From NCBI RefSeq assembly GCF_001509585.1, contig NZ_LNCI01000007.1, forward strand, positions 310,001-374,000: 64,000 nt of DNA, read 5' to 3'. This stretch comes from Tropicimonas marinistellae (GTDB taxonomy: Bacteria; Pseudomonadota; Alphaproteobacteria; Rhodobacterales; Rhodobacteraceae). The position numbers and the translations under genes are program-made. The notes beneath the pieces are model-generated. The model was given only the letters and a program-made list of their open reading frames with translations, searched no databases and was not told the origin of the DNA. Shown one piece after another: positions 1-64,000 of the stretch. Within the stretch, counting starts at the first letter, position 1; every line of letters begins with the position of its first letter.

Positions 1-1
1 G

Positions 2-976
2 CCGGTCGGCAGCGGCAACGGTCTTCTGAAGCGGTTGCTGGGTATGCGGGAAATCGGGCTACTGCTGATCATCCTGCTTGTCTGCCTGGTGATGAGCTTC
101 GCCTCGCCGTATTTCCTGACCTGGAGCAACTTTCGCACGATTTTCCTGAGCTTTTCGGTGGAAGGAATCGTGGTCATCGGAATGACCATGCTGCTGATCG
201 TCGGCGGGTTGGACCTCTCGGTTGGCTCGGTGATCTGCTTCGCGATGGTCGTAGCAGGAAAGCTGTTCCTCGTCGGGCTCAACCCATGGCTGGCCTCGCT
301 CGCCGGCGTTGCCTCTGCCGCTGCGATCGGTGCTGCGATGGGAATTTTCGTGGTCCGCGTCGGACTCAGCCACTTTATCGCCTCGCTCGCGGCGATGGTG
401 ATCGTGCGGGGCGCCTGCCTCCTGGTGACTCAAGGCACGCCGCTGTCGCTCTTCACACTGCCGCCAGAATTCAAATTCGTGGGTCAGGGGAGCCTTTGGG
501 GGGTCCCGCTTGTCGTGGTGATTTTCATCGTGCTCGCTGTGGTCTTCGACTTCCTGCTGCGGCGGGCGACAATCTTCCGCGCCGTCTTCTACACCGGCTC
601 CAACGAGCGCGCGGCAGAATACTCCGGCATCCGCACCAAGCGCGTGATCTTCTGGGTCACCGTGCTGTGCTCCACCCTTGCTGGCCTTGCGGGTGTAATC
701 TTCATGGCACGTTTCGGCAGTGCGACGCCGCAGTTCGGCGTCGGCATGGAGCTCAACGTCATCGCAGCAGCTGTGATCGGCGGCGCTTCACTGAAGGGCG
801 GCCAGGGCTCGATATTCGGCGCTGTACTCGGGGTTGCGCTACTGTCGCTGGTCACCTCCTCGCTCATCCTGCTCGACGTTTCCGTCTACATGCAGGACAT
901 GATCAAGGGTTTCATCCTGCTCGCCGCGGTCTCTGTCGACCACCTGATGAGCCAGCGTGCCGCGCGGGAGGGCTGA
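2..976 (+). CDS. Sugar ABC transporter permease (RbsC/LsrC-D type), 5' end outside window
   Basis: Inner-membrane permease of a ribose/AI-2-type ABC importer. The reading frame is open to the left edge of the window, so the true start lies upstream; TTG at 35 and ATG at 44 are only internal candidates. The protein is a run of hydrophobic helices. It carries the family's typical GGLDLSVGSV stretch (about nt 193-222) and a C-terminal segment with AAAVIGGASLKGG. The partner ATPase and binding protein must lie upstream. The next gene, a SorC regulator, starts 5 bp after the stop. Placement ahead of a sugar kinase and LsrF suggests import of a five-carbon sugar or AI-2-like compound (inference). 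Confidence 0.9.
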   Translation, partial: PVGSGNGLLKRLLGMREIGLLLIILLVCLVMSFASPYFLTWSNFRTIFLSFSVEGIVVIGMTMLLIVGGLDLSVGSVICFAMVVAGKLFLVGLNPWLASLAGVASAAAIGAAMGIFVVRVGLSHFIASLAAMVIVRGACLLVTQGTPLSLFTLPPEFKFVGQGSLWGVPLVVVIFIVLAVVFDFLLRRATIFRAVFYTGSNERAAEYSGIRTKRVIFWVTVLCSTLAGLAGVIFMARFGSATPQFGVGMELNVIAAAVIGGASLKGGQGSIFGAVLGVALLSLVTSSLILLDVSVYMQDMIKGFILLAAVSVDHLMSQRAAREG

Positions 977-981
977 GGCGC

Positions 982-1953
982 ATGGACATGAAACAGGACA
1001 TTTCACAGATCCGCAGGATCTACACGGCATTGTCGCTGCATTACGTGGACGGTCTCACGCAGGCACAGATCGCCGAGCGAACGGGACAGAGCCACTCGAC
1101 CGTGAACCGGTTGATAAAGCTCGGCCACGAGATGGGTATGGTCGAAATCATCGTCCGCTCGCCCTTCCAGGACCACTTGGCGCTCGAGCGGGAACTGGCC
1201 GAAATATCCGGTCTGCGCGAAGTGGTTATCGAGGCAACGACCTCGGACAACGCCGAGGCTGTGCTGGCGCGTGTCGGCCTCGCCGCCGCCGACCTGCTGA
1301 TCTCCAAGGTGCGCCCGGGCCAGTCCGTCTGCATTTCCGGTGGCAAGGGGGTGACGGCCTGCGCGGCGGGGCTTCGCAATGCCCACCATGTACCCGAGCT
1401 GACCGTTGTGCCCGCCACGGGGTTGGTACAGGGGCGCCACTACACCGACGTGAACCACGTCGCCGCGACCATGGCGCGTGCTTTCGACGGGCGGTCGATC
1501 CAGATGTTGTCGCCCATGTTCGCCGAGACGGAAGCGCAACATGCGATGATCTGCGAGATGCGGACGGTTTCGCGGGTGCTCGAACAGGCGCGCTCGGCCG
1601 ATATCGCCGTGGTCGGAATTGGCGGGTTGCGGCAGAAGGCGACGAGCTATTTCGACCTGCATCGCGACGTGCCGGAGGAGGAAGAGACGCTGTTCGCTTC
1701 CGGCGCCGTGGCCGAATTGCTCGCGCAGGTTTTGAATCGAGATGGTGAGGTGACCGACTTTCCGCGAAACAGGCTGGTCGTGGCAATGTCTCCGCAGGAT
1801 CTGGCGAACGTGCCCACCAGCATCGGTGTCGCCGCCGGGCGGGAGAAATCCGAAGCCATCTGCGCCGTTGTACGCGGCGGCTATATCAACACGCTTGTAA
1901 CCGACGAAATCACTGCTCGCGAGGTTCTCAAGCGATTGCGCGGGGAGGAGTAG
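982..1953 (+). CDS. SorC/DeoR-family sugar-binding transcriptional regulator (LsrR-like)
   Basis: A 323-residue regulator. The N-terminal helix-turn-helix includes LTQAQIAERTGQSHSTVNRL (about residues 20-40). The C-terminal sugar-phosphate-binding domain is typical of SorC proteins, with VRPGQSVCISGGKG and VVGIGG stretches. The ATG at 982 was chosen because the HTH begins directly after it; the frame stays open further upstream but overlaps the permease gene. E. coli LsrR belongs to this family and responds to phosphorylated AI-2. Here the gene sits inside the operon it probably controls, between transporter and catabolic genes. The effector is likely the kinase product (inference). Confidence 0.88.
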   Translation: MDMKQDISQIRRIYTALSLHYVDGLTQAQIAERTGQSHSTVNRLIKLGHEMGMVEIIVRSPFQDHLALERELAEISGLREVVIEATTSDNAEAVLARVGLAAADLLISKVRPGQSVCISGGKGVTACAAGLRNAHHVPELTVVPATGLVQGRHYTDVNHVAATMARAFDGRSIQMLSPMFAETEAQHAMICEMRTVSRVLEQARSADIAVVGIGGLRQKATSYFDLHRDVPEEEETLFASGAVAELLAQVLNRDGEVTDFPRNRLVVAMSPQDLANVPTSIGVAAGREKSEAICAVVRGGYINTLVTDEITAREVLKRLRGEE

Positions 1954-1955
1954 TG

Positions 1956-3710
1956 ATGACCGATACACTCCAGATCGTGCCACCCGAAGCGCGGGCCGCC
2001 AGGCTCGCCCGTCTCGACGGCAGTCACCCGCAGGTTCTCGTAATCGGCGGTGGGATCAACGGGGCGTCTGTATATCGCGAACTGGCGCTGAACGGCGTCG
2101 AAGTAGCACTTGTGGACAAGGCCGATTTCTGCGCCGGAGCGTCCTCGGCGCTATCGCGGATGGTTCATGGCGGGCTGCGGTACCTCGAGAACGGCGAATT
2201 CGACCTCGTCCGCGAGGCGCTGGACGAACGAAACCGATTGCTGGCAAACGCGCCGCATCAGGTCCGACCGCTGCGAACGGTAATGCCGATCGACAGCTGG
2301 TTCTCCGGAACGCTCAACGCACCGCTCAAATTCCTCGGGCTGACCCGCGCGCCGTCGCGGCGGGGCGCGCTGCCCGTGAGGCTGGGCCTTTGGTTCTACG
2401 ACATCTATACCCGAGGACGTGGCGGCATGCCGCGCAGCCGATTCCTGATGCGAAAGGCAGCGATGTCGCGGTTCCCGGCCTTCCCTGCTCGCACCCGGTG
2501 CGCGGCCGCCTATTTCGATGGGCAGGTCAGCCATCCCGAGCGCGTGGTCACGGAGATCTTTGAGGATGTCGCCCGCGCCGGATGCGACGCGACCACGATC
2601 AACTACCTTGCCGTGACATCCATCGGTCCCGACGGTGTGATTCTTCAGGATCGCATTGCCGGTAAGGCTCTGACGTGCAAACCAGATATCGTCATCAATG
2701 CCACCGGCGCGTGGCTGGACCTGACCAACGGCCACCTTTCTCCGCCGCCGCGCGAAAACTTGGTGGAGGGGACAAAGGGGTCGCACCTCATGGTTGACCA
2801 CCCCGAGCTGCGGGAAATCCTCGGCGAGGACATGGTTTACTATGAGAACCTCGACGGTCGAATTTGCATACTCTTCGTATTGCATGGAATGGTTCTGATA
2901 GGTTCGACGGATCTGAAGGTGCCGGACCCGGACGGCATCCGCTGCGAGGAAGAGGAACGCGCCTACATCCTCGAAGGTCTTCGTACCGTCTTCCCCGGAA
3001 TCACGATCCGAGAAAACCAGGTCCGGTTCATTTTCAGTGGCGTCCGCCCCCTACCCGTAAGTGCCGCCGGCACCACCGGTCAGATTCCGCGCGGGCACTA
3101 CACACACTGGCTGAATCCGTCGAAGCAAGACGACCACGCGCCGATTCTCTGCATGATCGGCGGCAAATGGACGACCTTTCGGGCCTTCGGTGAGCTTGCT
3201 GCCGACGAGACGCTTGCACGGCTTGGGCGCACACGTTCGATCGCGACGGACGACCTGGCAATCGGTGGCGGAAAGAGCTTTCCGGAAAGCCCTGCGGACT
3301 GGATTGCGCGGGTCTCCGCGCGCAGCGGTCTGCCCGACGACCGCGTGGCCACGCTATTGGCGCGGTATGGCACACTGGCGGAAGCACTGGCGCAAACGTT
3401 CGCGGGGGAGCAGCCACTCGCAAGCCCTCCAGGGTATTCGGACAAGGAAATCGACTATCTGGTCGCGCATGAGCAGGTCGAAACGTTGGAAGATCTCGTG
3501 CTGCGCCGGTCGGTGATCGCACTCGCGGGCCAAGTCGACGCGCAAACGCTTGCCACACTGGCAGACCGGCTTGCCACGGCGAAGGGATGGAACGACGCGG
3601 ATCGGACCGCGTGCCTTACCGCCTTCCAGCAAAAGCTGGTCGCGGATCACGGCCTTACACCCGAGCGGGTGGGTTTGGCGACATGCAACAGGGAGGTCGC
3701 AGCGGAATGA
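1956..3710 (+). CDS. FAD-dependent glycerol-3-phosphate dehydrogenase-like oxidoreductase (GlpD family)
   Basis: A 584-residue GlpD/DAO-family flavoprotein. The N-terminal dinucleotide fold shows VLVIGGGINGASVYRELA (about residues 28-45), followed by SSALSRMVHGGLRYLE, a typical GlpD stretch. The middle includes GSTDLKVPDPDG and FSGVRPLP. A long C-terminal domain brings it above the roughly 500 residues of E. coli GlpD. ATG 1956 has a GGGGAGG site 7 bp upstream; GTG 1953 is an alternative overlapping the previous stop. GlpD oxidises the CHOH next to a CH2-O-phosphate. Lying between an LsrR-like regulator, a kinase and LsrF, it may act on a phosphorylated deoxy-sugar rather than glycerol 3-phosphate (inference). 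Confidence 0.85.
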   Translation: MTDTLQIVPPEARAARLARLDGSHPQVLVIGGGINGASVYRELALNGVEVALVDKADFCAGASSALSRMVHGGLRYLENGEFDLVREALDERNRLLANAPHQVRPLRTVMPIDSWFSGTLNAPLKFLGLTRAPSRRGALPVRLGLWFYDIYTRGRGGMPRSRFLMRKAAMSRFPAFPARTRCAAAYFDGQVSHPERVVTEIFEDVARAGCDATTINYLAVTSIGPDGVILQDRIAGKALTCKPDIVINATGAWLDLTNGHLSPPPRENLVEGTKGSHLMVDHPELREILGEDMVYYENLDGRICILFVLHGMVLIGSTDLKVPDPDGIRCEEEERAYILEGLRTVFPGITIRENQVRFIFSGVRPLPVSAAGTTGQIPRGHYTHWLNPSKQDDHAPILCMIGGKWTTFRAFGELAADETLARLGRTRSIATDDLAIGGGKSFPESPADWIARVSARSGLPDDRVATLLARYGTLAEALAQTFAGEQPLASPPGYSDKEIDYLVAHEQVETLEDLVLRRSVIALAGQVDAQTLATLADRLATAKGWNDADRTACLTAFQQKLVADHGLTPERVGLATCNREVAAE

Positions 3711-5251
3711 CCGAGTATCTTCTTGGACTGGATGCTGGAAATACCATGGTGAAGGCAGCGCTCTTCGCGCCCGATGGTAGTACCGTGGCCGTTGCCTCCT
3801 GCAATTCTGCCACACGGCAACCTGCCGCCCATTGCGTCGAGCGCTGCCCGGGCGGCCTTTGGCAAGCGGCGGCAGGGGCGATCCGCGATTGCATTGAAAA
3901 GGCCGGCGTGACACCCGGGGCGATCCGCGCCGTCGGTGCCGCCGGTCATGGCAACGGGCTTTACCTGCTTGACCGCGCAGGGGCGCCGTTGCTGGGCATC
4001 CAGTCTATGGACAGTCGCGCCGAATCCCTCGCCACCGAGATGGCGGCGCAGTTCGGCGAGCGCATTGCCGCCGCCGCGCACACGCGCCCCTGGCCTGCGA
4101 TGACGCCGGTACTGCTGGCCTGGCTGGCCCGAGAAACGCCCGAAATCGTCGAGGACGCCGGCCACGCGCTTCTTTGCAAGGATGTGGTCGTGCAGGGCCT
4201 GACGGGGAGAATCGGCTCGGATATGTCGGATCTTGCGGGCTGCGGCCTGCTTGCCCTGCCGGGTTTGGACTACGACGACGATTTGCTCGATCTCTACGGC
4301 ATCGGCGGTCTGCGCCGGCTTCTCCCCGAGCGGGCAGAAAGCCAGGAAGTTGTTGGCCGTGTCACCGCAGCGGCATCGGCCGCAAGCGGTCTGGCGGAAG
4401 GCACGCCGGTTGTGGCCGGGCTTTTTGACGTGCTTGCCTCCGCGCTCGGCGCCGGCACGGCGCGGGTCGGCGAGGCATCCATCGTTGCCGGCAGTTGGTC
4501 GATAAATCAGACCTTCGCCCGTCGGCTCCCGGCCGTGCCTCGCGCCCTGCTCGCCACCGTGCTTGGGCGTGACGTCTGGGTGAGTTGCGAGGCATCGCCA
4601 ACCTCTGCGGCCAACCTCGAGTGGTTTGTACAGAACTTCATCGCCAGCGAAGCAGACGCAAAAGGAACGACCCCCTACGCACTCTGCAACAAACTTGCCG
4701 CCGCGGCCGATCCGGCGGCTGAGGAACCGCCAGTGTTTCATCCCTATCTCTATGCCGGTCCGGTCCCAGGCGCGCGCGGCGGTTTCAATGCGCTTGGAAG
4801 CTGGCATTCGCGGGCCGACATGGTGCGCGCATTGTTCGAGGGCGTGGCCTTCAATCATCGTGCCCATTTCGCGGTACTTGACCCCGAACGCTCCATCACC
4901 GAGGCCACGCTCTCCGGCGGTGCGGCCAAGTCGCCGCTCTGGGCGCAGATATTCGCGGACAGTTTGAACATGAAGATCCGCATCGCGGATTGCGAGGAAA
5001 CGGGCGCGCGCGGCGCCGCCATGGCGGCTGGTATCGGTGCAGGGCTTTTCTCGAGTTACCCCGAAGCGGCAAGCGCCTTGGCCGCAACCCGCACCGAACT
5101 GGCGCCCTACCCCATCGCCACCGCGCGGCTCGACACGCGCTACGCACGCTGGCTGGCCTATCTCGAGGCGCTGAAAGCCGCCTGGGCACAGCCACCGCAA
5201 GCCGATCTCCTGCATTTCGATGCGGAAAACCGAAAATTGAGGAAAGGATAA
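3707..5251 (+). CDS. FGGY-family carbohydrate kinase
   Basis: A 514-residue FGGY kinase. The N-terminal ATPase fold begins LLGLDAGNTMVKAALF, and the C-terminal half has the ATP-site segment EATLSGGAAKSPLWAQI. ATG 3707 overlaps the previous TGA in an ATGA junction, which indicates translational coupling. It presumably phosphorylates the imported sugar at its terminal hydroxyl. By position it corresponds to LsrK in lsr operons, but the sequence could equally be a xylulokinase/L-xylulose-kinase-type enzyme. I cannot decide the substrate from the sequence. Confidence 0.87.
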   Translation: MTEYLLGLDAGNTMVKAALFAPDGSTVAVASCNSATRQPAAHCVERCPGGLWQAAAGAIRDCIEKAGVTPGAIRAVGAAGHGNGLYLLDRAGAPLLGIQSMDSRAESLATEMAAQFGERIAAAAHTRPWPAMTPVLLAWLARETPEIVEDAGHALLCKDVVVQGLTGRIGSDMSDLAGCGLLALPGLDYDDDLLDLYGIGGLRRLLPERAESQEVVGRVTAAASAASGLAEGTPVVAGLFDVLASALGAGTARVGEASIVAGSWSINQTFARRLPAVPRALLATVLGRDVWVSCEASPTSAANLEWFVQNFIASEADAKGTTPYALCNKLAAAADPAAEEPPVFHPYLYAGPVPGARGGFNALGSWHSRADMVRALFEGVAFNHRAHFAVLDPERSITEATLSGGAAKSPLWAQIFADSLNMKIRIADCEETGARGAAMAAGIGAGLFSSYPEAASALAATRTELAPYPIATARLDTRYARWLAYLEALKAAWAQPPQADLLHFDAENRKLRKG

Positions 5252-5254
5252 TCC

Positions 5255-6142
5255 ATGGCCGATCTCGACGATATCCACGACGGCAAAGATTTCGCACTCG
5301 ACACACCCGCGAAGAACGATCCCTTTTTCCTGAAAGGTGCAGGCGCCTATGACTGGGGGATGCAGAACCGGCTGGCGCGGATTTTCCGGCCATCCTCCGG
5401 CCGCACCGTCATGCTGGCCTTCGATCACGGGTATTTTCAGGGCCCGACAACCGGGTTGGAACGGATCGACGTCAACATCAAGCCGCTCTTCGAGCATGCG
5501 GACGTGCTGATGTGCACCCGCGGCATCTTGCGCAGCTCTGTTCCCGCATCGGTTCAAAAACCGATTGTCATGCGCGCCTCGGGCGGCAACTCCATCATGG
5601 CAGAGTTGTCGAACGAAACCGTGGCGGTCGATATGGAGGATGCGCTTCGGATGAATGTCTCGGCCATGGCAGCGCAGGTCTACATCGGCTCGGAGTTCGA
5701 GCATAAGTCGATCAACAATGTCATCCGTCTCATCGATGCGGGCAACCGCGTCGGCATGCCGACGCTCGCTGTTACCGGCGTCGGAAAGGATATGGCGCGA
5801 GACGCGCGTTATTTCGGCCTTGCCACGCGGATCGCGGCGGAAATCGGCGCCCAATATGTGAAGAGTTACTTCGTGGAGGAAGGTTTCGAGCGGGTTTGCG
5901 CGGGCTGTCCTGTTCCGATCGTTATAGCCGGCGGCAAGAAGATTCCCGAACGGGACGCATTGGAGATGGCCTTCCGGGCAGTGGATCAAGGAGCGGCGGG
6001 CGTGGACATGGGGCGCAACATTTTCCGCGCCGAGGATCCGGTCGCGATGATCAAGGCGGTGAGCGCCATCGTGCACGAATTGCTCCCGGCTGGGCAGGCA
6101 TTCGAAATGTACTGTGACCTGAAACCAAAGAAGGCGGCATAG
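5255..6142 (+). CDS. lsrF: 3-hydroxy-5-phosphonooxypentane-2,4-dione thiolase
   Basis: A 295-residue protein that matches E. coli LsrF nearly end to end from memory: MADLDDI start, [42 protein letters not shown] and [12 protein letters not shown]. It is a class-I-aldolase-like (beta/alpha)8 enzyme. It transfers an acetyl unit from 3-hydroxy-5-phosphonooxypentane-2,4-dione to CoA, giving acetyl-CoA and dihydroxyacetone phosphate. The Schiff-base lysine of E. coli LsrF (Lys203) is at the same number here, within AQYVKSYF. It starts 3 bp after the kinase stop and is the last gene of the operon. No LsrG isomerase lies beside it. Confidence 0.93.
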
Positions 6143-6178
6143 ACCCGCGACACGCCACGAACCCGGGCGTCTGACGAC

Positions 6179-6198
6179 GCTGGCCCCACGGGGCCAGC
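6179..6198. terminator. Hairpin between convergent lsrF and pxpA
   Basis: A perfect 9-bp inverted repeat, GCTGGCCCC / GGGGCCAGC, with a 2-nt centre. It lies 36 bp after lsrF and 111 bp from the end of pxpA, so it could terminate both convergent units. There is no T tract on either side, so classical intrinsic termination is not assured. Confidence 0.55.
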
Positions 6199-6309
6199 GC
6201 CAATCACGAGTATCTTCGTGTCACCTCTGCCGACGTCGAGAAGATCTTCGATTTCCGATGACAAGCAGCTGCGCGTTCCCGCACCCGGCAGTCGCAAAAA
6301 GATACCCTG

Positions 6310-7068
6310 TCAGAGAGGGCAAACACTGTAATCCTCGCCCTCCAACCGCGCACGGACAGCACCCGCGATTTCAAGGCTTTCCGGTGTGTCTCCATGAACG
6401 CAGATTGTATCTATACGACATGGCAGGCGCTTTCCGGACGCGCAGATAATCGCCTGCTCGCGGACCATCGAAGCCATGTTCGCTGCTGCAACGCCTGCGT
6501 CGTGGATAATCGCGCCCGGGAGGGAACGATCTACGAGAGTTGCATCCTCGTTGTAAGCACGATCTGCGAAAATCTCGCCCGCCCAACTCCCTCCAAGAGA
6601 TTGCATGACCTCTTCCATAGCGGTCAGAGGAAGAATCAGGATCACGAGATCTGGGTCGAAATCGAGCGCTGTTTCATAGCAGATGCGGGCAAGCGTGGCG
6701 TCCTCGGAGGCCATGTTCGACAACGCGCCGTGAAGCTTGAAATGCCGCAGGCGGCCACCGGCTGCGCGCGCCATCGCGGCAGCGGCACCGAGTTGATAGC
6801 GTATCATGTTGCGGAGCGAGGTTTCGGAGAGCGTCATGCGGCGACGTCCGAAACCCTGGATGTCGGGAAAACCCGGATGGGCACCGAGATTGACGCCCTG
6901 CTCCAGCGCGGCAGCCATTGTCTGCGCCATCACGTCGGGATCTCCGGCATGCATGCCGCAGGCGATATTGGCCGAGGTGATGTGGGTCAGCAGGGCCGCG
7001 TCATTGCCGATGCTCCAACGGCCGTAGCCTTCGCCCATGTCTGCGTTGAGATCGATTCTACCGCTCAT
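6310..7068 (-). CDS. pxpA: 5-oxoprolinase subunit A (LamB/YcsF family)
   Basis: A 252-residue LamB/YcsF protein beginning RIDLNADMGEGYGRW, with NIACGMHAGD, NLGAHPGFPD and HFKLHGAL, all typical family stretches. With PxpB and PxpC it forms the ATP-dependent 5-oxoprolinase that opens 5-oxo-L-proline to glutamate in the cytoplasm. Its ATG overlaps the pxpC stop by 4 bp (7065-7068). It is last in a pxpB-pxpC-pxpA operon. Confidence 0.95.
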   Translation of the reverse strand: MSGRIDLNADMGEGYGRWSIGNDAALLTHITSANIACGMHAGDPDVMAQTMAAALEQGVNLGAHPGFPDIQGFGRRRMTLSETSLRNMIRYQLGAAAAMARAAGGRLRHFKLHGALSNMASEDATLARICYETALDFDPDLVILILPLTAMEEVMQSLGGSWAGEIFADRAYNEDATLVDRSLPGAIIHDAGVAAANMASMVREQAIICASGKRLPCRIDTICVHGDTPESLEIAGAVRARLEGEDYSVCPL

Positions 7069-8081
7069 GATATGTCCTCGTCGTCAAGTATGTCGGTGAC
7101 TACGCCGGAAATGAGGTTCTGCGTCATCAAGTTGTCGAGGAGCGCAAGTTCCGGGCCCTGAATGCGCCGTCGGGCATTCTCGTACAACTTCTCGATCGTC
7201 AGATGGGAGTCCAGCGACTGCTGAAGATCGACCATGCGAAAGCGCAGCGGCGAACCCGGCGTGGCTTGCATGACCCGGGGCAGATCCTGTGGGACGATCG
7301 TGGCAATGCGCGGATAGCCCCCGATTGTCTGGCATTCCGGGCCAAGAACATATGGCGTTCCGTCACCCGTCACCTGAATGTCCCCCGGTACGATGACCTC
7401 CGAGACAAGATCTAGCCCGGTGGCCGGACGAAAACCCTCCCCGCTATGGTCCAGTTTCACGCCCTGCCGGTTTCCCCAAGCGGTGCGCGAAAAGCGTGTC
7501 GCGAGAAAACGGTCCAGAACCTCGGGCGGAAAGAGCCCCGTTTGCGGGCCAGCGAGTATCCGGATCTCTCCGCCCGCGAAACGGTTTTCGGTCGGTAAGG
7601 AACGGGCGCATCTTCGGGGGGCGGGGTCGGCACCCAATGGCAACCGCGCTCCGTCCGCGAGCGTGGCGCCAAGGCCCGCGGTCAGGTGTGCGCCGCGGCT
7701 TCCGACCTGCATAGGCGTCGCGATACCGCCGGCCACATGCAGATAAGCGTAGTTTCCGGTCGTTGCCGGCCCGAGATGCAATCTTTCCCCCGGAGAAAGG
7801 AGGTGGCAAGCGTTCCAGCTCAGTGCCTCGCCATCGCGACGTGCCCGTTTGGGCGCACCCGTTAGTGCGACCCACGTCGGCGCCGTGACCTCGACCTCGA
7901 CGCTCGAGATGAATTCGAGCGCGGCGAGGCCAAGTGGCTGGTCAAGTAGCGCCGCCCCCTCCACCAGCGCGACCCGGTCCGCGGCACCGCCCCGCGAGAG
8001 GCCCTGTGCCAGATACCCGGCGCGGCCGTGATCCTGCACGATTGTGCCGGGACCGGATCTATGAACGATCAACTCGTTCAT
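7065..8081 (-). CDS. pxpC: 5-oxoprolinase subunit C (biotin-dependent carboxyltransferase/KipA family)
   Basis: A 338-residue protein of the KipA/allophanate-hydrolase-subunit-2 family. Visible stretches include GPGTIVQDHGRAGYLAQG near the N-terminus, then ALTGAP and VTGDGTPYVLGPECQTIGGY. The start ATG at 8081 overlaps the pxpB stop in an ATGA junction, which decides it over a longer in-frame start at 8096. It works as a complex with PxpB and PxpA. The urea-amidolyase subunit is a relative, but the presence of PxpA next to it makes 5-oxoprolinase the better call. Confidence 0.94.
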   Translation of the reverse strand: MNELIVHRSGPGTIVQDHGRAGYLAQGLSRGGAADRVALVEGAALLDQPLGLAALEFISSVEVEVTAPTWVALTGAPKRARRDGEALSWNACHLLSPGERLHLGPATTGNYAYLHVAGGIATPMQVGSRGAHLTAGLGATLADGARLPLGADPAPRRCARSLPTENRFAGGEIRILAGPQTGLFPPEVLDRFLATRFSRTAWGNRQGVKLDHSGEGFRPATGLDLVSEVIVPGDIQVTGDGTPYVLGPECQTIGGYPRIATIVPQDLPRVMQATPGSPLRFRMVDLQQSLDSHLTIEKLYENARRRIQGPELALLDNLMTQNLISGVVTDILDDEDIS

Positions 8082-8812
8082 CCGAGTGACTCGCAAGTTG
8101 CGCCGCCATGCGGCGAGTCAATGAGACGCCCGAAATCACGCGCCGGTACCGCCGGAAAGGAGATTTCGTCGCCCGGTTGCAAGAGGAACGGATTATCATG
8201 ATCTGGCCGAAATCCGCGGAAGGCCGTTGTCGCGATATGCCGCCAGCCGGTCGGGCTCTGTGCGGGGAAGAGAACGCACTGGCGGATCGCCAGGCATAGA
8301 GCGCCTGTGGGCACGGCCGTTTTCAGATCGTCGTGCCTGGGTAGGTTCCACCGCTCGGCCAGTTGTCCGAGATAGGGGAAACCGGGCGCAAACCCGATCG
8401 CCATGACTCGCAATCGGACAGTTGAAAGCTCTTCGATGGCAGTGTTGACATCCGTTCCGGCCAACTCGGCGGCAGCCTCAAGTTGTGGCCCATGCTCGCC
8501 GCCATAGACCGCCGGGATCTGCCAGACACGATGGTCGGCAGGCAATGGAGCCTTGTACCAGTCCCGGTCGGCGAGCAGCGCCTGCAGGCGCTCCTCCAGG
8601 GCGGCGTGCGGCAGCCGGTGAGGGTCGAACCGAAGGTAAACCGCGCCCAGCGAAGCGGAGGTTTCCTCGACATCCTCCAAGGCGGCGGCAGCCCCGCGAA
8701 ACGCAAGAGCCGCGCGGTTCGCGGCATCGTCGAAACGGTCCGAGAATCGCACCAACAGGCCATCCAATCCGAGGGTCGCGATTTGCGGAAAGCTGGTTTT
8801 TCGATCAACCAT
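8078..8812 (-). CDS. pxpB: 5-oxoprolinase subunit B (KipI/allophanate hydrolase subunit 1 family)
   Basis: A 244-residue protein with the family segments IPAVYGGEHGPQL, AIGFAPGFPYLG and LFPAQSPTGWRHIA. It is the first gene of the pxpBCA operon and forms the KipI-KipA type pair with PxpC. It is divergent from a TRAP transporter operon across a 156-bp gap. The promoters of both units must lie in that gap, so they are probably co-regulated. Confidence 0.94.
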   Translation of the reverse strand: MVDRKTSFPQIATLGLDGLLVRFSDRFDDAANRAALAFRGAAAALEDVEETSASLGAVYLRFDPHRLPHAALEERLQALLADRDWYKAPLPADHRVWQIPAVYGGEHGPQLEAAAELAGTDVNTAIEELSTVRLRVMAIGFAPGFPYLGQLAERWNLPRHDDLKTAVPTGALCLAIRQCVLFPAQSPTGWRHIATTAFRGFRPDHDNPFLLQPGDEISFPAVPARDFGRLIDSPHGGATCESLG

Positions 8813-8968
8813 CTCGGGTTTGCTCTCATATTAAGCGGCGATTTGCCGGATTCTCGGCCAACGGCGCTCTATACAGATACGAAACGCTTGCAATTTGTCA
8901 ACGTATTGCTCTTGATAGGTTCACCATCAGCCCGGATTGCACCGGGCGAGCCAGCAGGAGAGAACGAG

Positions 8969-9931
8969 ATGATCCGGATTGCCGCCCCCATCCTCGCAGC
9001 AGTCGCAGTTGCCGGTCCGGTCGTGGCCGAGACCTGGGACATGCCGACGCCATACGGCGACGCGACGTTCCACACTCAGAACATCCGCGAATTCGCGGAA
9101 GAGGTCGCGACGGCGACCGATGGCGCCCTCGAAATCACTGTCCATTCCGCCAATTCCCTGTTCCCGCACGCAGAGATCAAGAACGCCGTTCGTTCGCGCC
9201 AGGTGCCGATCGGGGAGTTCTTCCTCTCGCGCCTGTCGAATGACGACCTCGCCTATGGCCTGGACTCGCAACCCTTCGTCGCGACCTCCTACGACGATGC
9301 GGCCAAACTCTGGGAGGCACAGAAGCCCATCGTGACAGATCTTCTGGCCAAGGAAGGCCTGATGCCGCTCTTCTCGGTGCCCTGGCCGGCACAGGGTCTC
9401 TACACGAACGGAGAGATTGCGACGGTCGACGATCTCGCGGGACTCCGCTTCCGCGCCTACAATGCCGCGCTGGAGGAGCTGGCTACGCTGGCCAAGGCGG
9501 CGCCGGTCCAGATCGAGGCCGCGGACATTCCGCAGGCGTTTTCCACCGGTCAGGTTGAAGCCATGATCACCTCACCCTCTACCGGCGCCAATTCAAAGGC
9601 CTGGGACTTCGTCACCCATTACACTGCGATCGATGCCTGGGTCCCCAAGAACATCGTCGTGGTGAACCAACGCGTATTTGACGGCCTCGACCCTGCGGTT
9701 CAGGAAGCCGTTCTGGCCGCTGCATCGACTGCCGAGGAACGTGGCTGGGAGATGTCGAAGGCCGAAGCTGAAGCCAAGACAAAGATCATGGAAGAGAACG
9801 GTATCACCATCGTCCAACCCTCCGATGAACTGGTCTCCGGTCTCAAGGCGATTGGGGAAAAGATGCTCGTGAAGTGGAACGAGAGCGCGTCCGACGAAGC
9901 AAAAGCCATTCTCGACGCCTACAACCAATAA
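8969..9931 (+). CDS. TRAP transporter solute-binding protein (DctP family)
   Basis: A 320-residue periplasmic binding protein. The signal peptide runs MIRIAAPILAAVAVAGPVVA with probable cleavage before ETW. The mature part has the DctP fold, including VDDLAGLRFRAYN and VEAMITSPSTGANSKAWDF. ATG 8969 is preceded by CAGGAGAGAACG. It is first in a dctP-dctQ-dctM operon divergent from 5-oxoprolinase genes. Some Bordetella DctP proteins are known to bind pyroglutamate, so 5-oxoproline is a sensible ligand guess (inference). Confidence 0.92.
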   Translation: MIRIAAPILAAVAVAGPVVAETWDMPTPYGDATFHTQNIREFAEEVATATDGALEITVHSANSLFPHAEIKNAVRSRQVPIGEFFLSRLSNDDLAYGLDSQPFVATSYDDAAKLWEAQKPIVTDLLAKEGLMPLFSVPWPAQGLYTNGEIATVDDLAGLRFRAYNAALEELATLAKAAPVQIEAADIPQAFSTGQVEAMITSPSTGANSKAWDFVTHYTAIDAWVPKNIVVVNQRVFDGLDPAVQEAVLAAASTAEERGWEMSKAEAEAKTKIMEENGITIVQPSDELVSGLKAIGEKMLVKWNESASDEAKAILDAYNQ

Positions 9932-9938
9932 TCCCAAC

Positions 9939-9964
9939 GACCCCCCGTCCGACAACGGGGGGTC
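9939..9964 (+). terminator. Intercistronic hairpin after TRAP binding-protein gene
   Basis: A 10-bp perfect stem, GACCCCCCGT / ACGGGGGGTC, with a 6-nt loop, begins 8 bp after the dctP stop and is followed by TTTCT. Because dctQ starts only 23 bp later in the same direction, it probably acts as a partial terminator or 3'-end stabiliser. That would make the binding protein more abundant than the membrane subunits (inference). Confidence 0.75.
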
Positions 9965-9986
9965 TTTCTACTCGGGAGAGCCCTGA

Positions 9987-10511
9987 ATGCGACGTGTCCT
10001 CGATGCGCTCTACACTGCCGCGGGCGGCTTGGCCGCACTCTGTATTCTCGGTATCTGCCTGCTCGTGTCGTCACAGGTGGGGTTGAACATACTCGCCCGG
10101 ATCGGCGGCCCGGCACTCTCATTCACCATCCCGTCCTATGCCGATTTTGCCGGGTTCGCGCTCGCCGCAGCGAGCTTTCTGGCCATGGCCTACACCTTGC
10201 GGGCCGGGGCCCACATCCGGGTAAACCTGCTGATTTCGCGCCTGCCGGCACGAGGTCAGTGGGCGGCCGAAATCGTCTCGCTCGCACTGGGAGCGGGCAT
10301 CGTCGGCTACGCGACATGGTATTCCGTGCTGCTGCTTGCGGAAAGCTGGCACTACGGGGACACCTCGCCGGGGATCGTCGCCGTGCCGCTCTGGATCCCG
10401 CAGCTCACGATGGTAGTGGGTCTGGGTCTGCTGACGGTGGCGCTGGTCGATACGCTCATCGAGTCCATTCGCAACCGCGCGCCGGTGCTCGTGGACTTTG
10501 GATCGGAGTGA
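9987..10511 (+). CDS. TRAP transporter small membrane subunit (DctQ family)
   Basis: A 174-residue protein with four predicted transmembrane helices. It has the family pattern of a charged loop, RAGAHIRVNLL, after the second helix, and WIPQLTM before the last. It bridges DctP and the large subunit DctM. ATG 9987 follows GGGAGAGCCCTGA. It is separated from dctM by 4 bp. Confidence 0.9.
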   Translation: MRRVLDALYTAAGGLAALCILGICLLVSSQVGLNILARIGGPALSFTIPSYADFAGFALAAASFLAMAYTLRAGAHIRVNLLISRLPARGQWAAEIVSLALGAGIVGYATWYSVLLLAESWHYGDTSPGIVAVPLWIPQLTMVVGLGLLTVALVDTLIESIRNRAPVLVDFGSE

Positions 10512-10515
10512 CGAC

Positions 10516-11826
10516 ATGGCAGAGCTTTCCGATCCCGTCGTCTTTGGCGTTCTGCTCACACTGCTCATCGCGCTGTTGGCCGCGGGCGTCTGGGTGGCGC
10601 TATCGCTCCTGATCATGGCCCTCGTGGCGATCGTGGCGTTCTCCAATGCACCCGCGGGGCTGGTGCTTGCCACGACGCTCTGGGGGCACAGCCACTCCTG
10701 GCCGCTCGCGGCGCTACCACTCTTCATCCTGATGGGTGAGATCTTGCTGCGCTCGCGGCTGTCGGAGGACATGTTCTCCGGCCTCGCGCCCTGGTTGACC
10801 CGCATGCCGGGGCGGCTCCTGCATGTGAACGTTCTGGGGTGTGCGATCTTCGCAGCCGTCTCCGGTTCCTCGGCGGCGACCGCGGCGACCATCGGGCGGA
10901 TGTCCGTGCCGGAGCTCACAGAACGCGGCTACCCCGAGAGCCTGATCCTCGGCACGCTCGCGGGGTCAGCCACGCTTGGATTCCTGATCCCGCCGTCGAT
11001 CATCCTGATCGTCTACGGCGTGGCCACAGAGCAATCCATCGCCCGGCTGTTCATCGCCGGGATACTGCCGGGCGCCATGCTTGTCTGCCTTTTTGGCGGC
11101 TACGTGATGATCCGCGCCTGGATGTCGCCGCAGGCTATCCCCAAGGAGGCCGACACGATGTCCCTTAGGGAGAAGTTCGTTGCCTCCCGCCGCCTGCTGC
11201 CGGTGATGCTCCTGATCGTCGGCGTGATCGGAACGATCTACACCGGCGTCGCCTCACCCACTGACGCCGCCGCCGTGGGCGTGGTTCTGGCAACGGTGCT
11301 TGCGGCAATGACGGGCAGTTTCGGACGCAAGGAATTCCTCGACGCGCTCATGTCGGCCACCCGCACCTCCTGTATGATCGCGCTGATCCTGTTCGGCGCA
11401 GGATTCCTCGCCATCGCCATGGGTTTTACCGGCATCCCCCGGAACCTCGCCGCCTGGATCGGCACCTTCGATCTTTCGCCCCATGCGCTGCTCACCGTGC
11501 TGACGGTGTTCTTCGTGCTGCTCGGCTGCTTTCTCGATGGCATCTCCGTCGTGGTACTAACGACGTCCATAATCCTCCCCATCGTTCAGGCGGTGGGTAT
11601 CGACGCACTCTGGTTCGGCATATTCCTTGTCCTCGTTGTGGAGATGAGCCAAATCACTCCACCGGTCGGTTTCAACCTCTTCGTGATCCAGGGACTGACG
11701 GGGATCGACATACTCCGCGTCGCGCGGGCAGCGCTACCATTCTTCCTGCTACTCTTGCTGGGTTTGCTGTTGATCACGCTCTTCCCGGGAATCGTGACGA
11801 TGCTGCCGAACGCTATGGGGAACTGA
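10516..11826 (+). CDS. TRAP transporter large membrane subunit (DctM family)
   Basis: A 436-residue, 12-helix-type ion-coupled permease. Typical DctM stretches are PLFILMGEIL, AVSGSSAATAATIG, TLGFLIPPSIILIVYG and MSQITPPVGFNLFVIQG. The ATG at 10516 (MAELSDPV) was chosen because it follows the dctQ stop; an in-frame ATG at 10498 would overlap dctQ. It imports an organic or amino acid with sodium or protons, probably 5-oxoproline given the divergent pxp genes (inference). Confidence 0.93.
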   Translation: MAELSDPVVFGVLLTLLIALLAAGVWVALSLLIMALVAIVAFSNAPAGLVLATTLWGHSHSWPLAALPLFILMGEILLRSRLSEDMFSGLAPWLTRMPGRLLHVNVLGCAIFAAVSGSSAATAATIGRMSVPELTERGYPESLILGTLAGSATLGFLIPPSIILIVYGVATEQSIARLFIAGILPGAMLVCLFGGYVMIRAWMSPQAIPKEADTMSLREKFVASRRLLPVMLLIVGVIGTIYTGVASPTDAAAVGVVLATVLAAMTGSFGRKEFLDALMSATRTSCMIALILFGAGFLAIAMGFTGIPRNLAAWIGTFDLSPHALLTVLTVFFVLLGCFLDGISVVVLTTSIILPIVQAVGIDALWFGIFLVLVVEMSQITPPVGFNLFVIQGLTGIDILRVARAALPFFLLLLLGLLLITLFPGIVTMLPNAMGN

Positions 11827-11832
11827 AAGGGA

Positions 11833-11851
11833 AGGAGACGAGGCGTCTCCT
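11833..11851. terminator. Bidirectional hairpin between dctM and ppk2
   Basis: An 8-bp stem, AGGAGACG / CGTCTCCT, with an AGG loop fills the 28-bp gap between two convergent genes. Position and symmetry suit a shared terminator. There is no T tract. Confidence 0.6.
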
Positions 11852-11854
11852 CCG

Positions 11855-12823
11855 CTACCGTTTTGAGCGACGTTTCTCCGGATGCAGGGAAGAGCCCAGG
11901 ATGTGTTCGGACGAGTGGATCACATGCCCGGCCTGACCGACGATGAGCGGATCGGGCGGGGTGGCGATGGAGCTATCCTTGTCTGGGTAGTCCAGCGTCG
12001 ACAGGAAGTGTTTCATGCAGTTGATGCGCGCGCGCTTCTTGTCGTTTGACTTCACGATTGTCCACGGTGCGTCGGCGGTGTCCGTGTAGAAGAACATCGC
12101 CTCCTTTGCTTCCGTGTAATCATCCCATTTGTCCAGGCTTGCCTTGTCGATCGGGCTGAGCTTCCAGCGCTTCAGAGGATCTGTTTCGCGGCTGGAAAAG
12201 CGCCGTCTCTGCTCAGCTTGCGTGACAGAGAACCAGTACTTGTAAAGCCGGATTCCCGAGCGAACGAGCATGCGTTCCAGCTCCGGCGTCTGCCGCATGA
12301 ATTCCAGGTATTCATTCGGTTCACAGAACCCCATGACCCGCTCGACACCGGCACGATTGTACCAGGAGCGGTCGTAGAGGACCATCTCGCCAGCGGTCGG
12401 CAATTCTGTCAGGTAGCGTTGAAAGAACCACTGACCTCTTTCGGTCTCGGTGGGCTTGTTCAGCGCCACGACCCGCGCATGCCGCGGGTTGAGATGCTCG
12501 GTAAAGCGCTTGATCGTGCCGCCCTTTCCGGCAGCATCGCGACCCTCGAACAAAAGAACGAATTTCTGATCAGTCTCCTGGGTCCAGAGTTGAACCTTCA
12601 GAAGCTCCGCCTGGAGCTGGGCCTTTTCCTTTTCATAGGCGGTTCTGCGCATCTTGCTGCGGTAGGGGTAGCGCCCGGTTTCGAACGCGCGCCGCACCTC
12701 TTCTGCCGTTGCAGGCTTGCGGACGGGCCGTTGTCGAGAGGTCGCGACAGGTTCGGTCGGCGTCTCCTCCGCAACGGTGACGGTCTTTGGTTCGGTGGCT
12801 TCCGCGGCAATTGGTTTGTTCAT
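11855..12823 (-). CDS. ppk2: Polyphosphate kinase 2 (PPK2 family)
   Basis: A 322-residue PPK2 enzyme, which phosphorylates nucleotides from polyphosphate or the reverse. The P-loop is GRDAAGKGG (about residues 94-102), followed by FTEHLNPRHARVVAL. The Walker-B/lid region shows LYDRSWYNRAGVERVMGF, and VTQAEQRRRF and KWDDYTEAKE follow. The first 50 residues are a low-complexity Thr/Glu/Pro-rich extension not needed for the fold. ATG 12823 was taken over an upstream in-frame start at 12862 because the extension already looks non-conserved. It stands alone, convergent with the TRAP operon. Nucleotide preference cannot be decided here. Confidence 0.92.
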   Translation of the reverse strand: MNKPIAAEATEPKTVTVAEETPTEPVATSRQRPVRKPATAEEVRRAFETGRYPYRSKMRRTAYEKEKAQLQAELLKVQLWTQETDQKFVLLFEGRDAAGKGGTIKRFTEHLNPRHARVVALNKPTETERGQWFFQRYLTELPTAGEMVLYDRSWYNRAGVERVMGFCEPNEYLEFMRQTPELERMLVRSGIRLYKYWFSVTQAEQRRRFSSRETDPLKRWKLSPIDKASLDKWDDYTEAKEAMFFYTDTADAPWTIVKSNDKKRARINCMKHFLSTLDYPDKDSSIATPPDPLIVGQAGHVIHSSEHILGSSLHPEKRRSKR

Positions 12824-13101
12824 GTGTGGTCCCGGCCATTGAATATCTGACCTCACTTGCACAGATTGGAATTTCGGACTTTGAGATGAGTCAAATTATG
12901 CGACCACAAATCCAAAACCTCGGATTTATGTGAATTGGGGGAGAAACCGCCGTTGATCTATCTCGGAGCGGCGATTATTCGCGCCATCTGAGTGCAGCGG
13001 AAATCACGTGCCAAATCGAACACCTCGGTAGCACGACATGAATCCCCGGTGCGGATTCGCATGGCAAATGGTTGCTTTCCTGTTGGGGAAGCGTGGCTGT
13101 T

Positions 13102-13617
13102 TCAGAGCGATGCCGCCGCCCGACTTGCCTGATCGTAGTGACCTGAAAGGGTGCGTAGGAACGAGGCCACCGCCCGCAATTGCTCGCCATCGTTGCCGCC
13201 CTGAAGGACAGGCTCCAGCAGGCATTGCTCCCGGATTTCCCGGTATCTGTCGCAAAGCTGTCGGCCAGACTCCGAGGTGCTGTAGAACACCTCCTTGCCC
13301 CGCTTCTCAGATATCAGAAGCTCCGCCTTCAAAAGCTTGCGCAGCGCGTAGTTCACCGTGTGCATGTCCTCTATGTTGAGCAGGAAGCAGATGTCGGACA
13401 GCCGCTTCTCCCGGCCGCGATGATTGACGTGGTGGAGCACGAGTATGTCCAACGGTCCCAGGTCGGCGCCGCCCGCCGCTGCCATGCAGCGCTGCATCCA
13501 CCGGTTGAAAGCGTTGTGGGCGATGATCATACCATACTCGAATTCGGACATTTCCCACCCCTCGCCTTCTGCGAGGTGACGGGATGAAACGATGCGGCGC
13601 GGCGCGTTGTTGGTCAC
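13102..13617 (-). CDS. Winged-helix (MarR-like) DNA-binding protein
   Basis: A 171-residue winged-helix regulator. The stretch RRIVSSRHLAEGEGWEMSEF near the N-terminus and the HTH part (REKRLSDICFLLNIEDMHTV, then NYALRKLLKAELL) resemble a MarR-like family common in roseobacters. The GTG at 13617 was chosen because the conserved part begins a few residues later; the frame stays open to 13701. It is transcribed away from ppk2 in a tandem orientation, with 278 bp between them. It lies upstream of nothing obvious that would name its target. The adjacent alginate-type operon ends 113 bp upstream of it, so it may be read through from that operon. Confidence 0.75.
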   Translation of the reverse strand: MTNNAPRRIVSSRHLAEGEGWEMSEFEYGMIIAHNAFNRWMQRCMAAAGGADLGPLDILVLHHVNHRGREKRLSDICFLLNIEDMHTVNYALRKLLKAELLISEKRGKEVFYSTSESGRQLCDRYREIREQCLLEPVLQGGNDGEQLRAVASFLRTLSGHYDQASRAAASL

Positions 13618-13730
13618 GAGTGTATCCGTATGTCGTTGGCGTTTTACCAACGTATCACAAATGACAAGGCAAATTGCGAGGAGATTGCGCCGTTCGCGCA
13701 TAACACGTCGCCAGATCAGGGACCGACGTT

Positions 13731-14762
13731 TCAGAGCGCCGGAAGAAGGTGCTCGATCAGAATGTCCTGGTTGCCGCCAAGCTTTGAGTTCTTGAGTGGG
13801 CGGATAGGTGCAACCCGGCGCTCCAGCTCCGCACTTTCCGACATCGTGAAATAGAGATCCGCCCAGGCAAGTTCATGCGGGCGCAGCGTTTCCGTGCCAT
13901 CGAAATAGCTCTGTTGGCGACCGGAATAGGCCTCGGATCTGGCACCGGTATCGAGATCGGAAACCGCAAATTCGACGATCCGATGCAGGGCCGCGTCACA
14001 GGCGTCGCTCAGGTCGAGATCCTGGGTTCGCAGCAACGACACTGACAGCACCAACGGGGCTATCGCGTGAAGCTGATAGTGCAGAGCGTACTTCCCGCGA
14101 CGCATCTCTTGCGGCAGGCCGCCATCCGGCGTGGCGGTGCACATGAGCATCTCAACCACCTCGGCGGCCTGCGCGACGAGTTCGCCATCGCCCGTGGCAA
14201 TACCGGTCGCGATCACGCCGAGAGACGACCAGGCGCGTAGGTTTCCCTTTTGCGCACCGGGGGTCGCATCTTCGGCCCAGAAACGCAGTTCTTCGCGCGC
14301 GGCCTGCCCGAGCCAGCGATCCACCGCCGCCACATCCTGCGGCCGCGTTGCCGTATCGCGGACCTGAAGATAGGCCAGCGAAATGCCCGCAAACCGTCCG
14401 CCTACAGAGATCTGCGCGGTGAACGTCTGAAGATCACCCAATGCCCCCGCATCTGCCCACCGCCGCAATTCCGCGACGAGGCAATCGGCACGATCCGCAC
14501 TCTTCGGACGGATCAGGATCTGGTTCGCCTCAGTGGAAAGATCGCGGATGAAGTCATCGACCGGCTTCAAGGCCGCGTTGACCTCCGCATTTCCCTTCGG
14601 ATCGATGTCGGAACGGGACTCGCTGTCTTCCTTGTATCGGCTGGCGAAGCCAAGGGTGACAACCGGGTCCGCCCGAACCCGGCACATTTCGCTCGCGGCA
14701 GCGGCATCACCGGCGAAGGCTCCAAGACCGAGGCTAAACAGGGCTGCAAGCGCTCGGGTCAT
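13731..14762 (-). CDS. algL: Alginate lyase-family protein (PL5, AlgL-like) with altered active site
   Basis: A 343-residue periplasmic protein with signal peptide MTRALAALFSLGLGAFAGDAAA. It aligns with Pseudomonas AlgL along its length: FASRYKEDSESR against FTSKYEGSDSAR, RRWADAGAL against SAWARAGAL, and GGLPQEMRRGKYALHY against GFLPNELKRRQRALAY. Tyr229 and Arg222 match the AlgL Tyr/Arg pair. The PL5 signature NNHSYW is AQKGNL here, putting Lys172 at the catalytic His, and the catalytic Lys66 position is Arg42. Lyase activity is therefore doubtful. It is the last gene of the polymer operon; its ATG overlaps the preceding stop by 4 bp. Comparisons are from memory of the Pseudomonas protein. 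Confidence 0.82.
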   Translation of the reverse strand: MTRALAALFSLGLGAFAGDAAAASEMCRVRADPVVTLGFASRYKEDSESRSDIDPKGNAEVNAALKPVDDFIRDLSTEANQILIRPKSADRADCLVAELRRWADAGALGDLQTFTAQISVGGRFAGISLAYLQVRDTATRPQDVAAVDRWLGQAAREELRFWAEDATPGAQKGNLRAWSSLGVIATGIATGDGELVAQAAEVVEMLMCTATPDGGLPQEMRRGKYALHYQLHAIAPLVLSVSLLRTQDLDLSDACDAALHRIVEFAVSDLDTGARSEAYSGRQQSYFDGTETLRPHELAWADLYFTMSESAELERRVAPIRPLKNSKLGGNQDILIEHLLPAL

Positions 14763-17521
14763 TGGATTACCGGATGGATGTCGGTCAACAGATTTGCCTG
14801 CGCAGCCAATTCGGCCGCCTTGCCGTGACCCGCGACAGCGGCTTGGCGCAACCAGGTGGCCGCATCACCCGCATCGGCGGGAACGCCTATCCCGAAGGCG
14901 TAGGCGCGCGAAAGCTCGAACATCGCGGAAGGATCGCCGCCCTGCGCCGCCTTTTCAATCCAAGACACGGCGATACGCATGGCCTCCGGCCCCTCTGCCC
15001 GATCACGCAGGAAATAACCGTACTCACGCATCGCTGCGACATCGCCACTGGCCGCGGCGCGTCCGTATGGCTCAATCAGGTCGATATGGCGGGACACGGC
15101 CGCTTGAACAGCCTCGGTACTGCCACGCAAACGACCGAGCACGCTGGCGAGGCGCGCATCCTCAAGCGTCGCGAAGGCATCCAGGAACATCGCGGCGGCT
15201 GCGTCGGGGTCGTACTCGGCATAGGCAGGGGTCGTATACCGGTCGATCAGGCGGTACCGGGCCACCGAAGAGCCCGCCTCCCACGCGCGGATGTAGTTCG
15301 ACATCATCTCCGCGCTCGCCGCCACGCCCACGGAATCGCGGTAGCTGTCACCCATCTTGACCAGTTTCCAAGGCGTATCGTCCGCAAGGTTCGAGGCGGT
15401 ATCGAGCCAGTGCCGCGCTTCGTCGCGACGGCCGATGCGCGAAAGCGCCTCGCTGAACCGCACCGCCGATTTGAAGTCGCATGTCATCGAGGCTTTCATC
15501 CGGTGGATGTAGTCCTGCCGTTTCGACGCGTCGACGCGCGGCAGGGCGAAGGCCAGTGCTTGAAAATCGCCGCGCGCGTCGATCACCTCGGCAAAACGGG
15601 CGAACAACTCGGCTTCGCCCATGGTGCCGGCCGAATCCTCCGGATTGGCATAATGCAGCATGAGATTGATCGCATCGCCGGACCCCTGCCCGGCCAGTGG
15701 GGACAATAGATCCCATGCTTCTTCGCGCGTATCATCCGGCGTGTCGCGCAGCAGGATCTCCGCAAGGCGGATCGCAGATTCCGCCTCGCCGCGCTTCATC
15801 GCTTCGCGCATCAGCTGCAGCGCCGACCAACGCTCGTTGTCGGTCGCCGCAAGCTCGAAGGAAATCCGCGCCAGGTGGCTCAACGCGCTGTCGAAGTTGC
15901 GCGAGTAGCGCGCCCAGAATTCCAGCGTCACCGGATCGACATCGCCAGCGGTTTGAAGGTGTGTGAGGTAGACCGCCAGCGACGACGGCCGACCGTAGAG
16001 CGCCTGGGTCTGGAGCACTGCCTCCTCCAGCGCGGACGTACCGACCGTTGCGATATTGGTGTCGTTGATCGACAGATCGAGACCAGAGGAATCGGTGCCC
16101 GCTTCGGTCGCCTTCCAGTGCCGCGCGAGGTCCAGCCGCGGCGCGTCGGGCGTGCGGCACATATATGCGCCGGAGAGATCGTTCATCGCGGAGATCGAAC
16201 CGTGATGAGTCACGGCGCGGGTCAGAAGGTCAAGCGCGCGGTCGGTCGCCGCGTGGTTATCCTGATGGTGAAACAGGATCTCGGCCAATTTGCTGAGACC
16301 GTCCGTGTCGCCCAACTCGGCTGCGCGCTCCAGCAGCACCCGGGCATCCGCCTCCCCTGCCCATTGACCCTTTGCCTTCAGCACCCCGGTCGCAAGTCGC
16401 GTGAATACCCAGCCCGGCGGCTCGTCCAGTTCGGACAGCTGGCGCAGGGCATCCAGCCGCTCGGCTTCATGTCCGGGGAAATCCTTTTGGTGCGCTTCAA
16501 GGAACAACGCGTAGCGAACGAGCCCCTGCCGCTGGCCCGGCTCCAGCGCGGCCTTGTACAGGCTCCGCGCCTTCTCCAGATCCTTTGGCACGATTGCGCC
16601 GCGCTCATAGAGGCCCCCGAGTTCGACCATCGCATAGGTCAACCCGTGGTCAGAAGCCTGCGTCAGGTAGTGCAGGAGCGTATCGTTGTCCTTCTCGAAA
16701 CCGTCGCTCTTGAGGTGAAACTCCACGACCTTCCAGGCCGCGGCTCCATCCCCGAGGTCGGCTGCGAAGCGATACCAGCGCTCGGCCTTGGCATTGCTCT
16801 GGGCAACGATCTCGCCATTCTTGAACTCACGCGCGATGCGCCAGATCCGGTCGCAGATCGTGGAGTTCAACTCGCCGACCAGTGAACCGAACGCCATCGT
16901 GATCGCAAGTTCGGGATCCAAGTCCCAACCCGGCACGATTTCACCGCGCTGGACACGCGCGGTGAGCGCAAGGATCGCGTCGGCATTACCGGCATAGGCG
17001 CTGGCAACCATGATTTCCGACGCGCGTGCCGGATCGCGCGGTACCCCGACACCGTCCATCAGAAACTCAGCCGCGGCGTTCTGGAAACGCGGCGACTTGG
17101 ATTCGATGTCACGCAGGAGTTCGGGCACCAACCGCTGACGTTCCAATTCTCCATAGCGGCCGGTGGCAATCATCAGCTCGATCCGGTCCAGCAGTGCATG
17201 CGTCTCCGTGTACTTCGGATCCTCGTCCCGCAGGCGTAGGTAGGCAGCCTTGAGCGTCTCCTCCCATCGGGGCGCGTCCACCATCTCGAGCCGGCTGAGA
17301 TCGGCCTTCACTACCGCGATGTCATCGGTGAAGAACGCTCCGCCGTCCCAAGTTTTCCACCGCTCAAAGATCACGCCGTCCGCTGGCCTGGAAACGCAGA
17401 CATCCATGGGCTTGATGTCAGGCGGGCGGAAGTCGATCTCGACAGGCGCCGCGCAGACGCTGCCGACCGACAGGGCGCCAGCCAACAGGGCCGAGCGTAA
17501 TCTGTGGGGACTGACGAACAT
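14759..17521 (-). CDS. Large periplasmic Sel1/TPR-like repeat protein in the alginate operon
   Basis: A 920-residue protein with signal peptide MFVSPHRLRSALLAGALSVG and then almost entirely helical Sel1/TPR-like repeats. Examples are GDTDGLSKLAEILFHHQDN, GGDPSAMFELSRAYAFGIGV and AVAGHGKAAELAAQ, the last two near the C-terminus. I see no beta-barrel-like C-terminus and no lipobox. AlgK in Pseudomonas is a 475-residue TPR-like lipoprotein that helps assemble the export complex. This protein is about twice that and is placed between algF and algL, where Pseudomonas has no such gene. It probably scaffolds a periplasmic complex (inference). It starts 49 bp after the algF stop. Confidence 0.78.
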   Translation of the reverse strand: MFVSPHRLRSALLAGALSVGSVCAAPVEIDFRPPDIKPMDVCVSRPADGVIFERWKTWDGGAFFTDDIAVVKADLSRLEMVDAPRWEETLKAAYLRLRDEDPKYTETHALLDRIELMIATGRYGELERQRLVPELLRDIESKSPRFQNAAAEFLMDGVGVPRDPARASEIMVASAYAGNADAILALTARVQRGEIVPGWDLDPELAITMAFGSLVGELNSTICDRIWRIAREFKNGEIVAQSNAKAERWYRFAADLGDGAAAWKVVEFHLKSDGFEKDNDTLLHYLTQASDHGLTYAMVELGGLYERGAIVPKDLEKARSLYKAALEPGQRQGLVRYALFLEAHQKDFPGHEAERLDALRQLSELDEPPGWVFTRLATGVLKAKGQWAGEADARVLLERAAELGDTDGLSKLAEILFHHQDNHAATDRALDLLTRAVTHHGSISAMNDLSGAYMCRTPDAPRLDLARHWKATEAGTDSSGLDLSINDTNIATVGTSALEEAVLQTQALYGRPSSLAVYLTHLQTAGDVDPVTLEFWARYSRNFDSALSHLARISFELAATDNERWSALQLMREAMKRGEAESAIRLAEILLRDTPDDTREEAWDLLSPLAGQGSGDAINLMLHYANPEDSAGTMGEAELFARFAEVIDARGDFQALAFALPRVDASKRQDYIHRMKASMTCDFKSAVRFSEALSRIGRRDEARHWLDTASNLADDTPWKLVKMGDSYRDSVGVAASAEMMSNYIRAWEAGSSVARYRLIDRYTTPAYAEYDPDAAAAMFLDAFATLEDARLASVLGRLRGSTEAVQAAVSRHIDLIEPYGRAAASGDVAAMREYGYFLRDRAEGPEAMRIAVSWIEKAAQGGDPSAMFELSRAYAFGIGVPADAGDAATWLRQAAVAGHGKAAELAAQANLLTDIHPVIQ

Positions 17522-17570
17522 GGCATCGCCTCCTTGATCAGACGTCCCGGCAAATGACCGGGACCGGGTC

Positions 17571-18206
17571 TCAGTTCACGAAGGAATTCTCGTGCGCGAA
17601 GGCCGAATATGCCCCGTCCCGTCCGGTAACGATGATCGTCACGCCTTCCTTCCGGCGCAGTTCGACGCCCGGGACACTGGCCAGAACCGCGTCGCCGGAT
17701 TTAATCTCGAAATCCAGCGTCAGCGGTGCCTTGACAGCGACGGAACTGTTCTGCCCGGCCGAAATCCCCTGCGCGACATTGGCCTTGGCGCGCGGCACAA
17801 ACAGATCGAGCTCGTCGGCATCGGTCAGATTGAAGAACGCTATATCAGCCTTCGCAGGATTGGATTGCAGCGTGTCCGGCAGGGGTACCGGCGTTCCGTC
17901 ATCGGCAAGTATCACGGAGTAAAAGCTGCGCGGCGCGACCGTGAAACTGCTTTCGGCACCTTCGACCGCGACCTTTATCTCGCCGGGTTCCACGTGGATG
18001 TAGTTCGACACGCCGTTCTGCAGGTCGGAAATCCCGGCCGAGGCCACCTTCCCGTAGTTTTTTCCCGGAACGATCAGGCGAACGAAGCTCGCGTCGGGGT
18101 CTCGAACGTCCTGATAGAGGCCATTGTCGGACTGGGCGTTGGCTGCACCCGTGAGGTTCAGAACGGTGACGGAAACAAGTGCGAAGAAGCGAATGCGAGG
18201 TTTCAT
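17571..18206 (-). CDS. algF: Alginate O-acetyltransferase accessory protein AlgF
   Basis: A 211-residue periplasmic protein with signal peptide MKPRIRFFALVSVTVLNLTG. The mature part is rich in beta strands and has the AlgF-like opening GLYQDVRDPDASFVRLIVPG. ATG 18206 overlaps the algX TGA by 4 bp, which decides it over an upstream in-frame start at 18230. AlgF works with AlgI, AlgJ and AlgX to acetylate the polymer in the periplasm; its biochemical role is the least clear of the four. Sequence conservation in AlgF is low, so the call leans on context. Confidence 0.8.
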   Translation of the reverse strand: MKPRIRFFALVSVTVLNLTGAANAQSDNGLYQDVRDPDASFVRLIVPGKNYGKVASAGISDLQNGVSNYIHVEPGEIKVAVEGAESSFTVAPRSFYSVILADDGTPVPLPDTLQSNPAKADIAFFNLTDADELDLFVPRAKANVAQGISAGQNSSVAVKAPLTLDFEIKSGDAVLASVPGVELRRKEGVTIIVTGRDGAYSAFAHENSFVN

Positions 18207-19582
18207 GGCATATCCTTTGGTTTGGAGCAAAGTACGAGCGAGGCGCCGTCGGAAACCGGACGGTCGAACACAACGGAAACAGCGGTGAGACTGTCGGTGT
18301 CATACGCGTTGACGGGCATATGGAACCGCCCGGTGTGGCGGAGCCGCTCCCCGCGTTCGAGGAGTTGCATGCGCTCGCTGCCATCCTCGAAGGAGAAGTG
18401 GAACTCGGCCGCCGCCGGCCCTTCGGCACCGGCATCAGCGAGCAACACGTCGCCAGAAGTCAGTCCGAAGTCGGCGAATGTGGCCTCGAGCCGGTTCGGC
18501 GCCACGTGCCGCGCGTCAAGCGGCAGCGCACAACTCTGACCGGCCGCCGCGATCAGTTCCAGCAGTGGCTGGTCCCCGTATTGCAGCAGGTTGTTGTAGA
18601 TCGGGTTTTCCCAGATCAGGAAATGCGGCCGATCGAGGTGGAAATCCTCCGACGTGAGATAGGAGAGGATCGAGCCGTACTGGTTGCCGCCGGTAATTGC
18701 GTGGTTGACCACGTCCAGCCCGGTATATTGCGAGAGCCACCCGTCGAAATTGGAAAGCTCCATGTCGGAAAAGGAGGTTCCAACCACTGCGATCTGGACG
18801 CGGCTTTCATCGTCCCCGAACAGATCCAAGTCACCCCCGTCTCCACCAAGGCCCAGGTCCAACTCGACCTTTTGGGTTTTCCATGTCGTCGTCACGGGCT
18901 CAGGGATCTTGGTCAGGCAGTTGCGCTGGATGAGTTGGCGCAGACCGGAGAATGCGACCTGCGTTCCCGTCTCGACCGTTTCGAACTCCGAGACCTCCAG
19001 GTCCGCCAGATGTGGCAGCTTGCCGATTTCCTTTGCCACCTCAACGGCCGCCAGACGCGCGCCTTCGGAACTCCAGTGAAAGTCGGCCTGGAAGTAGGGC
19101 ATCTTGCCGTGTTCCGCCGCCAGCATCGCGTTCTGCCCGTGAATCGTCACAACACCGGCTGCTCGCAGACGGTCGACGATATCCTGGTAGACTGCGGCCG
19201 AGACATCTTTCTTGTAACCGTAGTGCCGGGCCACGTCTGGCAGTCGGTTCGGCATCGCCTGGCTCTTGGTCGGAATAGGCAGGAAAACAAGAGTGGTTCC
19301 CTGTTCCGCCAGCGTCCGGGAGAGTTGCGAGAGCAGCTCGACGGTTTTGTCCGAGAACGGGTGGTGCATGCGAATATCCGCGTAGACGCGGTAAAAGACG
19401 CCGTCCTTTCCCTCCACCACCGGTGTCTGCGCATCTTCGTGAAGGCCAGCGCAGCCGAAACGCGAGGGGTAGAGCGCAGCGTCCGGCTCCGGGGTCGGCA
19501 GGGGTTGTGTCGCGCAAACCGGCTGTGCGGCCGCACATAGGATGAGGGCGCCGAGGCCCCGGCACACATCATTCCATTGCAT
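18203..19582 (-). CDS. algX: Alginate O-acetyltransferase AlgX
   Basis: A 459-residue periplasmic SGNH-like acetyltransferase with a signal peptide ending near QPVCATQ. The catalytic Asp-His pair is in ADFHWSSEG (Asp157, His159) and the nucleophile is Ser260 in VVGTSFSDMELS, matching the D174/H176/S269 arrangement of Pseudomonas AlgX. A C-terminal beta-rich segment of about 100 residues is consistent with the AlgX carbohydrate-binding module. It transfers acetyl groups to the uronate chain. The start overlaps the end of the upstream lipoprotein gene by 14 bp. Confidence 0.9.
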   Translation of the reverse strand: MQWNDVCRGLGALILCAAAQPVCATQPLPTPEPDAALYPSRFGCAGLHEDAQTPVVEGKDGVFYRVYADIRMHHPFSDKTVELLSQLSRTLAEQGTTLVFLPIPTKSQAMPNRLPDVARHYGYKKDVSAAVYQDIVDRLRAAGVVTIHGQNAMLAAEHGKMPYFQADFHWSSEGARLAAVEVAKEIGKLPHLADLEVSEFETVETGTQVAFSGLRQLIQRNCLTKIPEPVTTTWKTQKVELDLGLGGDGGDLDLFGDDESRVQIAVVGTSFSDMELSNFDGWLSQYTGLDVVNHAITGGNQYGSILSYLTSEDFHLDRPHFLIWENPIYNNLLQYGDQPLLELIAAAGQSCALPLDARHVAPNRLEATFADFGLTSGDVLLADAGAEGPAAAEFHFSFEDGSERMQLLERGERLRHTGRFHMPVNAYDTDSLTAVSVVFDRPVSDGASLVLCSKPKDMP

Positions 19583-20327
19583 AGGGCAGGTCTCCCGGTT
19601 GGGGTTCAGGAAGGAAGCGGCTGTCCACGACGGTCATGAGATTTTCCGTCGTGATCTGTGCCTCCAGACTGTCTGCGGTGGAGGCGATCTCCAGCAACTG
19701 CCGCACCTGACGTGCGTTCGTTGCGTCGAGCCCGTCGGTTCGTAGCAATCCCGTCGCCATGTCGAGCGCGAGCGGGGCACTTCTGTCGCTCGTCCCGGCA
19801 TCCAGAAGCGCAATCGCGGCATCCGGCTTTTCGCCGAACGGCGTTCCGGATGTATAGGCATAAGCCAGATAGGTCAGCGCCCTTGGGTTCCCGGCTTCGG
19901 CAGCGTGCACCAAGGCCTGTTCCAGCCACGCGATCCGATCTGAGCTCATACTGGCGGTGTCAAATTCAGGATGCTCCAGCACCTCCACAAGCCCGTTGAT
20001 ACCACCGCTCCGGCCGCTGGCGGCGGCAACGGCGTAATAATGCGCCATATCGGAGGCAAGTTCCCAATGCTCGGCATTGCGCAACCGTTCGGCCAGGATC
20101 CAGGCGGCATATCCGTCGTCGTGATCAGCAATGCTGCGGACATCCGCGAAAGCGACCGGGTCCCCCTGCACCATGCGCTTGCGTACTTCCACCAGCTCGG
20201 GCGGCAGCACCTTGGCGCTGGCGAGTTCCGGGTCGGTTTCCGGCTCCTGTGCCGCGCAGGCCGCAAGGCAGAGAGCTATCAGCCCCGCACCTGCCTGGCG
20301 AAGCAGCCGTCGCGATGGGTTAGGCAT
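19569..20327 (-). CDS. TPR/Sel1-repeat lipoprotein, AlgK-like
   Basis: A 252-residue lipoprotein. The signal peptide MPNPSRRLLRQAGAGLIALC ends in the lipobox LAAC, so the mature N-terminal Cys is lipidated. The remainder is helical repeats such as AEAGNPRALTYLAYAYTSGT followed by KPDAAIALLDAG. ATG 20327 overlaps the algJ stop by 8 bp; the frame is open further upstream but overlaps algJ heavily. By type and operon it is the best candidate for AlgK function (outer-membrane lipoprotein that helps localise the porin), although about half the length of Pseudomonas AlgK. Confidence 0.72.
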   Translation of the reverse strand: MPNPSRRLLRQAGAGLIALCLAACAAQEPETDPELASAKVLPPELVEVRKRMVQGDPVAFADVRSIADHDDGYAAWILAERLRNAEHWELASDMAHYYAVAAASGRSGGINGLVEVLEHPEFDTASMSSDRIAWLEQALVHAAEAGNPRALTYLAYAYTSGTPFGEKPDAAIALLDAGTSDRSAPLALDMATGLLRTDGLDATNARQVRQLLEIASTADSLEAQITTENLMTVVDSRFLPEPQPGDLPYAME

Positions 20328-21408
20328 CCTGACGCTCCCCCTCCGCGGTCTCCTCCCAAAGCGCCGGATCGGCCAGGTAGCGGATCGGGAACTCCCAGAT
20401 GACCAATTCAGGCACAGAGTCCCCGGCGCGCATCGCGGCCAAGAACTCCTGCATCGGCCGCACTGGACCTTGCCCCTCAGCCGCATGGTTCAGCACGTCG
20501 CGTCCGAGCGCGATCTTCAGCGCCTCGGCAAAGCTCCACGCCGGATTGGCGCTGTAGCTCGTTCCGATCAGAACAAGATCGGGGCCGCCATCATCTGCGA
20601 AAAGATCAAGCACACCTGCATCTGATCCTTGTGCCCTGGCGATGTAGGGAGTGACCCGTTCCGGTTCGAGGCCGACAACGGGCGCAAGCCGATCACTGGT
20701 GACGAATGAAACGAGATCCCCCTGAAAGGTCTCCGGCTCCCCGATCTCCTTCTCGAATTGCATCTCCCCCGCCGGCACCTCTTGCGTCGCGGCAACGTGG
20801 AAGGCGACCTGTTCGGCGGTGTCGGGCGTCCAATGCGTGTCCGTCCGGAAAAACTTCCGCGGCGTCCGCCCATCACCGTAGGCGGCGCGCACGTCAACGG
20901 CTGTGAGACCGCCGTTGCTCAATGCCGAAAGAAAGGCATCATATTCCGCCGCGCTGCGCTGGCTGACATCGCTATCGATGCCATGCCGCCGCTCGATGTC
21001 GACCTTCGCGGGCAAAGGCAGGACGACCAACTCGCTACCGACGGCGGCGAGTTCCACCCGCATCTCGGCCATGCGCGCGACCGTCTCTTCCATCGACACC
21101 GGCGCATCGTCGGCGAAACGGAACTCTTCGGACGTGAAAAGCCAATCGTCCCGGCCGACGACGACACCGTCCCGACCCTCTCCAAGAATCGCGTAGCGTA
21201 GGGCGCCGACGAGGCCGACAGACGGATCGCGATGCGGGAGCCTGTCACGATAGACGATGTCTATCTCGCCCGTCACACCGCCCTGAAAGAGATCCCTATC
21301 GGCAATGGTCACGTCGCCGTGGCGCAACAGGTCGAGGTTCGCATAGGCCGCATAGCCGAAGAAGGCGATTGGAAGAATGAGCTTGAGGGCGATTTTTGCA
21401 TGGGTCAT
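20320..21408 (-). CDS. algJ: Alginate O-acetyltransferase AlgJ
   Basis: A 362-residue protein with one N-terminal membrane anchor (about residues 7-24) and a periplasmic SGNH-like domain. Catalytic signatures are DTHWTP (Asp190, His192) and LIGTSYS (Ser284). GRDDWLFTSEEF near residue 85 is a family-typical stretch. It takes part in moving acetyl groups delivered by AlgI to the polymer. The gene lies 11 bp downstream of algI. Confidence 0.9.
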   Translation of the reverse strand: MTHAKIALKLILPIAFFGYAAYANLDLLRHGDVTIADRDLFQGGVTGEIDIVYRDRLPHRDPSVGLVGALRYAILGEGRDGVVVGRDDWLFTSEEFRFADDAPVSMEETVARMAEMRVELAAVGSELVVLPLPAKVDIERRHGIDSDVSQRSAAEYDAFLSALSNGGLTAVDVRAAYGDGRTPRKFFRTDTHWTPDTAEQVAFHVAATQEVPAGEMQFEKEIGEPETFQGDLVSFVTSDRLAPVVGLEPERVTPYIARAQGSDAGVLDLFADDGGPDLVLIGTSYSANPAWSFAEALKIALGRDVLNHAAEGQGPVRPMQEFLAAMRAGDSVPELVIWEFPIRYLADPALWEETAEGERQDA

Positions 21409-21419
21409 CGCAGGTGTCC

Positions 21420-22877
21420 TCAGAACTGGAAGTACAGGAAGGGGGAGAAGCTCTGTTCGGCGAGCTTGCTGATCGTCGCGGCGGCCAGCAGGGTCAGTCC
21501 GAGCGAGATCAGCGCTTGGCGGGTGAGCGTCAGACCCACGATTCCCGCACTGCCGTCTGCACCGACCGCAACCATTTCGCCGTGGCCGGTATCCCGGTGC
21601 GGTGTGCGGAAGTACGGTTCCGCAATACAGACGGCAATGGCAATCAGCAGGATACTGATGCTCTCAGTGGTGACGGCGAACCACACCTCCGGGTCGGTTG
21701 CGATCCCGTTGAATCCGCCCAGGCCAGCATAGATCGCAAAGGCATTGCCGACGCCCTCGGCGCGGAACATCACCCAGCCGATCAGCACCAGAAACAGCGT
21801 CAGCGGAAGCGACCACCACCGGCTTGCCGACGATTTGTGGAAGCCGGTCGCACGTTCGGTTGCGAGGATAGAACCGTGCCACAATCCCCAGAGCACGAAG
21901 GTCCAATTCGCGCCGTGCCAGAGGCCACCCAGCGTCATGACGGTCATCAGGTTCAGGTAGGTGCGAAGGGTGCTGGCGCGATTTCCGCCGAGTGGAATAT
22001 AGAGGTAATCGCGCAGCCAGACCGATAGCGAGATGTGCCAGCGGCGCCAGAACTCGGTGATCGAGCGGCTGACATAGGGCGTCTCGAAATTCTCGATAAA
22101 CCGGAATCCCATCATCAGCCCGAGGCCGATCGCCATGCTGCTGTAGCCCGAGAAGTCGAAATAAAGCTGCATCATGTAGGCGCCCGCGCCGAGCCAGGCG
22201 AGCCAGAGGTCGGGCTCAGGCGTCGAAAAGGCGAGATCGGCCAGCGGGGCAATGGCGTCGGCGAGCAGTACCTTCTTGGCCAGACCGACAATGAAGCGTG
22301 CCATCCCGTCGCAGAACAGCTCGACGGAGTGCTTGCGGGCGCGGAATTGGTCCTCAAGATCCTTGTAGCGCAGGATCGGCCCGGCAATGAGTTGCGGGAA
22401 CAGGGCGATGAAGGCGGCGAAGTCGATGAGCCTGGCATCGGGCCTTGCGTCACCACGGTAGACATCGACGAGATAGCTGATCGATTGGAAGACATAGAAG
22501 CTGATGCCGATTGGCAGGATAAGGCGCCAGTGAATGCCGAGCCCGCCAGCGTCCGTGCCCAGCAGTGCCGCGAAGCTGTCGATGAAGAAGTTGAGGTATT
22601 TGAAGACACCGAGCACACTGAGGCACCCGGCGACGGCGATGGCCAGTAAAACCTTTCCTGCCGGTCGTTCCCGGTACCTGCCAATCCAGCGTCCGAAGAC
22701 GAACGCCCAGAGCGTCGTCAGTATCAGCAGCCCGAGAAAATCCACGCGCCACCAGGCGTAAAACACGTACGAACCTGCAAGAATGGTCGCCGAACGGAAC
22801 CGGTTGGGGGTGAGGTAATAGGCCGCCAGGAAGACCGGCAGGAACAGAAACAGGAAGCTCTCGGAGGAAAAGACCAT
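21420..22877 (-). CDS. algI: Membrane-bound O-acyltransferase AlgI (MBOAT)
   Basis: A 485-residue polytopic membrane protein beginning MVFSSESFLFLFLPVFLAAY. The MBOAT signature is intact: EFWRRWHISLS (His281) and TLGGLWHGANWTFVLWG (His321), the latter matching the essential His322 of Pseudomonas AlgI. It passes acetyl groups across the inner membrane for polymer acetylation. ATG 22877 lies 1 bp after the algG stop, so the long upstream in-frame extension is rejected. Confidence 0.95.
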   Translation of the reverse strand: MVFSSESFLFLFLPVFLAAYYLTPNRFRSATILAGSYVFYAWWRVDFLGLLILTTLWAFVFGRWIGRYRERPAGKVLLAIAVAGCLSVLGVFKYLNFFIDSFAALLGTDAGGLGIHWRLILPIGISFYVFQSISYLVDVYRGDARPDARLIDFAAFIALFPQLIAGPILRYKDLEDQFRARKHSVELFCDGMARFIVGLAKKVLLADAIAPLADLAFSTPEPDLWLAWLGAGAYMMQLYFDFSGYSSMAIGLGLMMGFRFIENFETPYVSRSITEFWRRWHISLSVWLRDYLYIPLGGNRASTLRTYLNLMTVMTLGGLWHGANWTFVLWGLWHGSILATERATGFHKSSASRWWSLPLTLFLVLIGWVMFRAEGVGNAFAIYAGLGGFNGIATDPEVWFAVTTESISILLIAIAVCIAEPYFRTPHRDTGHGEMVAVGADGSAGIVGLTLTRQALISLGLTLLAAATISKLAEQSFSPFLYFQF

Positions 22878-22878
22878 C

Positions 22879-24249
22879 TCAGGCTCCTTCGATGATGGGG
22901 CAAGGGGGTGGCGGTGCCGACGGCTTGCCGCCTGCCGGTTCCAGCACAATCGGGAGTTGCCCGGCAGGGTCGGCGAACAGGCCGTGGGCACCCAATGCTA
23001 AGTCTCCCGCGACGAGCCGCGGGAATTGCTCGCTGAAGTCGTTGCCAATCAGGCGAATCCGCGCCGACGCCTCGCCCGAAATCCCGCTGGTATTTGCCGC
23101 GAGTATGTTCTCGGTCACGGAGGTTTCGGCCCCGGCCGGCTGGTTGCGAAGCAATATGCCGGCGCGCCGGTTACGTTCGATGGCATTCCCGTTCAGCGCA
23201 ACGGACGTGGACCGGTGGATCACGATGCCATTGCCGCCGGATGTGCGAACTGAATTCCCGCGAACACGGATGCAGCCACTTCGCTTCACCAGGATGCCGT
23301 CTCCTTTCGCACCGCTCACACGGTTGCCTTCCAAGTCGACGTTTCGGCTGGCGCCATCGACGAAGATCCCGATCTTCCCGGCATCCTCGATCCGGTTGCC
23401 ACGCACCCGCGCACCGGTGGCGCCAGAGGAAATCCGGATTCCATGCAGGGCCGATGTCTGAACCCGGTTTCCGGAAACCTCGGTCTCGATGGTCTGCTTC
23501 AGGATCAGGCCGGCCCCGCGGGTGTCTCGAACCCAGTTCTTCCGGAAGGTCGCACCGCGGCTACCTTCGAAGAGCACGCTGCTCAAATCATCGAAGTCCG
23601 ACTCTTCGACACGGCTTTCGCCAATAGCGGGAAATATCCCCCTATTGACGACCGCGAATCCGCCAAATGCCGCTGAATCCGCATATCCGAGCCCCTCGAA
23701 GCGGCCCTTGACCACCTGTACGGCACCAACACCGGCGGTGAGAACGAAGGGGCGAAACGCGGGCGATGACTGCGACGCATCGCCGATGGCAGAAACCCCT
23801 GCATCCGAGACCGTAAGCCCGCCGAGGTTGAGAAGAAAAGCGCCTGAAGCACGATCCAGCGCAAGATCGACGCCGCCTGAAACCAAGAGCTCCGCGCTCT
23901 CCCAGATAACAAGCGGGCGGTGGAGAGTGACGGCGCCGTCGTGAGCGATGGTTATCTGACCGGCTCGTACGGCTTCGTGGTCGCTGGACAGGCTCGACAT
24001 GTCGAACGGCCCGCCGACCACCGCGAGAGCCGGAGCGTTTTCCGGTTGCTGGGCGCGGACAAGCCCAAGCTGACCGTTTGCGCCGACGCGCTGCGCCATG
24101 GCGGCCATGACAAGTCGGATATCCATCTCGACAAGTCGTCCGGCCTCGTGCGGTGATTGTGCCTCGGCCGAGGGGGACAATAGGCAGAGGCACAACAGCG
24201 CCAGTAATCCAGGCCGTCGGCAACGCGATATGCGGCGCAGATCACGCAC
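22879..24249 (-). CDS. algG: AlgG-like right-handed beta-helix protein lacking the DPHD motif
   Basis: A 456-residue exported protein. GTG 24249 overlaps the algA stop by 8 bp and gives a clean signal peptide (RRPGLLALLCLCLLSPSAEA). The body is a parallel beta-helix, with repeating turns such as SGNRVQTSALHGIRISSG, ARVRGNRIEDAGKIGIFVDG and IRVRGNSVRTSGGNGIVIH. Mannuronan C5-epimerases of the AlgG type use a catalytic DPHD(RS). No such motif occurs; the nearest equivalent reads RDTRGAGLIL (Asp242). Operon position argues for AlgG, but epimerase activity is doubtful. A purely structural role in protecting the polymer or building the export complex is possible (inference). Confidence 0.75.
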   Translation of the reverse strand: MRDLRRISRCRRPGLLALLCLCLLSPSAEAQSPHEAGRLVEMDIRLVMAAMAQRVGANGQLGLVRAQQPENAPALAVVGGPFDMSSLSSDHEAVRAGQITIAHDGAVTLHRPLVIWESAELLVSGGVDLALDRASGAFLLNLGGLTVSDAGVSAIGDASQSSPAFRPFVLTAGVGAVQVVKGRFEGLGYADSAAFGGFAVVNRGIFPAIGESRVEESDFDDLSSVLFEGSRGATFRKNWVRDTRGAGLILKQTIETEVSGNRVQTSALHGIRISSGATGARVRGNRIEDAGKIGIFVDGASRNVDLEGNRVSGAKGDGILVKRSGCIRVRGNSVRTSGGNGIVIHRSTSVALNGNAIERNRRAGILLRNQPAGAETSVTENILAANTSGISGEASARIRLIGNDFSEQFPRLVAGDLALGAHGLFADPAGQLPIVLEPAGGKPSAPPPPCPIIEGA

Positions 24250-25663
24250 GCAATTCGTCCCGCAATTCGTCACTGGTCTTGGCCACGGGCAGCTCGACCA
24301 GATGCGTATTGCTGACCAGAACGATCTCGCCTTTGGCATCGCCGCCATTTCGCACGGTGTAGCTCTGGCCTTCCGGCAAGGAGATCCGCAGTCCGGGCAA
24401 CAACTCGACGTCGCCCTCCGGACCGCCGGTCACGGAAAACTCGCCGCGCACGCCAATCAGGTGCATCGGGCCGATGCTGCCATCGACCGACAGTTCGGAG
24501 CCGGGGTTCACCGTGAGATGCGTGACATCGCAGGCATCGGTGGCGAAGGCGCGATGGCTGGCCCCCCAATGGAAATTGTGGGTCACATGGGAGTGCGCTT
24601 CCTGTCGATCCTCCAGGTGCAATGCCTGCACGGCCTTTTTCACCTGTTGCGACTTCGACCGGGATGCAACGAGAAGGGCGTCATTGGTGTCGACAACGAC
24701 GACATCGTCCAGCCCAACGACCGCAACAAGCCTGTCCTGCGACCGAACCAGCGAGTTGCGGGTCTCGATCGAGATAACGTCGCCGGAAATGACGTTTCCC
24801 GCCTCGTCTGGCGTTCCCACCGAATGCATTGCCTCCCACGAGCCAACGTCGTTCCAGCTGATCGAAAGCGGCGCCAGAGCGATGCTATCGGTCTTCTCGA
24901 ACACCGCGATTTCCGTGGGCTGGCTCTCGGCACGAGCAAAGGCCTCGGGATCCAGTATCGTGCCATAGCTATCCCGGGTCTCCTTGCCGACCGCGTGAAA
25001 GACCGCCGCGAAGGAGGTCGGATCGAAGCGGCGGTATTCCTCTATGATCGTGTCCGCGCGGAACATGCTGATGCCGGAAGCCCAATAGGCGTTACCGGCG
25101 TCCAGAAGGGCCTGGGCACGCTCCAGTGGCGGTTTTTCAACGAACTCTCCAACATGATGCAGGCCGTTATAACCATCGATCGGGCCGCCATCCGTGATGT
25201 AGCCATAGCCGGTTTCAGGATAGTGCGGCTGGATCCCGTAGGTGATGATCCGCCCATCCAGCGCCGCCTCGTACATCGCGGATACCTGCCCGTTCACATC
25301 GCCCTCGATGACATGATCCGCCGGCAGAACGAGCAGGACTGCATCCCTGTCCGCCTTCAATGCCTTGAGCGCCGCCGCCAAAACCGCTGGACCGGTATTC
25401 CGCGCGACCGGCTCGCCAATGATCTCTCCGCGCATCTGGATCTCGTCGAGTTGCGCGCGCACGTAGTGGGCATGTTTGGCGTTGGTCACGAGGATCGGGT
25501 CGCGCATTCGCTCGCCGCTATGGCGTTGCACCGTGGATTGCAGGAACGAAAGGGAATTCCCGCCGGAGACCGCGTGGAACTGCTTCGGGCTGTCGGTTCG
25601 GGAGACGGGCCATAGGCGTGACCCTGTCCCTCCACACAGGACAAGCGGGACGATATGGGACAT
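24242..25663 (-). CDS. algA: Mannose-1-phosphate guanylyltransferase (AlgA/ManC family), isomerase half degenerate
   Basis: A 473-residue protein. The N-terminal nucleotidyltransferase is intact: LVLCGGTGSRLWPVSR (residues 8-22), ILVTNAKHAHYV, EPVARNTGPAVLAAAL and FVEKP. It should make GDP-mannose from mannose 1-phosphate and GTP. In bifunctional AlgA the C-terminal cupin has QMHHHRAEHW as the metal site for phosphomannose isomerase. Here that segment reads VDGSIGPMHL, so the metal ligands are lost and isomerase activity is unlikely. ATG 25663 has an AAGGAG site and is preferred to upstream in-frame starts. Fructose 6-phosphate would have to be converted by another isomerase elsewhere in the genome. 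Confidence 0.9.
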   Translation of the reverse strand: MSHIVPLVLCGGTGSRLWPVSRTDSPKQFHAVSGGNSLSFLQSTVQRHSGERMRDPILVTNAKHAHYVRAQLDEIQMRGEIIGEPVARNTGPAVLAAALKALKADRDAVLLVLPADHVIEGDVNGQVSAMYEAALDGRIITYGIQPHYPETGYGYITDGGPIDGYNGLHHVGEFVEKPPLERAQALLDAGNAYWASGISMFRADTIIEEYRRFDPTSFAAVFHAVGKETRDSYGTILDPEAFARAESQPTEIAVFEKTDSIALAPLSISWNDVGSWEAMHSVGTPDEAGNVISGDVISIETRNSLVRSQDRLVAVVGLDDVVVVDTNDALLVASRSKSQQVKKAVQALHLEDRQEAHSHVTHNFHWGASHRAFATDACDVTHLTVNPGSELSVDGSIGPMHLIGVRGEFSVTGGPEGDVELLPGLRISLPEGQSYTVRNGGDAKGEIVLVSNTHLVELPVAKTSDELRDELRA

Positions 25664-25716
25664 TGAGCGTGCTCCTTGAAATCGCATTTGGATGGCGAAC
25701 GACGTCCGGGGCGGAT

Positions 25717-26808
25717 TCATCCACCCGCCAGCGACGCCCTCAATCGGTCGAGGCTGTTCTGAAAAGGGATGGCGCGGACGATCCGAACAGTCGCAATCTG
25801 ACCGGCGCGGTCGGCCGGCAAGATGGCCTCCGGCAGCAGAGTGACCGGTACGGCCTCACCGGGCGGAGCGGCGGCGAGTTCGGAAGCCAAATTCGGCCCG
25901 AACGCAGCGCCGATCCGGGCTCCATCGGCGAAGACCAAGTCGATTTCATCGCCGCCGAGGACGGCGCGAATCCCTTCGGGGCTTAGCGTCGCCTGGATTT
26001 CGGGCGGACCATTGTCGGTGAGCAACCTGATGATGGGTTCACCTGCGAGGATGGTCGCGCCCTCCTCGATCACGACTTCGGCGATTCCGCAGTCGCAGGG
26101 CATCTTGATGCTCAGCATCGCCCCGGTCGTCGACAGAAGAGAAAAGGCCACGTCGCCGGTGCCCGCGGAGGCGTTCAGGTAGTCGATCTGTCCCGACGCT
26201 GGCGCGCGCAGCGTCGTGCCGGGCAGTGAAATAACGGCCGGCATCGCTTCGGCGCGCGTAAGCACGCGGGCGTGAAAGGTCGTCGCAGCAATGCCGATCA
26301 GTGCAGCCGAGAGCACCGCGACGGATAGGTACCGCATGGTTTGTGCTGCGCGGTACCCAATCCCGTGGCGCGCGCCAGGCCCGCTCGGCTTAACCCGTGT
26401 TTGGGTGTTGACCTGCAGAACATCGGAAATCTGGACCAGGTCCCCGGCGATGAAGGAATTCAGCACGAACCGGAGCTGCGGCAGATGCGCGCCAGCCGGA
26501 TCGCCGAAGGCAAACGTCACTTCGCCCTGATCCGAACCATCGAAGACACGCAACTCCGCCTCTGCCGGAAGGCTCACCGCGAAGCCCTCGAACGAGAATT
26601 GCAGAACCACCAGTTGGCGGGAGCCGTCGAGCGAGGGATCAAGCAATCCCTGACACGTCCCGCCAATGAGCGAGAGGCCATTGCCACGAAGCCGTCTGTC
26701 CTGAACCAGAAGTTCGAAACAGACAGGGATCATCGGGTGTTCCGTGCTACTTCGAACAAGCTCGGCTGAGGTCATGAGGCTCGAGTGGGCGGTGTGTGGG
26801 CTCTGCAT
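25717..26808 (-). CDS. alg44: Alginate copolymerase Alg44-like (degenerate PilZ domain, membrane helix, periplasmic domain)
   Basis: A 363-residue protein with the Alg44 plan: an N-terminal PilZ-like domain (about residues 15-140), one transmembrane helix (about 157-178) and a periplasmic membrane-fusion-like domain with PCDCGIAEVVIEEGATI, which matches SPCDCRVVQQLVADG in Pseudomonas Alg44. The PilZ signature is broken. No RxxxR is present where QRQHARFKIP occurs in Pseudomonas (here TEHPMIPVCF), and DxSxxG is GLSLIGG. Cyclic-di-GMP binding is therefore unlikely. ATG 26808 has a good AGGAG site. It partners with Alg8 in polymerisation. Confidence 0.86.
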   Translation of the reverse strand: MQSPHTAHSSLMTSAELVRSSTEHPMIPVCFELLVQDRRLRGNGLSLIGGTCQGLLDPSLDGSRQLVVLQFSFEGFAVSLPAEAELRVFDGSDQGEVTFAFGDPAGAHLPQLRFVLNSFIAGDLVQISDVLQVNTQTRVKPSGPGARHGIGYRAAQTMRYLSVAVLSAALIGIAATTFHARVLTRAEAMPAVISLPGTTLRAPASGQIDYLNASAGTGDVAFSLLSTTGAMLSIKMPCDCGIAEVVIEEGATILAGEPIIRLLTDNGPPEIQATLSPEGIRAVLGGDEIDLVFADGARIGAAFGPNLASELAAAPPGEAVPVTLLPEAILPADRAGQIATVRIVRAIPFQNSLDRLRASLAGG

Positions 26809-26835
26809 GTCTGGGCTCCTTCCGGGCGGTGCGGA

Positions 26836-28305
26836 TCAGGCGAGTTGGACAAGGTAGAGGACGCAGAGGAGCAGCCATCCGACCGTCAATGCGTGGAGAT
26901 AGGTGGAACTGGCCATGCGTAGGCGATGGCCGGGTGTCAGCGCGGCGGCGCGACCGGGGCCCGCGGACTGGCGCGTCCATTTCTGCCGGTCGAGACGGAA
27001 GATCACGAAGCTCTTCACCAGGGCCCCGACGATCTGGCCGAAATAGAGCAGGAACGGAAAAGAGATCGGGAAACGGGCGCTTCCACGGAATGCCGAGACG
27101 ATCGCGCAATAGACGTAGCGGGTACCCATTACCCACGCAGCATAGGCTGGCAGGATCATCGGCTCGACCAGGAGTGCCGTCAGCAGCACGCCAGTGGGGC
27201 CGGACAGCGTGGTCCAGATGGACATCCGTTGATCCAGCAGTGACCACCAGGTGAACGTGCCGATCCGCGAGGGGCCGAGCCCGAGCGCACGTCCATTGGT
27301 GCGCATCATGTTGCCGTACCAGCGGGTCATGAGGACGACCGCGCTGTCGACAAAGCCCCTGCGCGGTTGGCTTTCCATGGAAAGCGACGCGACATCCGGC
27401 AGATAGGCCGTGCGATATCCGTTCGAAAGCAGCCAGAACCACGTGGATTTGTCGTCACCGGTGAGGAATTTCACATGGCCGAGGCGCCAATGGTGAATAC
27501 TGTCGCTCTGCACCATGGCGATGAAGCCCGGATTGGTTGCCAGATCGGCGCGGAACACGGACATGCGGCCGGTGAGTGTCAGGACACGTGTCGACAGACC
27601 CATGGAACACATCATCACCTGGCGCTGCGCGAACCGCAGGTTGAACCAATCCTCAAACAGGCCCGGGCGATCGATTTCGGCATGCTCGTCGGTAGTAAGG
27701 GCACCAACACGGGCGTCGGTAAAAACAGGTGCGCACCGGACGACAAGATCCTCGGGCACGCAGCTGTCTCCGTCCACGAAGGTCACGATGTCGTGCCGGG
27801 TGGGACATTCACGGGCGATCAGTTCCAGCGACCGCGCCAGCGCATCGCGTTTGCCGGTGCCGGGTATCTGATCGATCAGCAGCTTCACGCTCGACATGTC
27901 GCGGGCCATGCCGGAGAAGGTCCGCCGGATCAGCCGGGCATCTGCCGGTTCGACCACCGAAGCGACAACGGTCGCGCCACCTTCCGCCGCTGCGGCAGCC
28001 GCGAAAACCGAGCGGTATACCCGAACGGTAACGGAAGGGTCGATCTTGTAGCTCGTGGTCAGGAAGAAGGCGTGCGGGCGAACAGGCTGGGTCGCGAAGG
28101 CCGCCTCTGCCTTCGCTTTCCGCACTGGATAGACAACCCGAACGTAAGCCAGCGCGCGACTGAAATTGAGCAATGCCCAACTGTACCGCCAGACCCCGAT
28201 GAAGCCGAGAACAATGAGCGCCCCCTTTGCCTCGCCGAGCTGGTGCAACGGAGTCGCTGAGGCCAGCAGCACCATTGCGGCCAGATATGCGGCATGTCCG
28301 AGCAT
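26836..28305 (-). CDS. alg8: Alginate polymerase glycosyltransferase Alg8
   Basis: A 489-residue inner-membrane family-2 glycosyltransferase. Hydrophobic helices flank a cytosolic GT-A domain with DGDS (metal-binding DxD), TGDDKSTWFWLL and RWYGNMMRTNGRALGLG, all close to Pseudomonas Alg8. It polymerises mannuronate from GDP-mannuronate. From memory, the catalytically needed His323 of Pseudomonas lies 27 residues after the DD pair; here that residue is Ser (within SMESQP), which should be checked by alignment. The gene lies 19 bp after algD and 27 bp before alg44. Confidence 0.92.
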   Translation of the reverse strand: MLGHAAYLAAMVLLASATPLHQLGEAKGALIVLGFIGVWRYSWALLNFSRALAYVRVVYPVRKAKAEAAFATQPVRPHAFFLTTSYKIDPSVTVRVYRSVFAAAAAAEGGATVVASVVEPADARLIRRTFSGMARDMSSVKLLIDQIPGTGKRDALARSLELIARECPTRHDIVTFVDGDSCVPEDLVVRCAPVFTDARVGALTTDEHAEIDRPGLFEDWFNLRFAQRQVMMCSMGLSTRVLTLTGRMSVFRADLATNPGFIAMVQSDSIHHWRLGHVKFLTGDDKSTWFWLLSNGYRTAYLPDVASLSMESQPRRGFVDSAVVLMTRWYGNMMRTNGRALGLGPSRIGTFTWWSLLDQRMSIWTTLSGPTGVLLTALLVEPMILPAYAAWVMGTRYVYCAIVSAFRGSARFPISFPFLLYFGQIVGALVKSFVIFRLDRQKWTRQSAGPGRAAALTPGHRLRMASSTYLHALTVGWLLLCVLYLVQLA

Positions 28306-28324
28306 TCCCGCCGGTCCCCGTCGT

Positions 28325-29644
28325 TTACCAGCAAATGCCGGAATATGTGCCGGCGGAGACCCGATGTGGGTCCAGGCGGGTCAAATCGACCATGGCCGTG
28401 GCCTCCGAGGCCGCCGTCAGTGGCGCGACCGCTTCGTCGTAGAGATTACCGACGACGATCGCTTCTGACTGGTCGATAAGATCGGCGATTTCGCCGACCA
28501 TGCGCGCCTTCAGGTCCGGGACCTTTCGGTCCGTCCGGCCGACGGCGCTCATGTCCTCCTTGAAGGCGGTGTGAACGTAGGGGTCGTACACGCTCACCTC
28601 GATACCTTCGCCGATCAGGCGCGAGGCGAGTTCCGCCAGCGGACTTTCGCGCAGGTCATCTGTCCCCGGCTTGAAGCTGATGCCGACCATGCCGACCTTT
28701 TTTGCGCCGCTCTCTTTCACCATACGTTCGGCACGGGCGATCTGCCCGGCGTTTGCCTCCAACACGGCGTCCATCAGAAAGGGAACGACCTTCTTGCTGT
28801 GAGCGAGGTGACGCAGGGCGCGCACGTCCTTGGGGAGACAAGAACCGCCAAAGGCGAAGCCGGGGCGCATGAAGTAGGAGGATATGTTGATCTTCTTGTC
28901 CGAGCAGAGGATCTTCATCACAGTCTGCCCATCCAGCCCGCAGGCCTTGGCGATATTGCCAATCTCGTTGGCGTAGGTAACCTTCACCGCACGCCAGGTG
29001 TTTGACGTGTATTTCACCATCTCGGCGGTACGCACATCGACCTTGTGAATGTCGCAGGGGAGCTGCGCGTTCAACTCGGTCAGGATCGCGCCGGTCGCCT
29101 CGTCCATGTAGCCGAAGACGATCAATCCGGGATCGTAGTTGTCCTCGATCGCGGTGCTCTCGCGCAGGAACTCCGGGTAGTATCCGATGCCCAGGTCCTC
29201 GCCCGCAGTTCGGCCGGAAATCCGTTCGATCGTCGGGATACACTGCTCTTCGGTACTGCCCGGAACGATGGTCGATCGGATGACAACGGAGTGAAAGCCC
29301 TCCTTCTCGGCCAGCGCCTCCGCTATGCTCTCGCAGGCCGAGAGAACGTAATGCAGGCCCACGGAGCCGTCTGGTGCGCTCGGAGTTCCCACGCAGATGA
29401 AGGATGCATCGGTATTCAGTACCGCCTCCTTCGCATCGAGTGTCGCACGCAAGCGCCCGGATGCGCGGCCTTCTGCAATCAGTTCATCAAGGCCGTTTTC
29501 CACGATCGGACTTTTGCCGTCGTTGATGTTCTCGACCTTGATTGGGTCCACATCCACGGCAATGACCTCATGGCCGTCCTTCGCCAGGCAAGCCGCCGAG
29601 ACGACCCCGACGTACCCAATTCCAAAAATGCTAATTCGCGCCAT
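28325..29644 (-). CDS. algD: GDP-mannose 6-dehydrogenase
   Basis: A 439-residue UDP/GDP-sugar dehydrogenase. The NAD site is ISIFGIGYVGVVSAACLA (residues 4-21). The catalytic Cys269 is in FAFGGSCLPKD, aligned with Cys268 of Pseudomonas AlgD, and GISFKPGTDDLRESP follows. It performs the committed four-electron oxidation of GDP-mannose to GDP-mannuronate. ATG 29644 was chosen by the position of the dinucleotide fold; the upstream in-frame extension is not conserved in character. It is the first gene of the polymer operon, preceded by a 542-bp non-coding region. Confidence 0.96.
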   Translation of the reverse strand: MARISIFGIGYVGVVSAACLAKDGHEVIAVDVDPIKVENINDGKSPIVENGLDELIAEGRASGRLRATLDAKEAVLNTDASFICVGTPSAPDGSVGLHYVLSACESIAEALAEKEGFHSVVIRSTIVPGSTEEQCIPTIERISGRTAGEDLGIGYYPEFLRESTAIEDNYDPGLIVFGYMDEATGAILTELNAQLPCDIHKVDVRTAEMVKYTSNTWRAVKVTYANEIGNIAKACGLDGQTVMKILCSDKKINISSYFMRPGFAFGGSCLPKDVRALRHLAHSKKVVPFLMDAVLEANAGQIARAERMVKESGAKKVGMVGISFKPGTDDLRESPLAELASRLIGEGIEVSVYDPYVHTAFKEDMSAVGRTDRKVPDLKARMVGEIADLIDQSEAIVVGNLYDEAVAPLTAASEATAMVDLTRLDPHRVSAGTYSGICW

Positions 29645-30186
29645 CTGGCAAATCCCGATGCTTGGTCTGTTTAGCGAACCCGAGCGCCCGCTGTTTCCGC
29701 AAACAGCCTGCGGTTTTCTGCGAGTGCGAAGGAGTCGGGAAAAGCGGCGACAAGCCACAGAAATGCCGAAATTCAGGATGTATGGATTTGCAGATTCCCC
29801 GCAAAAAAGTCGTAGAAAAATGCAATAAATGGCTCAATTCCTGTGGATTAAGGCTGAACCGTGGCAAACAGCGATGCTGCATTGCGGCTGGAAACAATAC
29901 GTTTCTGTAGTCGACACAATGCTATGCGCTCGATACACAGCGAGATTTTTGTGCATTCGCGTGCAAAGGCGCAGAGTTTTCGGCCCAATTTGGTGATCGG
30001 CAGGATTTCTCAGGCCGCACACAGATCTTTTCGCACGAATCCGCACGTTCCAGATGTTTTCACTGTCGTGCCTTCCAATGGCCCGTTTGTTTCCCAGAAC
30101 TGAAATCGAATATCCGCACCGGCCATTCTCCAAGCCGGACGGAATGAAACCACTCAATTCGAACCGACACGACGAAGGGCACCATT
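29645..30186. other. Non-coding region between divergent algD and beta-helix/RTX gene
   Basis: No credible gene is seen in these 542 bp. The stretch is visibly more AT-rich than its surroundings (for example 29800-29835 and 29940-30060) and must carry promoters for both divergent units. Apart from the inverted repeat at 29690-29707 I could not assign a clear operator or sigma-factor site. Confidence 0.6.
29690..29707. promoter_or_regulatory. Inverted repeat in the algD leader
   Basis: A perfect 7-bp inverted repeat, GCTGTTT-CCGC-AAACAGC, lies 46-63 bp upstream of the algD ATG. It could be an operator or an RNA hairpin in the 5' leader of the polymer operon. The regulator is unknown. Confidence 0.4.
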
Positions 30187-32172
30187 GTGACAACCCTCCT
30201 CCCTCCCGCGCAAAGCGGCACCAGCACGCTGACGCTGGCTGAAATCGCAAGTTTAGAAAACCTCCGGGCACTGCTCGATTCACTCGGACCGGGTGCGGTC
30301 GTGCGGTACGGCGGCCATGACAGCACGACAGTCCTGTTCGCGGGCGACGCAGGCGCGGACGATGCGGAGGTTTTCCATGTGGAACTCGGCGACAGCCTTA
30401 TGATCGTGAATGACGGGCTCACCGGTAGCCGGACGTTGCGCCTGGAGACCGGGCACGGCGTCGAAGCGGGCGATCAGATCTGGATTTCCACCGAGATCGA
30501 CGCCGCTGACACCTATGCCAACGGCGATGAAAGCTGGAGCGATGGCGTACTGACGCTGTCCTTCCTCGTGGCGGTCGAGCGGGTCGGCGGCAACTCCATT
30601 GCGCTTGAGGAACGCTTGCCCTTCGATCTACCCGCCGGCAGCTTTTCGGTGCACGTGGTCGAATCCGCAGACAGCCTGAACGACCCGAACCTGTCCTTTG
30701 CCGAGACGATGGAGCTTGCCCTGGCGACGACACCACAAGAATCCGTCGTGATCGATGTGGCCGCGGGCACGTCCCTTGTGGAACTGCAGGCCATCGTCGA
30801 TGAGGCCGCGGATGGCGCCGTGGTTCGCCTCGCCGCCGGGACCTTCACGTTCGAAGCAACGTTGAATATCGCCCGCTCCGACATCGCACTGGAAGGAGCC
30901 GGTGCTGGAAAGACCGTCATCGTCGCGACGGCCGATGGTGCCGGCAATCCGACGATCCAGATCGGTCCATCGATTTACAACGCCGATCTGGGCGCGGCAA
31001 TCGCACTGACCGAAACCGCCACGGCCGGTTCCAGTACGTTGCGCCTGGAGAACGGGCACGGGCTGCAAGCCGGGGATCGGATCTGGATCACGCGCGAGAA
31101 CACGGCGGAATTCTTCGAAGAGATCGGAGATACCAAATGGCAAGACGACGCGCCGCTGCGGACATTCCTCGTAGAAGTGGTGAGTGTTGGCGGGAACTCG
31201 GTCGCACTCGCGGAGCAACTTCCCTTCGAGTTCACCCCAGACGAAAGCACCGTGCAAACCATCGGTATGGTCGACGACGTGTCGATTTCCGGGCTAACGC
31301 TGGCCAATTCGTACGGTGAGTCCGATCCGTCGCTGTTCGAAAACACGATCAGCGCAGAAACACGTGCTGTCTCGCTGAGCGTCAGCGGCACGGACGGCCT
31401 GTCACTAAGGAACATCGACATCATTGATCCTGCGTCTCACGGTCTCGCGCTTGCCAAGACGATCAACGCAGACGTCGACGGGCTATGGGTGCACGGTGCT
31501 CACAACAAGGGTTCGGGCGGAAATGGCTATGCGCTGTGGATTCGCGACGTCTACAACAGCGAGTTCACCAACCTGACCTTGGAAGACACCCGCCATGGCG
31601 TGCTTTTCAGCAGCTACACCAGCGCGACCGACAATTACGTACACGTCGCGCATACCAACCGGGACATCAACTTCCACGGGGGGCGCGATCAGGACAACGT
31701 CGTCGTGGTCGACTCGCTGGTCCGCGACGGCGCAGAGCAAGAGTACCTGGGGACCACGCTCTTCGTGAACGAAGGCGAAACCTACGGTGCGCCGACCGAT
31801 CCGGACGCCAACGCCGTCAGCTTCGGTTATGTTGTCGGCACGGTGCGCAAGGATCTCATCTACGCCGACGAGTCTGGGGCCGAAATCTACGCTTTCGAGG
31901 CGGCCGATACGATCCACACTGCGCGCGGTGACGATATCGTCTATGCCGAGACCGGCCATGATACGATCTACGCATCGTCTGGACAGGACCATATCGACGG
32001 TGGGTCCGGTGCCGACACCGTAATCTTCACTGGCGCGGTAAGCGACTATGCGATTTCAGCTACTGCCGAGGGCATGGCTGTCTCCAGTTGGAATAGCAGG
32101 ACAGTGGTCATTGATGTCGAGACGTTCGTGTTCGATGGAGTTCACTACGCCGAAGCTGACCTCATAGCATGA
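30187..32172 (+). CDS. Secreted parallel beta-helix protein with C-terminal RTX-type repeats
   Basis: A 661-residue protein without a classical signal peptide. A region of about 70 residues occurs twice: SRTLRLETGHGVEAGDQIWI to VGGNSIALEERLPFDL (about 80-150), and SSTLRLENGHGLQAGDRIWI to VGGNSVALAEQLPFEF (about 280-350). The middle is a parallel beta-helix with LTLEDTRHGVLFSSYTSATD and RDINFHGGRDQDNVVVVDS. The C-terminus has aspartate-glycine repeats (GDDIVYAETGHDTI, GGSGADTVIF), typical of type I secretion substrates. Azotobacter AlgE epimerases have a similar plan, but their DPHE motif is absent (DPASHG occurs instead). The start is GTG. It is divergent from algD, so a polymer-modifying or polymer-binding role is likely (inference). 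Confidence 0.75.
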   Translation: MTTLLPPAQSGTSTLTLAEIASLENLRALLDSLGPGAVVRYGGHDSTTVLFAGDAGADDAEVFHVELGDSLMIVNDGLTGSRTLRLETGHGVEAGDQIWISTEIDAADTYANGDESWSDGVLTLSFLVAVERVGGNSIALEERLPFDLPAGSFSVHVVESADSLNDPNLSFAETMELALATTPQESVVIDVAAGTSLVELQAIVDEAADGAVVRLAAGTFTFEATLNIARSDIALEGAGAGKTVIVATADGAGNPTIQIGPSIYNADLGAAIALTETATAGSSTLRLENGHGLQAGDRIWITRENTAEFFEEIGDTKWQDDAPLRTFLVEVVSVGGNSVALAEQLPFEFTPDESTVQTIGMVDDVSISGLTLANSYGESDPSLFENTISAETRAVSLSVSGTDGLSLRNIDIIDPASHGLALAKTINADVDGLWVHGAHNKGSGGNGYALWIRDVYNSEFTNLTLEDTRHGVLFSSYTSATDNYVHVAHTNRDINFHGGRDQDNVVVVDSLVRDGAEQEYLGTTLFVNEGETYGAPTDPDANAVSFGYVVGTVRKDLIYADESGAEIYAFEAADTIHTARGDDIVYAETGHDTIYASSGQDHIDGGSGADTVIFTGAVSDYAISATAEGMAVSSWNSRTVVIDVETFVFDGVHYAEADLIA

Positions 32173-32185
32173 CGCAAGGGGTGCG

Positions 32186-32207
32186 AGGCGGCGGGGTACC
32201 GCCGCCT
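32186..32207. terminator. Hairpin between convergent genes
   Basis: A perfect 9-bp stem, AGGCGGCGG / CCGCCGCCT, with a GGTA loop lies 13 bp after the beta-helix gene and 26 bp from the end of the convergent LuxR-type gene. It can serve as a terminator in both directions. Confidence 0.65.
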
Positions 32208-32233
32208 GCGCCGTTGTCGCCTGCCGAATGATC

Positions 32234-32905
32234 TCAGATCAACCGGTTCGTTAGCGCGTACTGGACGATCTCGGACCGGTTACTGAGATTGAGCTTCCTT
32301 GCGGCCCGCGACTTGTATGTGTTGATCGTCCGCTCACTCAGGCCGAGATCCTCGGAAATCTGCTTGAGCCCCTTGCCACGCGCGAACGCACAGAGGACCG
32401 CGTTCTCGCGCGGGCTCAGTTTGTCGCCAACACGCGACGCAACACGTGACGCCAGAACATCCGCCGGCAAGCCATCGGCGGACGAAACCGCCCGGCTGAC
32501 GTAGATCGCTCCACGATGGGCGCTCAAAGTCGCGAGAAGGAGGTGTTCCGGGTCGTCCGATTTGCTGACGTGGCAGAAAGGACTGCCGTCGCCCGGCGGC
32601 TCAAAATGGCCGCCCGCCGCGTCAGACGAATAGGCGACGAATGCCGCGTCCTTCCGCAACGAACGGACGCGCGCCACAAAGGCGCCGATGTTCTCATCGA
32701 TCTGGCAAGGGTCAAAAATCACTACATTGCAGGGCGCCACATCCCGGTCGGAGGCCGGTTGGCCATCCTTCATCGGAATCACGCGCCCCTGAATCATCCC
32801 GCTCTCTGCGAGAAGCACCGATACACCCTTGGCCAGAACGGGATTTTCTTCTGCGATGCCGGCGACGATCGTCGACGGCTTCGCTAGGGTCGAAAAGTAG
32901 ACCAT
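32234..32905 (-). CDS. LuxR-family transcriptional regulator with receiver-like N-terminus
   Basis: A 223-residue regulator. The C-terminal GerE/LuxR helix-turn-helix is clear: DKLSPRENAVLCAFARGKGL, KQISEDLGLSERTINTYKSR, AARKLNL. The N-terminal 120 residues follow a receiver-like order of strands and helices (TIVAGIAEENPVLAKGVSVL, then VVIFDP) but lack the usual acidic pair, so conventional phosphorylation is uncertain. ATG 32905 fits the start of the receiver-like fold; a GTG at 32938 with an upstream GAGGGG is an alternative. It is convergent with the beta-helix/RTX gene beside the polymer operon, so it may regulate exopolysaccharide genes (inference). Confidence 0.82.
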   Translation of the reverse strand: MVYFSTLAKPSTIVAGIAEENPVLAKGVSVLLAESGMIQGRVIPMKDGQPASDRDVAPCNVVIFDPCQIDENIGAFVARVRSLRKDAAFVAYSSDAAGGHFEPPGDGSPFCHVSKSDDPEHLLLATLSAHRGAIYVSRAVSSADGLPADVLASRVASRVGDKLSPRENAVLCAFARGKGLKQISEDLGLSERTINTYKSRAARKLNLSNRSEIVQYALTNRLI

Positions 32906-33250
32906 TCCCAATCCTGATCCTCGAGTCGGTTGAGCCACCCACCCCTCGACGTGGTTTCAGCTAGCGTGGCTTTCGTCAAATAGGCAACCGCGCATCTTGA
33001 TTCCGCCAATCTTGAGTGGAGAATTGCCTATTGTTTGACATGTATTCGACGGATTGACCGCGTACCCAGCCTTCATGACACGCCGAATGCCCTTCAGAGT
33101 CGGATTAGTTGGTGCCGCCTCAAATGCACTTCCACCGCAGCGGAATTGTGCGTGGACCACGCAGGGCGGCGCGACCCAAGCGGTTCGAGCCTTCAGTATT
33201 CCTTTACGTGAATCCACCAATTCTTCGGCGTGCAGGGTTGGAGGTGGTGC
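32906..33250. other. Non-coding region between divergent LuxR-type gene and small gene
   Basis: About 345 bp with no convincing gene. It is moderately AT-rich and must hold the promoters of the divergent LuxR-type regulator and the small plus-strand gene at 33251. I see no clear palindrome or terminator in it. Confidence 0.5.
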
Positions 33251-33517
33251 ATGAACGACATCTCACAGATCGTCGACAAGCTTCTGTGTGCGGCGGCGCA
33301 TGCAGCGGAACTGGGTCTGGACAACGCAGCGCGTCAAATCAGCGTCGCAGCGGGTGTTGCACTTGCCGAAGCACAAGAACTGGCACTCGACGAGGTCGCT
33401 GCGTCGAACGCACAGGAGACCGGACAAGCGACGGGGAAAGACGCCTCCAACGTCATTCAATTCCCATCGGCAGCCAGCCAACAGCGCTCTCTTCCGCCGG
33501 TCAATCAACAACGGTAG
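33251..33517 (+). CDS. Small hypothetical protein
   Basis: An 88-residue protein that I do not recognise. ATG 33251 has a good GGAGGTGG site 4 bp upstream. The first 50 residues are a probable amphipathic helix rich in Ala, Leu and Glu (VDKLLCAAAHAAELGLDNAA and AAGVALAEAQELALDEV). The tail is polar and contains NVIQFPSAA, a motif often seen near the ends of small roseobacter proteins. No signal peptide or membrane segment is visible. It may be a single gene; the next gene is convergent. Confidence 0.55.
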   Translation: MNDISQIVDKLLCAAAHAAELGLDNAARQISVAAGVALAEAQELALDEVAASNAQETGQATGKDASNVIQFPSAASQQRSLPPVNQQR

Positions 33518-33752
33518 CGACCGTCTTTCGACGATCGCATGGCACGCCAAAAAAACCGCTGGCATGGTGAAGAGCCCCAATCAGCCAGACGCCATTAATC
33601 TTGCTTGCGTCATGGTCTGCTGGATGGTCCCAAACGCCTACGTGCCGACGTTGCGGCGACATCGAACGCATGCACGTTCCGGGCGGCGCCGACCGGGTAT
33701 CGGAAGCGGTGGATGACCCCGTCTCCGACCCTTTCCCGGCCGGCGGCGATTG

Positions 33753-34805
33753 CTACATGGACGAGTTCTCTTCGATCAGCTCCACAGCGCGTTGATACAA
33801 TCCGCTGCCGTCGAGCCCCTTTTCGTCCATCTCTGCGATCCACCCATCGATCGTCGCCTGGGACGCTTCCCTCCAGCGCGCGACTTCCTCCGCGGGAAGT
33901 TCCACGATGGTCGCCCCGTTCGCTATCGCCTGGTCACGCGGCGGGGTATCGTCCGCCTGCATCTGTTTGCCCGCAAGAGCGGAGAGCTCGAGCCCCGAAT
34001 TCGCATCGATTACCGCCTTGAGATCGTCGGGCAGGGCATCGTAGCGATCCCGGTTCATCCCGAGAATGAAAGTCGCCGTGTAGAGCGCGTCGTCGCCAAA
34101 CGTCGTGTGGTAGTCGACAAGTTCGTTAACCTTCAACGCACCGGTGACTTCCCACGGGATAACGGTGGCGTCGATCACGCCTTTGGACAGCGCCTCCGGC
34201 ACCGCCGGGACAGGCATGCCGATGGGCGTTGCGCCAAGAGATTTGAACATCTGGTTCGTGACCCGTGTCGGCGAGCGCAACTTCACGCCGTTCAGGTCCT
34301 CCAGCTTCTCGATGGGCTCCTTGGAATGGATGATGCCCGGGCCGTGCACCCAGAGGCCGAGAACCTTCATGTCCTTGAAGTCCTCGTCCAGCATCGTCTC
34401 TTCCGCCAATTGCCAGAACGACCGGGAAACCGCCTCCGCATCGGTCATGATGAAAGGAAGTTCAAACACTTCGGTCCGCGGGAAGCGGCCGGGAGTGTAG
34501 CCGGGCAATGTCCAGACGATATCCGCAACGCCATCGATAGCCTGATCGACCAGTTCGGGCGGCTTGCCGCCAAGCTGCATCGACGGGAAATGCTGGATCT
34601 CGATCCGGCCGCCGGATTCCTCCTGGATCTTCGCCATCCAGGGTTCGAGGATGTTTTTCGGCACGCTTGCCTGGGGGGGCAGCATCTGGTGCAGCCGCAA
34701 CGTCACATCAGCCGCGACCGCAAGGCTGGACGTCGCGGCCAGCGACAAGGCCGCCATCCCGATGGCGCCGACAACGCGCAGTGGCGTTTTTGCTATTTGT
34801 TTCAT
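33753..34805 (-). CDS. TRAP transporter solute-binding protein (DctP family), orphan
   Basis: A 350-residue periplasmic binding protein with a signal peptide ending LAVAADV. The mature part includes LRLHQMLPPQASVPKN, LNGVKLRSPTRVTNQMF and the typical IDATVIPWEVTG. ATG 34805 has a GGGAGG site 8 bp upstream and is preferred to the in-frame start at 34823. No DctQ or DctM gene is adjacent. It lies 113 bp downstream of a cytochrome P450 electron-transfer operon in the same direction, suggesting uptake of the P450 substrate or a related compound (inference). Confidence 0.9.
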   Translation of the reverse strand: MKQIAKTPLRVVGAIGMAALSLAATSSLAVAADVTLRLHQMLPPQASVPKNILEPWMAKIQEESGGRIEIQHFPSMQLGGKPPELVDQAIDGVADIVWTLPGYTPGRFPRTEVFELPFIMTDAEAVSRSFWQLAEETMLDEDFKDMKVLGLWVHGPGIIHSKEPIEKLEDLNGVKLRSPTRVTNQMFKSLGATPIGMPVPAVPEALSKGVIDATVIPWEVTGALKVNELVDYHTTFGDDALYTATFILGMNRDRYDALPDDLKAVIDANSGLELSALAGKQMQADDTPPRDQAIANGATIVELPAEEVARWREASQATIDGWIAEMDEKGLDGSGLYQRAVELIEENSSM

Positions 34806-34918
34806 GGTATCCTCCCTCTTCAACGATGTGGCCCATATCGACCTGTTCGCCGTCGATTGGGCAAGTCACGATTTGACTTTCTCTGCTTTTTCCTCTGGGT
34901 CTGACTAACCGGGCAATG

Positions 34919-36124
34919 TTACGCGCCCGCTGCCATACGGCGGCGTTCCTCGACATCTAGTCGCGCAAGTGCTTCCGCTCGCGTCGGTGCGGGGGTTTCC
35001 GCGAACAATCGGCGCGCCTTCATGTGAAGTTTCGGCGCATTGATTGTCTCGACAGCGGTGAGCCTGGCCCCCGAGAACCGGAGCACCGATCCGTCCTCCA
35101 GCATTTCGCTTTCGTCGTCCGGCTGCGCGAAGCCCGCGATCTGGAGTTTCCAATCTGCCTGATCCGACCAAAACCACGGGACCGCAGAATACGGACCAGC
35201 ATCGCCTTTGGTCAGGCGGCGGGCGATATGACGGGCATGGTCCGTGGCCGCCTGCACGCTCTCCAGCCGGACACGGAAACCGCGATCATGCATCGGAAAG
35301 GCCGCGCAGTCGCCAAGCGCCGAGATGTTGGGATCCGATGTCCGGAGTTGCTCATCAACCACGATCCCATTCTCTACAATCAAACCGGCTTCCGCTGCCA
35401 GTTCGGCGTTTGGAACCACCCCGGCCGCCAACAGCACTAGGTCGGCCGCGACGGTTGACCCGTCGGCAAGGTGTAAACCGGCGTCGTCAATTGCCGCGGC
35501 CGATTTCCCGACCCGGATGTCTACGTTCAGGCCCCGGTGCTTGTCCGCGAACCGCGCCGATATCTCCGGTGAAACGGCGCGCGCCATCAAACGGCTCGCC
35601 TGTTCGGCAACGATGACATCGAGCCCAAGCCCCGCCGCCACCGCAGCGAATTCCAGGCCGATGAATCCGCCTCCAATGACGGCACACCGCCGCGCACGCG
35701 CCGCCGCCGTCCGTAGCCGCCTCGCATCCGACAGCGTGCGAAGGTCCAGCGCCCTCTCAAGGCCCTGGATCGGCGGGCGGGCGTTACGGCAACCGGTCGC
35801 GAGTATCAGATGATCGTAGCGAAAACGGCGGTCTCCGGCATAGACCGTGCTGTTGTCGCGGTCGATCCTGTTCACGCGGCAGTCAGGGACCAAGGTTATT
35901 GCGTTCTTTTCGTAAAAGTCCGCACGACGCAGCCACAGTTGATCCGCGTTACCGGATTTCAGGAAGGCTTTGGAGAGCGGCGGCCGCTGGTATGGCAAAT
36001 CCGCCTCCGTCCCGATCAGTGTCACGGAACCGGTGAACCCCTCCTGCCGCAGGCTTGCCGCTGCCTGAAAGCCGCCCTGACCGGCGCCGACAATGACGAT
36101 GTCGCGGAGTGCGCCTGCAATCAT
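34919..36124 (-). CDS. FAD/NAD(P)H-dependent ferredoxin reductase
   Basis: A 401-residue putidaredoxin-reductase-type flavoprotein. The FAD site is IVIVGAGQGGFQAAASLR, followed by DLPYQRPPLSKAFL. The NAD site is CAVIGGGFIGLEFAAVAAGL, and the second FAD motif includes ISALGDCAAFP. It passes electrons from NAD(P)H to the adjacent [2Fe-2S] ferredoxin, whose stop its ATG overlaps by 4 bp. It is third in the order P450-ferredoxin-reductase. Confidence 0.93.
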   Translation of the reverse strand: MIAGALRDIVIVGAGQGGFQAAASLRQEGFTGSVTLIGTEADLPYQRPPLSKAFLKSGNADQLWLRRADFYEKNAITLVPDCRVNRIDRDNSTVYAGDRRFRYDHLILATGCRNARPPIQGLERALDLRTLSDARRLRTAAARARRCAVIGGGFIGLEFAAVAAGLGLDVIVAEQASRLMARAVSPEISARFADKHRGLNVDIRVGKSAAAIDDAGLHLADGSTVAADLVLLAAGVVPNAELAAEAGLIVENGIVVDEQLRTSDPNISALGDCAAFPMHDRGFRVRLESVQAATDHARHIARRLTKGDAGPYSAVPWFWSDQADWKLQIAGFAQPDDESEMLEDGSVLRFSGARLTAVETINAPKLHMKARRLFAETPAPTRAEALARLDVEERRRMAAGA

Positions 36125-36444
36125 GCCTGCTCTTCCGGCAAGTGTACGACCAACCCGTCAATGTCTTGACTGACCTTGAGTTGACAGGAGAGCCGCGAGG
36201 TCTCGCGCATCTCGCTGGCGGCGCATTCCAGCATGTCTTCCTCTCCATCTTCGCGCTTTCCGGTCCTGCCGGCCCAGGCCTCGTCGACGTAACAGTGACA
36301 GGTGGCGCACATCATGGCACCGCCACACTCGGCGAAAATCCCATCAACGCCGTTTGCCAACGCGGTCTGCATCACGGAATCACCGATTGCCGCATCGATC
36401 GTCGTTCGGTTTCCGTCCGGTTGGACAAAGGTGATCTGTACCAT
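36121..36444 (-). CDS. [2Fe-2S] ferredoxin (putidaredoxin type)
   Basis: A 107-residue ferredoxin. The cluster ligands are in AECGGAMMCATCHCYV (C-x5-C-x2-C) and a fourth Cys in TSRLSCQLKV. The HCYV after the third Cys is typical of P450-partner ferredoxins. ATG 36444 has an AGGAGG site. It carries electrons from the reductase to the P450. The gene lies 56 bp downstream of the P450 gene. Confidence 0.93.
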   Translation of the reverse strand: MVQITFVQPDGNRTTIDAAIGDSVMQTALANGVDGIFAECGGAMMCATCHCYVDEAWAGRTGKREDGEEDMLECAASEMRETSRLSCQLKVSQDIDGLVVHLPEEQA

Positions 36445-36500
36445 GGGGTATACCTCCTGCATGGTCCGGGGACCGTCGGCATGCTCTGTTGATCATCGGG

Positions 36501-37676
36501 TCAGTTCAGGCGGACCGGAAGATTGAGCGGGCCGCGAAATCCGAATCCGCTCCACACCACATCCTCCGGCCGTTCCAGGCTCATGTCCGGGAACCGTTCA
36601 AAAAGCATCGGCAACATGATTTCGCCCACTGTTCGGCGCGCGATATGCGCCCCGGCGCAATGGTGGGGCCCGCTACCAAAGGCCTGGTGCGGCACCTTCT
36701 TGCGGAACACGTTGAACGCCTCGCCATCCTCGTAGAGTTCCTCATCACGATTGGCCGACGCCTGGATCGTCATCAGCGTCACTCCCTCTGGAATGTCGAT
36801 GCCGTCGATCTGCAGATCGCGCACGGCGCGACGGGACGAGGCCTGAATCGGCGCGACCCAGCGGATGCCTTCCTCGAACGCGTCCAACCACGCACCCTGC
36901 CGTCGCACTTCCTCAAGTTGCTCGGGGTTTGTCAGCAACCCGTAGACGATCGTTGCCAGCGCATCCCGGGGCTCGTTGATCCCACCGCCGATTGCGATCT
37001 TGATATTGGCGTAGATCTGGCTTGTCGGGATTGGATCCCTTGCATTCACCATAACCGAGAACGCGGAATTGTTGGGCTCTGCCCGATGGCGCGGTGCGAG
37101 CTTGTCAAACAGCGCATTCATCTCGGCGTTGGCCGCGTCCGACCGTGCAAAAGGCTCTTCGTCGAAGCCGAAATTACCGGCACCGTCGATCAGGATCTGC
37201 GACCAGCGCATCATGTCGGCGTCGCTCGCCTCGTCGAGGCCCAGCATGTGGGCCAGGATGCGCGCCGCCACCGGACCGCACAGCGCCGTGAAAAGATCGA
37301 CCGTCTCGCCGCGCGGCAACCGATCGAGGTAGTCTCTGGCGATGTCGGTGTAGAGCGTTGACCAATCCGATTTCACTACCTTGGGCGAGAATGACGGCTG
37401 CATAGCCATGCGTTCGCGCCGATGTTCCACGCCATCCTTGCGCATCAGCGTATGGGCCTGGAACGCGCGCTGCATGGGTGTCACCGGATCGTCCGAACTG
37501 TAAAGCTCGGGATCTTCCTTGACCATCTTCGTGTGCTTCGCCTTGGTCAGAAAGATCCGGTTCGCCGCCGGCACCCGCACGATGGGCGTCTCAGCCCGCA
37601 TTCGCCGATAGATTGGGTATGGGTCACGCGTGAGATCCGCCAGCGTCAGCGTTTCGTCGACCGGTGCAACTGCCAT
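36501..37676 (-). CDS. Cytochrome P450 (class I) with atypical I-helix
   Basis: A 391-residue soluble bacterial P450. The heme-binding loop is AFGSGPHHCAGAHIARR with the thiolate Cys in HHCAG. The ExxR helix is within FEEGIRWV. The I-helix reads IAIGGGINEPRDALA. The usual acid-alcohol pair (D/E-T) that delivers protons to oxygen is replaced by Asn-Glu, so oxygen activation may differ. ATG 37676 has a GGGAGGAG site. It is first in an operon with its ferredoxin and reductase and divergent from a LysR regulator. The substrate is unknown. Confidence 0.93.
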   Translation of the reverse strand: MAVAPVDETLTLADLTRDPYPIYRRMRAETPIVRVPAANRIFLTKAKHTKMVKEDPELYSSDDPVTPMQRAFQAHTLMRKDGVEHRRERMAMQPSFSPKVVKSDWSTLYTDIARDYLDRLPRGETVDLFTALCGPVAARILAHMLGLDEASDADMMRWSQILIDGAGNFGFDEEPFARSDAANAEMNALFDKLAPRHRAEPNNSAFSVMVNARDPIPTSQIYANIKIAIGGGINEPRDALATIVYGLLTNPEQLEEVRRQGAWLDAFEEGIRWVAPIQASSRRAVRDLQIDGIDIPEGVTLMTIQASANRDEELYEDGEAFNVFRKKVPHQAFGSGPHHCAGAHIARRTVGEIMLPMLFERFPDMSLERPEDVVWSGFGFRGPLNLPVRLN

Positions 37677-37727
37677 CCGCCTTCTCCTCCCAGTTCCGGC
37701 ATTTCAGAAAGCTAGGCGATTCCACGT

Positions 37728-37750
37728 AAATCAATCAATGCGATTGATTT
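37728..37750. promoter_or_regulatory. Palindromic operator candidate between P450 and LysR genes
   Basis: A perfect 8-bp inverted repeat, AAATCAAT-N7-ATTGATTT, sits in the 143-bp gap between divergent genes, 52 bp from the P450 start and 70 bp from the LysR start. A second palindrome, TGCATGCA, follows at 37757-37764. Size and location suit binding by the adjacent LysR-type regulator. Confidence 0.55.
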
Positions 37751-37819
37751 TATACAATGCATGCAATTTTTTGATATGAGTTGGGCGGCACAAAAGAAAC
37801 TGAGGAGCGAGAAGCAGCA

Positions 37820-38749
37820 ATGACAAAGTCCGCAGATCCGATGGGGGTCGACTTCCGCGCGTTGCAGGTCCTGATCCTCGTCCAAAAGGAGCGATCGTTC
37901 ACGCGGGCGGCCGAGGCGCTCGGGGTCAACCAATCCGCCGTCAGCTACACAATCCAGAAGCTGCGCGCTGTATTCCATGACCCGCTTTTCGTTCGCCAAT
38001 CCCGACATCTGTTGCCCACAGCACGATGCGACGAGATCGTGCGTCAGTCGGAACGGCTCACCGAGGAGTTCCGGCAACTGGCCACGCCGCCGGCGTTCGA
38101 CCCCAAAACGGTCGAACAGAGGTTCACGATTGCCTGCAACTTCTATGAGCGCGTTCTGATCGTCCCGGACATCGTCCATCGACTGAAGGAAGAGGCACCA
38201 AAACTCGATTTGGAAATCATCGACGCGTCCGGGGTCGGCCACGAACGGCTGATGCGCAACGAGGCCGATCTGCTCATAGGGCCGTTTGAACGAGACGACC
38301 CAACATTCTACCAGAGTAGCCTATACACGGAACGCTATGTCTGCCTTCTGGACCCCACACACCCGAAAGCCGGAGGACCGCTGAGCCTCGAAGATTATCT
38401 TGAACTCGAACATGTGCTCGTCACCTACGGCGGTCAGTGGCGGTCGCGGTATGTGATTGAGCTGGACCGGATGGGCCATAAGCTACAGGTCGGGCTTCGT
38501 GTGCCGAGCCCCGCCGGGCTGGAACTCCTGGTCGCAGGGTCAAACCTGGTCGCGACGGTGCCTGAACGCCTGTCGAAAGCGGTCGGCAAGGGGCTTCGGG
38601 TTCTTGCGTGCCCCGTGGATACGAGAATTCCGATCCGGCTTGTTTGGACAGGCCTCACGCATCGGGCGCCCCTTAATATCTGGGTCCGCGACGAAATCCG
38701 ACGCTCCGTTGCCGCAGCCAGTACCGATACCGGCGAGATGCTGCAGTGA
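37820..38749 (+). CDS. LysR-family transcriptional regulator
   Basis: A 309-residue LysR regulator. The winged HTH is RSFTRAAEALGVNQSAVSYT followed by IQKLRAVFHDPLFVRQSRHL. The C-terminal effector domain includes ADLLIGPFERDDPTFYQSSL, of the NodD/LinR-like type. ATG 37820 was chosen over the in-frame start at 37781 because it has GAGGAGCGAGAAG upstream and a normal N-terminal length. It is divergent from the P450 operon and probably controls it in response to the P450 substrate (inference). Confidence 0.92.
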   Translation: MTKSADPMGVDFRALQVLILVQKERSFTRAAEALGVNQSAVSYTIQKLRAVFHDPLFVRQSRHLLPTARCDEIVRQSERLTEEFRQLATPPAFDPKTVEQRFTIACNFYERVLIVPDIVHRLKEEAPKLDLEIIDASGVGHERLMRNEADLLIGPFERDDPTFYQSSLYTERYVCLLDPTHPKAGGPLSLEDYLELEHVLVTYGGQWRSRYVIELDRMGHKLQVGLRVPSPAGLELLVAGSNLVATVPERLSKAVGKGLRVLACPVDTRIPIRLVWTGLTHRAPLNIWVRDEIRRSVAAASTDTGEMLQ

Positions 38750-39238
38750 TATCGAAATTCGCGTCGCGTCGGCTCAGTACCTCCGATACCAAGTATGCCA
38801 GCCAGCGCGGCCGGGGGACGCGGCAGAAAATGGCTCGTCTCGGCGCAACACGTCTGCCCCGTTCGACCAAACAGATTTGAGGCGGTGACAGGGGATTTTT
38901 CGCGCGCACGATTCGACTGTCTATTCCCAACCGGCTCGCATCGCGAACAATTGTCCTGAATGCCGGGTATTGTATCCTCAAGCACCCGCCGAATGCCTCT
39001 AAATACCTGTGAAATCGAAATATCTTTGGGGATTCACCGGAATTTGCCAGAATATCAACTCGTAAGGACTATCTGACGGACCGGTAGCCAATTTAGGGGT
39101 GCGGTTCAGGTCGGCCTGTATCTACGGAAGGATGGCGTCGTCTGCGTCGTTTTTCGTGCGCCAATGCCGGGCATACACCGACGACGAGTTGGATATCGTT
39201 GATTGACCGTGTGATCGTAGCCAGTTTGAGACCTTTGA
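38750..39238. other. Non-coding region upstream of the SGNH/RTX gene
   Basis: About 490 bp without a convincing gene. The part from about 38985 to 39110 is more AT-rich than the surroundings and probably includes the promoter of the downstream secreted protein. I see no clear palindrome and no good Shine-Dalgarno site before ATG 39239. Confidence 0.5.
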
Positions 39239-41290
39239 ATGCCCCACACAAAAACGATCTTTGATACCGACGAGAGTCGGCCGTGGGTTAAGCTGATCCG
39301 AACATTTGATGGCGACGGCGCATTGATCTTCGTCGAGAAGACCTTCGACGACGGTCGGGTGGCCTTGTTGACTTTTTCCGACGGCGTGCGCGTCACAGCG
39401 GCGATTTCCGACGCCGCCGACGAATTCCCATGGGCGGAGAAAACGAGGACATTCGACGACGACGGCACGCTGCTGACACTTGAGACGGTTTTTGACGACG
39501 GCCGACTTGTCGCCGCAACATTCGAAAACGGCGTACGGACATCAAAGACGATCACGGACCTCGCGAACGCCTTCAGTTGGACGTCAAAGATCAAGACCTT
39601 CGACGACGACGGGACGTTAAGCACCTTCGAGAAGGTCTTTGACGATGGCCGGACAATTGCCACTACCTTCGAGAACGGGACGCGGCTGTCGAAAACGACG
39701 ACGGATTCAACCGGCTTGAATGGCTGGACCGAACAGGTCGAGACCTTCGATACGGACGGAAAACTGGCGACGCGGGAACGCACCTACGAAGACGGTCGCG
39801 TTGCAGAAGATACCTACGTCGCCGGAGTCCGAACGTCGCGTTTCGTGACAGACGTCGCCGATGCCTACGACTGGGAAACGAAGTCGGTCACCTACAACGC
39901 GGACGGAACAATCAGCGGTCAGACGACGACCTACGGCGACGGTGGCTCCGGCGACGATCCGTCCGGCCCGGATCCAGTCGATACCGACCCCGGCACGCCG
40001 GATGCGGACGGCGACACGGGTGGCCCGGGCGAGGAATTGTCGTTCTCCGGCACCGACGCCGCTGTTGTGGTTGACCTGTCGGCTCGTACCTTCTCCTACG
40101 CCGCGACGGTCATGCCGCTCGGCGATTCCCTGACCGTCGGCTGGATCAACGGCACCGAGGATCCCGATACCCGCGAGGGCTACCGCCTCGATTTCTTCGA
40201 AAACGTCATCGCCGCTGGCGGGTGGATCGACTACGTGGGCGGCGACAGCACCGGCCCATCCGACCTGATGGACACCGACAACGCGGCACAGGGCGGCGAA
40301 GCCTTGTGGGAGGTGATCAAGAGCGACGGCGTCTCCGGCCCTGCCGATATCTCCGATGCGGCTTCGACCTATTCCCCGGATATTGCGCTGATGATGCTGG
40401 GCACCAACGACATCCCCGCGAACAATTTCCCGGTGAAGTCGAACGGAAACGACGCGTTGGGAACGCGGATGAAAAACCTCGCGACAGCCGTCGAGCAGTT
40501 TTTCGAGAATGCCGGTTCGGACGCCACGTTGGTTGTCTCGACCATTGCACCACGCATCGATTCCGGGCGCGCCGCGATCTTGTCAGAGTATTTCAACCAG
40601 GGATACAGTGTCGTCGCGGGTGAGATAGTCGTCGGCGATGCGGAAAATGACACCTACGTTCCCGGTCTGATCGCGACAATCGAAGGGCTGCAGGAGACCT
40701 ATTCCTCGCTGTTGCTGTTCGAAAACCCGCACGCAATCTTCGACTCGATCGACGATGCGGAGGCGCTCGACCACCTCTCAAGTGACGGGGTCCACTGGTC
40801 GCAGGCGGCCTATGCCGACTATGCCGACGCGCTCTTCGCCTTCGTGGATTCCGAAATCGGGCTGACAGCGGGAACGCTTGGCGGCACCGCTCAGGTCGTC
40901 GACGCCAAGGTGACCGACCTCTACGGTAGCGACGCCGGCGACAGGCTCACCGGCGATGCGGCCGACAACGTGCTCAACGGCGGCGCGGGCTCCGACTTGC
41001 TTGAGGGCGGGCACGGTGCGGATACCTTCGTTTTTGACAGAACTGCGCTTGCCACGGACACCTATGACCGCATCACGGATTTCAACGCCGCCGAGGGTGA
41101 TGTGGTCGATGTGAGCGCGATTGCGGCATATCTTGGTGTCGGCCAATCGGCCTTCGACCTTACCGCCACATCTGCGGGTGTACGTCTTACGGTCACGGAT
41201 GGCGGCGCCTCATATCATCTCGCAACTTTCAGCGACATCACGTTGACCGACATTTCCCTGTCATCCGATTTCATTCTGGGCGGCGGTTGA
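39239..41290 (+). CDS. Secreted SGNH/GDSL hydrolase with N-terminal 49-residue repeats and C-terminal RTX repeats
   Basis: A 683-residue protein without a classical signal peptide. Residues 20-215 are four tandem 49-residue repeats, each with TFD-DG-L, FDDGR, F-NG-R and a Trp near the end, with partial copies at both edges. A Gly/Asp/Pro-rich linker (about 236-265) follows. An SGNH hydrolase domain then shows MPLGDSLTVGW, MMLGTNDIP and SSDGVHWSQAAYADYA, so the Ser, Asn and Asp-His blocks are intact. Last come RTX repeats (GDRLTGDAADNVLNGGAGSD, GGHGADTFVF) and ITDFNAAEGDVVDVS. This is the layout of a type I secretion substrate. An esterase or deacetylase acting on an acetylated polysaccharide is plausible (inference). 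Confidence 0.85.
   Translation: MPHTKTIFDTDESRPWVKLIRTFDGDGALIFVEKTFDDGRVALLTFSDGVRVTAAISDAADEFPWAEKTRTFDDDGTLLTLETVFDDGRLVAATFENGVRTSKTITDLANAFSWTSKIKTFDDDGTLSTFEKVFDDGRTIATTFENGTRLSKTTTDSTGLNGWTEQVETFDTDGKLATRERTYEDGRVAEDTYVAGVRTSRFVTDVADAYDWETKSVTYNADGTISGQTTTYGDGGSGDDPSGPDPVDTDPGTPDADGDTGGPGEELSFSGTDAAVVVDLSARTFSYAATVMPLGDSLTVGWINGTEDPDTREGYRLDFFENVIAAGGWIDYVGGDSTGPSDLMDTDNAAQGGEALWEVIKSDGVSGPADISDAASTYSPDIALMMLGTNDIPANNFPVKSNGNDALGTRMKNLATAVEQFFENAGSDATLVVSTIAPRIDSGRAAILSEYFNQGYSVVAGEIVVGDAENDTYVPGLIATIEGLQETYSSLLLFENPHAIFDSIDDAEALDHLSSDGVHWSQAAYADYADALFAFVDSEIGLTAGTLGGTAQVVDAKVTDLYGSDAGDRLTGDAADNVLNGGAGSDLLEGGHGADTFVFDRTALATDTYDRITDFNAAEGDVVDVSAIAAYLGVGQSAFDLTATSAGVRLTVTDGGASYHLATFSDITLTDISLSSDFILGGG
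39296..39883 (+). repeat. Four tandem 147-bp coding repeats
   Basis: The N-terminal coding part of the SGNH/RTX gene consists of four in-frame units of exactly 147 bp (49 codons), flanked by partial units before 39296 and up to about 39946. Protein similarity between units is high in the TFDDDGTL and FDDGR blocks, while the DNA has diverged. This implies an old duplication rather than a slippage-prone array. Confidence 0.85.
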
Positions 41291-41354
41291 CGTGGTTGCC
41301 GTCCACGCGGCCGCCCCTCCGCGGGCAGAACCTGGCCACGGGCGACGGCCCCCT

Positions 41355-42233
41355 CTATTCGAACGTTCTGAACAGGCGCGCCGTCGAGAACATTGCCTCC
41401 AGTTCCTCGATACGCTCCCGGCTCTGGTCCCAACCCATACGTTGAACCTCCGCGATCAACGCTTCCAGAATCAGCATGATCGTGATCGTCGAGTCCCAGC
41501 TTGAGGGAACCTCGACCTGTGCGTGGAACACATGGTCGGCGACCTTCGCAATCGGCGATCCCCATTGGTCGGTAAACAGAACGATCTCGCACTTCCGCTC
41601 ACGTGCCACATTGGCGAGGCGGAACATGTTGCTCTCGTAGCGCCGAATGTCGAAGAGAACGAGAATTGCCCGCTCGTCCATGTCTAGCAAGTAGTGCGGC
41701 CACACGTTCACCGACCCGCCGAGTTGCGTCACGTTCGCTCGAATGATCTGAAGATGGTTGAACAAATAGTCGGCGTTTGACCGCGTGATCCGGCCTCCGG
41801 CAACGTAAACACGCCTGTCGGGATCCGCCAAAACGCTGGCCACGGCATCGAACTGCGACCGGCTCAAGCGTTCCAGCGTGTAGCGCATGTTGGCAGTGAC
41901 TGCCTCGGCAAACCGGTCCAACGAGTGCTCGCCAGCTCCCTTGGCCTGCCAGTCCTCGTGCTTGGATATCGGCTTCATGATCTGCGCTGCAACATCCTCG
42001 CGCAACGCGTCCTGTAGCGATGGGAAGCCCTCGAAGCCAAGCTTCCGGGCCATGCGGATCACGGTCGGGGTGGATACACCGGCTGCGGCCGCGAGTTTGG
42101 TCACCGACTGCAAGCCGGCCATCGGATAATCCTGCAACAGCACGTTCGCCAACTGCTGCTCGGAGCGCGTCAGCTCGCCCAGGCACTCCTGGATAATTTG
42201 CTTGACGGTCTTTCTGGCGGCGGATGGGGCCAC
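41355..42233 (-). CDS. RpiR/MurR-family transcriptional regulator with SIS domain
   Basis: A 292-residue regulator. The N-terminal RpiR HTH has LTRSEQQLANVLLQDYP and LAAAAGVSTPTVIRMARKLG then FEGFP. The C-terminal SIS domain runs about residues 130-260 (RVYVAGGRITRSNADYLFNH, then LVLFDIRRYESNMFRLANVA). The start is GTG at 42233. It is divergent from an operon for an amidohydrolase, TRAP transporter and glutamine-synthetase-like enzyme. It probably controls that operon through the palindrome at 42277-42292 (inference). Confidence 0.9.
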   Translation of the reverse strand: MAPSAARKTVKQIIQECLGELTRSEQQLANVLLQDYPMAGLQSVTKLAAAAGVSTPTVIRMARKLGFEGFPSLQDALREDVAAQIMKPISKHEDWQAKGAGEHSLDRFAEAVTANMRYTLERLSRSQFDAVASVLADPDRRVYVAGGRITRSNADYLFNHLQIIRANVTQLGGSVNVWPHYLLDMDERAILVLFDIRRYESNMFRLANVARERKCEIVLFTDQWGSPIAKVADHVFHAQVEVPSSWDSTITIMLILEALIAEVQRMGWDQSRERIEELEAMFSTARLFRTFE

Positions 42234-42276
42234 GGCTGCCTACGTTTCTAACAATTTCTACAAAGTACGATCGTGA

Positions 42277-42292
42277 TGTAGAGATGTCTACA
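42277..42292. promoter_or_regulatory. Palindromic operator candidate for the RpiR regulator
   Basis: TGTAGA-GATG-TCTACA is a perfect 6-bp inverted repeat 44 bp from the regulator start. A related half-site, TTTCTACA, occurs at about 42255-42262. RpiR proteins often bind such palindromes. The repeat covers an in-frame ATG at 42284, which argues that translation of the amidohydrolase starts further downstream. Confidence 0.5.
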
Positions 42293-42337
42293 GAATACTC
42301 ATTGACAGCAGAGTTCTTAATCACCCCAATTGACCAC

Positions 42338-43153
42338 ATGAAGGAAAGCACCGAGTCAGCACTGTTTGCCGAAGCCGAAGGGCCTATTGTCGAGGTGCTG
42401 AACCCGTCGGGCGTCGGTGGGATCGTGTTGGCCTGCGAACATGCCTCGAACTTCATACCGGTATCGCTGCAGAACCTGGGTCTCTCGGCGGAGGCAAGAT
42501 CATCGCACGCGGCGTGGGACATTGGCGCGCTGGACCTCGCCAAAACCTTGATGCACGCCTTCGATGCGCCGCTCGTCTCTTCGCGCGTTTCCAGGCTGGT
42601 ATATGACTGCAATCGCCCACCCGAAGCGCCGGACGCCGTTCCCGCACGGAGCGAGCGGTTCGACATCCCAGGCAATCGCGACCTGTCCGAGGCGGCCCTC
42701 GCGGCACGTGTGCGGGAGGTCTACACGCCTTTTCGGACGGCCCTGGCCAAAACGCTCGCAGCGAGGTCCAAGCCGGTCGTTCTGGTGACCGTTCATTCCT
42801 TCACACCGGTGTTCAACGGGCAGGCCCGCACTGTGGAACTCGGGCTGTTGCACGATTCAGATGCTCGCATGGCGGCGGCCATGCTGGCCGAGGCAAGGCG
42901 GACTTCGGCCCTGAACGCGGCTCTGAACGAGCCCTATTCGGCGGCGGATGGCGTCACCCACAGCCTGCGGGAACACGCGGTTCCGGCAGGCCTTCCCAAC
43001 GTGATGATCGAGGTCCGAAACGACCTCATCCGCACCGCCGACGGCGTACAGCGGGTGGGTGCGGATCTGGTGGCGATGCTCCATCACGCAATGGACGAAT
43101 TTCCCGAATTGGCGGCGGAGACCGCCCGGGAAAGCGAGCAAGGGGCAGGATAG
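42338..43153 (+). CDS. N-formylglutamate amidohydrolase-family protein
   Basis: A 271-residue zinc-dependent amidohydrolase of the N-formylglutamate amidohydrolase family. Family stretches are VLACEHASNFIP (metal-ligand Glu and His), HAAWDIGALDLA, SRLVYDCNRPP and TVHSFTPVFNG. ATG 42338 was chosen because about 15 residues before VEVLNPSG is normal and the operator overlaps the upstream ATG at 42284; neither start has a strong Shine-Dalgarno site. Members cleave N-acylated glutamate or related amides. Within this operon it may release the amine-derived product from a gamma-glutamyl intermediate (inference). Confidence 0.85.
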   Translation: MKESTESALFAEAEGPIVEVLNPSGVGGIVLACEHASNFIPVSLQNLGLSAEARSSHAAWDIGALDLAKTLMHAFDAPLVSSRVSRLVYDCNRPPEAPDAVPARSERFDIPGNRDLSEAALAARVREVYTPFRTALAKTLAARSKPVVLVTVHSFTPVFNGQARTVELGLLHDSDARMAAAMLAEARRTSALNAALNEPYSAADGVTHSLREHAVPAGLPNVMIEVRNDLIRTADGVQRVGADLVAMLHHAMDEFPELAAETARESEQGAG

Positions 43154-43161
43154 AGACGAAG

Positions 43162-43686
43162 ATGGAACTCGCCAGGCGATACATTAGGTTCGTGGACGGG
43201 ATAAACCGGATCATCGGCAAGGTCGTCATGTACGGCATCTTCGTGATGATGGGTATCCTGCTATGGTCCTCGATCTCGAAGACGTTTTTCCTGCCGTCCC
43301 TCTGGACTTTGGAAATGGCCCAGTTCGCAATGGTCGCCTACTACATGTTGGGTGGTCCCTATTCGATCCAGATGGGCTCGAATGTGCGGATGGACCTGCT
43401 CTACGGCGAATGGTCGGATCGGCGAAAGAGCCAGGTCGACGCGCTCACCGTGCTGTTTCTGATCACCTATCTCGGCTTTCTTCTATGGGGCGGAATCGAC
43501 TCGACCATCTATTCGTTCCAGTACGGCGGTGAGCGAAGCCCGACCGCATGGCGACCATATCTCTGGCCGATCAAGGTGATCATGATCACCGGAATCTTCC
43601 TGATGCTGCTGCAAGCGATCTCCGAATTCTTGAAGGACATTCTACGCCTGAAGGGCGAGCACTACCCGCGTGAGGAGGTGCACTGA
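43162..43686 (+). CDS. TRAP transporter small membrane subunit (DctQ family)
   Basis: A 174-residue membrane protein with four predicted helices. It has the family stretch WTLEMAQFAMVAYYMLGGPY, then IQMGSNVRMDLLYG. ATG 43162 lies 8 bp after the amidohydrolase stop, and its stop overlaps the DctM start by 1 bp (TGATG). It is part of the TRAP system completed by the next two genes. Confidence 0.9.
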   Translation: MELARRYIRFVDGINRIIGKVVMYGIFVMMGILLWSSISKTFFLPSLWTLEMAQFAMVAYYMLGGPYSIQMGSNVRMDLLYGEWSDRRKSQVDALTVLFLITYLGFLLWGGIDSTIYSFQYGGERSPTAWRPYLWPIKVIMITGIFLMLLQAISEFLKDILRLKGEHYPREEVH

Positions 43687-45011
43687 TGTCCTACGACGCC
43701 ATCGCCATCCTCATGTTCTCCTCGATGATGCTGATGCTGCTGACCGGTCAGCGGGTTTTCGGCGCCATCGGTTTCGTTGCGGTCGTTTCCGCCTTCTTCC
43801 TCTGGGGAGATCGCGGCGGCTACGACATCGGCTTCTCAGCGGCGATGAAGCTGATGAAATGGTATCCGCTGCTGACCCTGCCGATGTTCATCTTCATGGG
43901 TTATATCCTCAGCAACAGCCGCATCGCCGACGATCTCTACAAGATGTTCCATGTCTGGATGGGCGGGCTTCGCGGCGGGCTTGCCATCGGCACGATCGGG
44001 CTGATGGTGCTGATCTCGGCGATGAACGGCCTCTCGGTGGCCGGCATGGCCATCGGCGCCACGATCGCTCTGCCGGAACTGCTCAAACGCGGTTATGACA
44101 AGCAGATGGTGACCGGCGTGATCCAGGCCGGCTCGTCGCTGGGCATTCTCGTGCCCCCCTCTGTGGTGCTGGTGCTCTATGCGATGATCGCCCGACAGCC
44201 GGTCGGCCAGCTGTGGCTGGCAGGCGTTTTCCCGGGGCTGATGATGGCGACGATGTTCGTGATCTACATTGCGCTGCGGTGCTGGGCGCAGCCGTCTTTG
44301 GGTCCTGTTCTTGCGAAGGAGGACAGGGACATCCCGCTGTCCGAAAAACTCGCGCTCCTGCGCGCGGGCCTGCTGCCCATCTTCATTTTCGCCGCCATGA
44401 TGGTGCCCTTCGTCAACGGCTGGACCTCTCTGGTGGAAAGCTCCGCCATCGGCGCGCTCGCGGCCTTCCTGGCGGCGGTCCTGAAGCGGCGAATGACCTG
44501 GGAAGTCTTCTACCACTCAGTGCGCTCGACGCTCGGCATCTCCTGCATGTTCATGTGGATTATCCTCGCCGCGCTGGCCTTCGGTGCCGTTTTCGACGGA
44601 CTGGGAGCGGTCAAGGCTATCGAGAATGTCTTCACGGAAAAGCTGGGCCTGTCGCCGTGGATGATCCTCATCCTGATGCAGCTGAGTTTCATCCTGATGG
44701 GCACATTCCTCGACGATACCGCCATGCTGGTGATCGTCGCACCGCTCTACGTACCGCTGGTAAAGGCGCTCGGCTTCGACCTGATCTGGTATGGTGTGCT
44801 CTATACGATTACCACTCAGATCGCCTACATGACCCCGCCCTTCGGCTACAACCTGTTCCTGATGCGCGCCATGGCGCCGCCAGAGATCGGGCTCAAGGAC
44901 ATCTACCTGTCCATCATCCCCTTCGTCTTCGTCATGGTCCTCGCGCTGACGCTCGTGATGGTCTTTCCACAGATTGCTCTCTGGCTGCCCGAATCCGTCT
45001 ATAACAAATGA
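43686..45011 (+). CDS. TRAP transporter large membrane subunit (DctM family)
   Basis: A 441-residue polytopic permease. Typical blocks are LPMFIFMGYILSNSRIADDL, SLGILVPPSVVLVLYAMIAR and QIAYMTPPFGYNLFLMRAM. It transports an organic solute delivered by the DctP protein encoded downstream. The sequence variant with FLDDTAMLVIVAPLY is common in this subgroup. Translation is coupled to dctQ. Confidence 0.93.
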   Translation: MSYDAIAILMFSSMMLMLLTGQRVFGAIGFVAVVSAFFLWGDRGGYDIGFSAAMKLMKWYPLLTLPMFIFMGYILSNSRIADDLYKMFHVWMGGLRGGLAIGTIGLMVLISAMNGLSVAGMAIGATIALPELLKRGYDKQMVTGVIQAGSSLGILVPPSVVLVLYAMIARQPVGQLWLAGVFPGLMMATMFVIYIALRCWAQPSLGPVLAKEDRDIPLSEKLALLRAGLLPIFIFAAMMVPFVNGWTSLVESSAIGALAAFLAAVLKRRMTWEVFYHSVRSTLGISCMFMWIILAALAFGAVFDGLGAVKAIENVFTEKLGLSPWMILILMQLSFILMGTFLDDTAMLVIVAPLYVPLVKALGFDLIWYGVLYTITTQIAYMTPPFGYNLFLMRAMAPPEIGLKDIYLSIIPFVFVMVLALTLVMVFPQIALWLPESVYNK

Positions 45012-45066
45012 CCACAGACCCCGCGAACGGGGCATCAACCACAGGAAACCAACAGGAGGTTTTGAA

Positions 45067-46101
45067 ATGACGACCAGACGCACCTTTCTGAAAGGCTCCG
45101 CGGCACTCGCCCCGGCCGCCGCGCTCGCCACCCCGGCGATTGCCCAATCCACGATCAAGTGGCGGATGCAAACCTATGCCGGCCCGGCGCTGGCGGAACA
45201 CGTGATCGACCCGGCGATCAAGATGTTCAACACCATTGCCGGCGACAAGATGCAGATCGAGCTCTTCTATGCCGATCAGCTGGTGCCCACCGGCGAGCTG
45301 TTCCAGGCGCTCCAGCGCGGCACGATCGACGCCGTGCAGTCCGATGACGACTCGATGGCCTCGCCCACCGAAGTGACCGTCTTCGGCGGTTACTTCCCAT
45401 TCGCCTCGCGCTACTCGCTCGACGTGCCGGTTCTCTTCAACCAGTACGGGCTGAACGAGATCTGGGATGCGGAGTATTCCAAGGTCGGCGTCAAGCATAT
45501 CTCGGCCGGCGCCTGGGACCCCTGCCACTTCGCCACCAAGGACCCGATCACGTCGCTGGAAGACCTCAAGGGCAAGCGCGTCTTCACCTTCCCGACCGCC
45601 GGACGCTTCCTGGCACAATTTGGCGTCGTTCCCGTGACGCTCCCGTGGGAAGACATTGAAGTCGCCGTCCAGACCGGTGAACTCGACGGCATCGCCTGGT
45701 CGGGCATCACCGAGGATTACACGGTCGGCTGGGCCGACGTGACAAACTACTTCCTCACCAACAACATCTCGGGCGCCTGGGCCGGTTCCTTCTTCGCCAA
45801 CATGGATCGCTGGAACGAGTTGCCCGAAGACCTGCAGACCCTGTTCCGCGTCTGCTGTGACCAGTCGCATTACTACCGCCAGTGGTGGTATTGGGGCGGC
45901 GAAGCCAACCTGCGCGTGAATGGCACGAAGATGGAGCTGACCTCGATCCCCGACGAGGAGTGGTCCACGGTGGAGGAAGCCGCCGTCGCCTTCTGGGACG
46001 AGATCGCGGCGGAATCCGAAACCAAGGCAAAGGTCGTGGAGATCTTCAAGAAGTACAATGCCGACATGCTGAAAGCCGGCCGCCCATACCGCTACGGTTG
46101 A
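45067..46101 (+). CDS. TRAP transporter solute-binding protein (DctP family), Tat signal
   Basis: A 344-residue periplasmic binding protein. The N-terminus TTRRTFLKGSAALAPAAALA is a twin-arginine signal, a feature of one DctP subgroup, with cleavage near AIAQ. ATG 45067 has an AGGAGG site 7 bp upstream. The mature part has VDAVQSDDDSM-like pocket residues and a Trp/Tyr-rich C-terminus (SHYYRQWWYWGGEANLR). The ligand is not obvious; an amino alcohol or amine would fit the downstream enzymes (inference). Confidence 0.9.
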   Translation: MTTRRTFLKGSAALAPAAALATPAIAQSTIKWRMQTYAGPALAEHVIDPAIKMFNTIAGDKMQIELFYADQLVPTGELFQALQRGTIDAVQSDDDSMASPTEVTVFGGYFPFASRYSLDVPVLFNQYGLNEIWDAEYSKVGVKHISAGAWDPCHFATKDPITSLEDLKGKRVFTFPTAGRFLAQFGVVPVTLPWEDIEVAVQTGELDGIAWSGITEDYTVGWADVTNYFLTNNISGAWAGSFFANMDRWNELPEDLQTLFRVCCDQSHYYRQWWYWGGEANLRVNGTKMELTSIPDEEWSTVEEAAVAFWDEIAAESETKAKVVEIFKKYNADMLKAGRPYRYG

Positions 46102-46120
46102 GCCGCGCCCACCGGAGGGA

Positions 46121-46137
46121 TCGGCCCCGCGGGCCGA
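46121..46137 (+). terminator. First hairpin between dctP and the ligase gene
   Basis: A 7-bp stem, TCGGCCC / GGGCCGA, with a CGC loop begins 19 bp after the dctP stop. Together with a second hairpin 17 bp later it forms a tandem structure within the operon, likely stabilising the dctP message or reducing read-through. Confidence 0.55.
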
Positions 46138-46154
46138 CCCGACACGAGACCAAT

Positions 46155-46176
46155 GACCGGCCCCTTGGGGCCGGTC
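46155..46176 (+). terminator. Second hairpin between dctP and the ligase gene
   Basis: A perfect 10-bp stem, GACCGGCCCC / GGGGCCGGTC, separated by TT. It lies 22 bp before the downstream start codon, so complete termination here would silence the ligase and dehydrogenase genes unless they have their own promoter. Confidence 0.6.
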
Positions 46177-46198
46177 GCCGCCTGACAAGAGGATGCAC

Positions 46199-47563
46199 AT
46201 GCCCGGTCCGCTCACCTTCGACGCCTTGAAAGCCGCCGCGATTGACGGCTCCATCGATACGGTTCTTGTCTGTTTCGTCGACATGCAGGGCCGCCTGATG
46301 GGCAAGCGTTTCCACGTTCAGAACTTCGTCGAGCACGCGTGGGAAGAAACCCATTGCTGCAACTATCTGCTGGCGACCGATCTGGAGATGGGCACGCCGG
46401 ACGGATACCGCGCCACATCCTGGGCAGCGGGGTACGGCGACTACGTCATGAAACCCGACCTTTCGACGCTGCGTCCCGTTCCGTGGCTCGAAGGCACGGC
46501 AATGGTGCTCTGCGACATTCTCGATCATCACAGCCACCAACCCGTTCCGCATTCGCCGCGTCAGGTACTCAAGGCCCAGGTCGCGCGGCTGAAAGCCAGG
46601 GGGCTCACGCCGATGATGGCGACGGAACTGGAATTCTTCCTGTTCGAGAAGAGCTTTGATGAAATCCGAAAAGGCGGTTTCCGCGACCTCGCGCCGATCT
46701 CGGGCTACAACGAGGATTACCACATCCTCCAGACCACGAAAGAAGAGGCGGTGATGCGCCCCTTGCGCAACCATCTCGTGGCGGCCGGCATCCCGGTGGA
46801 AAACACCAAGGGCGAGGCGGAGACCGGGCAGGAGGAGCTCAATATCCGCTATGCCGATGCGCTCGCCTGCGCCGACAATCACACGATTGCCAAACATGCC
46901 ACCAAGGAGATCGCCTGGGCCCAGGGCCATGCCGCGAGCTTCCTGCCGAAATGGCATCACGACAAGGTAGGCTCGGCGAGCCATGTGCATATGTCGCTCT
47001 GGCAGGGCAGCACACCGGCCTTTTTTGACGCCGATGCCCCCCATGCGATGTCCGCGCTGATGCGTCAGTTCTGTGCCGGGCTGATCGCCTATGCGCCCGA
47101 CTACACCTTCTTCCTTGCGCCCTACGTCAACAGCTACAAGCGGTTCGTGAAGGGCACTTTCGCACCGACGAAGACCGCCTGGTCCGTTGACAACCGCACC
47201 GCGGGTTTCCGTCTCTGCGGCGAAGGCACCAAGGGCGTGCGCATGGAGTGCCGGATCGGTGGATCGGATATCAACCCCTACCTCGCCCAGGCGGCTTTCC
47301 TTGCCGCCGGCCACAAGGGAATCGAGGACGCGCTTGAACTTGCCCCGGCCACGACCGGCGACCTTTACGAGGACGGCTCCGCGGGGGAGATACCCGCGAC
47401 GCTTCGCTCGGCGACCGAAACGCTCAGATCCTCTCGCATGCTGCGGGAAGCAATGGGTGACGATGTAATCGACCATTACACACGTTGCGCGGAGGTGGAG
47501 CAGGAAGAGTTCGACCGTGTCGTCACAGACTGGGAGATCGCGCGCGGCTTTGAGCGCGCATGA
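46199..47563 (+). CDS. Glutamine synthetase-family ligase (gamma-glutamylamide synthetase type)
   Basis: A 454-residue member of the glutamine synthetase superfamily, closer to the PuuA/IpuC type than to housekeeping GlnA. Active-site blocks are MMATELEFFLFE, ETGQEELNIRYADAL, GSASHVHMSLW, NSYKRFVKGTFAPT and DNRTAGFRL then RMECRIGGSDINPYL. Such enzymes couple glutamate to an amine using ATP. The second ATG (46199) is preferred because AAGAGG is optimally spaced from it; ATG 46193 is immediately behind that site. The substrate amine is unknown. Confidence 0.88.
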   Translation: MPGPLTFDALKAAAIDGSIDTVLVCFVDMQGRLMGKRFHVQNFVEHAWEETHCCNYLLATDLEMGTPDGYRATSWAAGYGDYVMKPDLSTLRPVPWLEGTAMVLCDILDHHSHQPVPHSPRQVLKAQVARLKARGLTPMMATELEFFLFEKSFDEIRKGGFRDLAPISGYNEDYHILQTTKEEAVMRPLRNHLVAAGIPVENTKGEAETGQEELNIRYADALACADNHTIAKHATKEIAWAQGHAASFLPKWHHDKVGSASHVHMSLWQGSTPAFFDADAPHAMSALMRQFCAGLIAYAPDYTFFLAPYVNSYKRFVKGTFAPTKTAWSVDNRTAGFRLCGEGTKGVRMECRIGGSDINPYLAQAAFLAAGHKGIEDALELAPATTGDLYEDGSAGEIPATLRSATETLRSSRMLREAMGDDVIDHYTRCAEVEQEEFDRVVTDWEIARGFERA

Positions 47564-47580
47564 CCGGCCTGTCGGCCGGT
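47563..47580 (+). terminator. Hairpin at the end of the ligase gene
   Basis: A perfect 7-bp stem, ACCGGCC / GGCCGGT, with a TGTC loop starts at the last base of the TGA stop. The following bases, GCCTCCGGCGGGGATAT, can form an alternative stem with GCCGG. No T tract follows. It may cause partial termination before the dehydrogenase genes. Confidence 0.55.
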
Positions 47581-47856
47581 GCCTCCGGCGGGGATATATG
47601 GGACAGAAGAAACATGGACGGGGTGTCAGATGATCGAGATCGCTGATCGAACCTTGTTTGCTATGCATTTCAGCGGAGCAATGGCGAATGCCGCTGCGCC
47701 GGAAGCATCTACCGCGGCACGGCGCGTTTCGGGACACTCTGCACCATTCGAAACGCGGGCGGCGGAGAGCGCCGCAAAGCGCTCTAACACATCGGACTAC
47801 CTCAACGGCCTCGGCGGTCACCGTGCCGGGGTCAGTTCCTACGCGAAGAACTGGAA
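47581..47856. other. Intergenic region between ligase and aldehyde dehydrogenase genes
   Basis: A 276-bp gap. It opens with GCCTCCGGCGGGGATAT, which resembles a short motif I remember as frequent at gene ends in Rhodobacteraceae. A possible 76-codon reading frame (ATG 47631 to TGA 47860) overlaps the next ATG, but its codon use is less GC-biased in third positions than the neighbours and I do not call it a gene. A separate promoter for the dehydrogenase pair may lie here. Confidence 0.4.
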
Positions 47857-49233
47857 ATGAAACAGACAGTGAAATGTATCTCGCCGATCGACGGATCGGT
47901 ATTTGTGGAACGGCCGCTCCTGAGCGAGGTCGAGGCCTTCGAGGCCGCGTCCCGCGCGCGCGCGGCGCAGGGGGCCTGGGCGGCGCGGCCGCTGGAGGAG
48001 CGGATCGCGCTGGTGCGCGCCGGGGTTGCCGAGATCGGCAAGACCACGGAGCGGATGGCCGAGGAACTGGCTCTCCAGATGGGGCGCCCGGTGCGCTATG
48101 GCGGCGAGTTCGGCGGGTTTAGTGAGCGTGCGAGCTACATGGCGGACATTGCCGCCGAGGCACTTGCCCCGATTGTCATCGAGGAAAGCGATGCCTTCCT
48201 GCGCAAGATCGAGCGCGAGCCGCATGGCGTGGTCTTCGTCGTCGCGCCCTGGAACTACCCCTACATGACGGCGATCAACACGGTGGCGCCGGCGCTGATT
48301 GCCGGCAATACGGTGGTGCTCAAGCACGCCGCCCAGACCATCCTGGTGGGCGAGCGCATGGCGGAGGCTTTCCATGCCGCCGGGGTGCCGGAGGACGTGT
48401 TCCAGAATGTCTTCCTCAGCCATGACGTGACCTCGGCGCTGATTGCCGGGCGGGCCTTCAACTTCGTCAATTTCACCGGTTCCGTGGGCGGTGGGCAGGC
48501 GATGGAGCGGGCCGCGGCGGGCACATTCACCGCCGTCTCCACCGAGCTTGGTGGCAAGGATCCGGGTTATGTGCGCGCGGATGCCGATATCCAGGCCGCG
48601 GCGGACACGCTGATCGACGGGGCGATGTTCAATTCCGGCCAGTGCTGCTGCGGGATCGAGCGGATCTATGTGCAGGAGAGCGTCTATGACGATTTCCTCG
48701 CCAAATGCATCGAGATCGTGAAGGGTTACAAGCTCGGCAACCCGCTGGATACGGACACCACCATCGGGCCGATGGCCAATATCCGCTTTGCCAATGAGGT
48801 GCGGGCGCAGATTTCCGAAGCGCTTGCGGATGGCGCCACGGCCCATATCGAGACCTTCGCCGAAGATGATGGCGGCACTTATCTCTCGCCGCAGATCCTC
48901 ACGGATGTGACCCACGAGATGCGGATCATGCGCGACGAGAGCTTTGGCCCGGTCGTGGGCATCATGAAGGTCAAGGATGACGAGGAAGCCATCGCGTTGA
49001 TGAATGACAGCGTTTTTGGCCTGACCTGCTCGATCTGGACCAGGGACACGGACGCCGCCGATGCTATCGGCAAGCGGTTGCAGACCGGCACGGTCTTCAT
49101 GAACCGCTGCGATTATCTCGACCCGGCGCTTTGCTGGACCGGTTGCAAGGACACCGGGCGCGGCACAGGCCTCTCGGTTCTGGGCTTCCACGCCCTGACC
49201 CGGCCGAAATCCTACCATCTGAAGAAAGCCTGA
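47857..49233 (+). CDS. NAD(P)-dependent aldehyde dehydrogenase
   Basis: A 458-residue aldehyde dehydrogenase. Key blocks are VVAPWNYPYMTAINTVAPAL (cofactor binding), FTGSVGGG, STELGGKDPGYV (general-base Glu) and NSGQCCCGIERIYV (catalytic Cys within CCC). The three consecutive cysteines are notable. It lies 5 bp upstream of an iron-type alcohol dehydrogenase, so the two probably oxidise an alcohol through an aldehyde to a carboxylate on the gamma-glutamyl intermediate (inference). Confidence 0.92.
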   Translation: MKQTVKCISPIDGSVFVERPLLSEVEAFEAASRARAAQGAWAARPLEERIALVRAGVAEIGKTTERMAEELALQMGRPVRYGGEFGGFSERASYMADIAAEALAPIVIEESDAFLRKIEREPHGVVFVVAPWNYPYMTAINTVAPALIAGNTVVLKHAAQTILVGERMAEAFHAAGVPEDVFQNVFLSHDVTSALIAGRAFNFVNFTGSVGGGQAMERAAAGTFTAVSTELGGKDPGYVRADADIQAAADTLIDGAMFNSGQCCCGIERIYVQESVYDDFLAKCIEIVKGYKLGNPLDTDTTIGPMANIRFANEVRAQISEALADGATAHIETFAEDDGGTYLSPQILTDVTHEMRIMRDESFGPVVGIMKVKDDEEAIALMNDSVFGLTCSIWTRDTDAADAIGKRLQTGTVFMNRCDYLDPALCWTGCKDTGRGTGLSVLGFHALTRPKSYHLKKA

Positions 49234-49238
49234 CGACC

Positions 49239-50384
49239 ATGAACCTCGTTGGAAACTGGAACTATCCCACGCCGGTCCGCTTCGGCGCTGGCCGGATTGC
49301 CGAGATCGCCGATGCCTGTGCCACGGCCGGCATCACCAAGCCGCTGCTGGTGACTGACCGGGGCCTGGCCAGCATGGAGATCACCACCAAAACGCTCGAA
49401 CTGTTGGACGAGGCCGGGCTGGGCCGGGCGATCTTTGCCGAGGTGGACCCGAACCCCTCGGACAAGAATGTCGAAGCGGGGCTGGAGGTCTATCGCGCAG
49501 GCGGGTTTGACGGGGTGGTGGCCTTTGGCGGCGGTTCCGGCCTCGACCTTGCCAAGACGCTCGCCTTCATGGCCAGACAAACCCGCCCATTGTGGGACTT
49601 CGAGGATATCGGTGACTGGTGGACCCGTGCCGACCCCGCCGGCATCGACCCGATCGTCGCGGTCCCCACGACCGCGGGAACCGGGTCCGAAGTCGGCCGT
49701 GCGGGGATCATCACCAATTCGGAAACCCACGAGAAAAAGATCATCTTCCACCCGAAGATGCTCCCCGCGGTGGTGATTTGTGACCCGGAACTGACTGTGG
49801 GAATGCCGAAATCCATCACCGCCGGGACCGGGCTCGATGCCTTCGCGCATTGCGTGGAGGCCTTCTGTTCGCCGCATTACCATCCCATGAGCCAGGGCAT
49901 CGCGCTGGAGGGGATGCGGCTGGTGAAGGAATACCTGCCACGCGCTTATGCTGATGGAACGGATCTGGAGGCGCGGGCGCATATGATGTCCGCCGCCGCG
50001 ATGGGGGCGACTGCCTTCCAGAAAGGACTGGGGGCGATCCATGCGCTCAGCCACCCGATTGGCGCGGTGCATCACACCCACCACGGCACCACCAACGCCG
50101 TCTGCATGCCGGCGGTGCTGCAATTCAACCGGGAGCCCTGCGAGGGCATTCTCGGTCGCGCCGCCGCCTACCTCGGGATCGAGGGTGGGTTCGACGGCTT
50201 CTGTGCTTTCGTTGGCGGGTTCAACGCCTCGTTGGGTATCCCAATGACTCTGACAGAGCTTGGCGTGCAGAACCCGGACCTCGACTCGCTGACCCGGTCC
50301 GCGTTGAACGATCCGAGCACCGGAGGGAATCCGGTCGAAATGACCTTTGAAAACACCCGGAAGCTGTTCGAAGCGCTGCTATAG
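49239..50384 (+). CDS. Iron-containing alcohol dehydrogenase
   Basis: A 381-residue group III alcohol dehydrogenase. The NAD-binding region has VAFGGGSGLDLAKTLAFMA and PTTAGTGSEV. Metal ligands are in GTGLDAFAHCVEA (Asp and His) and ALSHPIGAVHHTHHGTTNAV (two His). It begins 5 bp after the aldehyde dehydrogenase gene and ends the operon. It likely oxidises a primary alcohol to the aldehyde used by its neighbour. Confidence 0.92.
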   Translation: MNLVGNWNYPTPVRFGAGRIAEIADACATAGITKPLLVTDRGLASMEITTKTLELLDEAGLGRAIFAEVDPNPSDKNVEAGLEVYRAGGFDGVVAFGGGSGLDLAKTLAFMARQTRPLWDFEDIGDWWTRADPAGIDPIVAVPTTAGTGSEVGRAGIITNSETHEKKIIFHPKMLPAVVICDPELTVGMPKSITAGTGLDAFAHCVEAFCSPHYHPMSQGIALEGMRLVKEYLPRAYADGTDLEARAHMMSAAAMGATAFQKGLGAIHALSHPIGAVHHTHHGTTNAVCMPAVLQFNREPCEGILGRAAAYLGIEGGFDGFCAFVGGFNASLGIPMTLTELGVQNPDLDSLTRSALNDPSTGGNPVEMTFENTRKLFEALL

Positions 50385-50400
50385 CACCGACTGACCGGAA

Positions 50401-50419
50401 CGCCCTTGAGCTCAGGGCG
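50401..50419. terminator. Weak hairpin between convergent genes
   Basis: CGCCC and GGGCG flank the self-complementary TGAGCTCA, 16 bp after the alcohol dehydrogenase stop. It lies between convergent genes and may terminate transcription, but the stem is short. Confidence 0.35.
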
Positions 50420-50542
50420 CGGCGAAACGGGGCCTGTGCGCCATGTCTCGCCGCGCTCTACCGGTGTCTCTATCTCGCGTCCGGTACTTGCCTCGGCATT
50501 CGTGCAACCGGAAATTGCGGCGCCCGCTGGCTGCACCAAGCG

Positions 50543-51187
50543 TCAGGCACCGGATCGCCTGTCTGGCCCCAGAGTCTTCGGCCGGGGCGGCAACCCCGTC
50601 TTCCACACCTTTCTGTCTCGCACGACCTTCGTCGTAGCGGCTAGGACAAGTACGCAAAGCGCTACTTTCGATTTGGTTTCCATCGTCCCTTCAATCAGAA
50701 GCGCGTGAACCACACTTCCGACAACCGTCACAACGACGAGGGTCGTGTGCGCGCGCAACCATATTCGCGGATGCAACCGCAACCGTCGACGAAAGGCAAC
50801 GAGCGCCGCCGCGGCAAAGACAGCCCACATGGCGATGACACCCCAAACGGAAAACAGGGTCGGAGACCTGAAAAGAAGCGCGTCGATCACATCAGGCGGA
50901 CTGGTAAACCAAAGTCCGACCACGTGGATCACAACCGCCGCGACCAAGCCCCAACCGACCGCTCGATGTACCCGCCGTCCGCGCTGCGGGGGAAGGCCCG
51001 GAAGCACTCCGCCTGCCAGCAACGGCTGGACAAGCAAGAGTGCCATTCCAACGATCCCGGCAAATCCGGCCGCGATGTAAACGGGTTGCCGCCACGCCAG
51101 CAACGGGCTCATTGCTGCCGCGGCAAGTGGGACCGCGCAGGCAATCGCCAAGATGCTCCAGATGAGTATCGAGGTGCCCCAGCGCAT
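50543..51187 (-). CDS. Ferric reductase-like transmembrane protein
   Basis: A 214-residue membrane protein with about six helices of the ferric-reductase-like/cytochrome b type. Conserved histidines occur in VHRAVGWG, VIHVVGLW, RAHTTL and VVHALLIEG, consistent with heme ligation inside the membrane. There is no attached FAD/NAD domain. It lies 20 bp downstream of a Tat-exported protein gene and is probably cotranscribed. The pair may transfer electrons to a periplasmic acceptor, but the role is unknown. Confidence 0.75.
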   Translation of the reverse strand: MRWGTSILIWSILAIACAVPLAAAAMSPLLAWRQPVYIAAGFAGIVGMALLLVQPLLAGGVLPGLPPQRGRRVHRAVGWGLVAAVVIHVVGLWFTSPPDVIDALLFRSPTLFSVWGVIAMWAVFAAAALVAFRRRLRLHPRIWLRAHTTLVVVTVVGSVVHALLIEGTMETKSKVALCVLVLAATTKVVRDRKVWKTGLPPRPKTLGPDRRSGA

Positions 51188-51207
51188 CCTGTTTGGTCCC
51201 GCGCGGC

Positions 51208-51696
51208 TCAGGCTGGCTGAAGAATGAAATGCGCCTCAAGGCTGGTATCTTTCGCTCTACGCATCACGGGGCGCAGGAACACCGTTTTGAAATCAGCGCT
51301 GTCGTAGGCAAGGTGGCCATGTGGCTGGCCGAAAGCAGGAACGATCTGCGGCATTTCCAACTGGAATACTCCGTTCTCATCCGTGAGAGTGGCCCCGTGA
51401 CTATGAGGATCACGCTCGTGCCCCTCGGTGGTGTGCGCCCATATCTGGATTCGTTGCCCGGAGAGCGGCGCACCATCGCCCGCGCGGCGCACTGTGCCGG
51501 TCATCCAGAAGCCACCGGCGCCGATCCGCTCCACCACCGGCGCGCCAGGCAGGTAATTATTTGATCCGCCACGCATCGACCGCGTCGGCGCAAGGCCTTG
51601 AGCGCGGACGAATGACGGGATGCCGGTCAAACCGGTCGCCAACACCGCGCCGCCAGCAGTGAGTACGGTACGGCGATTGTGCAGGACGCTGGTCAT
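51208..51696 (-). CDS. Tat-exported protein with intradiol-dioxygenase-like fold
   Basis: A 162-residue protein with the twin-arginine signal HNRRTVLTAGGAVLATGLTG. The mature part resembles the beta-sandwich of intradiol ring-cleavage dioxygenases, with GTVRRAGDGAPLSGQRIQIW and THGATLTDENG-like turns (SHGATLTDENGVFQLEMP). The protein is short, and I cannot identify the full Tyr2-His2 iron site, so dioxygenase activity is not established. It is the first gene of a pair with the ferric-reductase-like membrane protein. Confidence 0.6.
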   Translation of the reverse strand: MTSVLHNRRTVLTAGGAVLATGLTGIPSFVRAQGLAPTRSMRGGSNNYLPGAPVVERIGAGGFWMTGTVRRAGDGAPLSGQRIQIWAHTTEGHERDPHSHGATLTDENGVFQLEMPQIVPAFGQPHGHLAYDSADFKTVFLRPVMRRAKDTSLEAHFILQPA

Positions 51697-51862
51697 AGAA
51701 ATGTCTCCTATCGAGATTCACACCTGGTCAATGGGATCATCCAGACGCTCCGGTGAAGGAAGCTTAGCGCGTTTGCGAGGTTCACCCAACGGCTCGAACC
51801 ATGGGCGTGGATCAACAGCATCCACGATTCCGTGATGGAAACAGATCACAGAGTCGTCGAAC

Positions 51863-52720
51863 CTAGGGCCATGCTGCGAACGACTCGGCGGAAGTTTTGC
51901 CTCTGGCTTGGAAACTCATCATGCGGAAACGCCCGGGCGCTACGGACATATGCCGCTGAAAGAACCGGTTGAAGTAGGCCGCATCGCTGAAGCCGAGTGC
52001 ATAGGCAACTTCGGCAACGTGCAGATTTGAATGCAAAAGGAGCGTCTTTGCTTCCTCCACAAGCCGCGACTGCACGTGGCGGTGCGGCGACGTCCCGATA
52101 GCGCGTTGCACGGCCGTTGTCAGCTTGTCACGCGAGACACCGAGTTGGCGCGCGTATTCTGTGACCGTCCAATGGTCTTGCAGGTGTTGCTCCACGAGTT
52201 CGAGAAATTCGTCCACAATCTGATGCGGCAGCGCATCCAGTTTGCGATGAGCTGTCCCAGTCACCCGCCATATCTCTATCAGCAATAGAGAGAAACAATG
52301 GTGAACCACCGATAACGCGCCCGGTGCCATATCGTACAGCTCACTTTCGATCTGATCGAACTGGCTTTGGAATCGGGCCAGCACGTTGGACGGCAGGTCG
52401 GGGACAATGCTGCGGTTCTCAACCGCGCGTCGCACATGTGCTGAGATCGGTCCCGTCGGCAATGCCCGCCCCACTGTTCGTTCCGGCGCTCTCAGAACGA
52501 AGCCCCGCGTTCCCGCGGCGACCGTCAGGCGGGCTTTGTGCTTCATTGGCGACCAGATCACGCAGGGCGCTTCCACCTCGCGATCGAGATCGTCGGACCG
52601 GTACCGGCCGCTTCCGGATACCAACACGAAGAGCGAAGAGCGCGCGCCTGCGGCGGCGAACTCCGTCGCAGTCAGCGCGCTCCTGATGCGCTCGGCCTGG
52701 ATGGTCTGTTTGACGATCAC
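51863..52720 (-). CDS. AraC-family transcriptional regulator
   Basis: A 285-residue regulator. The C-terminal AraC domain has two HTH motifs: WTVTEYARQLGVSRDKLTTA and HVAEVAYALGFSDAAYFNRF followed by FQRHMSVAPGRFR. The N-terminal half is a cupin-like sensor. The start is GTG 52720 with GGAGGG upstream. It is divergent from the ABC transporter/aromatic catabolism operon across 184 bp and probably regulates it. Confidence 0.9.
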   Translation of the reverse strand: MIVKQTIQAERIRSALTATEFAAAGARSSLFVLVSGSGRYRSDDLDREVEAPCVIWSPMKHKARLTVAAGTRGFVLRAPERTVGRALPTGPISAHVRRAVENRSIVPDLPSNVLARFQSQFDQIESELYDMAPGALSVVHHCFSLLLIEIWRVTGTAHRKLDALPHQIVDEFLELVEQHLQDHWTVTEYARQLGVSRDKLTTAVQRAIGTSPHRHVQSRLVEEAKTLLLHSNLHVAEVAYALGFSDAAYFNRFFQRHMSVAPGRFRMMSFQARGKTSAESFAAWP

Positions 52721-52904
52721 CGCGCCCTCCCTCGCACCGATCGCCTCAAATGTGCAATAAATACCCCATTATGTCTATTCCAACCCGGCGATGGCCGTTT
52801 GTACGCTATGTGGCAAGCTCCAACCCCGATTGAACGAGGGCAAGAGGGCCGCAGAAGACGCGCGAAGAACGCGTCGGATTCACTGAAGACCAGGGAGGAC
52901 ATCC

Positions 52905-54143
52905 ATGAAAACCAAAAGGACCGCTGTGACTCGCGCGTTGTGGCGATTCACGAGCGCTATCGGAGTCGCGGCGATTGCCGCCTTCGGCGTGACTGAGAGC
53001 CATGCGGCAGACGACAAGACCAGCATCACCATCGGGTATGCCGTGTCCAAATCCGGACCCAATGCTGGTGGCGCCGACATGACGGTGACCCCGAACTACG
53101 AACTCTGGGTAAACGAAGTCAACGAAGCCGGCGGAATCAAGCTGCCGGACGGGAGCCAATTGCCGATCGAGGTCGTCGAGTACGACGATCGATCCTCCGC
53201 CGAAGAGGTGGTGCGTGCCGTCGAGCGTTTGGCCACCCAGGACGAAGTCGATTTCATCCTTCCGCCATGGGGCACGGGCTTCAACCTCGCCGTCGCCCCT
53301 CTGATGGCGAAGTTCGGCTATCCGCACCTTGCCGGAGCCGCGGTGACCGACAAGGCGCCTGAATTCGTCGAGAGATGGGATACCAGCTTCTGGTTCATGG
53401 GCGGTGGCGGAGACTATACCAGTGCGCTCGCAGACATCCTTGTGCAGGCTCGCGACGCCGGGACGATCAACAACAAGGTGGCAATGATCTCAGTCGCCGA
53501 TGGCTTCGGCATCGACCTCGTCAACGCGGCCCGCCCCGACCTCGAAGCGGCGGGCATGGAAATCGCCTATGACAAGGCGTTCCCGCCCCAGACATCGGAT
53601 TTCGCAACGATCCTGAACGAAGCCGAGGCAACCGGTGCGGACAGTTTCATCGCCTTTTCCTATCCGCCGCACACCTTCGCGCTCACGAAGCAGGCACAGG
53701 TCGCCAACTACAGCCCGCCCGTTTTCTACCTCGGCGTGGGTGCCGGCTTCCCGGTTTATTCCGATATCTCCAGCGGCAAGATGGAAGGCGTGATGAGCCT
53801 CGGCGGGATCGACCCCAACAACGAGCTGAACGCCGCCTATCGTGCCAAGCATCAGGAGGTGATCGGGCGGGCACCGGACTACTGGGGCAGCGTGCTGATC
53901 TACGCCAGCCTCCAGATGCTCCAACAGGCGATTGAAAGGGTCGGGCTCGACCGCGCGGCGGTGACGGAGGAACTCTCAACCGGGACCTTCGAAACCGTTC
54001 TCGGCACCACGAAGCTGGAGGACAACCAGCTGCGCGACATCTGGTGGACCGGCCAATGGCAGGACGGCACTTTCGTAGCCGTTGCGCCGGGCGACCGCGC
54101 AGGCGCGGGTTCGGTCGTTCTGCCCAAGCCGGGCTGGCAATAA
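52905..54143 (+). CDS. ABC transporter substrate-binding protein (branched-chain amino acid/aromatic type)
   Basis: A 412-residue periplasmic binding protein of the LivJ/HAAT family. The signal peptide runs to about SHAADDK. The mature part begins ITIGYAVSKSGPNAGGADM and continues WVNEVNEAGGIKLPDG, YDDRSSAEEVVRAVERL and FILPPWGTG. ATG 52905 has a GGGAGG site 7 bp upstream. Family members bind branched-chain amino acids but also aromatic acids such as benzoylformate in Rhodopseudomonas. The downstream enzymes favour an aromatic ligand (inference). Confidence 0.92.
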   Translation: MKTKRTAVTRALWRFTSAIGVAAIAAFGVTESHAADDKTSITIGYAVSKSGPNAGGADMTVTPNYELWVNEVNEAGGIKLPDGSQLPIEVVEYDDRSSAEEVVRAVERLATQDEVDFILPPWGTGFNLAVAPLMAKFGYPHLAGAAVTDKAPEFVERWDTSFWFMGGGGDYTSALADILVQARDAGTINNKVAMISVADGFGIDLVNAARPDLEAAGMEIAYDKAFPPQTSDFATILNEAEATGADSFIAFSYPPHTFALTKQAQVANYSPPVFYLGVGAGFPVYSDISSGKMEGVMSLGGIDPNNELNAAYRAKHQEVIGRAPDYWGSVLIYASLQMLQQAIERVGLDRAAVTEELSTGTFETVLGTTKLEDNQLRDIWWTGQWQDGTFVAVAPGDRAGAGSVVLPKPGWQ

Positions 54144-54151
54144 GACCCGGA

Positions 54152-54180
54152 GGCGGCGGGGCTGGGGATGCCCCGCCGCC
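54152..54180 (+). terminator. Intercistronic hairpin after the binding-protein gene
   Basis: A perfect 11-bp stem, GGCGGCGGGGC / GCCCCGCCGCC, with a 7-nt loop starts 8 bp after the binding-protein stop and lies 54 bp before livH. It is probably a partial terminator or mRNA 3'-end stabiliser that raises binding-protein levels. Confidence 0.75.
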
Positions 54181-54234
54181 ACAACTTCCCAAGCTGCAAC
54201 ATCGCCCAAAGCGGCGAGAACAGAGCCCCAAATC

Positions 54235-55101
54235 ATGTTCGAACACATCGTCAATGGCCTTGTACTGGGCGGAACCTACGCGCTCATCGCCATGGGCCTG
54301 ACCATGCAGTACGGGATCGCGAGGATCATGAACCTCGCCTTCGGCGATACGATCATCGTCGCCTGTTTCGGCACCTACCTGCTGGTCTCCGCTTTCGCAT
54401 TGAGCCCGCTATTGGCGCTGCTCATCCTCGTCCCCGGTGCCTTTGTCTTCAGCTATGCCGTGTTCCTCGCTCTGATGCAGCCGCTCGTGGCCCGCGCACC
54501 GAACCGCGAGGCCCTGGAGGTCGACTCAATCCTCGTCACCTTTGGCCTGCTTTTCGTAATCCAAGGCATATTGCTGGTGATATTCGGCGGTGCCTACACC
54601 AGCTACTCCTACCTCAATGTCGGCGTGAACGTGCTGGGAACGACTGTGTCCGCCAACCGCCTGCTCGCCTTCGTCATGGCGCTCGTATTCGGCGGCGCAC
54701 TCATGTTCGTGTTGTTCCGAACGCGGTGGGGGATGATGCTGCGTGCGGTTGAACTCGCGCCAGAGAGCGCGCCGCTCTACGGAATCGACGTGGACCGCGT
54801 CGCGCGCTATGCCTTCGCCGTCGGTGGCGCACTCGCGGCATCCGGGGGCGTCGTTGTCTCGATGTACCAGACCTTCACAGCAACGGCGGGTGTCGTCTTC
54901 ACCATGAAAGCGCTGATTGTCGTTATCCTGGGCGGCAAGGGGAGCCTGATCGGCGCGCTCATTGCCGGGATTGTGCTTGGGATCGTGGAAACGCTGGTCG
55001 CGGCCTACATCGACCCGGGGCTAACGCTTGCGGCGACCTATGCGGTCTTCCTCGCTATCCTGCTTTTCCGCCCGACCGGGCTGTTCGGAAGCGCGGCCTG
55101 A
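54235..55101 (+). CDS. livH: Branched-chain-type ABC transporter permease (LivH family)
   Basis: A 288-residue inner-membrane permease beginning MFEHIVNGLVLGGTYALIAM. Family stretches are YGIARIMNLAFGD and VFTMKALIVVILGGKGSLIG. ATG 54235 is supported by this typical start; the upstream in-frame extension covers the hairpin and is rejected. It pairs with LivM encoded 3 bp downstream. Confidence 0.94.
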   Translation: MFEHIVNGLVLGGTYALIAMGLTMQYGIARIMNLAFGDTIIVACFGTYLLVSAFALSPLLALLILVPGAFVFSYAVFLALMQPLVARAPNREALEVDSILVTFGLLFVIQGILLVIFGGAYTSYSYLNVGVNVLGTTVSANRLLAFVMALVFGGALMFVLFRTRWGMMLRAVELAPESAPLYGIDVDRVARYAFAVGGALAASGGVVVSMYQTFTATAGVVFTMKALIVVILGGKGSLIGALIAGIVLGIVETLVAAYIDPGLTLAATYAVFLAILLFRPTGLFGSAA

Positions 55102-55104
55102 CAG

Positions 55105-56019
55105 ATGCCTACCTACGCCTCCCTTGCCCTCGTCGCCGTCGCCGTGTCGACCCTCGCCGCGGCACCGTTCTATCTCAGCGACTACGGAGTCGGCCTTCTG
55201 ATCGGTATGTCCGGATACGTGACCCTGGCGACCGCCTGGGCCCTTTTCTCCGGGCCGACCCGCTACGTCTCACTCGCCACCGTCGCCTTCTTCGGCATCG
55301 GCGCCTACACGGTCGCCGTCTTCAGCGAAACGCTGCCCTATCCGCTCGTCTTGCTGCTCGCAGCGGCGATTGGCGGCACGGTGGCCGCTGTCGTCGGGTT
55401 GTCGACGCTGCGGCTCGCCGGGGTGTATTTCGTGATCTTCACCTTTGGCCTCGCCGAACTCGTGCGCCAGACCGTCACCTGGTGGGAGGTGAACATCACC
55501 GGCACACTCGGCCGCTACATCTTTCTGCCCTTCGAAGGGCGTCACATCTACTGGCAACTCCTCGCTCTGCTAACCGTGACTATGCTCATTGGCTGGCTGA
55601 TCGGTCGCAGCCGGATTGGTCTGGCACTAAAGGCCATTGGCGACGACGAGGCTGTTGCCGCCCATGCCGGAATCGACGTGACGCGTACCAAGCTCGTTCT
55701 CTTCGTGCTGAGCGCCACGATCATAACGCTTGTCGGCGCGATACAGGCACCGCGCTGGACCTATATTGAGCCTTCCATCGTGTTCAACCCGACAGTCTCT
55801 TTCCTGACGCTTATCATGGCGCTGCTCGGCGGTCCGATGCGGCTCTGGGGTCCGATGGTGGGTGCGGTCCCGCTCTTTCTCCTGTTCGAGTGGCTTTCGG
55901 CCAACTTCCCCAACCATTTCTCGATCTTCCTTGGGCTTCTGTTCATCCTGATCGTCTTCGTTATGCCGAATGGCGTATTGGCAAAGCTTGAGGGCATTCG
56001 GAAAGGGGCGGCGCAATGA
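55105..56019 (+). CDS. livM: Branched-chain-type ABC transporter permease (LivM family)
   Basis: A 304-residue membrane protein with about nine helices. Typical features are GPTRYVSLATVAFFGIGAYT, LRLAGVYFVIFTFGLAELVR and IGDDEAVAAHAGIDVTRTKL, the ATPase-contact loop. Its stop overlaps the LivG start by 4 bp. Confidence 0.94.
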   Translation: MPTYASLALVAVAVSTLAAAPFYLSDYGVGLLIGMSGYVTLATAWALFSGPTRYVSLATVAFFGIGAYTVAVFSETLPYPLVLLLAAAIGGTVAAVVGLSTLRLAGVYFVIFTFGLAELVRQTVTWWEVNITGTLGRYIFLPFEGRHIYWQLLALLTVTMLIGWLIGRSRIGLALKAIGDDEAVAAHAGIDVTRTKLVLFVLSATIITLVGAIQAPRWTYIEPSIVFNPTVSFLTLIMALLGGPMRLWGPMVGAVPLFLLFEWLSANFPNHFSIFLGLLFILIVFVMPNGVLAKLEGIRKGAAQ

Positions 56020-56744
56020 CGCTGCAACTGGAAGTCGCAAACCTGCAGAAGCGGTTCGGTGGACTCGTGGCGGTGAACGATGTCAATTTCAGCTTGCAGG
56101 CAGGAGAGATCGTCGGACTGCTCGGGCCAAACGGATCTGGCAAGACGACTGTGCTCAATATGATCTCCGGCGCGCTACAGGCCGATGGGGGGCGTGTCGT
56201 TTTTCGCGGAACCGAACTCACGCGGCAAAAGCCACACCGGATCGCGCAGCATGGCGTTGCACGAACGTTCCAGCTCGTGCGGCCGCTACCAACCCTGACA
56301 GTGGCCGAGAACGTACTCGTCTCCTTCGCCTTCGGCCGTTACCGCCACTGGGGGCGTGAGGCGGAGAAACTGGTCGAAGAAAAGCTTGAATTCGTCGGGC
56401 TTGAAGGGCGTGGCCGGGAACGCGTTGGCAACTTGACATATATCGACCAGAAACGCATGGAACTTGCCCGGGCTTTGGCCTCCGAACCGAGCCTTCTTTT
56501 GCTCGACGAGTGGCTGGCCGGGCTTAACCCAAGCGAGCTGAAGACTGGTATCGAGCTTGTGCAGCATCTCCAGGGCGCCGGAATTACCATCCTGCTCGTC
56601 GAACATATCATGGAGGCTGTTCGCGCCCTTTGTACGCGCTGCATTGTCATGAACGCCGGCCAGATCATCGCCAGCGGCCCAAGTGCCGAGGTGCTGCAAC
56701 AAAAAGAGGTGATCCTCGCCTACTTGGGGGACGATCATGCTTGA
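56016..56744 (+). CDS. livG: ABC transporter ATP-binding protein (LivG family)
   Basis: A 242-residue ATPase. The Walker A is GLLGPNGSGKTTVLN. The signature region is degenerate: LTYIDQKRMELARAL replaces the usual LSxGQQ, as in many LivG proteins where it is variable. Walker B is SLLLLDEWLAGL, with Trp in place of the usual Pro after Glu, and the H-loop is ILLVEHIMEAV. It powers the transporter with LivF, whose start it overlaps by 8 bp. Confidence 0.92.
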   Translation: MTLQLEVANLQKRFGGLVAVNDVNFSLQAGEIVGLLGPNGSGKTTVLNMISGALQADGGRVVFRGTELTRQKPHRIAQHGVARTFQLVRPLPTLTVAENVLVSFAFGRYRHWGREAEKLVEEKLEFVGLEGRGRERVGNLTYIDQKRMELARALASEPSLLLLDEWLAGLNPSELKTGIELVQHLQGAGITILLVEHIMEAVRALCTRCIVMNAGQIIASGPSAEVLQQKEVILAYLGDDHA

Positions 56745-57450
56745 GTTGAAGCAGGTGACCGTCCGCTACGACAAGCACCTTGCGGTCGACGGGGTAGGGT
56801 TCTCCGTGGCCAAGGGCGAAACCGTCGTCATCCTCGGCGCCAACGGTGCCGGAAAATCCTCGTTGTTGAAGGCGATGGCGGGGGTCGTCGCGCCGGAAGC
56901 GGGGTCGCAGATAGCGCTCGACGGCACGTCGTTGGTTGGACGCAAGGCGCATGAAGTCACCAATGCGGGCATCGCGCTGGTCCCCGAGGGGCGCGGCGTG
57001 GTGGGGCTCATGACGGTGGAGGAAAACCTGCGCCTCGGCGCCACGCCGCCGCGCGCCCGTCATGACGAAGCCGCGCGGATGACGCAGGTCTTCGAGATCT
57101 TCCCGCGGCTGAAGGAACGCCGCGATCAACTCGTCCACACGATGTCGGGCGGCGAACAGCAAATGGTCGCCGTTGGCCGGGCGATGATGTCTAACCCGGA
57201 CTACCTGTTGCTCGACGAGCCGAGCCTTGGTCTCGCACCCATCGTGGTCACGGACCTGTTCCGGGCGCTCGCCCGGATCAAGCAGACAGGTGTTGGACTG
57301 CTGATCGTGGAGCAAAACGTGCGCGTCAGTCTGCGGCACGCCGATCGCGGTTACCTGCTGGAGGCGGGGCGCATCACCGACGAGGGAAGCGCCGAAGAAC
57401 TCATGAACGACGAAATTGTGCGCCACGCCTTTCTGGGCGGCGATATCTGA
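56737..57450 (+). CDS. livF: ABC transporter ATP-binding protein (LivF family)
   Basis: A 237-residue ATPase. Walker A is VILGANGAGKSSLLKAMAG, the signature is HTMSGGEQQMVAVGRAM and Walker B is YLLLDEPSLGLAP. The D-loop and the switch His/Gln region (LLIVEQNVRVSL) are normal. It is the second ATPase of the LivHMGF-type importer and lies 14 bp upstream of the aldehyde dehydrogenase gene. Confidence 0.94.
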   Translation: MLELKQVTVRYDKHLAVDGVGFSVAKGETVVILGANGAGKSSLLKAMAGVVAPEAGSQIALDGTSLVGRKAHEVTNAGIALVPEGRGVVGLMTVEENLRLGATPPRARHDEAARMTQVFEIFPRLKERRDQLVHTMSGGEQQMVAVGRAMMSNPDYLLLDEPSLGLAPIVVTDLFRALARIKQTGVGLLIVEQNVRVSLRHADRGYLLEAGRITDEGSAEELMNDEIVRHAFLGGDI

Positions 57451-57464
57451 AGAAGGAGACCGCC

Positions 57465-58916
57465 ATGGATGTTCTTGAATTGCTGATTGACGGGATGCAT
57501 GTGCCGTCGGCGGACGGGCGGACCTTCACCCGCACCAATCCGCTCACCGGCGGTGTTGCCACGACAGCCGCCGCCGCAACGCCTGACGATGCCCGCAAGG
57601 CCGCGGATTCCGCCGCGCGCGCATTCCCCGAATGGTCGGAAACAGGCCCCGGAGAGCGACGGGCCCTGCTCCTGGCGGCGGCGGATAACCTGCAGTCGCG
57701 TAGCGCCGAGATCGCTGCGGCCATGGCCGAGGAAATAGGTGCGACGGTTGCCTGGGCCGGGTTCAACGTGCGGCTCGCCTCCGACATGCTGCGCGAAGCG
57801 GCCGCCATGACGACAATGGTCCGGGGCGACATCATTCCCTCGAACCGGCCGGGAAGCATGGCCATGGCAATGCGCCAGCCGGTCGGGGTCGTGCTGTCTA
57901 TTGCGCCGTGGAACGCGCCGGTCATCCTCGGCGTGCGTTCCATCGCCATGCCGTTGGCCTGTGGCAACACCGTTGTGATGAAAAGCTCCGAGATTTCGCC
58001 GCGCACACATGCGTTGATGGTCGAGGCAGTCCAGGGCGCGGGCCTGCCGCCGGGGGTTTTGAACGTGATCTCCAATGCACCCGAGGATGCCGGATCGGTG
58101 GTGGAGGCGCTGATCGAACACGCGGCCGTGCGGCGGGTGAATTTTACCGGCTCCACCAGGGTCGGCCGGATCATCGCCGAGCTGTCGGCGCGTCACCTGA
58201 AACCCGCACTGCTGGAACTGGGCGGCAAGGCTCCGATGATTGTCCTCGACGACGCCGACCTGGACGCCGCCGTCGCTGCGGCCGCTTTCGGAGCCTATAT
58301 GAACCAGGGTCAGATCTGCATGTCGACCGAACGCTTGATCGTCGATGAGAAAGTCGCCGACGCCTTCGTCGAGAAACTCGCGGAAAAGGTTCGGAGCCTC
58401 GATGTCGGCGACCCGCGCGAAGGAAACACAGCACTCGGGTGCCTGGTCGACCAGGGCGCCGCGGACCGGATCGGTGCGCTGATCAGGGATGCCACCGAAA
58501 AGGGGGCCACCGTCGTTGCCGGCGGGCAAATAAATGGTGTTCTGATGGAGGCGACGCTACTCGACAACGTCTCGCCGGCAATGCGCCTCTACAACGAGGA
58601 GAGCTTCGGCCCAACGGCATCGGTCGTGCGCGTCGGTAGCATCGACGAGGCCGTGCGTGTCGCAAACGACACCGAATACGGGCTTTCGGCGAGCGTTTTC
58701 GGGCGCGATGTGCCGCGTGCGCTGTCGGTCGCGAAACGCATCGAATCCGGTATGTGCCACATCAACGGGCCGACGGTTCACGACGAAGCGCAGATGCCCT
58801 TCGGTGGCGTCAAGGACTCCGGCTATGGCCGGTTCGGGGGGACCGCCGGGATTTCAGAGTTCACCGAGCTTCGCTGGATCACGATCCAGGAAGGAATCCC
58901 GCACTACCCGATCTAG
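57465..58916 (+). CDS. Aldehyde dehydrogenase (aromatic/benzaldehyde-type)
   Basis: A 483-residue aldehyde dehydrogenase. Blocks are LSIAPWNAPVILGVRSIAMP, NFTGSTRVGRIIAE, LLELGGKAPMIVL (Glu) and GAYMNQGQICMSTERLIV (Cys). The APWNAPVILG variant and overall pattern resemble vanillin, salicylaldehyde and benzaldehyde dehydrogenases. ATG 57465 has an AAGGAG site. It is cotranscribed with the ABC importer and a short-chain dehydrogenase. Confidence 0.9.
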   Translation: MDVLELLIDGMHVPSADGRTFTRTNPLTGGVATTAAAATPDDARKAADSAARAFPEWSETGPGERRALLLAAADNLQSRSAEIAAAMAEEIGATVAWAGFNVRLASDMLREAAAMTTMVRGDIIPSNRPGSMAMAMRQPVGVVLSIAPWNAPVILGVRSIAMPLACGNTVVMKSSEISPRTHALMVEAVQGAGLPPGVLNVISNAPEDAGSVVEALIEHAAVRRVNFTGSTRVGRIIAELSARHLKPALLELGGKAPMIVLDDADLDAAVAAAAFGAYMNQGQICMSTERLIVDEKVADAFVEKLAEKVRSLDVGDPREGNTALGCLVDQGAADRIGALIRDATEKGATVVAGGQINGVLMEATLLDNVSPAMRLYNEESFGPTASVVRVGSIDEAVRVANDTEYGLSASVFGRDVPRALSVAKRIESGMCHINGPTVHDEAQMPFGGVKDSGYGRFGGTAGISEFTELRWITIQEGIPHYPI

Positions 58917-58925
58917 GAGCCGGTC

Positions 58926-59693
58926 ATGAATGACCTTCACGGCAAGCACTGCATCATCACAGGCGGCGCCGGGAGTATCGGCCTCGCCGCAGCAAAATTG
59001 CTCCGCGCGCAGGGTGCGCGGATTGCCCTTGTAGACTTGGATCGTGCCGCGCTTGAAGCGGCTGCCGCGCGGGCATTCGGTGCGCAAACCGACGGGATCG
59101 CACTGCTTGCAGCCGATGTGTCACGGGAAGACGAGGTCGAGCGCTGTGTGGGAGATGCAGTTTCCCGCTTCGGGCAAATCTCGGTGCTCTTCAGTAACGC
59201 GGGCAATTTCGGGGCGGTGGCGCCCATCGAAACCTATCCCACCGATGTGTTCGAACAGGTGTGGCGCGTCCATGTTCTCGGCGCTTTCCTGACAGCAAAA
59301 CACGCGGTGCCGCACATGCAGAGCGGCGGTAGCATCATCATTACCTCAAGTGTCGCCGGCACCCGGGGCGATCCCGGCGTCTATGGCTATATCACGGCCA
59401 AGCACGCTCAGACCGGGTTGATGCGCTGCCTCGCCAAGGAGTTGGCACCGCGCGGTATCCGGGTCAATACAATCAACCCCGGACCGATCGACAACGCATT
59501 CCAGAAGCGCGTTGAGGACGGGCTGGGCGCCGAGATCGGGCGCGATGGAACAGAGTTCTTTAACGAGATCATCCCCATGCACCGTCACGGCACGCCCGAG
59601 GAAATCGCGCGTTCCGTGCTCTATCTCGCGTCGGATCAATCCAGCTTCACGACAGGGATTCAGCTGGGGGTCGACGGCGGGATGAGCGCCTGA
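58926..59693 (+). CDS. Short-chain dehydrogenase/reductase (SDR)
   Basis: A 255-residue classical SDR. The cofactor motif is IITGGAGSIGLAAAKLL, the structural motif is FSNAGNFG, and the active site is ITSSVAG (Ser) with GVYGYITAKHA (YxxxK). A DLD at the end of strand 2 points to NAD preference. It probably oxidises an alcohol on the aromatic side chain. Its stop is 8 bp from the end of the convergent cupin gene. Confidence 0.9.
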   Translation: MNDLHGKHCIITGGAGSIGLAAAKLLRAQGARIALVDLDRAALEAAAARAFGAQTDGIALLAADVSREDEVERCVGDAVSRFGQISVLFSNAGNFGAVAPIETYPTDVFEQVWRVHVLGAFLTAKHAVPHMQSGGSIIITSSVAGTRGDPGVYGYITAKHAQTGLMRCLAKELAPRGIRVNTINPGPIDNAFQKRVEDGLGAEIGRDGTEFFNEIIPMHRHGTPEEIARSVLYLASDQSSFTTGIQLGVDGGMSA

Positions 59694-59701
59694 CACCGCG
59701 C

Positions 59702-60235
59702 TCAGCGGAACAGCGTCTCGACATAGCCCGCGCCGATCCCGACCGCGGCGAAATGCTTGCGACAGAGTTCGATGTAATTGTGCACATCGAAGTAGCCATC
59801 CGCCTCGCCGTTCTCATCAAGCCAGATTAGTGGCCCCGTCACCTTGAAGTGTACCTTCATCGGGTCTTCGTGTTCATACGCGACAAGCGTGTGGCCCTCG
59901 CCGGGGGTCTCGTAGACGAAATCGCCCGCTGTGGCGATCCAGTCGTGCTCCAGATACCCCCACTTCCCGGAAATCGTGTAGGCGAATACCTCGTGAGGGT
60001 GGTAGTGCCGGTTTACCAGCCCGGCAGACTTCGCCATGAGAACGTCGCACCACATGTTGCGCGCGGGCGAGATCCACACCGGCCGCGAGAAGACCGTCTC
60101 GGTGAATGGCACGTAGTATCGTTCGTCGTCATCCGCGATATTCGGAAGATAGACCTCCGGCGCCGCGTCCTCTTGAAAGACCTTGGAAATCGGCTTTATC
60201 CCGCGCCAGAACTCGGTGCCTTCACTCGTCGTCAT
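59702..60235 (-). CDS. Cupin protein of the 2,4'-dihydroxyacetophenone dioxygenase family
   Basis: A 177-residue single-domain cupin. Metal-ligand region: VNRHYHPHEVFAYTISGKWG (His, His and Glu), with the second cupin motif TPGEGHTLVAYEHEDPM. The characterised family member cleaves a C-C bond in 2,4'-dihydroxyacetophenone, giving 4-hydroxybenzoate and formate. ATG 60235 is preferred to ATG 60244 because AAGGA directly touches the first but is well spaced from the second. It is in the same direction as, and 62 bp downstream of, a ThDP-enzyme gene. Confidence 0.78.
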   Translation of the reverse strand: MTTSEGTEFWRGIKPISKVFQEDAAPEVYLPNIADDDERYYVPFTETVFSRPVWISPARNMWCDVLMAKSAGLVNRHYHPHEVFAYTISGKWGYLEHDWIATAGDFVYETPGEGHTLVAYEHEDPMKVHFKVTGPLIWLDENGEADGYFDVHNYIELCRKHFAAVGIGAGYVETLFR

Positions 60236-60297
60236 GATGTCCATTCCTTGTGTGGGTTACTTGACGCTACTGGACGGGCGCCTCAGCCAGGCGCACC

Positions 60298-62016
60298 TCA
60301 ATGCGGTGTCTCCCGCGCGATAGAGATATTGAGCAGCACCTGACGTTTTTCCCCGGTGGCCACTGCAATCGCCCTGTCGAGCGCGGCCGGAAGGTCGGCG
60401 CCTTCGGTGACAGATTCCGTGTAGGCCCGGCTGGCTTGCGCGGTCAGGGTGAAATCGGGGCTCGGTTGCAGCGCGGTCAGCGGAACTTCGTTCGCCCGCC
60501 CGGCATGGCCCTCACGATACATGCCCTGAACGGAGTGGCGCACGGCGCCCCACTCCTCGTTGTTCAGCACGAGGACAATCACCGGCAGAGCCAACGCCTC
60601 GGCAACCAGGTGGCACGCGGTCGGGTTCGAGAACATGTAGCTGCCGTCACCCATCGTGGCGACCACCAAGCGATCACGATCGGCCAGTTGCGCGCCCAGG
60701 GCCGCGGGCAGCCCCCAGCCAAGGCCGCCCGAATGCGGCTCCTGAAAATAACTGAGATGATCCTCCAGATCGAGTGGGATCAGCGGGCAGCCGAGTTCAT
60801 GAAAGACACTGGCCTTACGCCCCTTGATCGCACGCCCGAGGCAGAGCGAGACCCACTCCTTCGTCATCGGCCCGGTGGCGCCTTTCGCTGCCCGCTCAAG
60901 CGCGGCGGTGCGGTTCGACGCCGCCAGCGACGCAATCCGCGCGCGGCGCGCGGCAACCGCTTGCACGTCCTTCGGAAAACCCCGCATGGCATCTATCAGG
61001 GCGCACACACCCGTCGCAGTTTCGCCGGCGAGTGTTATGTCCGCCCGGAAATTCCGCACCGGCGTGCGGGAGAATAGAGGATCCGGTCCGAGTTGGATGA
61101 CGTTTGCATCCGGCCGCGGCGATACCTTGTCGGGCCACCAGGGCGCGAGGCTGTTGATCACGAGCACGACGTCGGCATCCGCAAGCAATGCGTCGGGCGA
61201 AGCACCCACTTGCATCGGATGTGTCAACGGAACCGCGACCTGGTTGGACCAGTAGTGCGACAGTGGGATCGCCCAGTCGTCCAGAAATCCGGAGAGCGCA
61301 TCGAATGCATCCTGGCTGCCGGCGCCACGTTGCGCGATAATCAGCGGCGCTTTCGCTCCGGCCAAAAGCTCGGCCGCACGCGCAAGTGCCGCCGGCTCAG
61401 GTGCTGTCAGGACAGGGGCCATGGAAGAGGAACTGTCAATACCCTCTGACGGCGCCTCTTCGGCCAAAACCTCGCGCGGCAGGCTGAGGTACACGGGACC
61501 CTTCGGCGTCGAATTGGCAATCGCCCAGCCTCGGTCGAGCAACTCCGCGACCTGTTCGGGAAACCGGAGTTCGTAGTCCCATTTCGTGGCTTCCCGCACC
61601 AGGGCGGTCTGGTCGAACATCTCCTGCCCCCACCCGATAGGGACCGTGCGCGCACCGAACCGGCCCTGCTCCATTACCGGCGTGCGGCCCGACATCAGCA
61701 ACATCGGGACATGGTCGCAGTGGGCATTGATCGCGCCGGTCGCACCGTTGGAGAGGCCGACATTGGTATGCAACATGACTGCCTGCGACCGCCCGGAGAT
61801 CTGATAGTAGCCATGTGCCATACTCACCGCGGCATGCTCGTGCGGAACTGTGACGGCGACGGGCAAATCCACACCCCTTGCCCTCGCATCGATCAGGCCC
61901 TCGATGACCGGCGGGAAATCCGTCCCGGAATTGGCAAAGACGTACTCGACGCCCAATGCCTTGAGCTTACCGAACAGGGAACCTCCCGCGCTCAACCTTT
62001 GAGCATCGCCACGCAT
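60298..62016 (-). CDS. Thiamine-diphosphate enzyme (acetolactate synthase/benzoylformate decarboxylase-like)
   Basis: A 572-residue three-domain ThDP enzyme. The N-terminal domain carries the catalytic Glu in VPHEHAAVSMAHGYY and an RFGARTVP stretch. The C-terminal ThDP-binding motif runs from MGDGSYMFSNPTACHL to VLVLNNEEWG (GDG to NN). ATG 62016 has GGAGGGG upstream. Related proteins decarboxylate aromatic 2-oxo acids or form C-C bonds. With the aldehyde dehydrogenase and SDR nearby, an aryl-glyoxylate decarboxylase is plausible (inference); acetolactate synthase itself is less likely because no regulatory subunit is adjacent. Confidence 0.83.
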   Translation of the reverse strand: MRGDAQRLSAGGSLFGKLKALGVEYVFANSGTDFPPVIEGLIDARARGVDLPVAVTVPHEHAAVSMAHGYYQISGRSQAVMLHTNVGLSNGATGAINAHCDHVPMLLMSGRTPVMEQGRFGARTVPIGWGQEMFDQTALVREATKWDYELRFPEQVAELLDRGWAIANSTPKGPVYLSLPREVLAEEAPSEGIDSSSSMAPVLTAPEPAALARAAELLAGAKAPLIIAQRGAGSQDAFDALSGFLDDWAIPLSHYWSNQVAVPLTHPMQVGASPDALLADADVVLVINSLAPWWPDKVSPRPDANVIQLGPDPLFSRTPVRNFRADITLAGETATGVCALIDAMRGFPKDVQAVAARRARIASLAASNRTAALERAAKGATGPMTKEWVSLCLGRAIKGRKASVFHELGCPLIPLDLEDHLSYFQEPHSGGLGWGLPAALGAQLADRDRLVVATMGDGSYMFSNPTACHLVAEALALPVIVLVLNNEEWGAVRHSVQGMYREGHAGRANEVPLTALQPSPDFTLTAQASRAYTESVTEGADLPAALDRAIAVATGEKRQVLLNISIARETPH

Positions 62017-62312
62017 GAGAATCCCCTCCCAAGAACTCAGCCGCAAAGCGGAATTTCGACCAATCTATTCGGAAAAGAACCTGTTGGGAATACGGGTGAA
62101 ACCGCCGTCACCGCGCCATGGCCACGGGCATGCACCCAAACACGTTGGTCCGACAGCCTGAGCTCCGATGGATGCCGATACTACCCGAGCGATCAGCGGG
62201 AACCGGCGTCAAAACGACAGGTGTCGCGGTACGTCACTCCAGGGCAAATCCGGTTATTGGCGCCATGTCGGGACGGGCGGCAGGGTTTCCGGACCGCTCC
62301 GCCCGATCATCG
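62017..62312. other. Region between the napC end and the ThDP-enzyme gene
   Basis: About 296 bp without a convincing gene. Both flanking genes are on the minus strand, so it holds the 3' end of the nap operon and the promoter of the ThDP-enzyme gene. I find no strong hairpin with a T tract. Confidence 0.45.
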
Positions 62313-62993
62313 TCAGTCGAAGGTCAGAAAGCCGCTTTTCGAGACCGCGCTCGTTGTGGCCGATCCACCCAACTCATTGACGATGCGATCGTACTCCTCA
62401 AGGTACCCGGCGGGAAGGCCATGCGCGATGCCCTGATGGCAGTCGATGCAGGTCATGTTCTCGTCAATCGCCTTCTGGTGCTCTGCCGCTGCGCGATTCT
62501 CCTGAATCGTGAAATCCATATACTCGAAACTATGGCAGTTCCGGCATTCGCGGCTGTCAGATGCCTTCATTTTCGTCCAGACGAGACTCGCCATGTGCAG
62601 TCTGCGTTCGTCGTATTTCTCGTCTGTATTAATGGTGCCGACGATTTCGTGGTAGAGGTCCTTGCTGGCCATGATCTTGGCCTTCACCTTGTACTGCCAC
62701 TCGTGAGGGACGTGGCAGTCCGGACAGGTTGCGCGGACCCCCGAGTGGTTGTTGTAGTGGACCGTTTCCGTGTACTCGTCGAAGTTCTTCGTCATGGTGT
62801 GACACGACGTGCAGAATTCCTCGTTGTTGGTCTCCTCCAGCGCCCAGTGGAATCCACCCCAAAACAGGATGCCGGCGACGAAACCCGCAATAATCAGGAA
62901 GCCGAGGCTGAAGACGCCGCTGGGGCTCCAGAACCCATTCCAGACGCGGCGAAGGAAGCCGGGCCGCGCACCGTTTTGCTCATGCTCTGCCAT
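62313..62993 (-). CDS. napC: NapC/NirT-type tetraheme cytochrome c
   Basis: A 226-residue membrane-anchored quinol dehydrogenase. One N-terminal helix (about 28-50) is followed by four heme-binding motifs: CTSCH, CPDCH, CRNCH and CIDCH. It passes electrons from membrane quinol to the periplasmic nitrate reductase NapAB. The C-terminal 25 residues after the last heme site are Ser/Thr-rich and non-conserved in look. It is the last gene in napH-napB-napC. Confidence 0.93.
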   Translation of the reverse strand: MAEHEQNGARPGFLRRVWNGFWSPSGVFSLGFLIIAGFVAGILFWGGFHWALEETNNEEFCTSCHTMTKNFDEYTETVHYNNHSGVRATCPDCHVPHEWQYKVKAKIMASKDLYHEIVGTINTDEKYDERRLHMASLVWTKMKASDSRECRNCHSFEYMDFTIQENRAAAEHQKAIDENMTCIDCHQGIAHGLPAGYLEEYDRIVNELGGSATTSAVSKSGFLTFD

Positions 62994-63019
62994 CGCAATT
63001 CTTTCCTTTGGGTTTCGCT

Positions 63020-63460
63020 TCAGCGGCCGGTCGACGATTCAAAGGTGTTCTCGACCAACTCCGGCGCATTTGCTTGCGGCACGTGGCACTGGTTGCAGAA
63101 CCAGCGGGTGCCCGCGACATGATCCATCTCGGTACCGTCTCGGTCGAGATAGTGGGTCATCGACAATGTGGGCGCACCGCGGTCACCGGCGTTCGTCCAG
63201 TCATGGCAACCCAGGCACTGATTGGCACGCACGTCGATCTGGTACTGATCGATCGAGTGCGGGATGAGCGGAGGTTGCTGGCGGTATTCACGATTGAACC
63301 TCTGTGTCTCCTGTTGAAAGATCTGTTCGACCGGAACCTGCTCATCGACGCTCGCACCGCGGAGGCTGGAGAGCCCGCCCGCCGATTGCGCAAGACCGGC
63401 GCCGACGAGGGCCAGGGACGTAGCCAGGGCAAGGGCACCTGCAAGGATCGGCTTTGTCAT
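63020..63460 (-). CDS. napB: Periplasmic nitrate reductase small subunit (diheme cytochrome c)
   Basis: A 146-residue periplasmic protein with signal peptide MTKPILAGALALATSLALVG. It has two heme motifs, CLGCH and CNQCH, spaced as in NapB, and the family stretch PPLIPHSIDQYQID. It transfers electrons from NapC to NapA. NapA itself should be outside the window, beyond napH. Confidence 0.94.
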   Translation of the reverse strand: MTKPILAGALALATSLALVGAGLAQSAGGLSSLRGASVDEQVPVEQIFQQETQRFNREYRQQPPLIPHSIDQYQIDVRANQCLGCHDWTNAGDRGAPTLSMTHYLDRDGTEMDHVAGTRWFCNQCHVPQANAPELVENTFESSTGR

Positions 63461-63481
63461 GATGGGTCTCCGTTGCTCTAT

Positions 63482-64000
63482 TCACGCTGCTGTCTTTTCG
63501 GACGGCACTATTGCCGCCCCGGTGTCGGGTGAGGCTTCGACATTGCTGTCGAAACGGTGGGTAAAGGCGAAGACGTCCATGGCGCAGACGTCGATGCATC
63601 GCCCGCAATTGGTGCAATCGGGCGAAAGGATCAGAGGGGTCGCGCCGCCCTTGCCCTTGAGCGCAGGCGAGATGACCTGGTTCTCGGGGCAGACGGCGTA
63701 ACAATCCATGCAATCGTCGCAGGCGTCGCGGCGCACGGCGGAAACGCGAAGCAGGCTCTTGACGCCGACGAGAGAATAGAAGGCGCCGACCGGGCAGACA
63801 TGGCCGCACCAGCCGCGCCGCGCCACCAAAAGGTCGAACAGGAAGATGGTCAGCACCATGCCCCAAACCCAGCCCATCCCGAAGACGAGGCCGCGGTGAA
63901 CCATGGTGACAGGGTTTACAACCTCCCAGGCGATCGTGCCGGTCAAAGCGGAAACGATGAAGACAGCGCCAAGCAGCCAGTAGCGGGTCGCCCGCTTCGG
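63482..64000 (-). CDS. napH: Quinol dehydrogenase ferredoxin subunit NapH, N-terminus outside window
   Basis: The C-terminal 172 residues of NapH. The frame runs off the right edge and the apparent start at 63946 is an internal TTG. It shows membrane helices and WCGHVCPVGAFYSLVG, then two [4Fe-4S] motifs, CDDCMDCYAVCP and CTNCGRCIDVCAM. NapH with NapG gives a second quinol-oxidising route to NapAB. The visible order napH-napB-napC matches nap clusters of the napAGHBC kind. Confidence 0.92.
   Translation of the reverse strand, partial: PKRATRYWLLGAVFIVSALTGTIAWEVVNPVTMVHRGLVFGMGWVWGMVLTIFLFDLLVARRGWCGHVCPVGAFYSLVGVKSLLRVSAVRRDACDDCMDCYAVCPENQVISPALKGKGGATPLILSPDCTNCGRCIDVCAMDVFAFTHRFDSNVEASPDTGAAIVPSEKTAA

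Follow-up and report, generated by a model that had tools for sequence, protein, structure and literature searches.

An alginate-type biosynthesis operon without a gene for the outer-membrane porin AlgE raises the question of which polymer it makes and how this polymer leaves the cell. Such an operon is found in a stretch of 64,000 nucleotides, hereafter called the window, from the genome of Tropicimonas marinistellae (5.4 Mb in 41 contigs; contig NZ_LNCI01000007.1, positions 310,001 to 374,000). Twelve adjacent or overlapping ORFs run on the minus strand from 29644 to 13731, the two ends being correctly placed in the first-pass annotation, in the order AlgD-8-44-A-G-I-J-TPR-X-F-Sel1-L. Ten of the twelve products (AlgD, Alg8, AlgA, AlgG, AlgI, AlgJ, AlgX, AlgF, the Sel1 protein, and AlgL) could be named by Pfam or PDB matches, and together with the profile match of Alg44 these back the alginate-type gene set that had been proposed from the letters alone. 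The gene order had also been described as rearranged, and it does differ from the canonical one when compared directly with the Pseudomonas-type operon L138, but it is not peculiar to this genome and represents the usual arrangement in an alphaproteobacterial lineage. An alphaproteobacterial host, likewise suspected at the outset, agrees with the 87% identity of the window Alg8 to that of T. sediminicola (locus L036). Upstream of the operon lie a gene for a secreted-type beta-helix/RTX protein (30187..32172, plus strand) and a LuxR-family regulator gene (32234..32938, minus strand), and downstream a winged-helix gene (13102-13701) and, farther off, PPK2 and TRAP-transporter genes.

An Alg8 search of 100 genomes, that of T. 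marinistellae included, gave matches at E 1e-20 or better in 11, and in five of these (T. marinistellae, G004, G014, G028, and G029) Alg8 is 64% identical or more. The patterns used matched 197 stretches in GTDB genomes, of which 165 encode a relative and 80 were retained; 14 plasmid records match Alg8 at 1e-20. The 87 loci examined comprise the window, 80 genome loci (three genomes contributing two each) and six plasmid loci, and their hosts are mostly Rhodobacterales and Rhizobiales. AlgI is encoded in 60 of them, the common order being D-8-44-A-G-I-J-t-X-F-Sel1 (t, small TPR gene) as far as the stretch extends: most AlgI loci stop within the Sel1 gene owing to the 10-kb flank, and the downstream side is seen in L013, L030, L031, L032, and the window. 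A few apparent order swaps among these loci reflect over-extended ORF starts. Exceptions are L097, L106, and L107, which have no D and A nearby; the corresponding genomes, matched by strain name, carry a second locus with D and A and without I, J, and F (L089, L101, and L082). A further 18 loci lack I, J, and F and show the order D-8-44-A-G-t-X-Sel1-L; in three of them (L094, L113, L114) no t was detected. Locus L035 from Rhizobium gallicum belongs to a separate, more canonical lineage, and the remaining eight loci are truncated. Because this arrangement is found repeatedly in Rhodobacterales and Rhizobiales among the 87 loci, the operon represents an established lineage rather than a rearrangement of local origin, and a chance cluster or broken relic is ruled out by the conserved order.

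The enzymes for precursor supply point to mannuronate. AlgD (28325..29644; all operon genes are on the minus strand) starts with the ATG of MARISIFG at 29644, inside a longer ORF with a GTG start (28325-29758). Among PDB structures it matches GDP-mannose dehydrogenase 1mfz best, with 435 bits over the full length, whereas no UDP-glucose dehydrogenase scores above 242 bits, and this difference rules out a UDP-glucose dehydrogenase as part of a glucuronan system. The motif GGSCLPKD is present in all 82 AlgD sequences long enough to count. AlgA (24242..25663, ORF to 25720) departs from a bifunctional AlgA. It is probably a mannose-1-phosphate guanylyltransferase only, since the guanylyltransferase motif GxGxRLWP is retained (77/77 aligned relatives) while the isomerase motif HHRAEHW is replaced by other residues. 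AlgA in this restricted role and AlgD would together make GDP-mannuronate.

As in the canonical alginate system, a GT2 synthase, Alg8 (26836..28305), is accompanied by Alg44 (25717..26808), and the pair would catalyze polymerization through the inner membrane. Alg44 has no Pfam match, but it aligns to Pseudomonas-type Alg44 (hhalign E 4e-18, 319 columns) and is a copolymerase-type protein with a degenerate PilZ domain and a periplasmic arm. Both arginines of the aligned RxxxR motif occur in one of 82 sequences (L035) and a single one in four, the window having neither; a looser scan detected RxxxR nearby in 15 of the 82, the window again not among them. The region of the second motif, [DN]xSxxG, is poorly aligned (a loose scan matches 8/82, window included), and the claim of a lost switch is therefore based on RxxxR. 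The c-di-GMP switch on Alg44 would then be gone, with control probably exerted at the transcriptional level via the adjoining LuxR-type gene. A LuxR-type match was obtained in 50 of the 60 loci with AlgI versus none of the 18 without AlgI, AlgJ, and AlgF.

The beta-helix protein AlgG (ORF 22879..24348, the true start probably being internal) matches solved AlgG structures with E about 1e-8, and the AlgG sequences are strongly diverged around the catalytic site. Arginine occupies the column that we take to be Arg345 in only 4 of the 79 aligned members. The catalytic motif DPHD is found in L035 alone, and the column of its His is a gap in the other 78; this residue is the proposed proton abstractor in AlgG (PMC4444821). 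In the T. marinistellae genome no AlgG relative was found besides the operon AlgG, and it has no match to the codon pattern YG-x-DPH[D/E], a pattern that AlgE-type epimerases with this motif should match as well. Applied genome-wide, the pattern was found in 11/11 Pseudomonas-type genomes versus 3/51 operon-bearing alphaproteobacterial genomes, and its reversed form, used as control, in none of the 62. The three positive alphaproteobacteria are Rhizobium, each with a separate DPHD-bearing AlgG-like ORF. By these motifs the operon AlgG appears to be a dead epimerase, and it may have been kept as a catalytically inactive beta-helix for binding or guiding the polymer. Since DPHD is also missing at the AlgG site in L145, an operon of another family that does have AlgE, loss of the motif may not be confined to the alphaproteobacteria.

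The description of a "complete" alginate operon in the first-pass annotation thus stands for the gene set and fails for alginate composed of M and G residues, for which the AlgG catalytic, Alg44 RxxxR, and AlgA isomerase motifs are absent; for the same reason, the sequence does not predict that the product is the same as Pseudomonas alginate. On balance and with modest confidence, we favor the reading that the operon represents the synthase-dependent alginate machinery in an alphaproteobacterial branch and makes O-acetylated, unepimerized poly-beta-D-mannuronate (mannuronan). Guluronate could nevertheless be introduced after export by a different enzyme, and the adjoining beta-helix/RTX protein would be the most likely candidate: it combines an A-module-like beta-helix with R-module-like calcium repeats, as do the Azotobacter AlgE epimerases, and its gene adjoins the operon in some relatives as well. 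This resemblance concerns fold and repeats only, a Foldseek fold ranking does not show function, and the catalytic motif DPHE or DPHD occurs in none of the 16 RTX proteins of the set. The RTX protein is not accepted as a proven epimerase for these reasons, and we regard guluronate addition by such a route as unlikely.

The acetylation of the predicted mannuronan would take place in the periplasm and involve AlgI, AlgJ, AlgX, and AlgF. In the window these are an MBOAT-family acetyl carrier (AlgI, 21420..22877, ORF to 22991), two SGNH acetyltransferases of family PF16822, namely AlgJ (20320..21408, triad motifs retained) and AlgX (18203..19582, DFHW and GTS retained, with a C-terminal carbohydrate-binding part), and AlgF (17571..18206; PF11182, E 1.8e-11). 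Among the relatives, the motifs of AlgJ are kept in 58/58 and those of AlgI in 58/60 (WH[IM]S) and 56/60 (GLWHG). Of 77 assigned AlgX sequences, 75 were long enough to be aligned. The catalytic Asp, His, and Ser are retained in all 57 aligned loci with AlgI, the window included. Where AlgI, AlgJ, and AlgF are missing, the algX gene is still retained, yet none of the 17 aligned loci has kept the His, and the Ser is lost in 16 (L113 keeps a Ser); the 18th such locus, L034, is in pieces. L035, whose locus has AlgF and no AlgI match, keeps all three triad residues.

In a quick Alg8 tree, which has L112 and L104 on long branches and was inspected by eye for the complete loci, those without I/J/F fall into a single Rhodobacterales clade with support 100 (together with the cut locus L067), and the I/J/F-less Martelella locus L112 groups with I/J/F-bearing Roseibium with support 98. 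Because the two are separate on the tree, the coupled loss of AlgI/J/F and the AlgX active site seems to have occurred at least twice. A count of 10 changes obtained from the AlgI/J/F labels is inflated, since eight of the rows labeled as lacking these genes stand for loci that are truncated at the end of a contig or flank (L036, L045, L049, L059, L067, L091, L095, L104). AlgX might persist as a scaffold where acetylation was lost. Its retention without an active site fits the situation in Pseudomonas aeruginosa, where AlgX is required for secretion and its enzymatic activity is dispensable (PMC9734138), and the pattern would provide natural evidence for a scaffold role inferred from mutants of that organism. 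Within one operon family, evolution seems to have parted structural from catalytic roles, as AlgG is retained without its motif and the AlgX active site is lost exactly where the acetylation partners are lost.

The lyase gene at the downstream end of the operon, AlgL (13731..14762, PF05426), shows a further set of replacements. In the 20 of 23 loci with AlgL sequences long enough for alignment, R249 and Y256 are retained throughout, whereas H202 is replaced by Leu in 19, as in the window, and Y259 by His in all 20. The H202A variant of P. aeruginosa AlgL has no detectable activity in vitro and behaves like the wild type in vivo; harmful effects were seen with R249A/E and Y256F (PMC8829089). 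In view of the in vivo behavior of H202A, the window protein, a PL5 relative, may still clear polymer, and it would remove stray chains weakly or with altered specificity. The uniform active-site replacement in AlgL could also mean that the product has changed to some other mannuronate-containing polymer or copolymer, to which the altered AlgL and Alg44 and the divergence of AlgG around its catalytic site would be adaptations. This is hard to reconcile with a single GT2 synthase gene and a dedicated supply of GDP-mannuronate, with the homology of AlgX and AlgF, or with the conservation of the very AlgL residues, R249 and Y256, whose loss is harmful in P. aeruginosa (PMC8829089), and we consider it distinctly improbable.

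How mannuronan would cross the outer membrane is the second part of the question. No AlgE had been recognized among the proteins visible in the window, and this absence holds for the whole genome, which contains no match to the AlgE porin family PF13372, and for most of the lineage: 49 of 51 operon-bearing genomes are without a match, compared to matches in 11/11 Pseudomonas-type control genomes. Strong PF13372 genes on two Rhizobium plasmids are thought unlikely to be the missing AlgE; the neighbors of the plasmid gene examined encode an amidohydrolase, AraC regulators, and a transposase, and the genomes of three other Rhizobium loci (L064, L074, and L093) have no PF13372 match. A barrel hidden in the operon is ruled out, as all genes are assigned and the largest protein, a giant Sel1 repeat protein (14759..17521), was modeled as a helical solenoid (mean pLDDT 85.2 over 920 residues; helical along its whole length, without any strand reaching three residues). 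When the 1138 unassigned flank ORFs with a length of at least 150 aa were clustered, 13 families proved to be present in at least five loci, none of them barrel-like by eye; for the AlgI loci, the downstream side was covered in L013, L030, L031, L032, and the window. The earlier statement that the genes of the window do not explain outer-membrane export is thereby upheld. The Sel1 giant weakly resembles AlgK, and it might stand in for AlgK and build the periplasmic conduit together with the small TPR/Sel1-like protein (19569..20327, ORF to 20486), which was recognized by weak Sel1-like similarity and bears the lipobox LAAC. Besides the window, a lipobox-like pattern was seen in 2 of 73 relatives of this small protein, a number from which wrongly called starts may hide some.

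Such findings would also be expected if there were no dedicated pore and the polymer remained in the periplasm or on the cell surface, so that an outer-membrane module was not needed: AlgE and a barrel in the Sel1 giant are lacking, no conserved flanking family looks like a barrel by eye, and the lipobox is rare among the small TPR proteins. However, in an induced P. aeruginosa strain the loss of AlgL, or of R249 or Y256, is harmful during synthesis, which was attributed to periplasmic polymer (PMC8829089). Moreover, alphaproteobacterial cellulose operons lack BcsC, yet several such species are known producers (PMC7112194), and secreted polymers are the ones that typically have acetylation and Sel1/TPR conduits. 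Retention of the polymer in this manner is thus very unlikely, and for mannuronan we rather envisage an exit via an unlinked channel of another family.

With the porin, the epimerase active site, and the second-messenger motif lost, many alphaproteobacteria may make pure mannuronan. More tentatively, and with slightly less than an even chance in our estimation, a large and little-recognized alphaproteobacterial lineage naturally makes this polymer by means of dead enzymes as scaffolds (pseudo-AlgG in all members, pseudo-AlgX in every locus that lost AlgI/J/F), a c-di-GMP-blind Alg44, and an outer-membrane exit of a family other than AlgE. One branch would then produce acetylated mannuronan, and at least two more would probably make it without acetyl groups; loci with and without AlgI/J/F coexist in three genomes. 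A 2015 review states that a natural producer of mannuronan had yet to be identified (PMC4444821), and the operon-bearing strains make natural production directly testable. An alginate operon in Rhodobacterales or Rhizobiales is not mentioned in titles or abstract openings among the literature matches listed. For strain CCB-MM3, the strain of locus L031, one exopolysaccharide gene was tabled as "alginate biosynthesis", and it is located on another replicon (PMC7892980).

Compared to the Pseudomonas and Azotobacter alginate operon (algD-8-44-K-E-G-X-L-I-J-F-A), the window has homologs of AlgD, Alg8, Alg44, AlgA, AlgG, AlgI, AlgJ, AlgX, AlgF, and AlgL in common, and the acetylation motifs are intact in both, as the direct comparison with L138 shows. 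It differs in the lack of AlgE, in gene order and the LuxR-type neighbor, in the apparent replacement of AlgK by the 920-aa Sel1 solenoid and the small TPR protein, and in the loss of the AlgG, Alg44, and AlgA isomerase motifs and of AlgL H202. Exporters of the BcsC, PgaA, and PelB type carry a C-terminal beta-barrel fused to a repeat solenoid, whereas the model of the Sel1 giant has no such barrel. Divergent "atypical" alginate operons that lost algKE or modification genes were mentioned in passing for deep-sea bacteria (Bundalovic-Torma et al., 2020; PMC7112194); the main-text passages concerned name no alphaproteobacterial alginate lineage and no active-site loss. The alphaproteobacterial cellulose operons without BcsC described there are likewise synthase-dependent and do not encode an outer-membrane pore, but synthase and polymer differ. 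A synthase system lacking both AlgE and a TPR-barrel protein adds a second polymer, after this cellulose, to the question of how the outer membrane is crossed. Finally, laboratory strains with mutated AlgG also make unepimerized mannuronan (PMC4444821), but in the lineage described here the loss of AlgG function would be natural and fixed.

Three strains carry two alginate-type loci each (L097 and L089, L106 and L101, L107 and L082). The first locus of each pair is of the acetylating type with neither algD nor algA nearby, and its partner is devoid of the O-acetylation genes algI, algJ and algF. This combination suggests that a single precursor supply serves two products in these strains.

Among the 18 loci without algI, algJ and algF, ten (L034 of Tateyamaria omphalii and nine others) have a gene of a heparin-lyase-I-like family adjoining algD, and some of the encoded proteins have a lipobox-like start. 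The L034 member (15402–16352) matches PF14099. The polymer of these loci may be the substrate of the adjoining protein. AlgX of L034 (24765–25759) is represented by two overlapping ORF pieces, as is the Alg8 synthase of genome G029 (L015, 4984–6566).

A second Alg8-like system was found in genomes of the window's family (L024, L025, L147 and L148). It comprises AlgD and AlgA matches and a linked AlgF-I-J-X cluster, no match to AlgG or AlgL being present, and it may form another acetylated polymer. At five further loci (L139, L140, L141, L143 and L144) AlgF, AlgI and AlgJ matches are grouped together with no Alg8 match within the 20 kb examined, so the acetylation module may also have been put to use in the synthesis of different polymers. 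In Jannaschia sp. M317 (L033), a run of RTX-type genes (32999–41413), three of them annotated as calcium-binding proteins, lies past the AlgL gene and one glycosyltransferase gene.

The epimerase motif DPHD is likewise absent at the aligned site of AlgG (6338–7894) in L145, an AlgE-bearing operon from another family. A Rhizobium gallicum plasmid locus (L035), at which no AlgE was seen, harbors an operon that additionally encodes three Sel1 proteins and a phosphomannomutase. With the AlgG DPHD, Alg44 RxxxR and AlgL NH motifs all intact, it represents a more canonical alginate-type operon.
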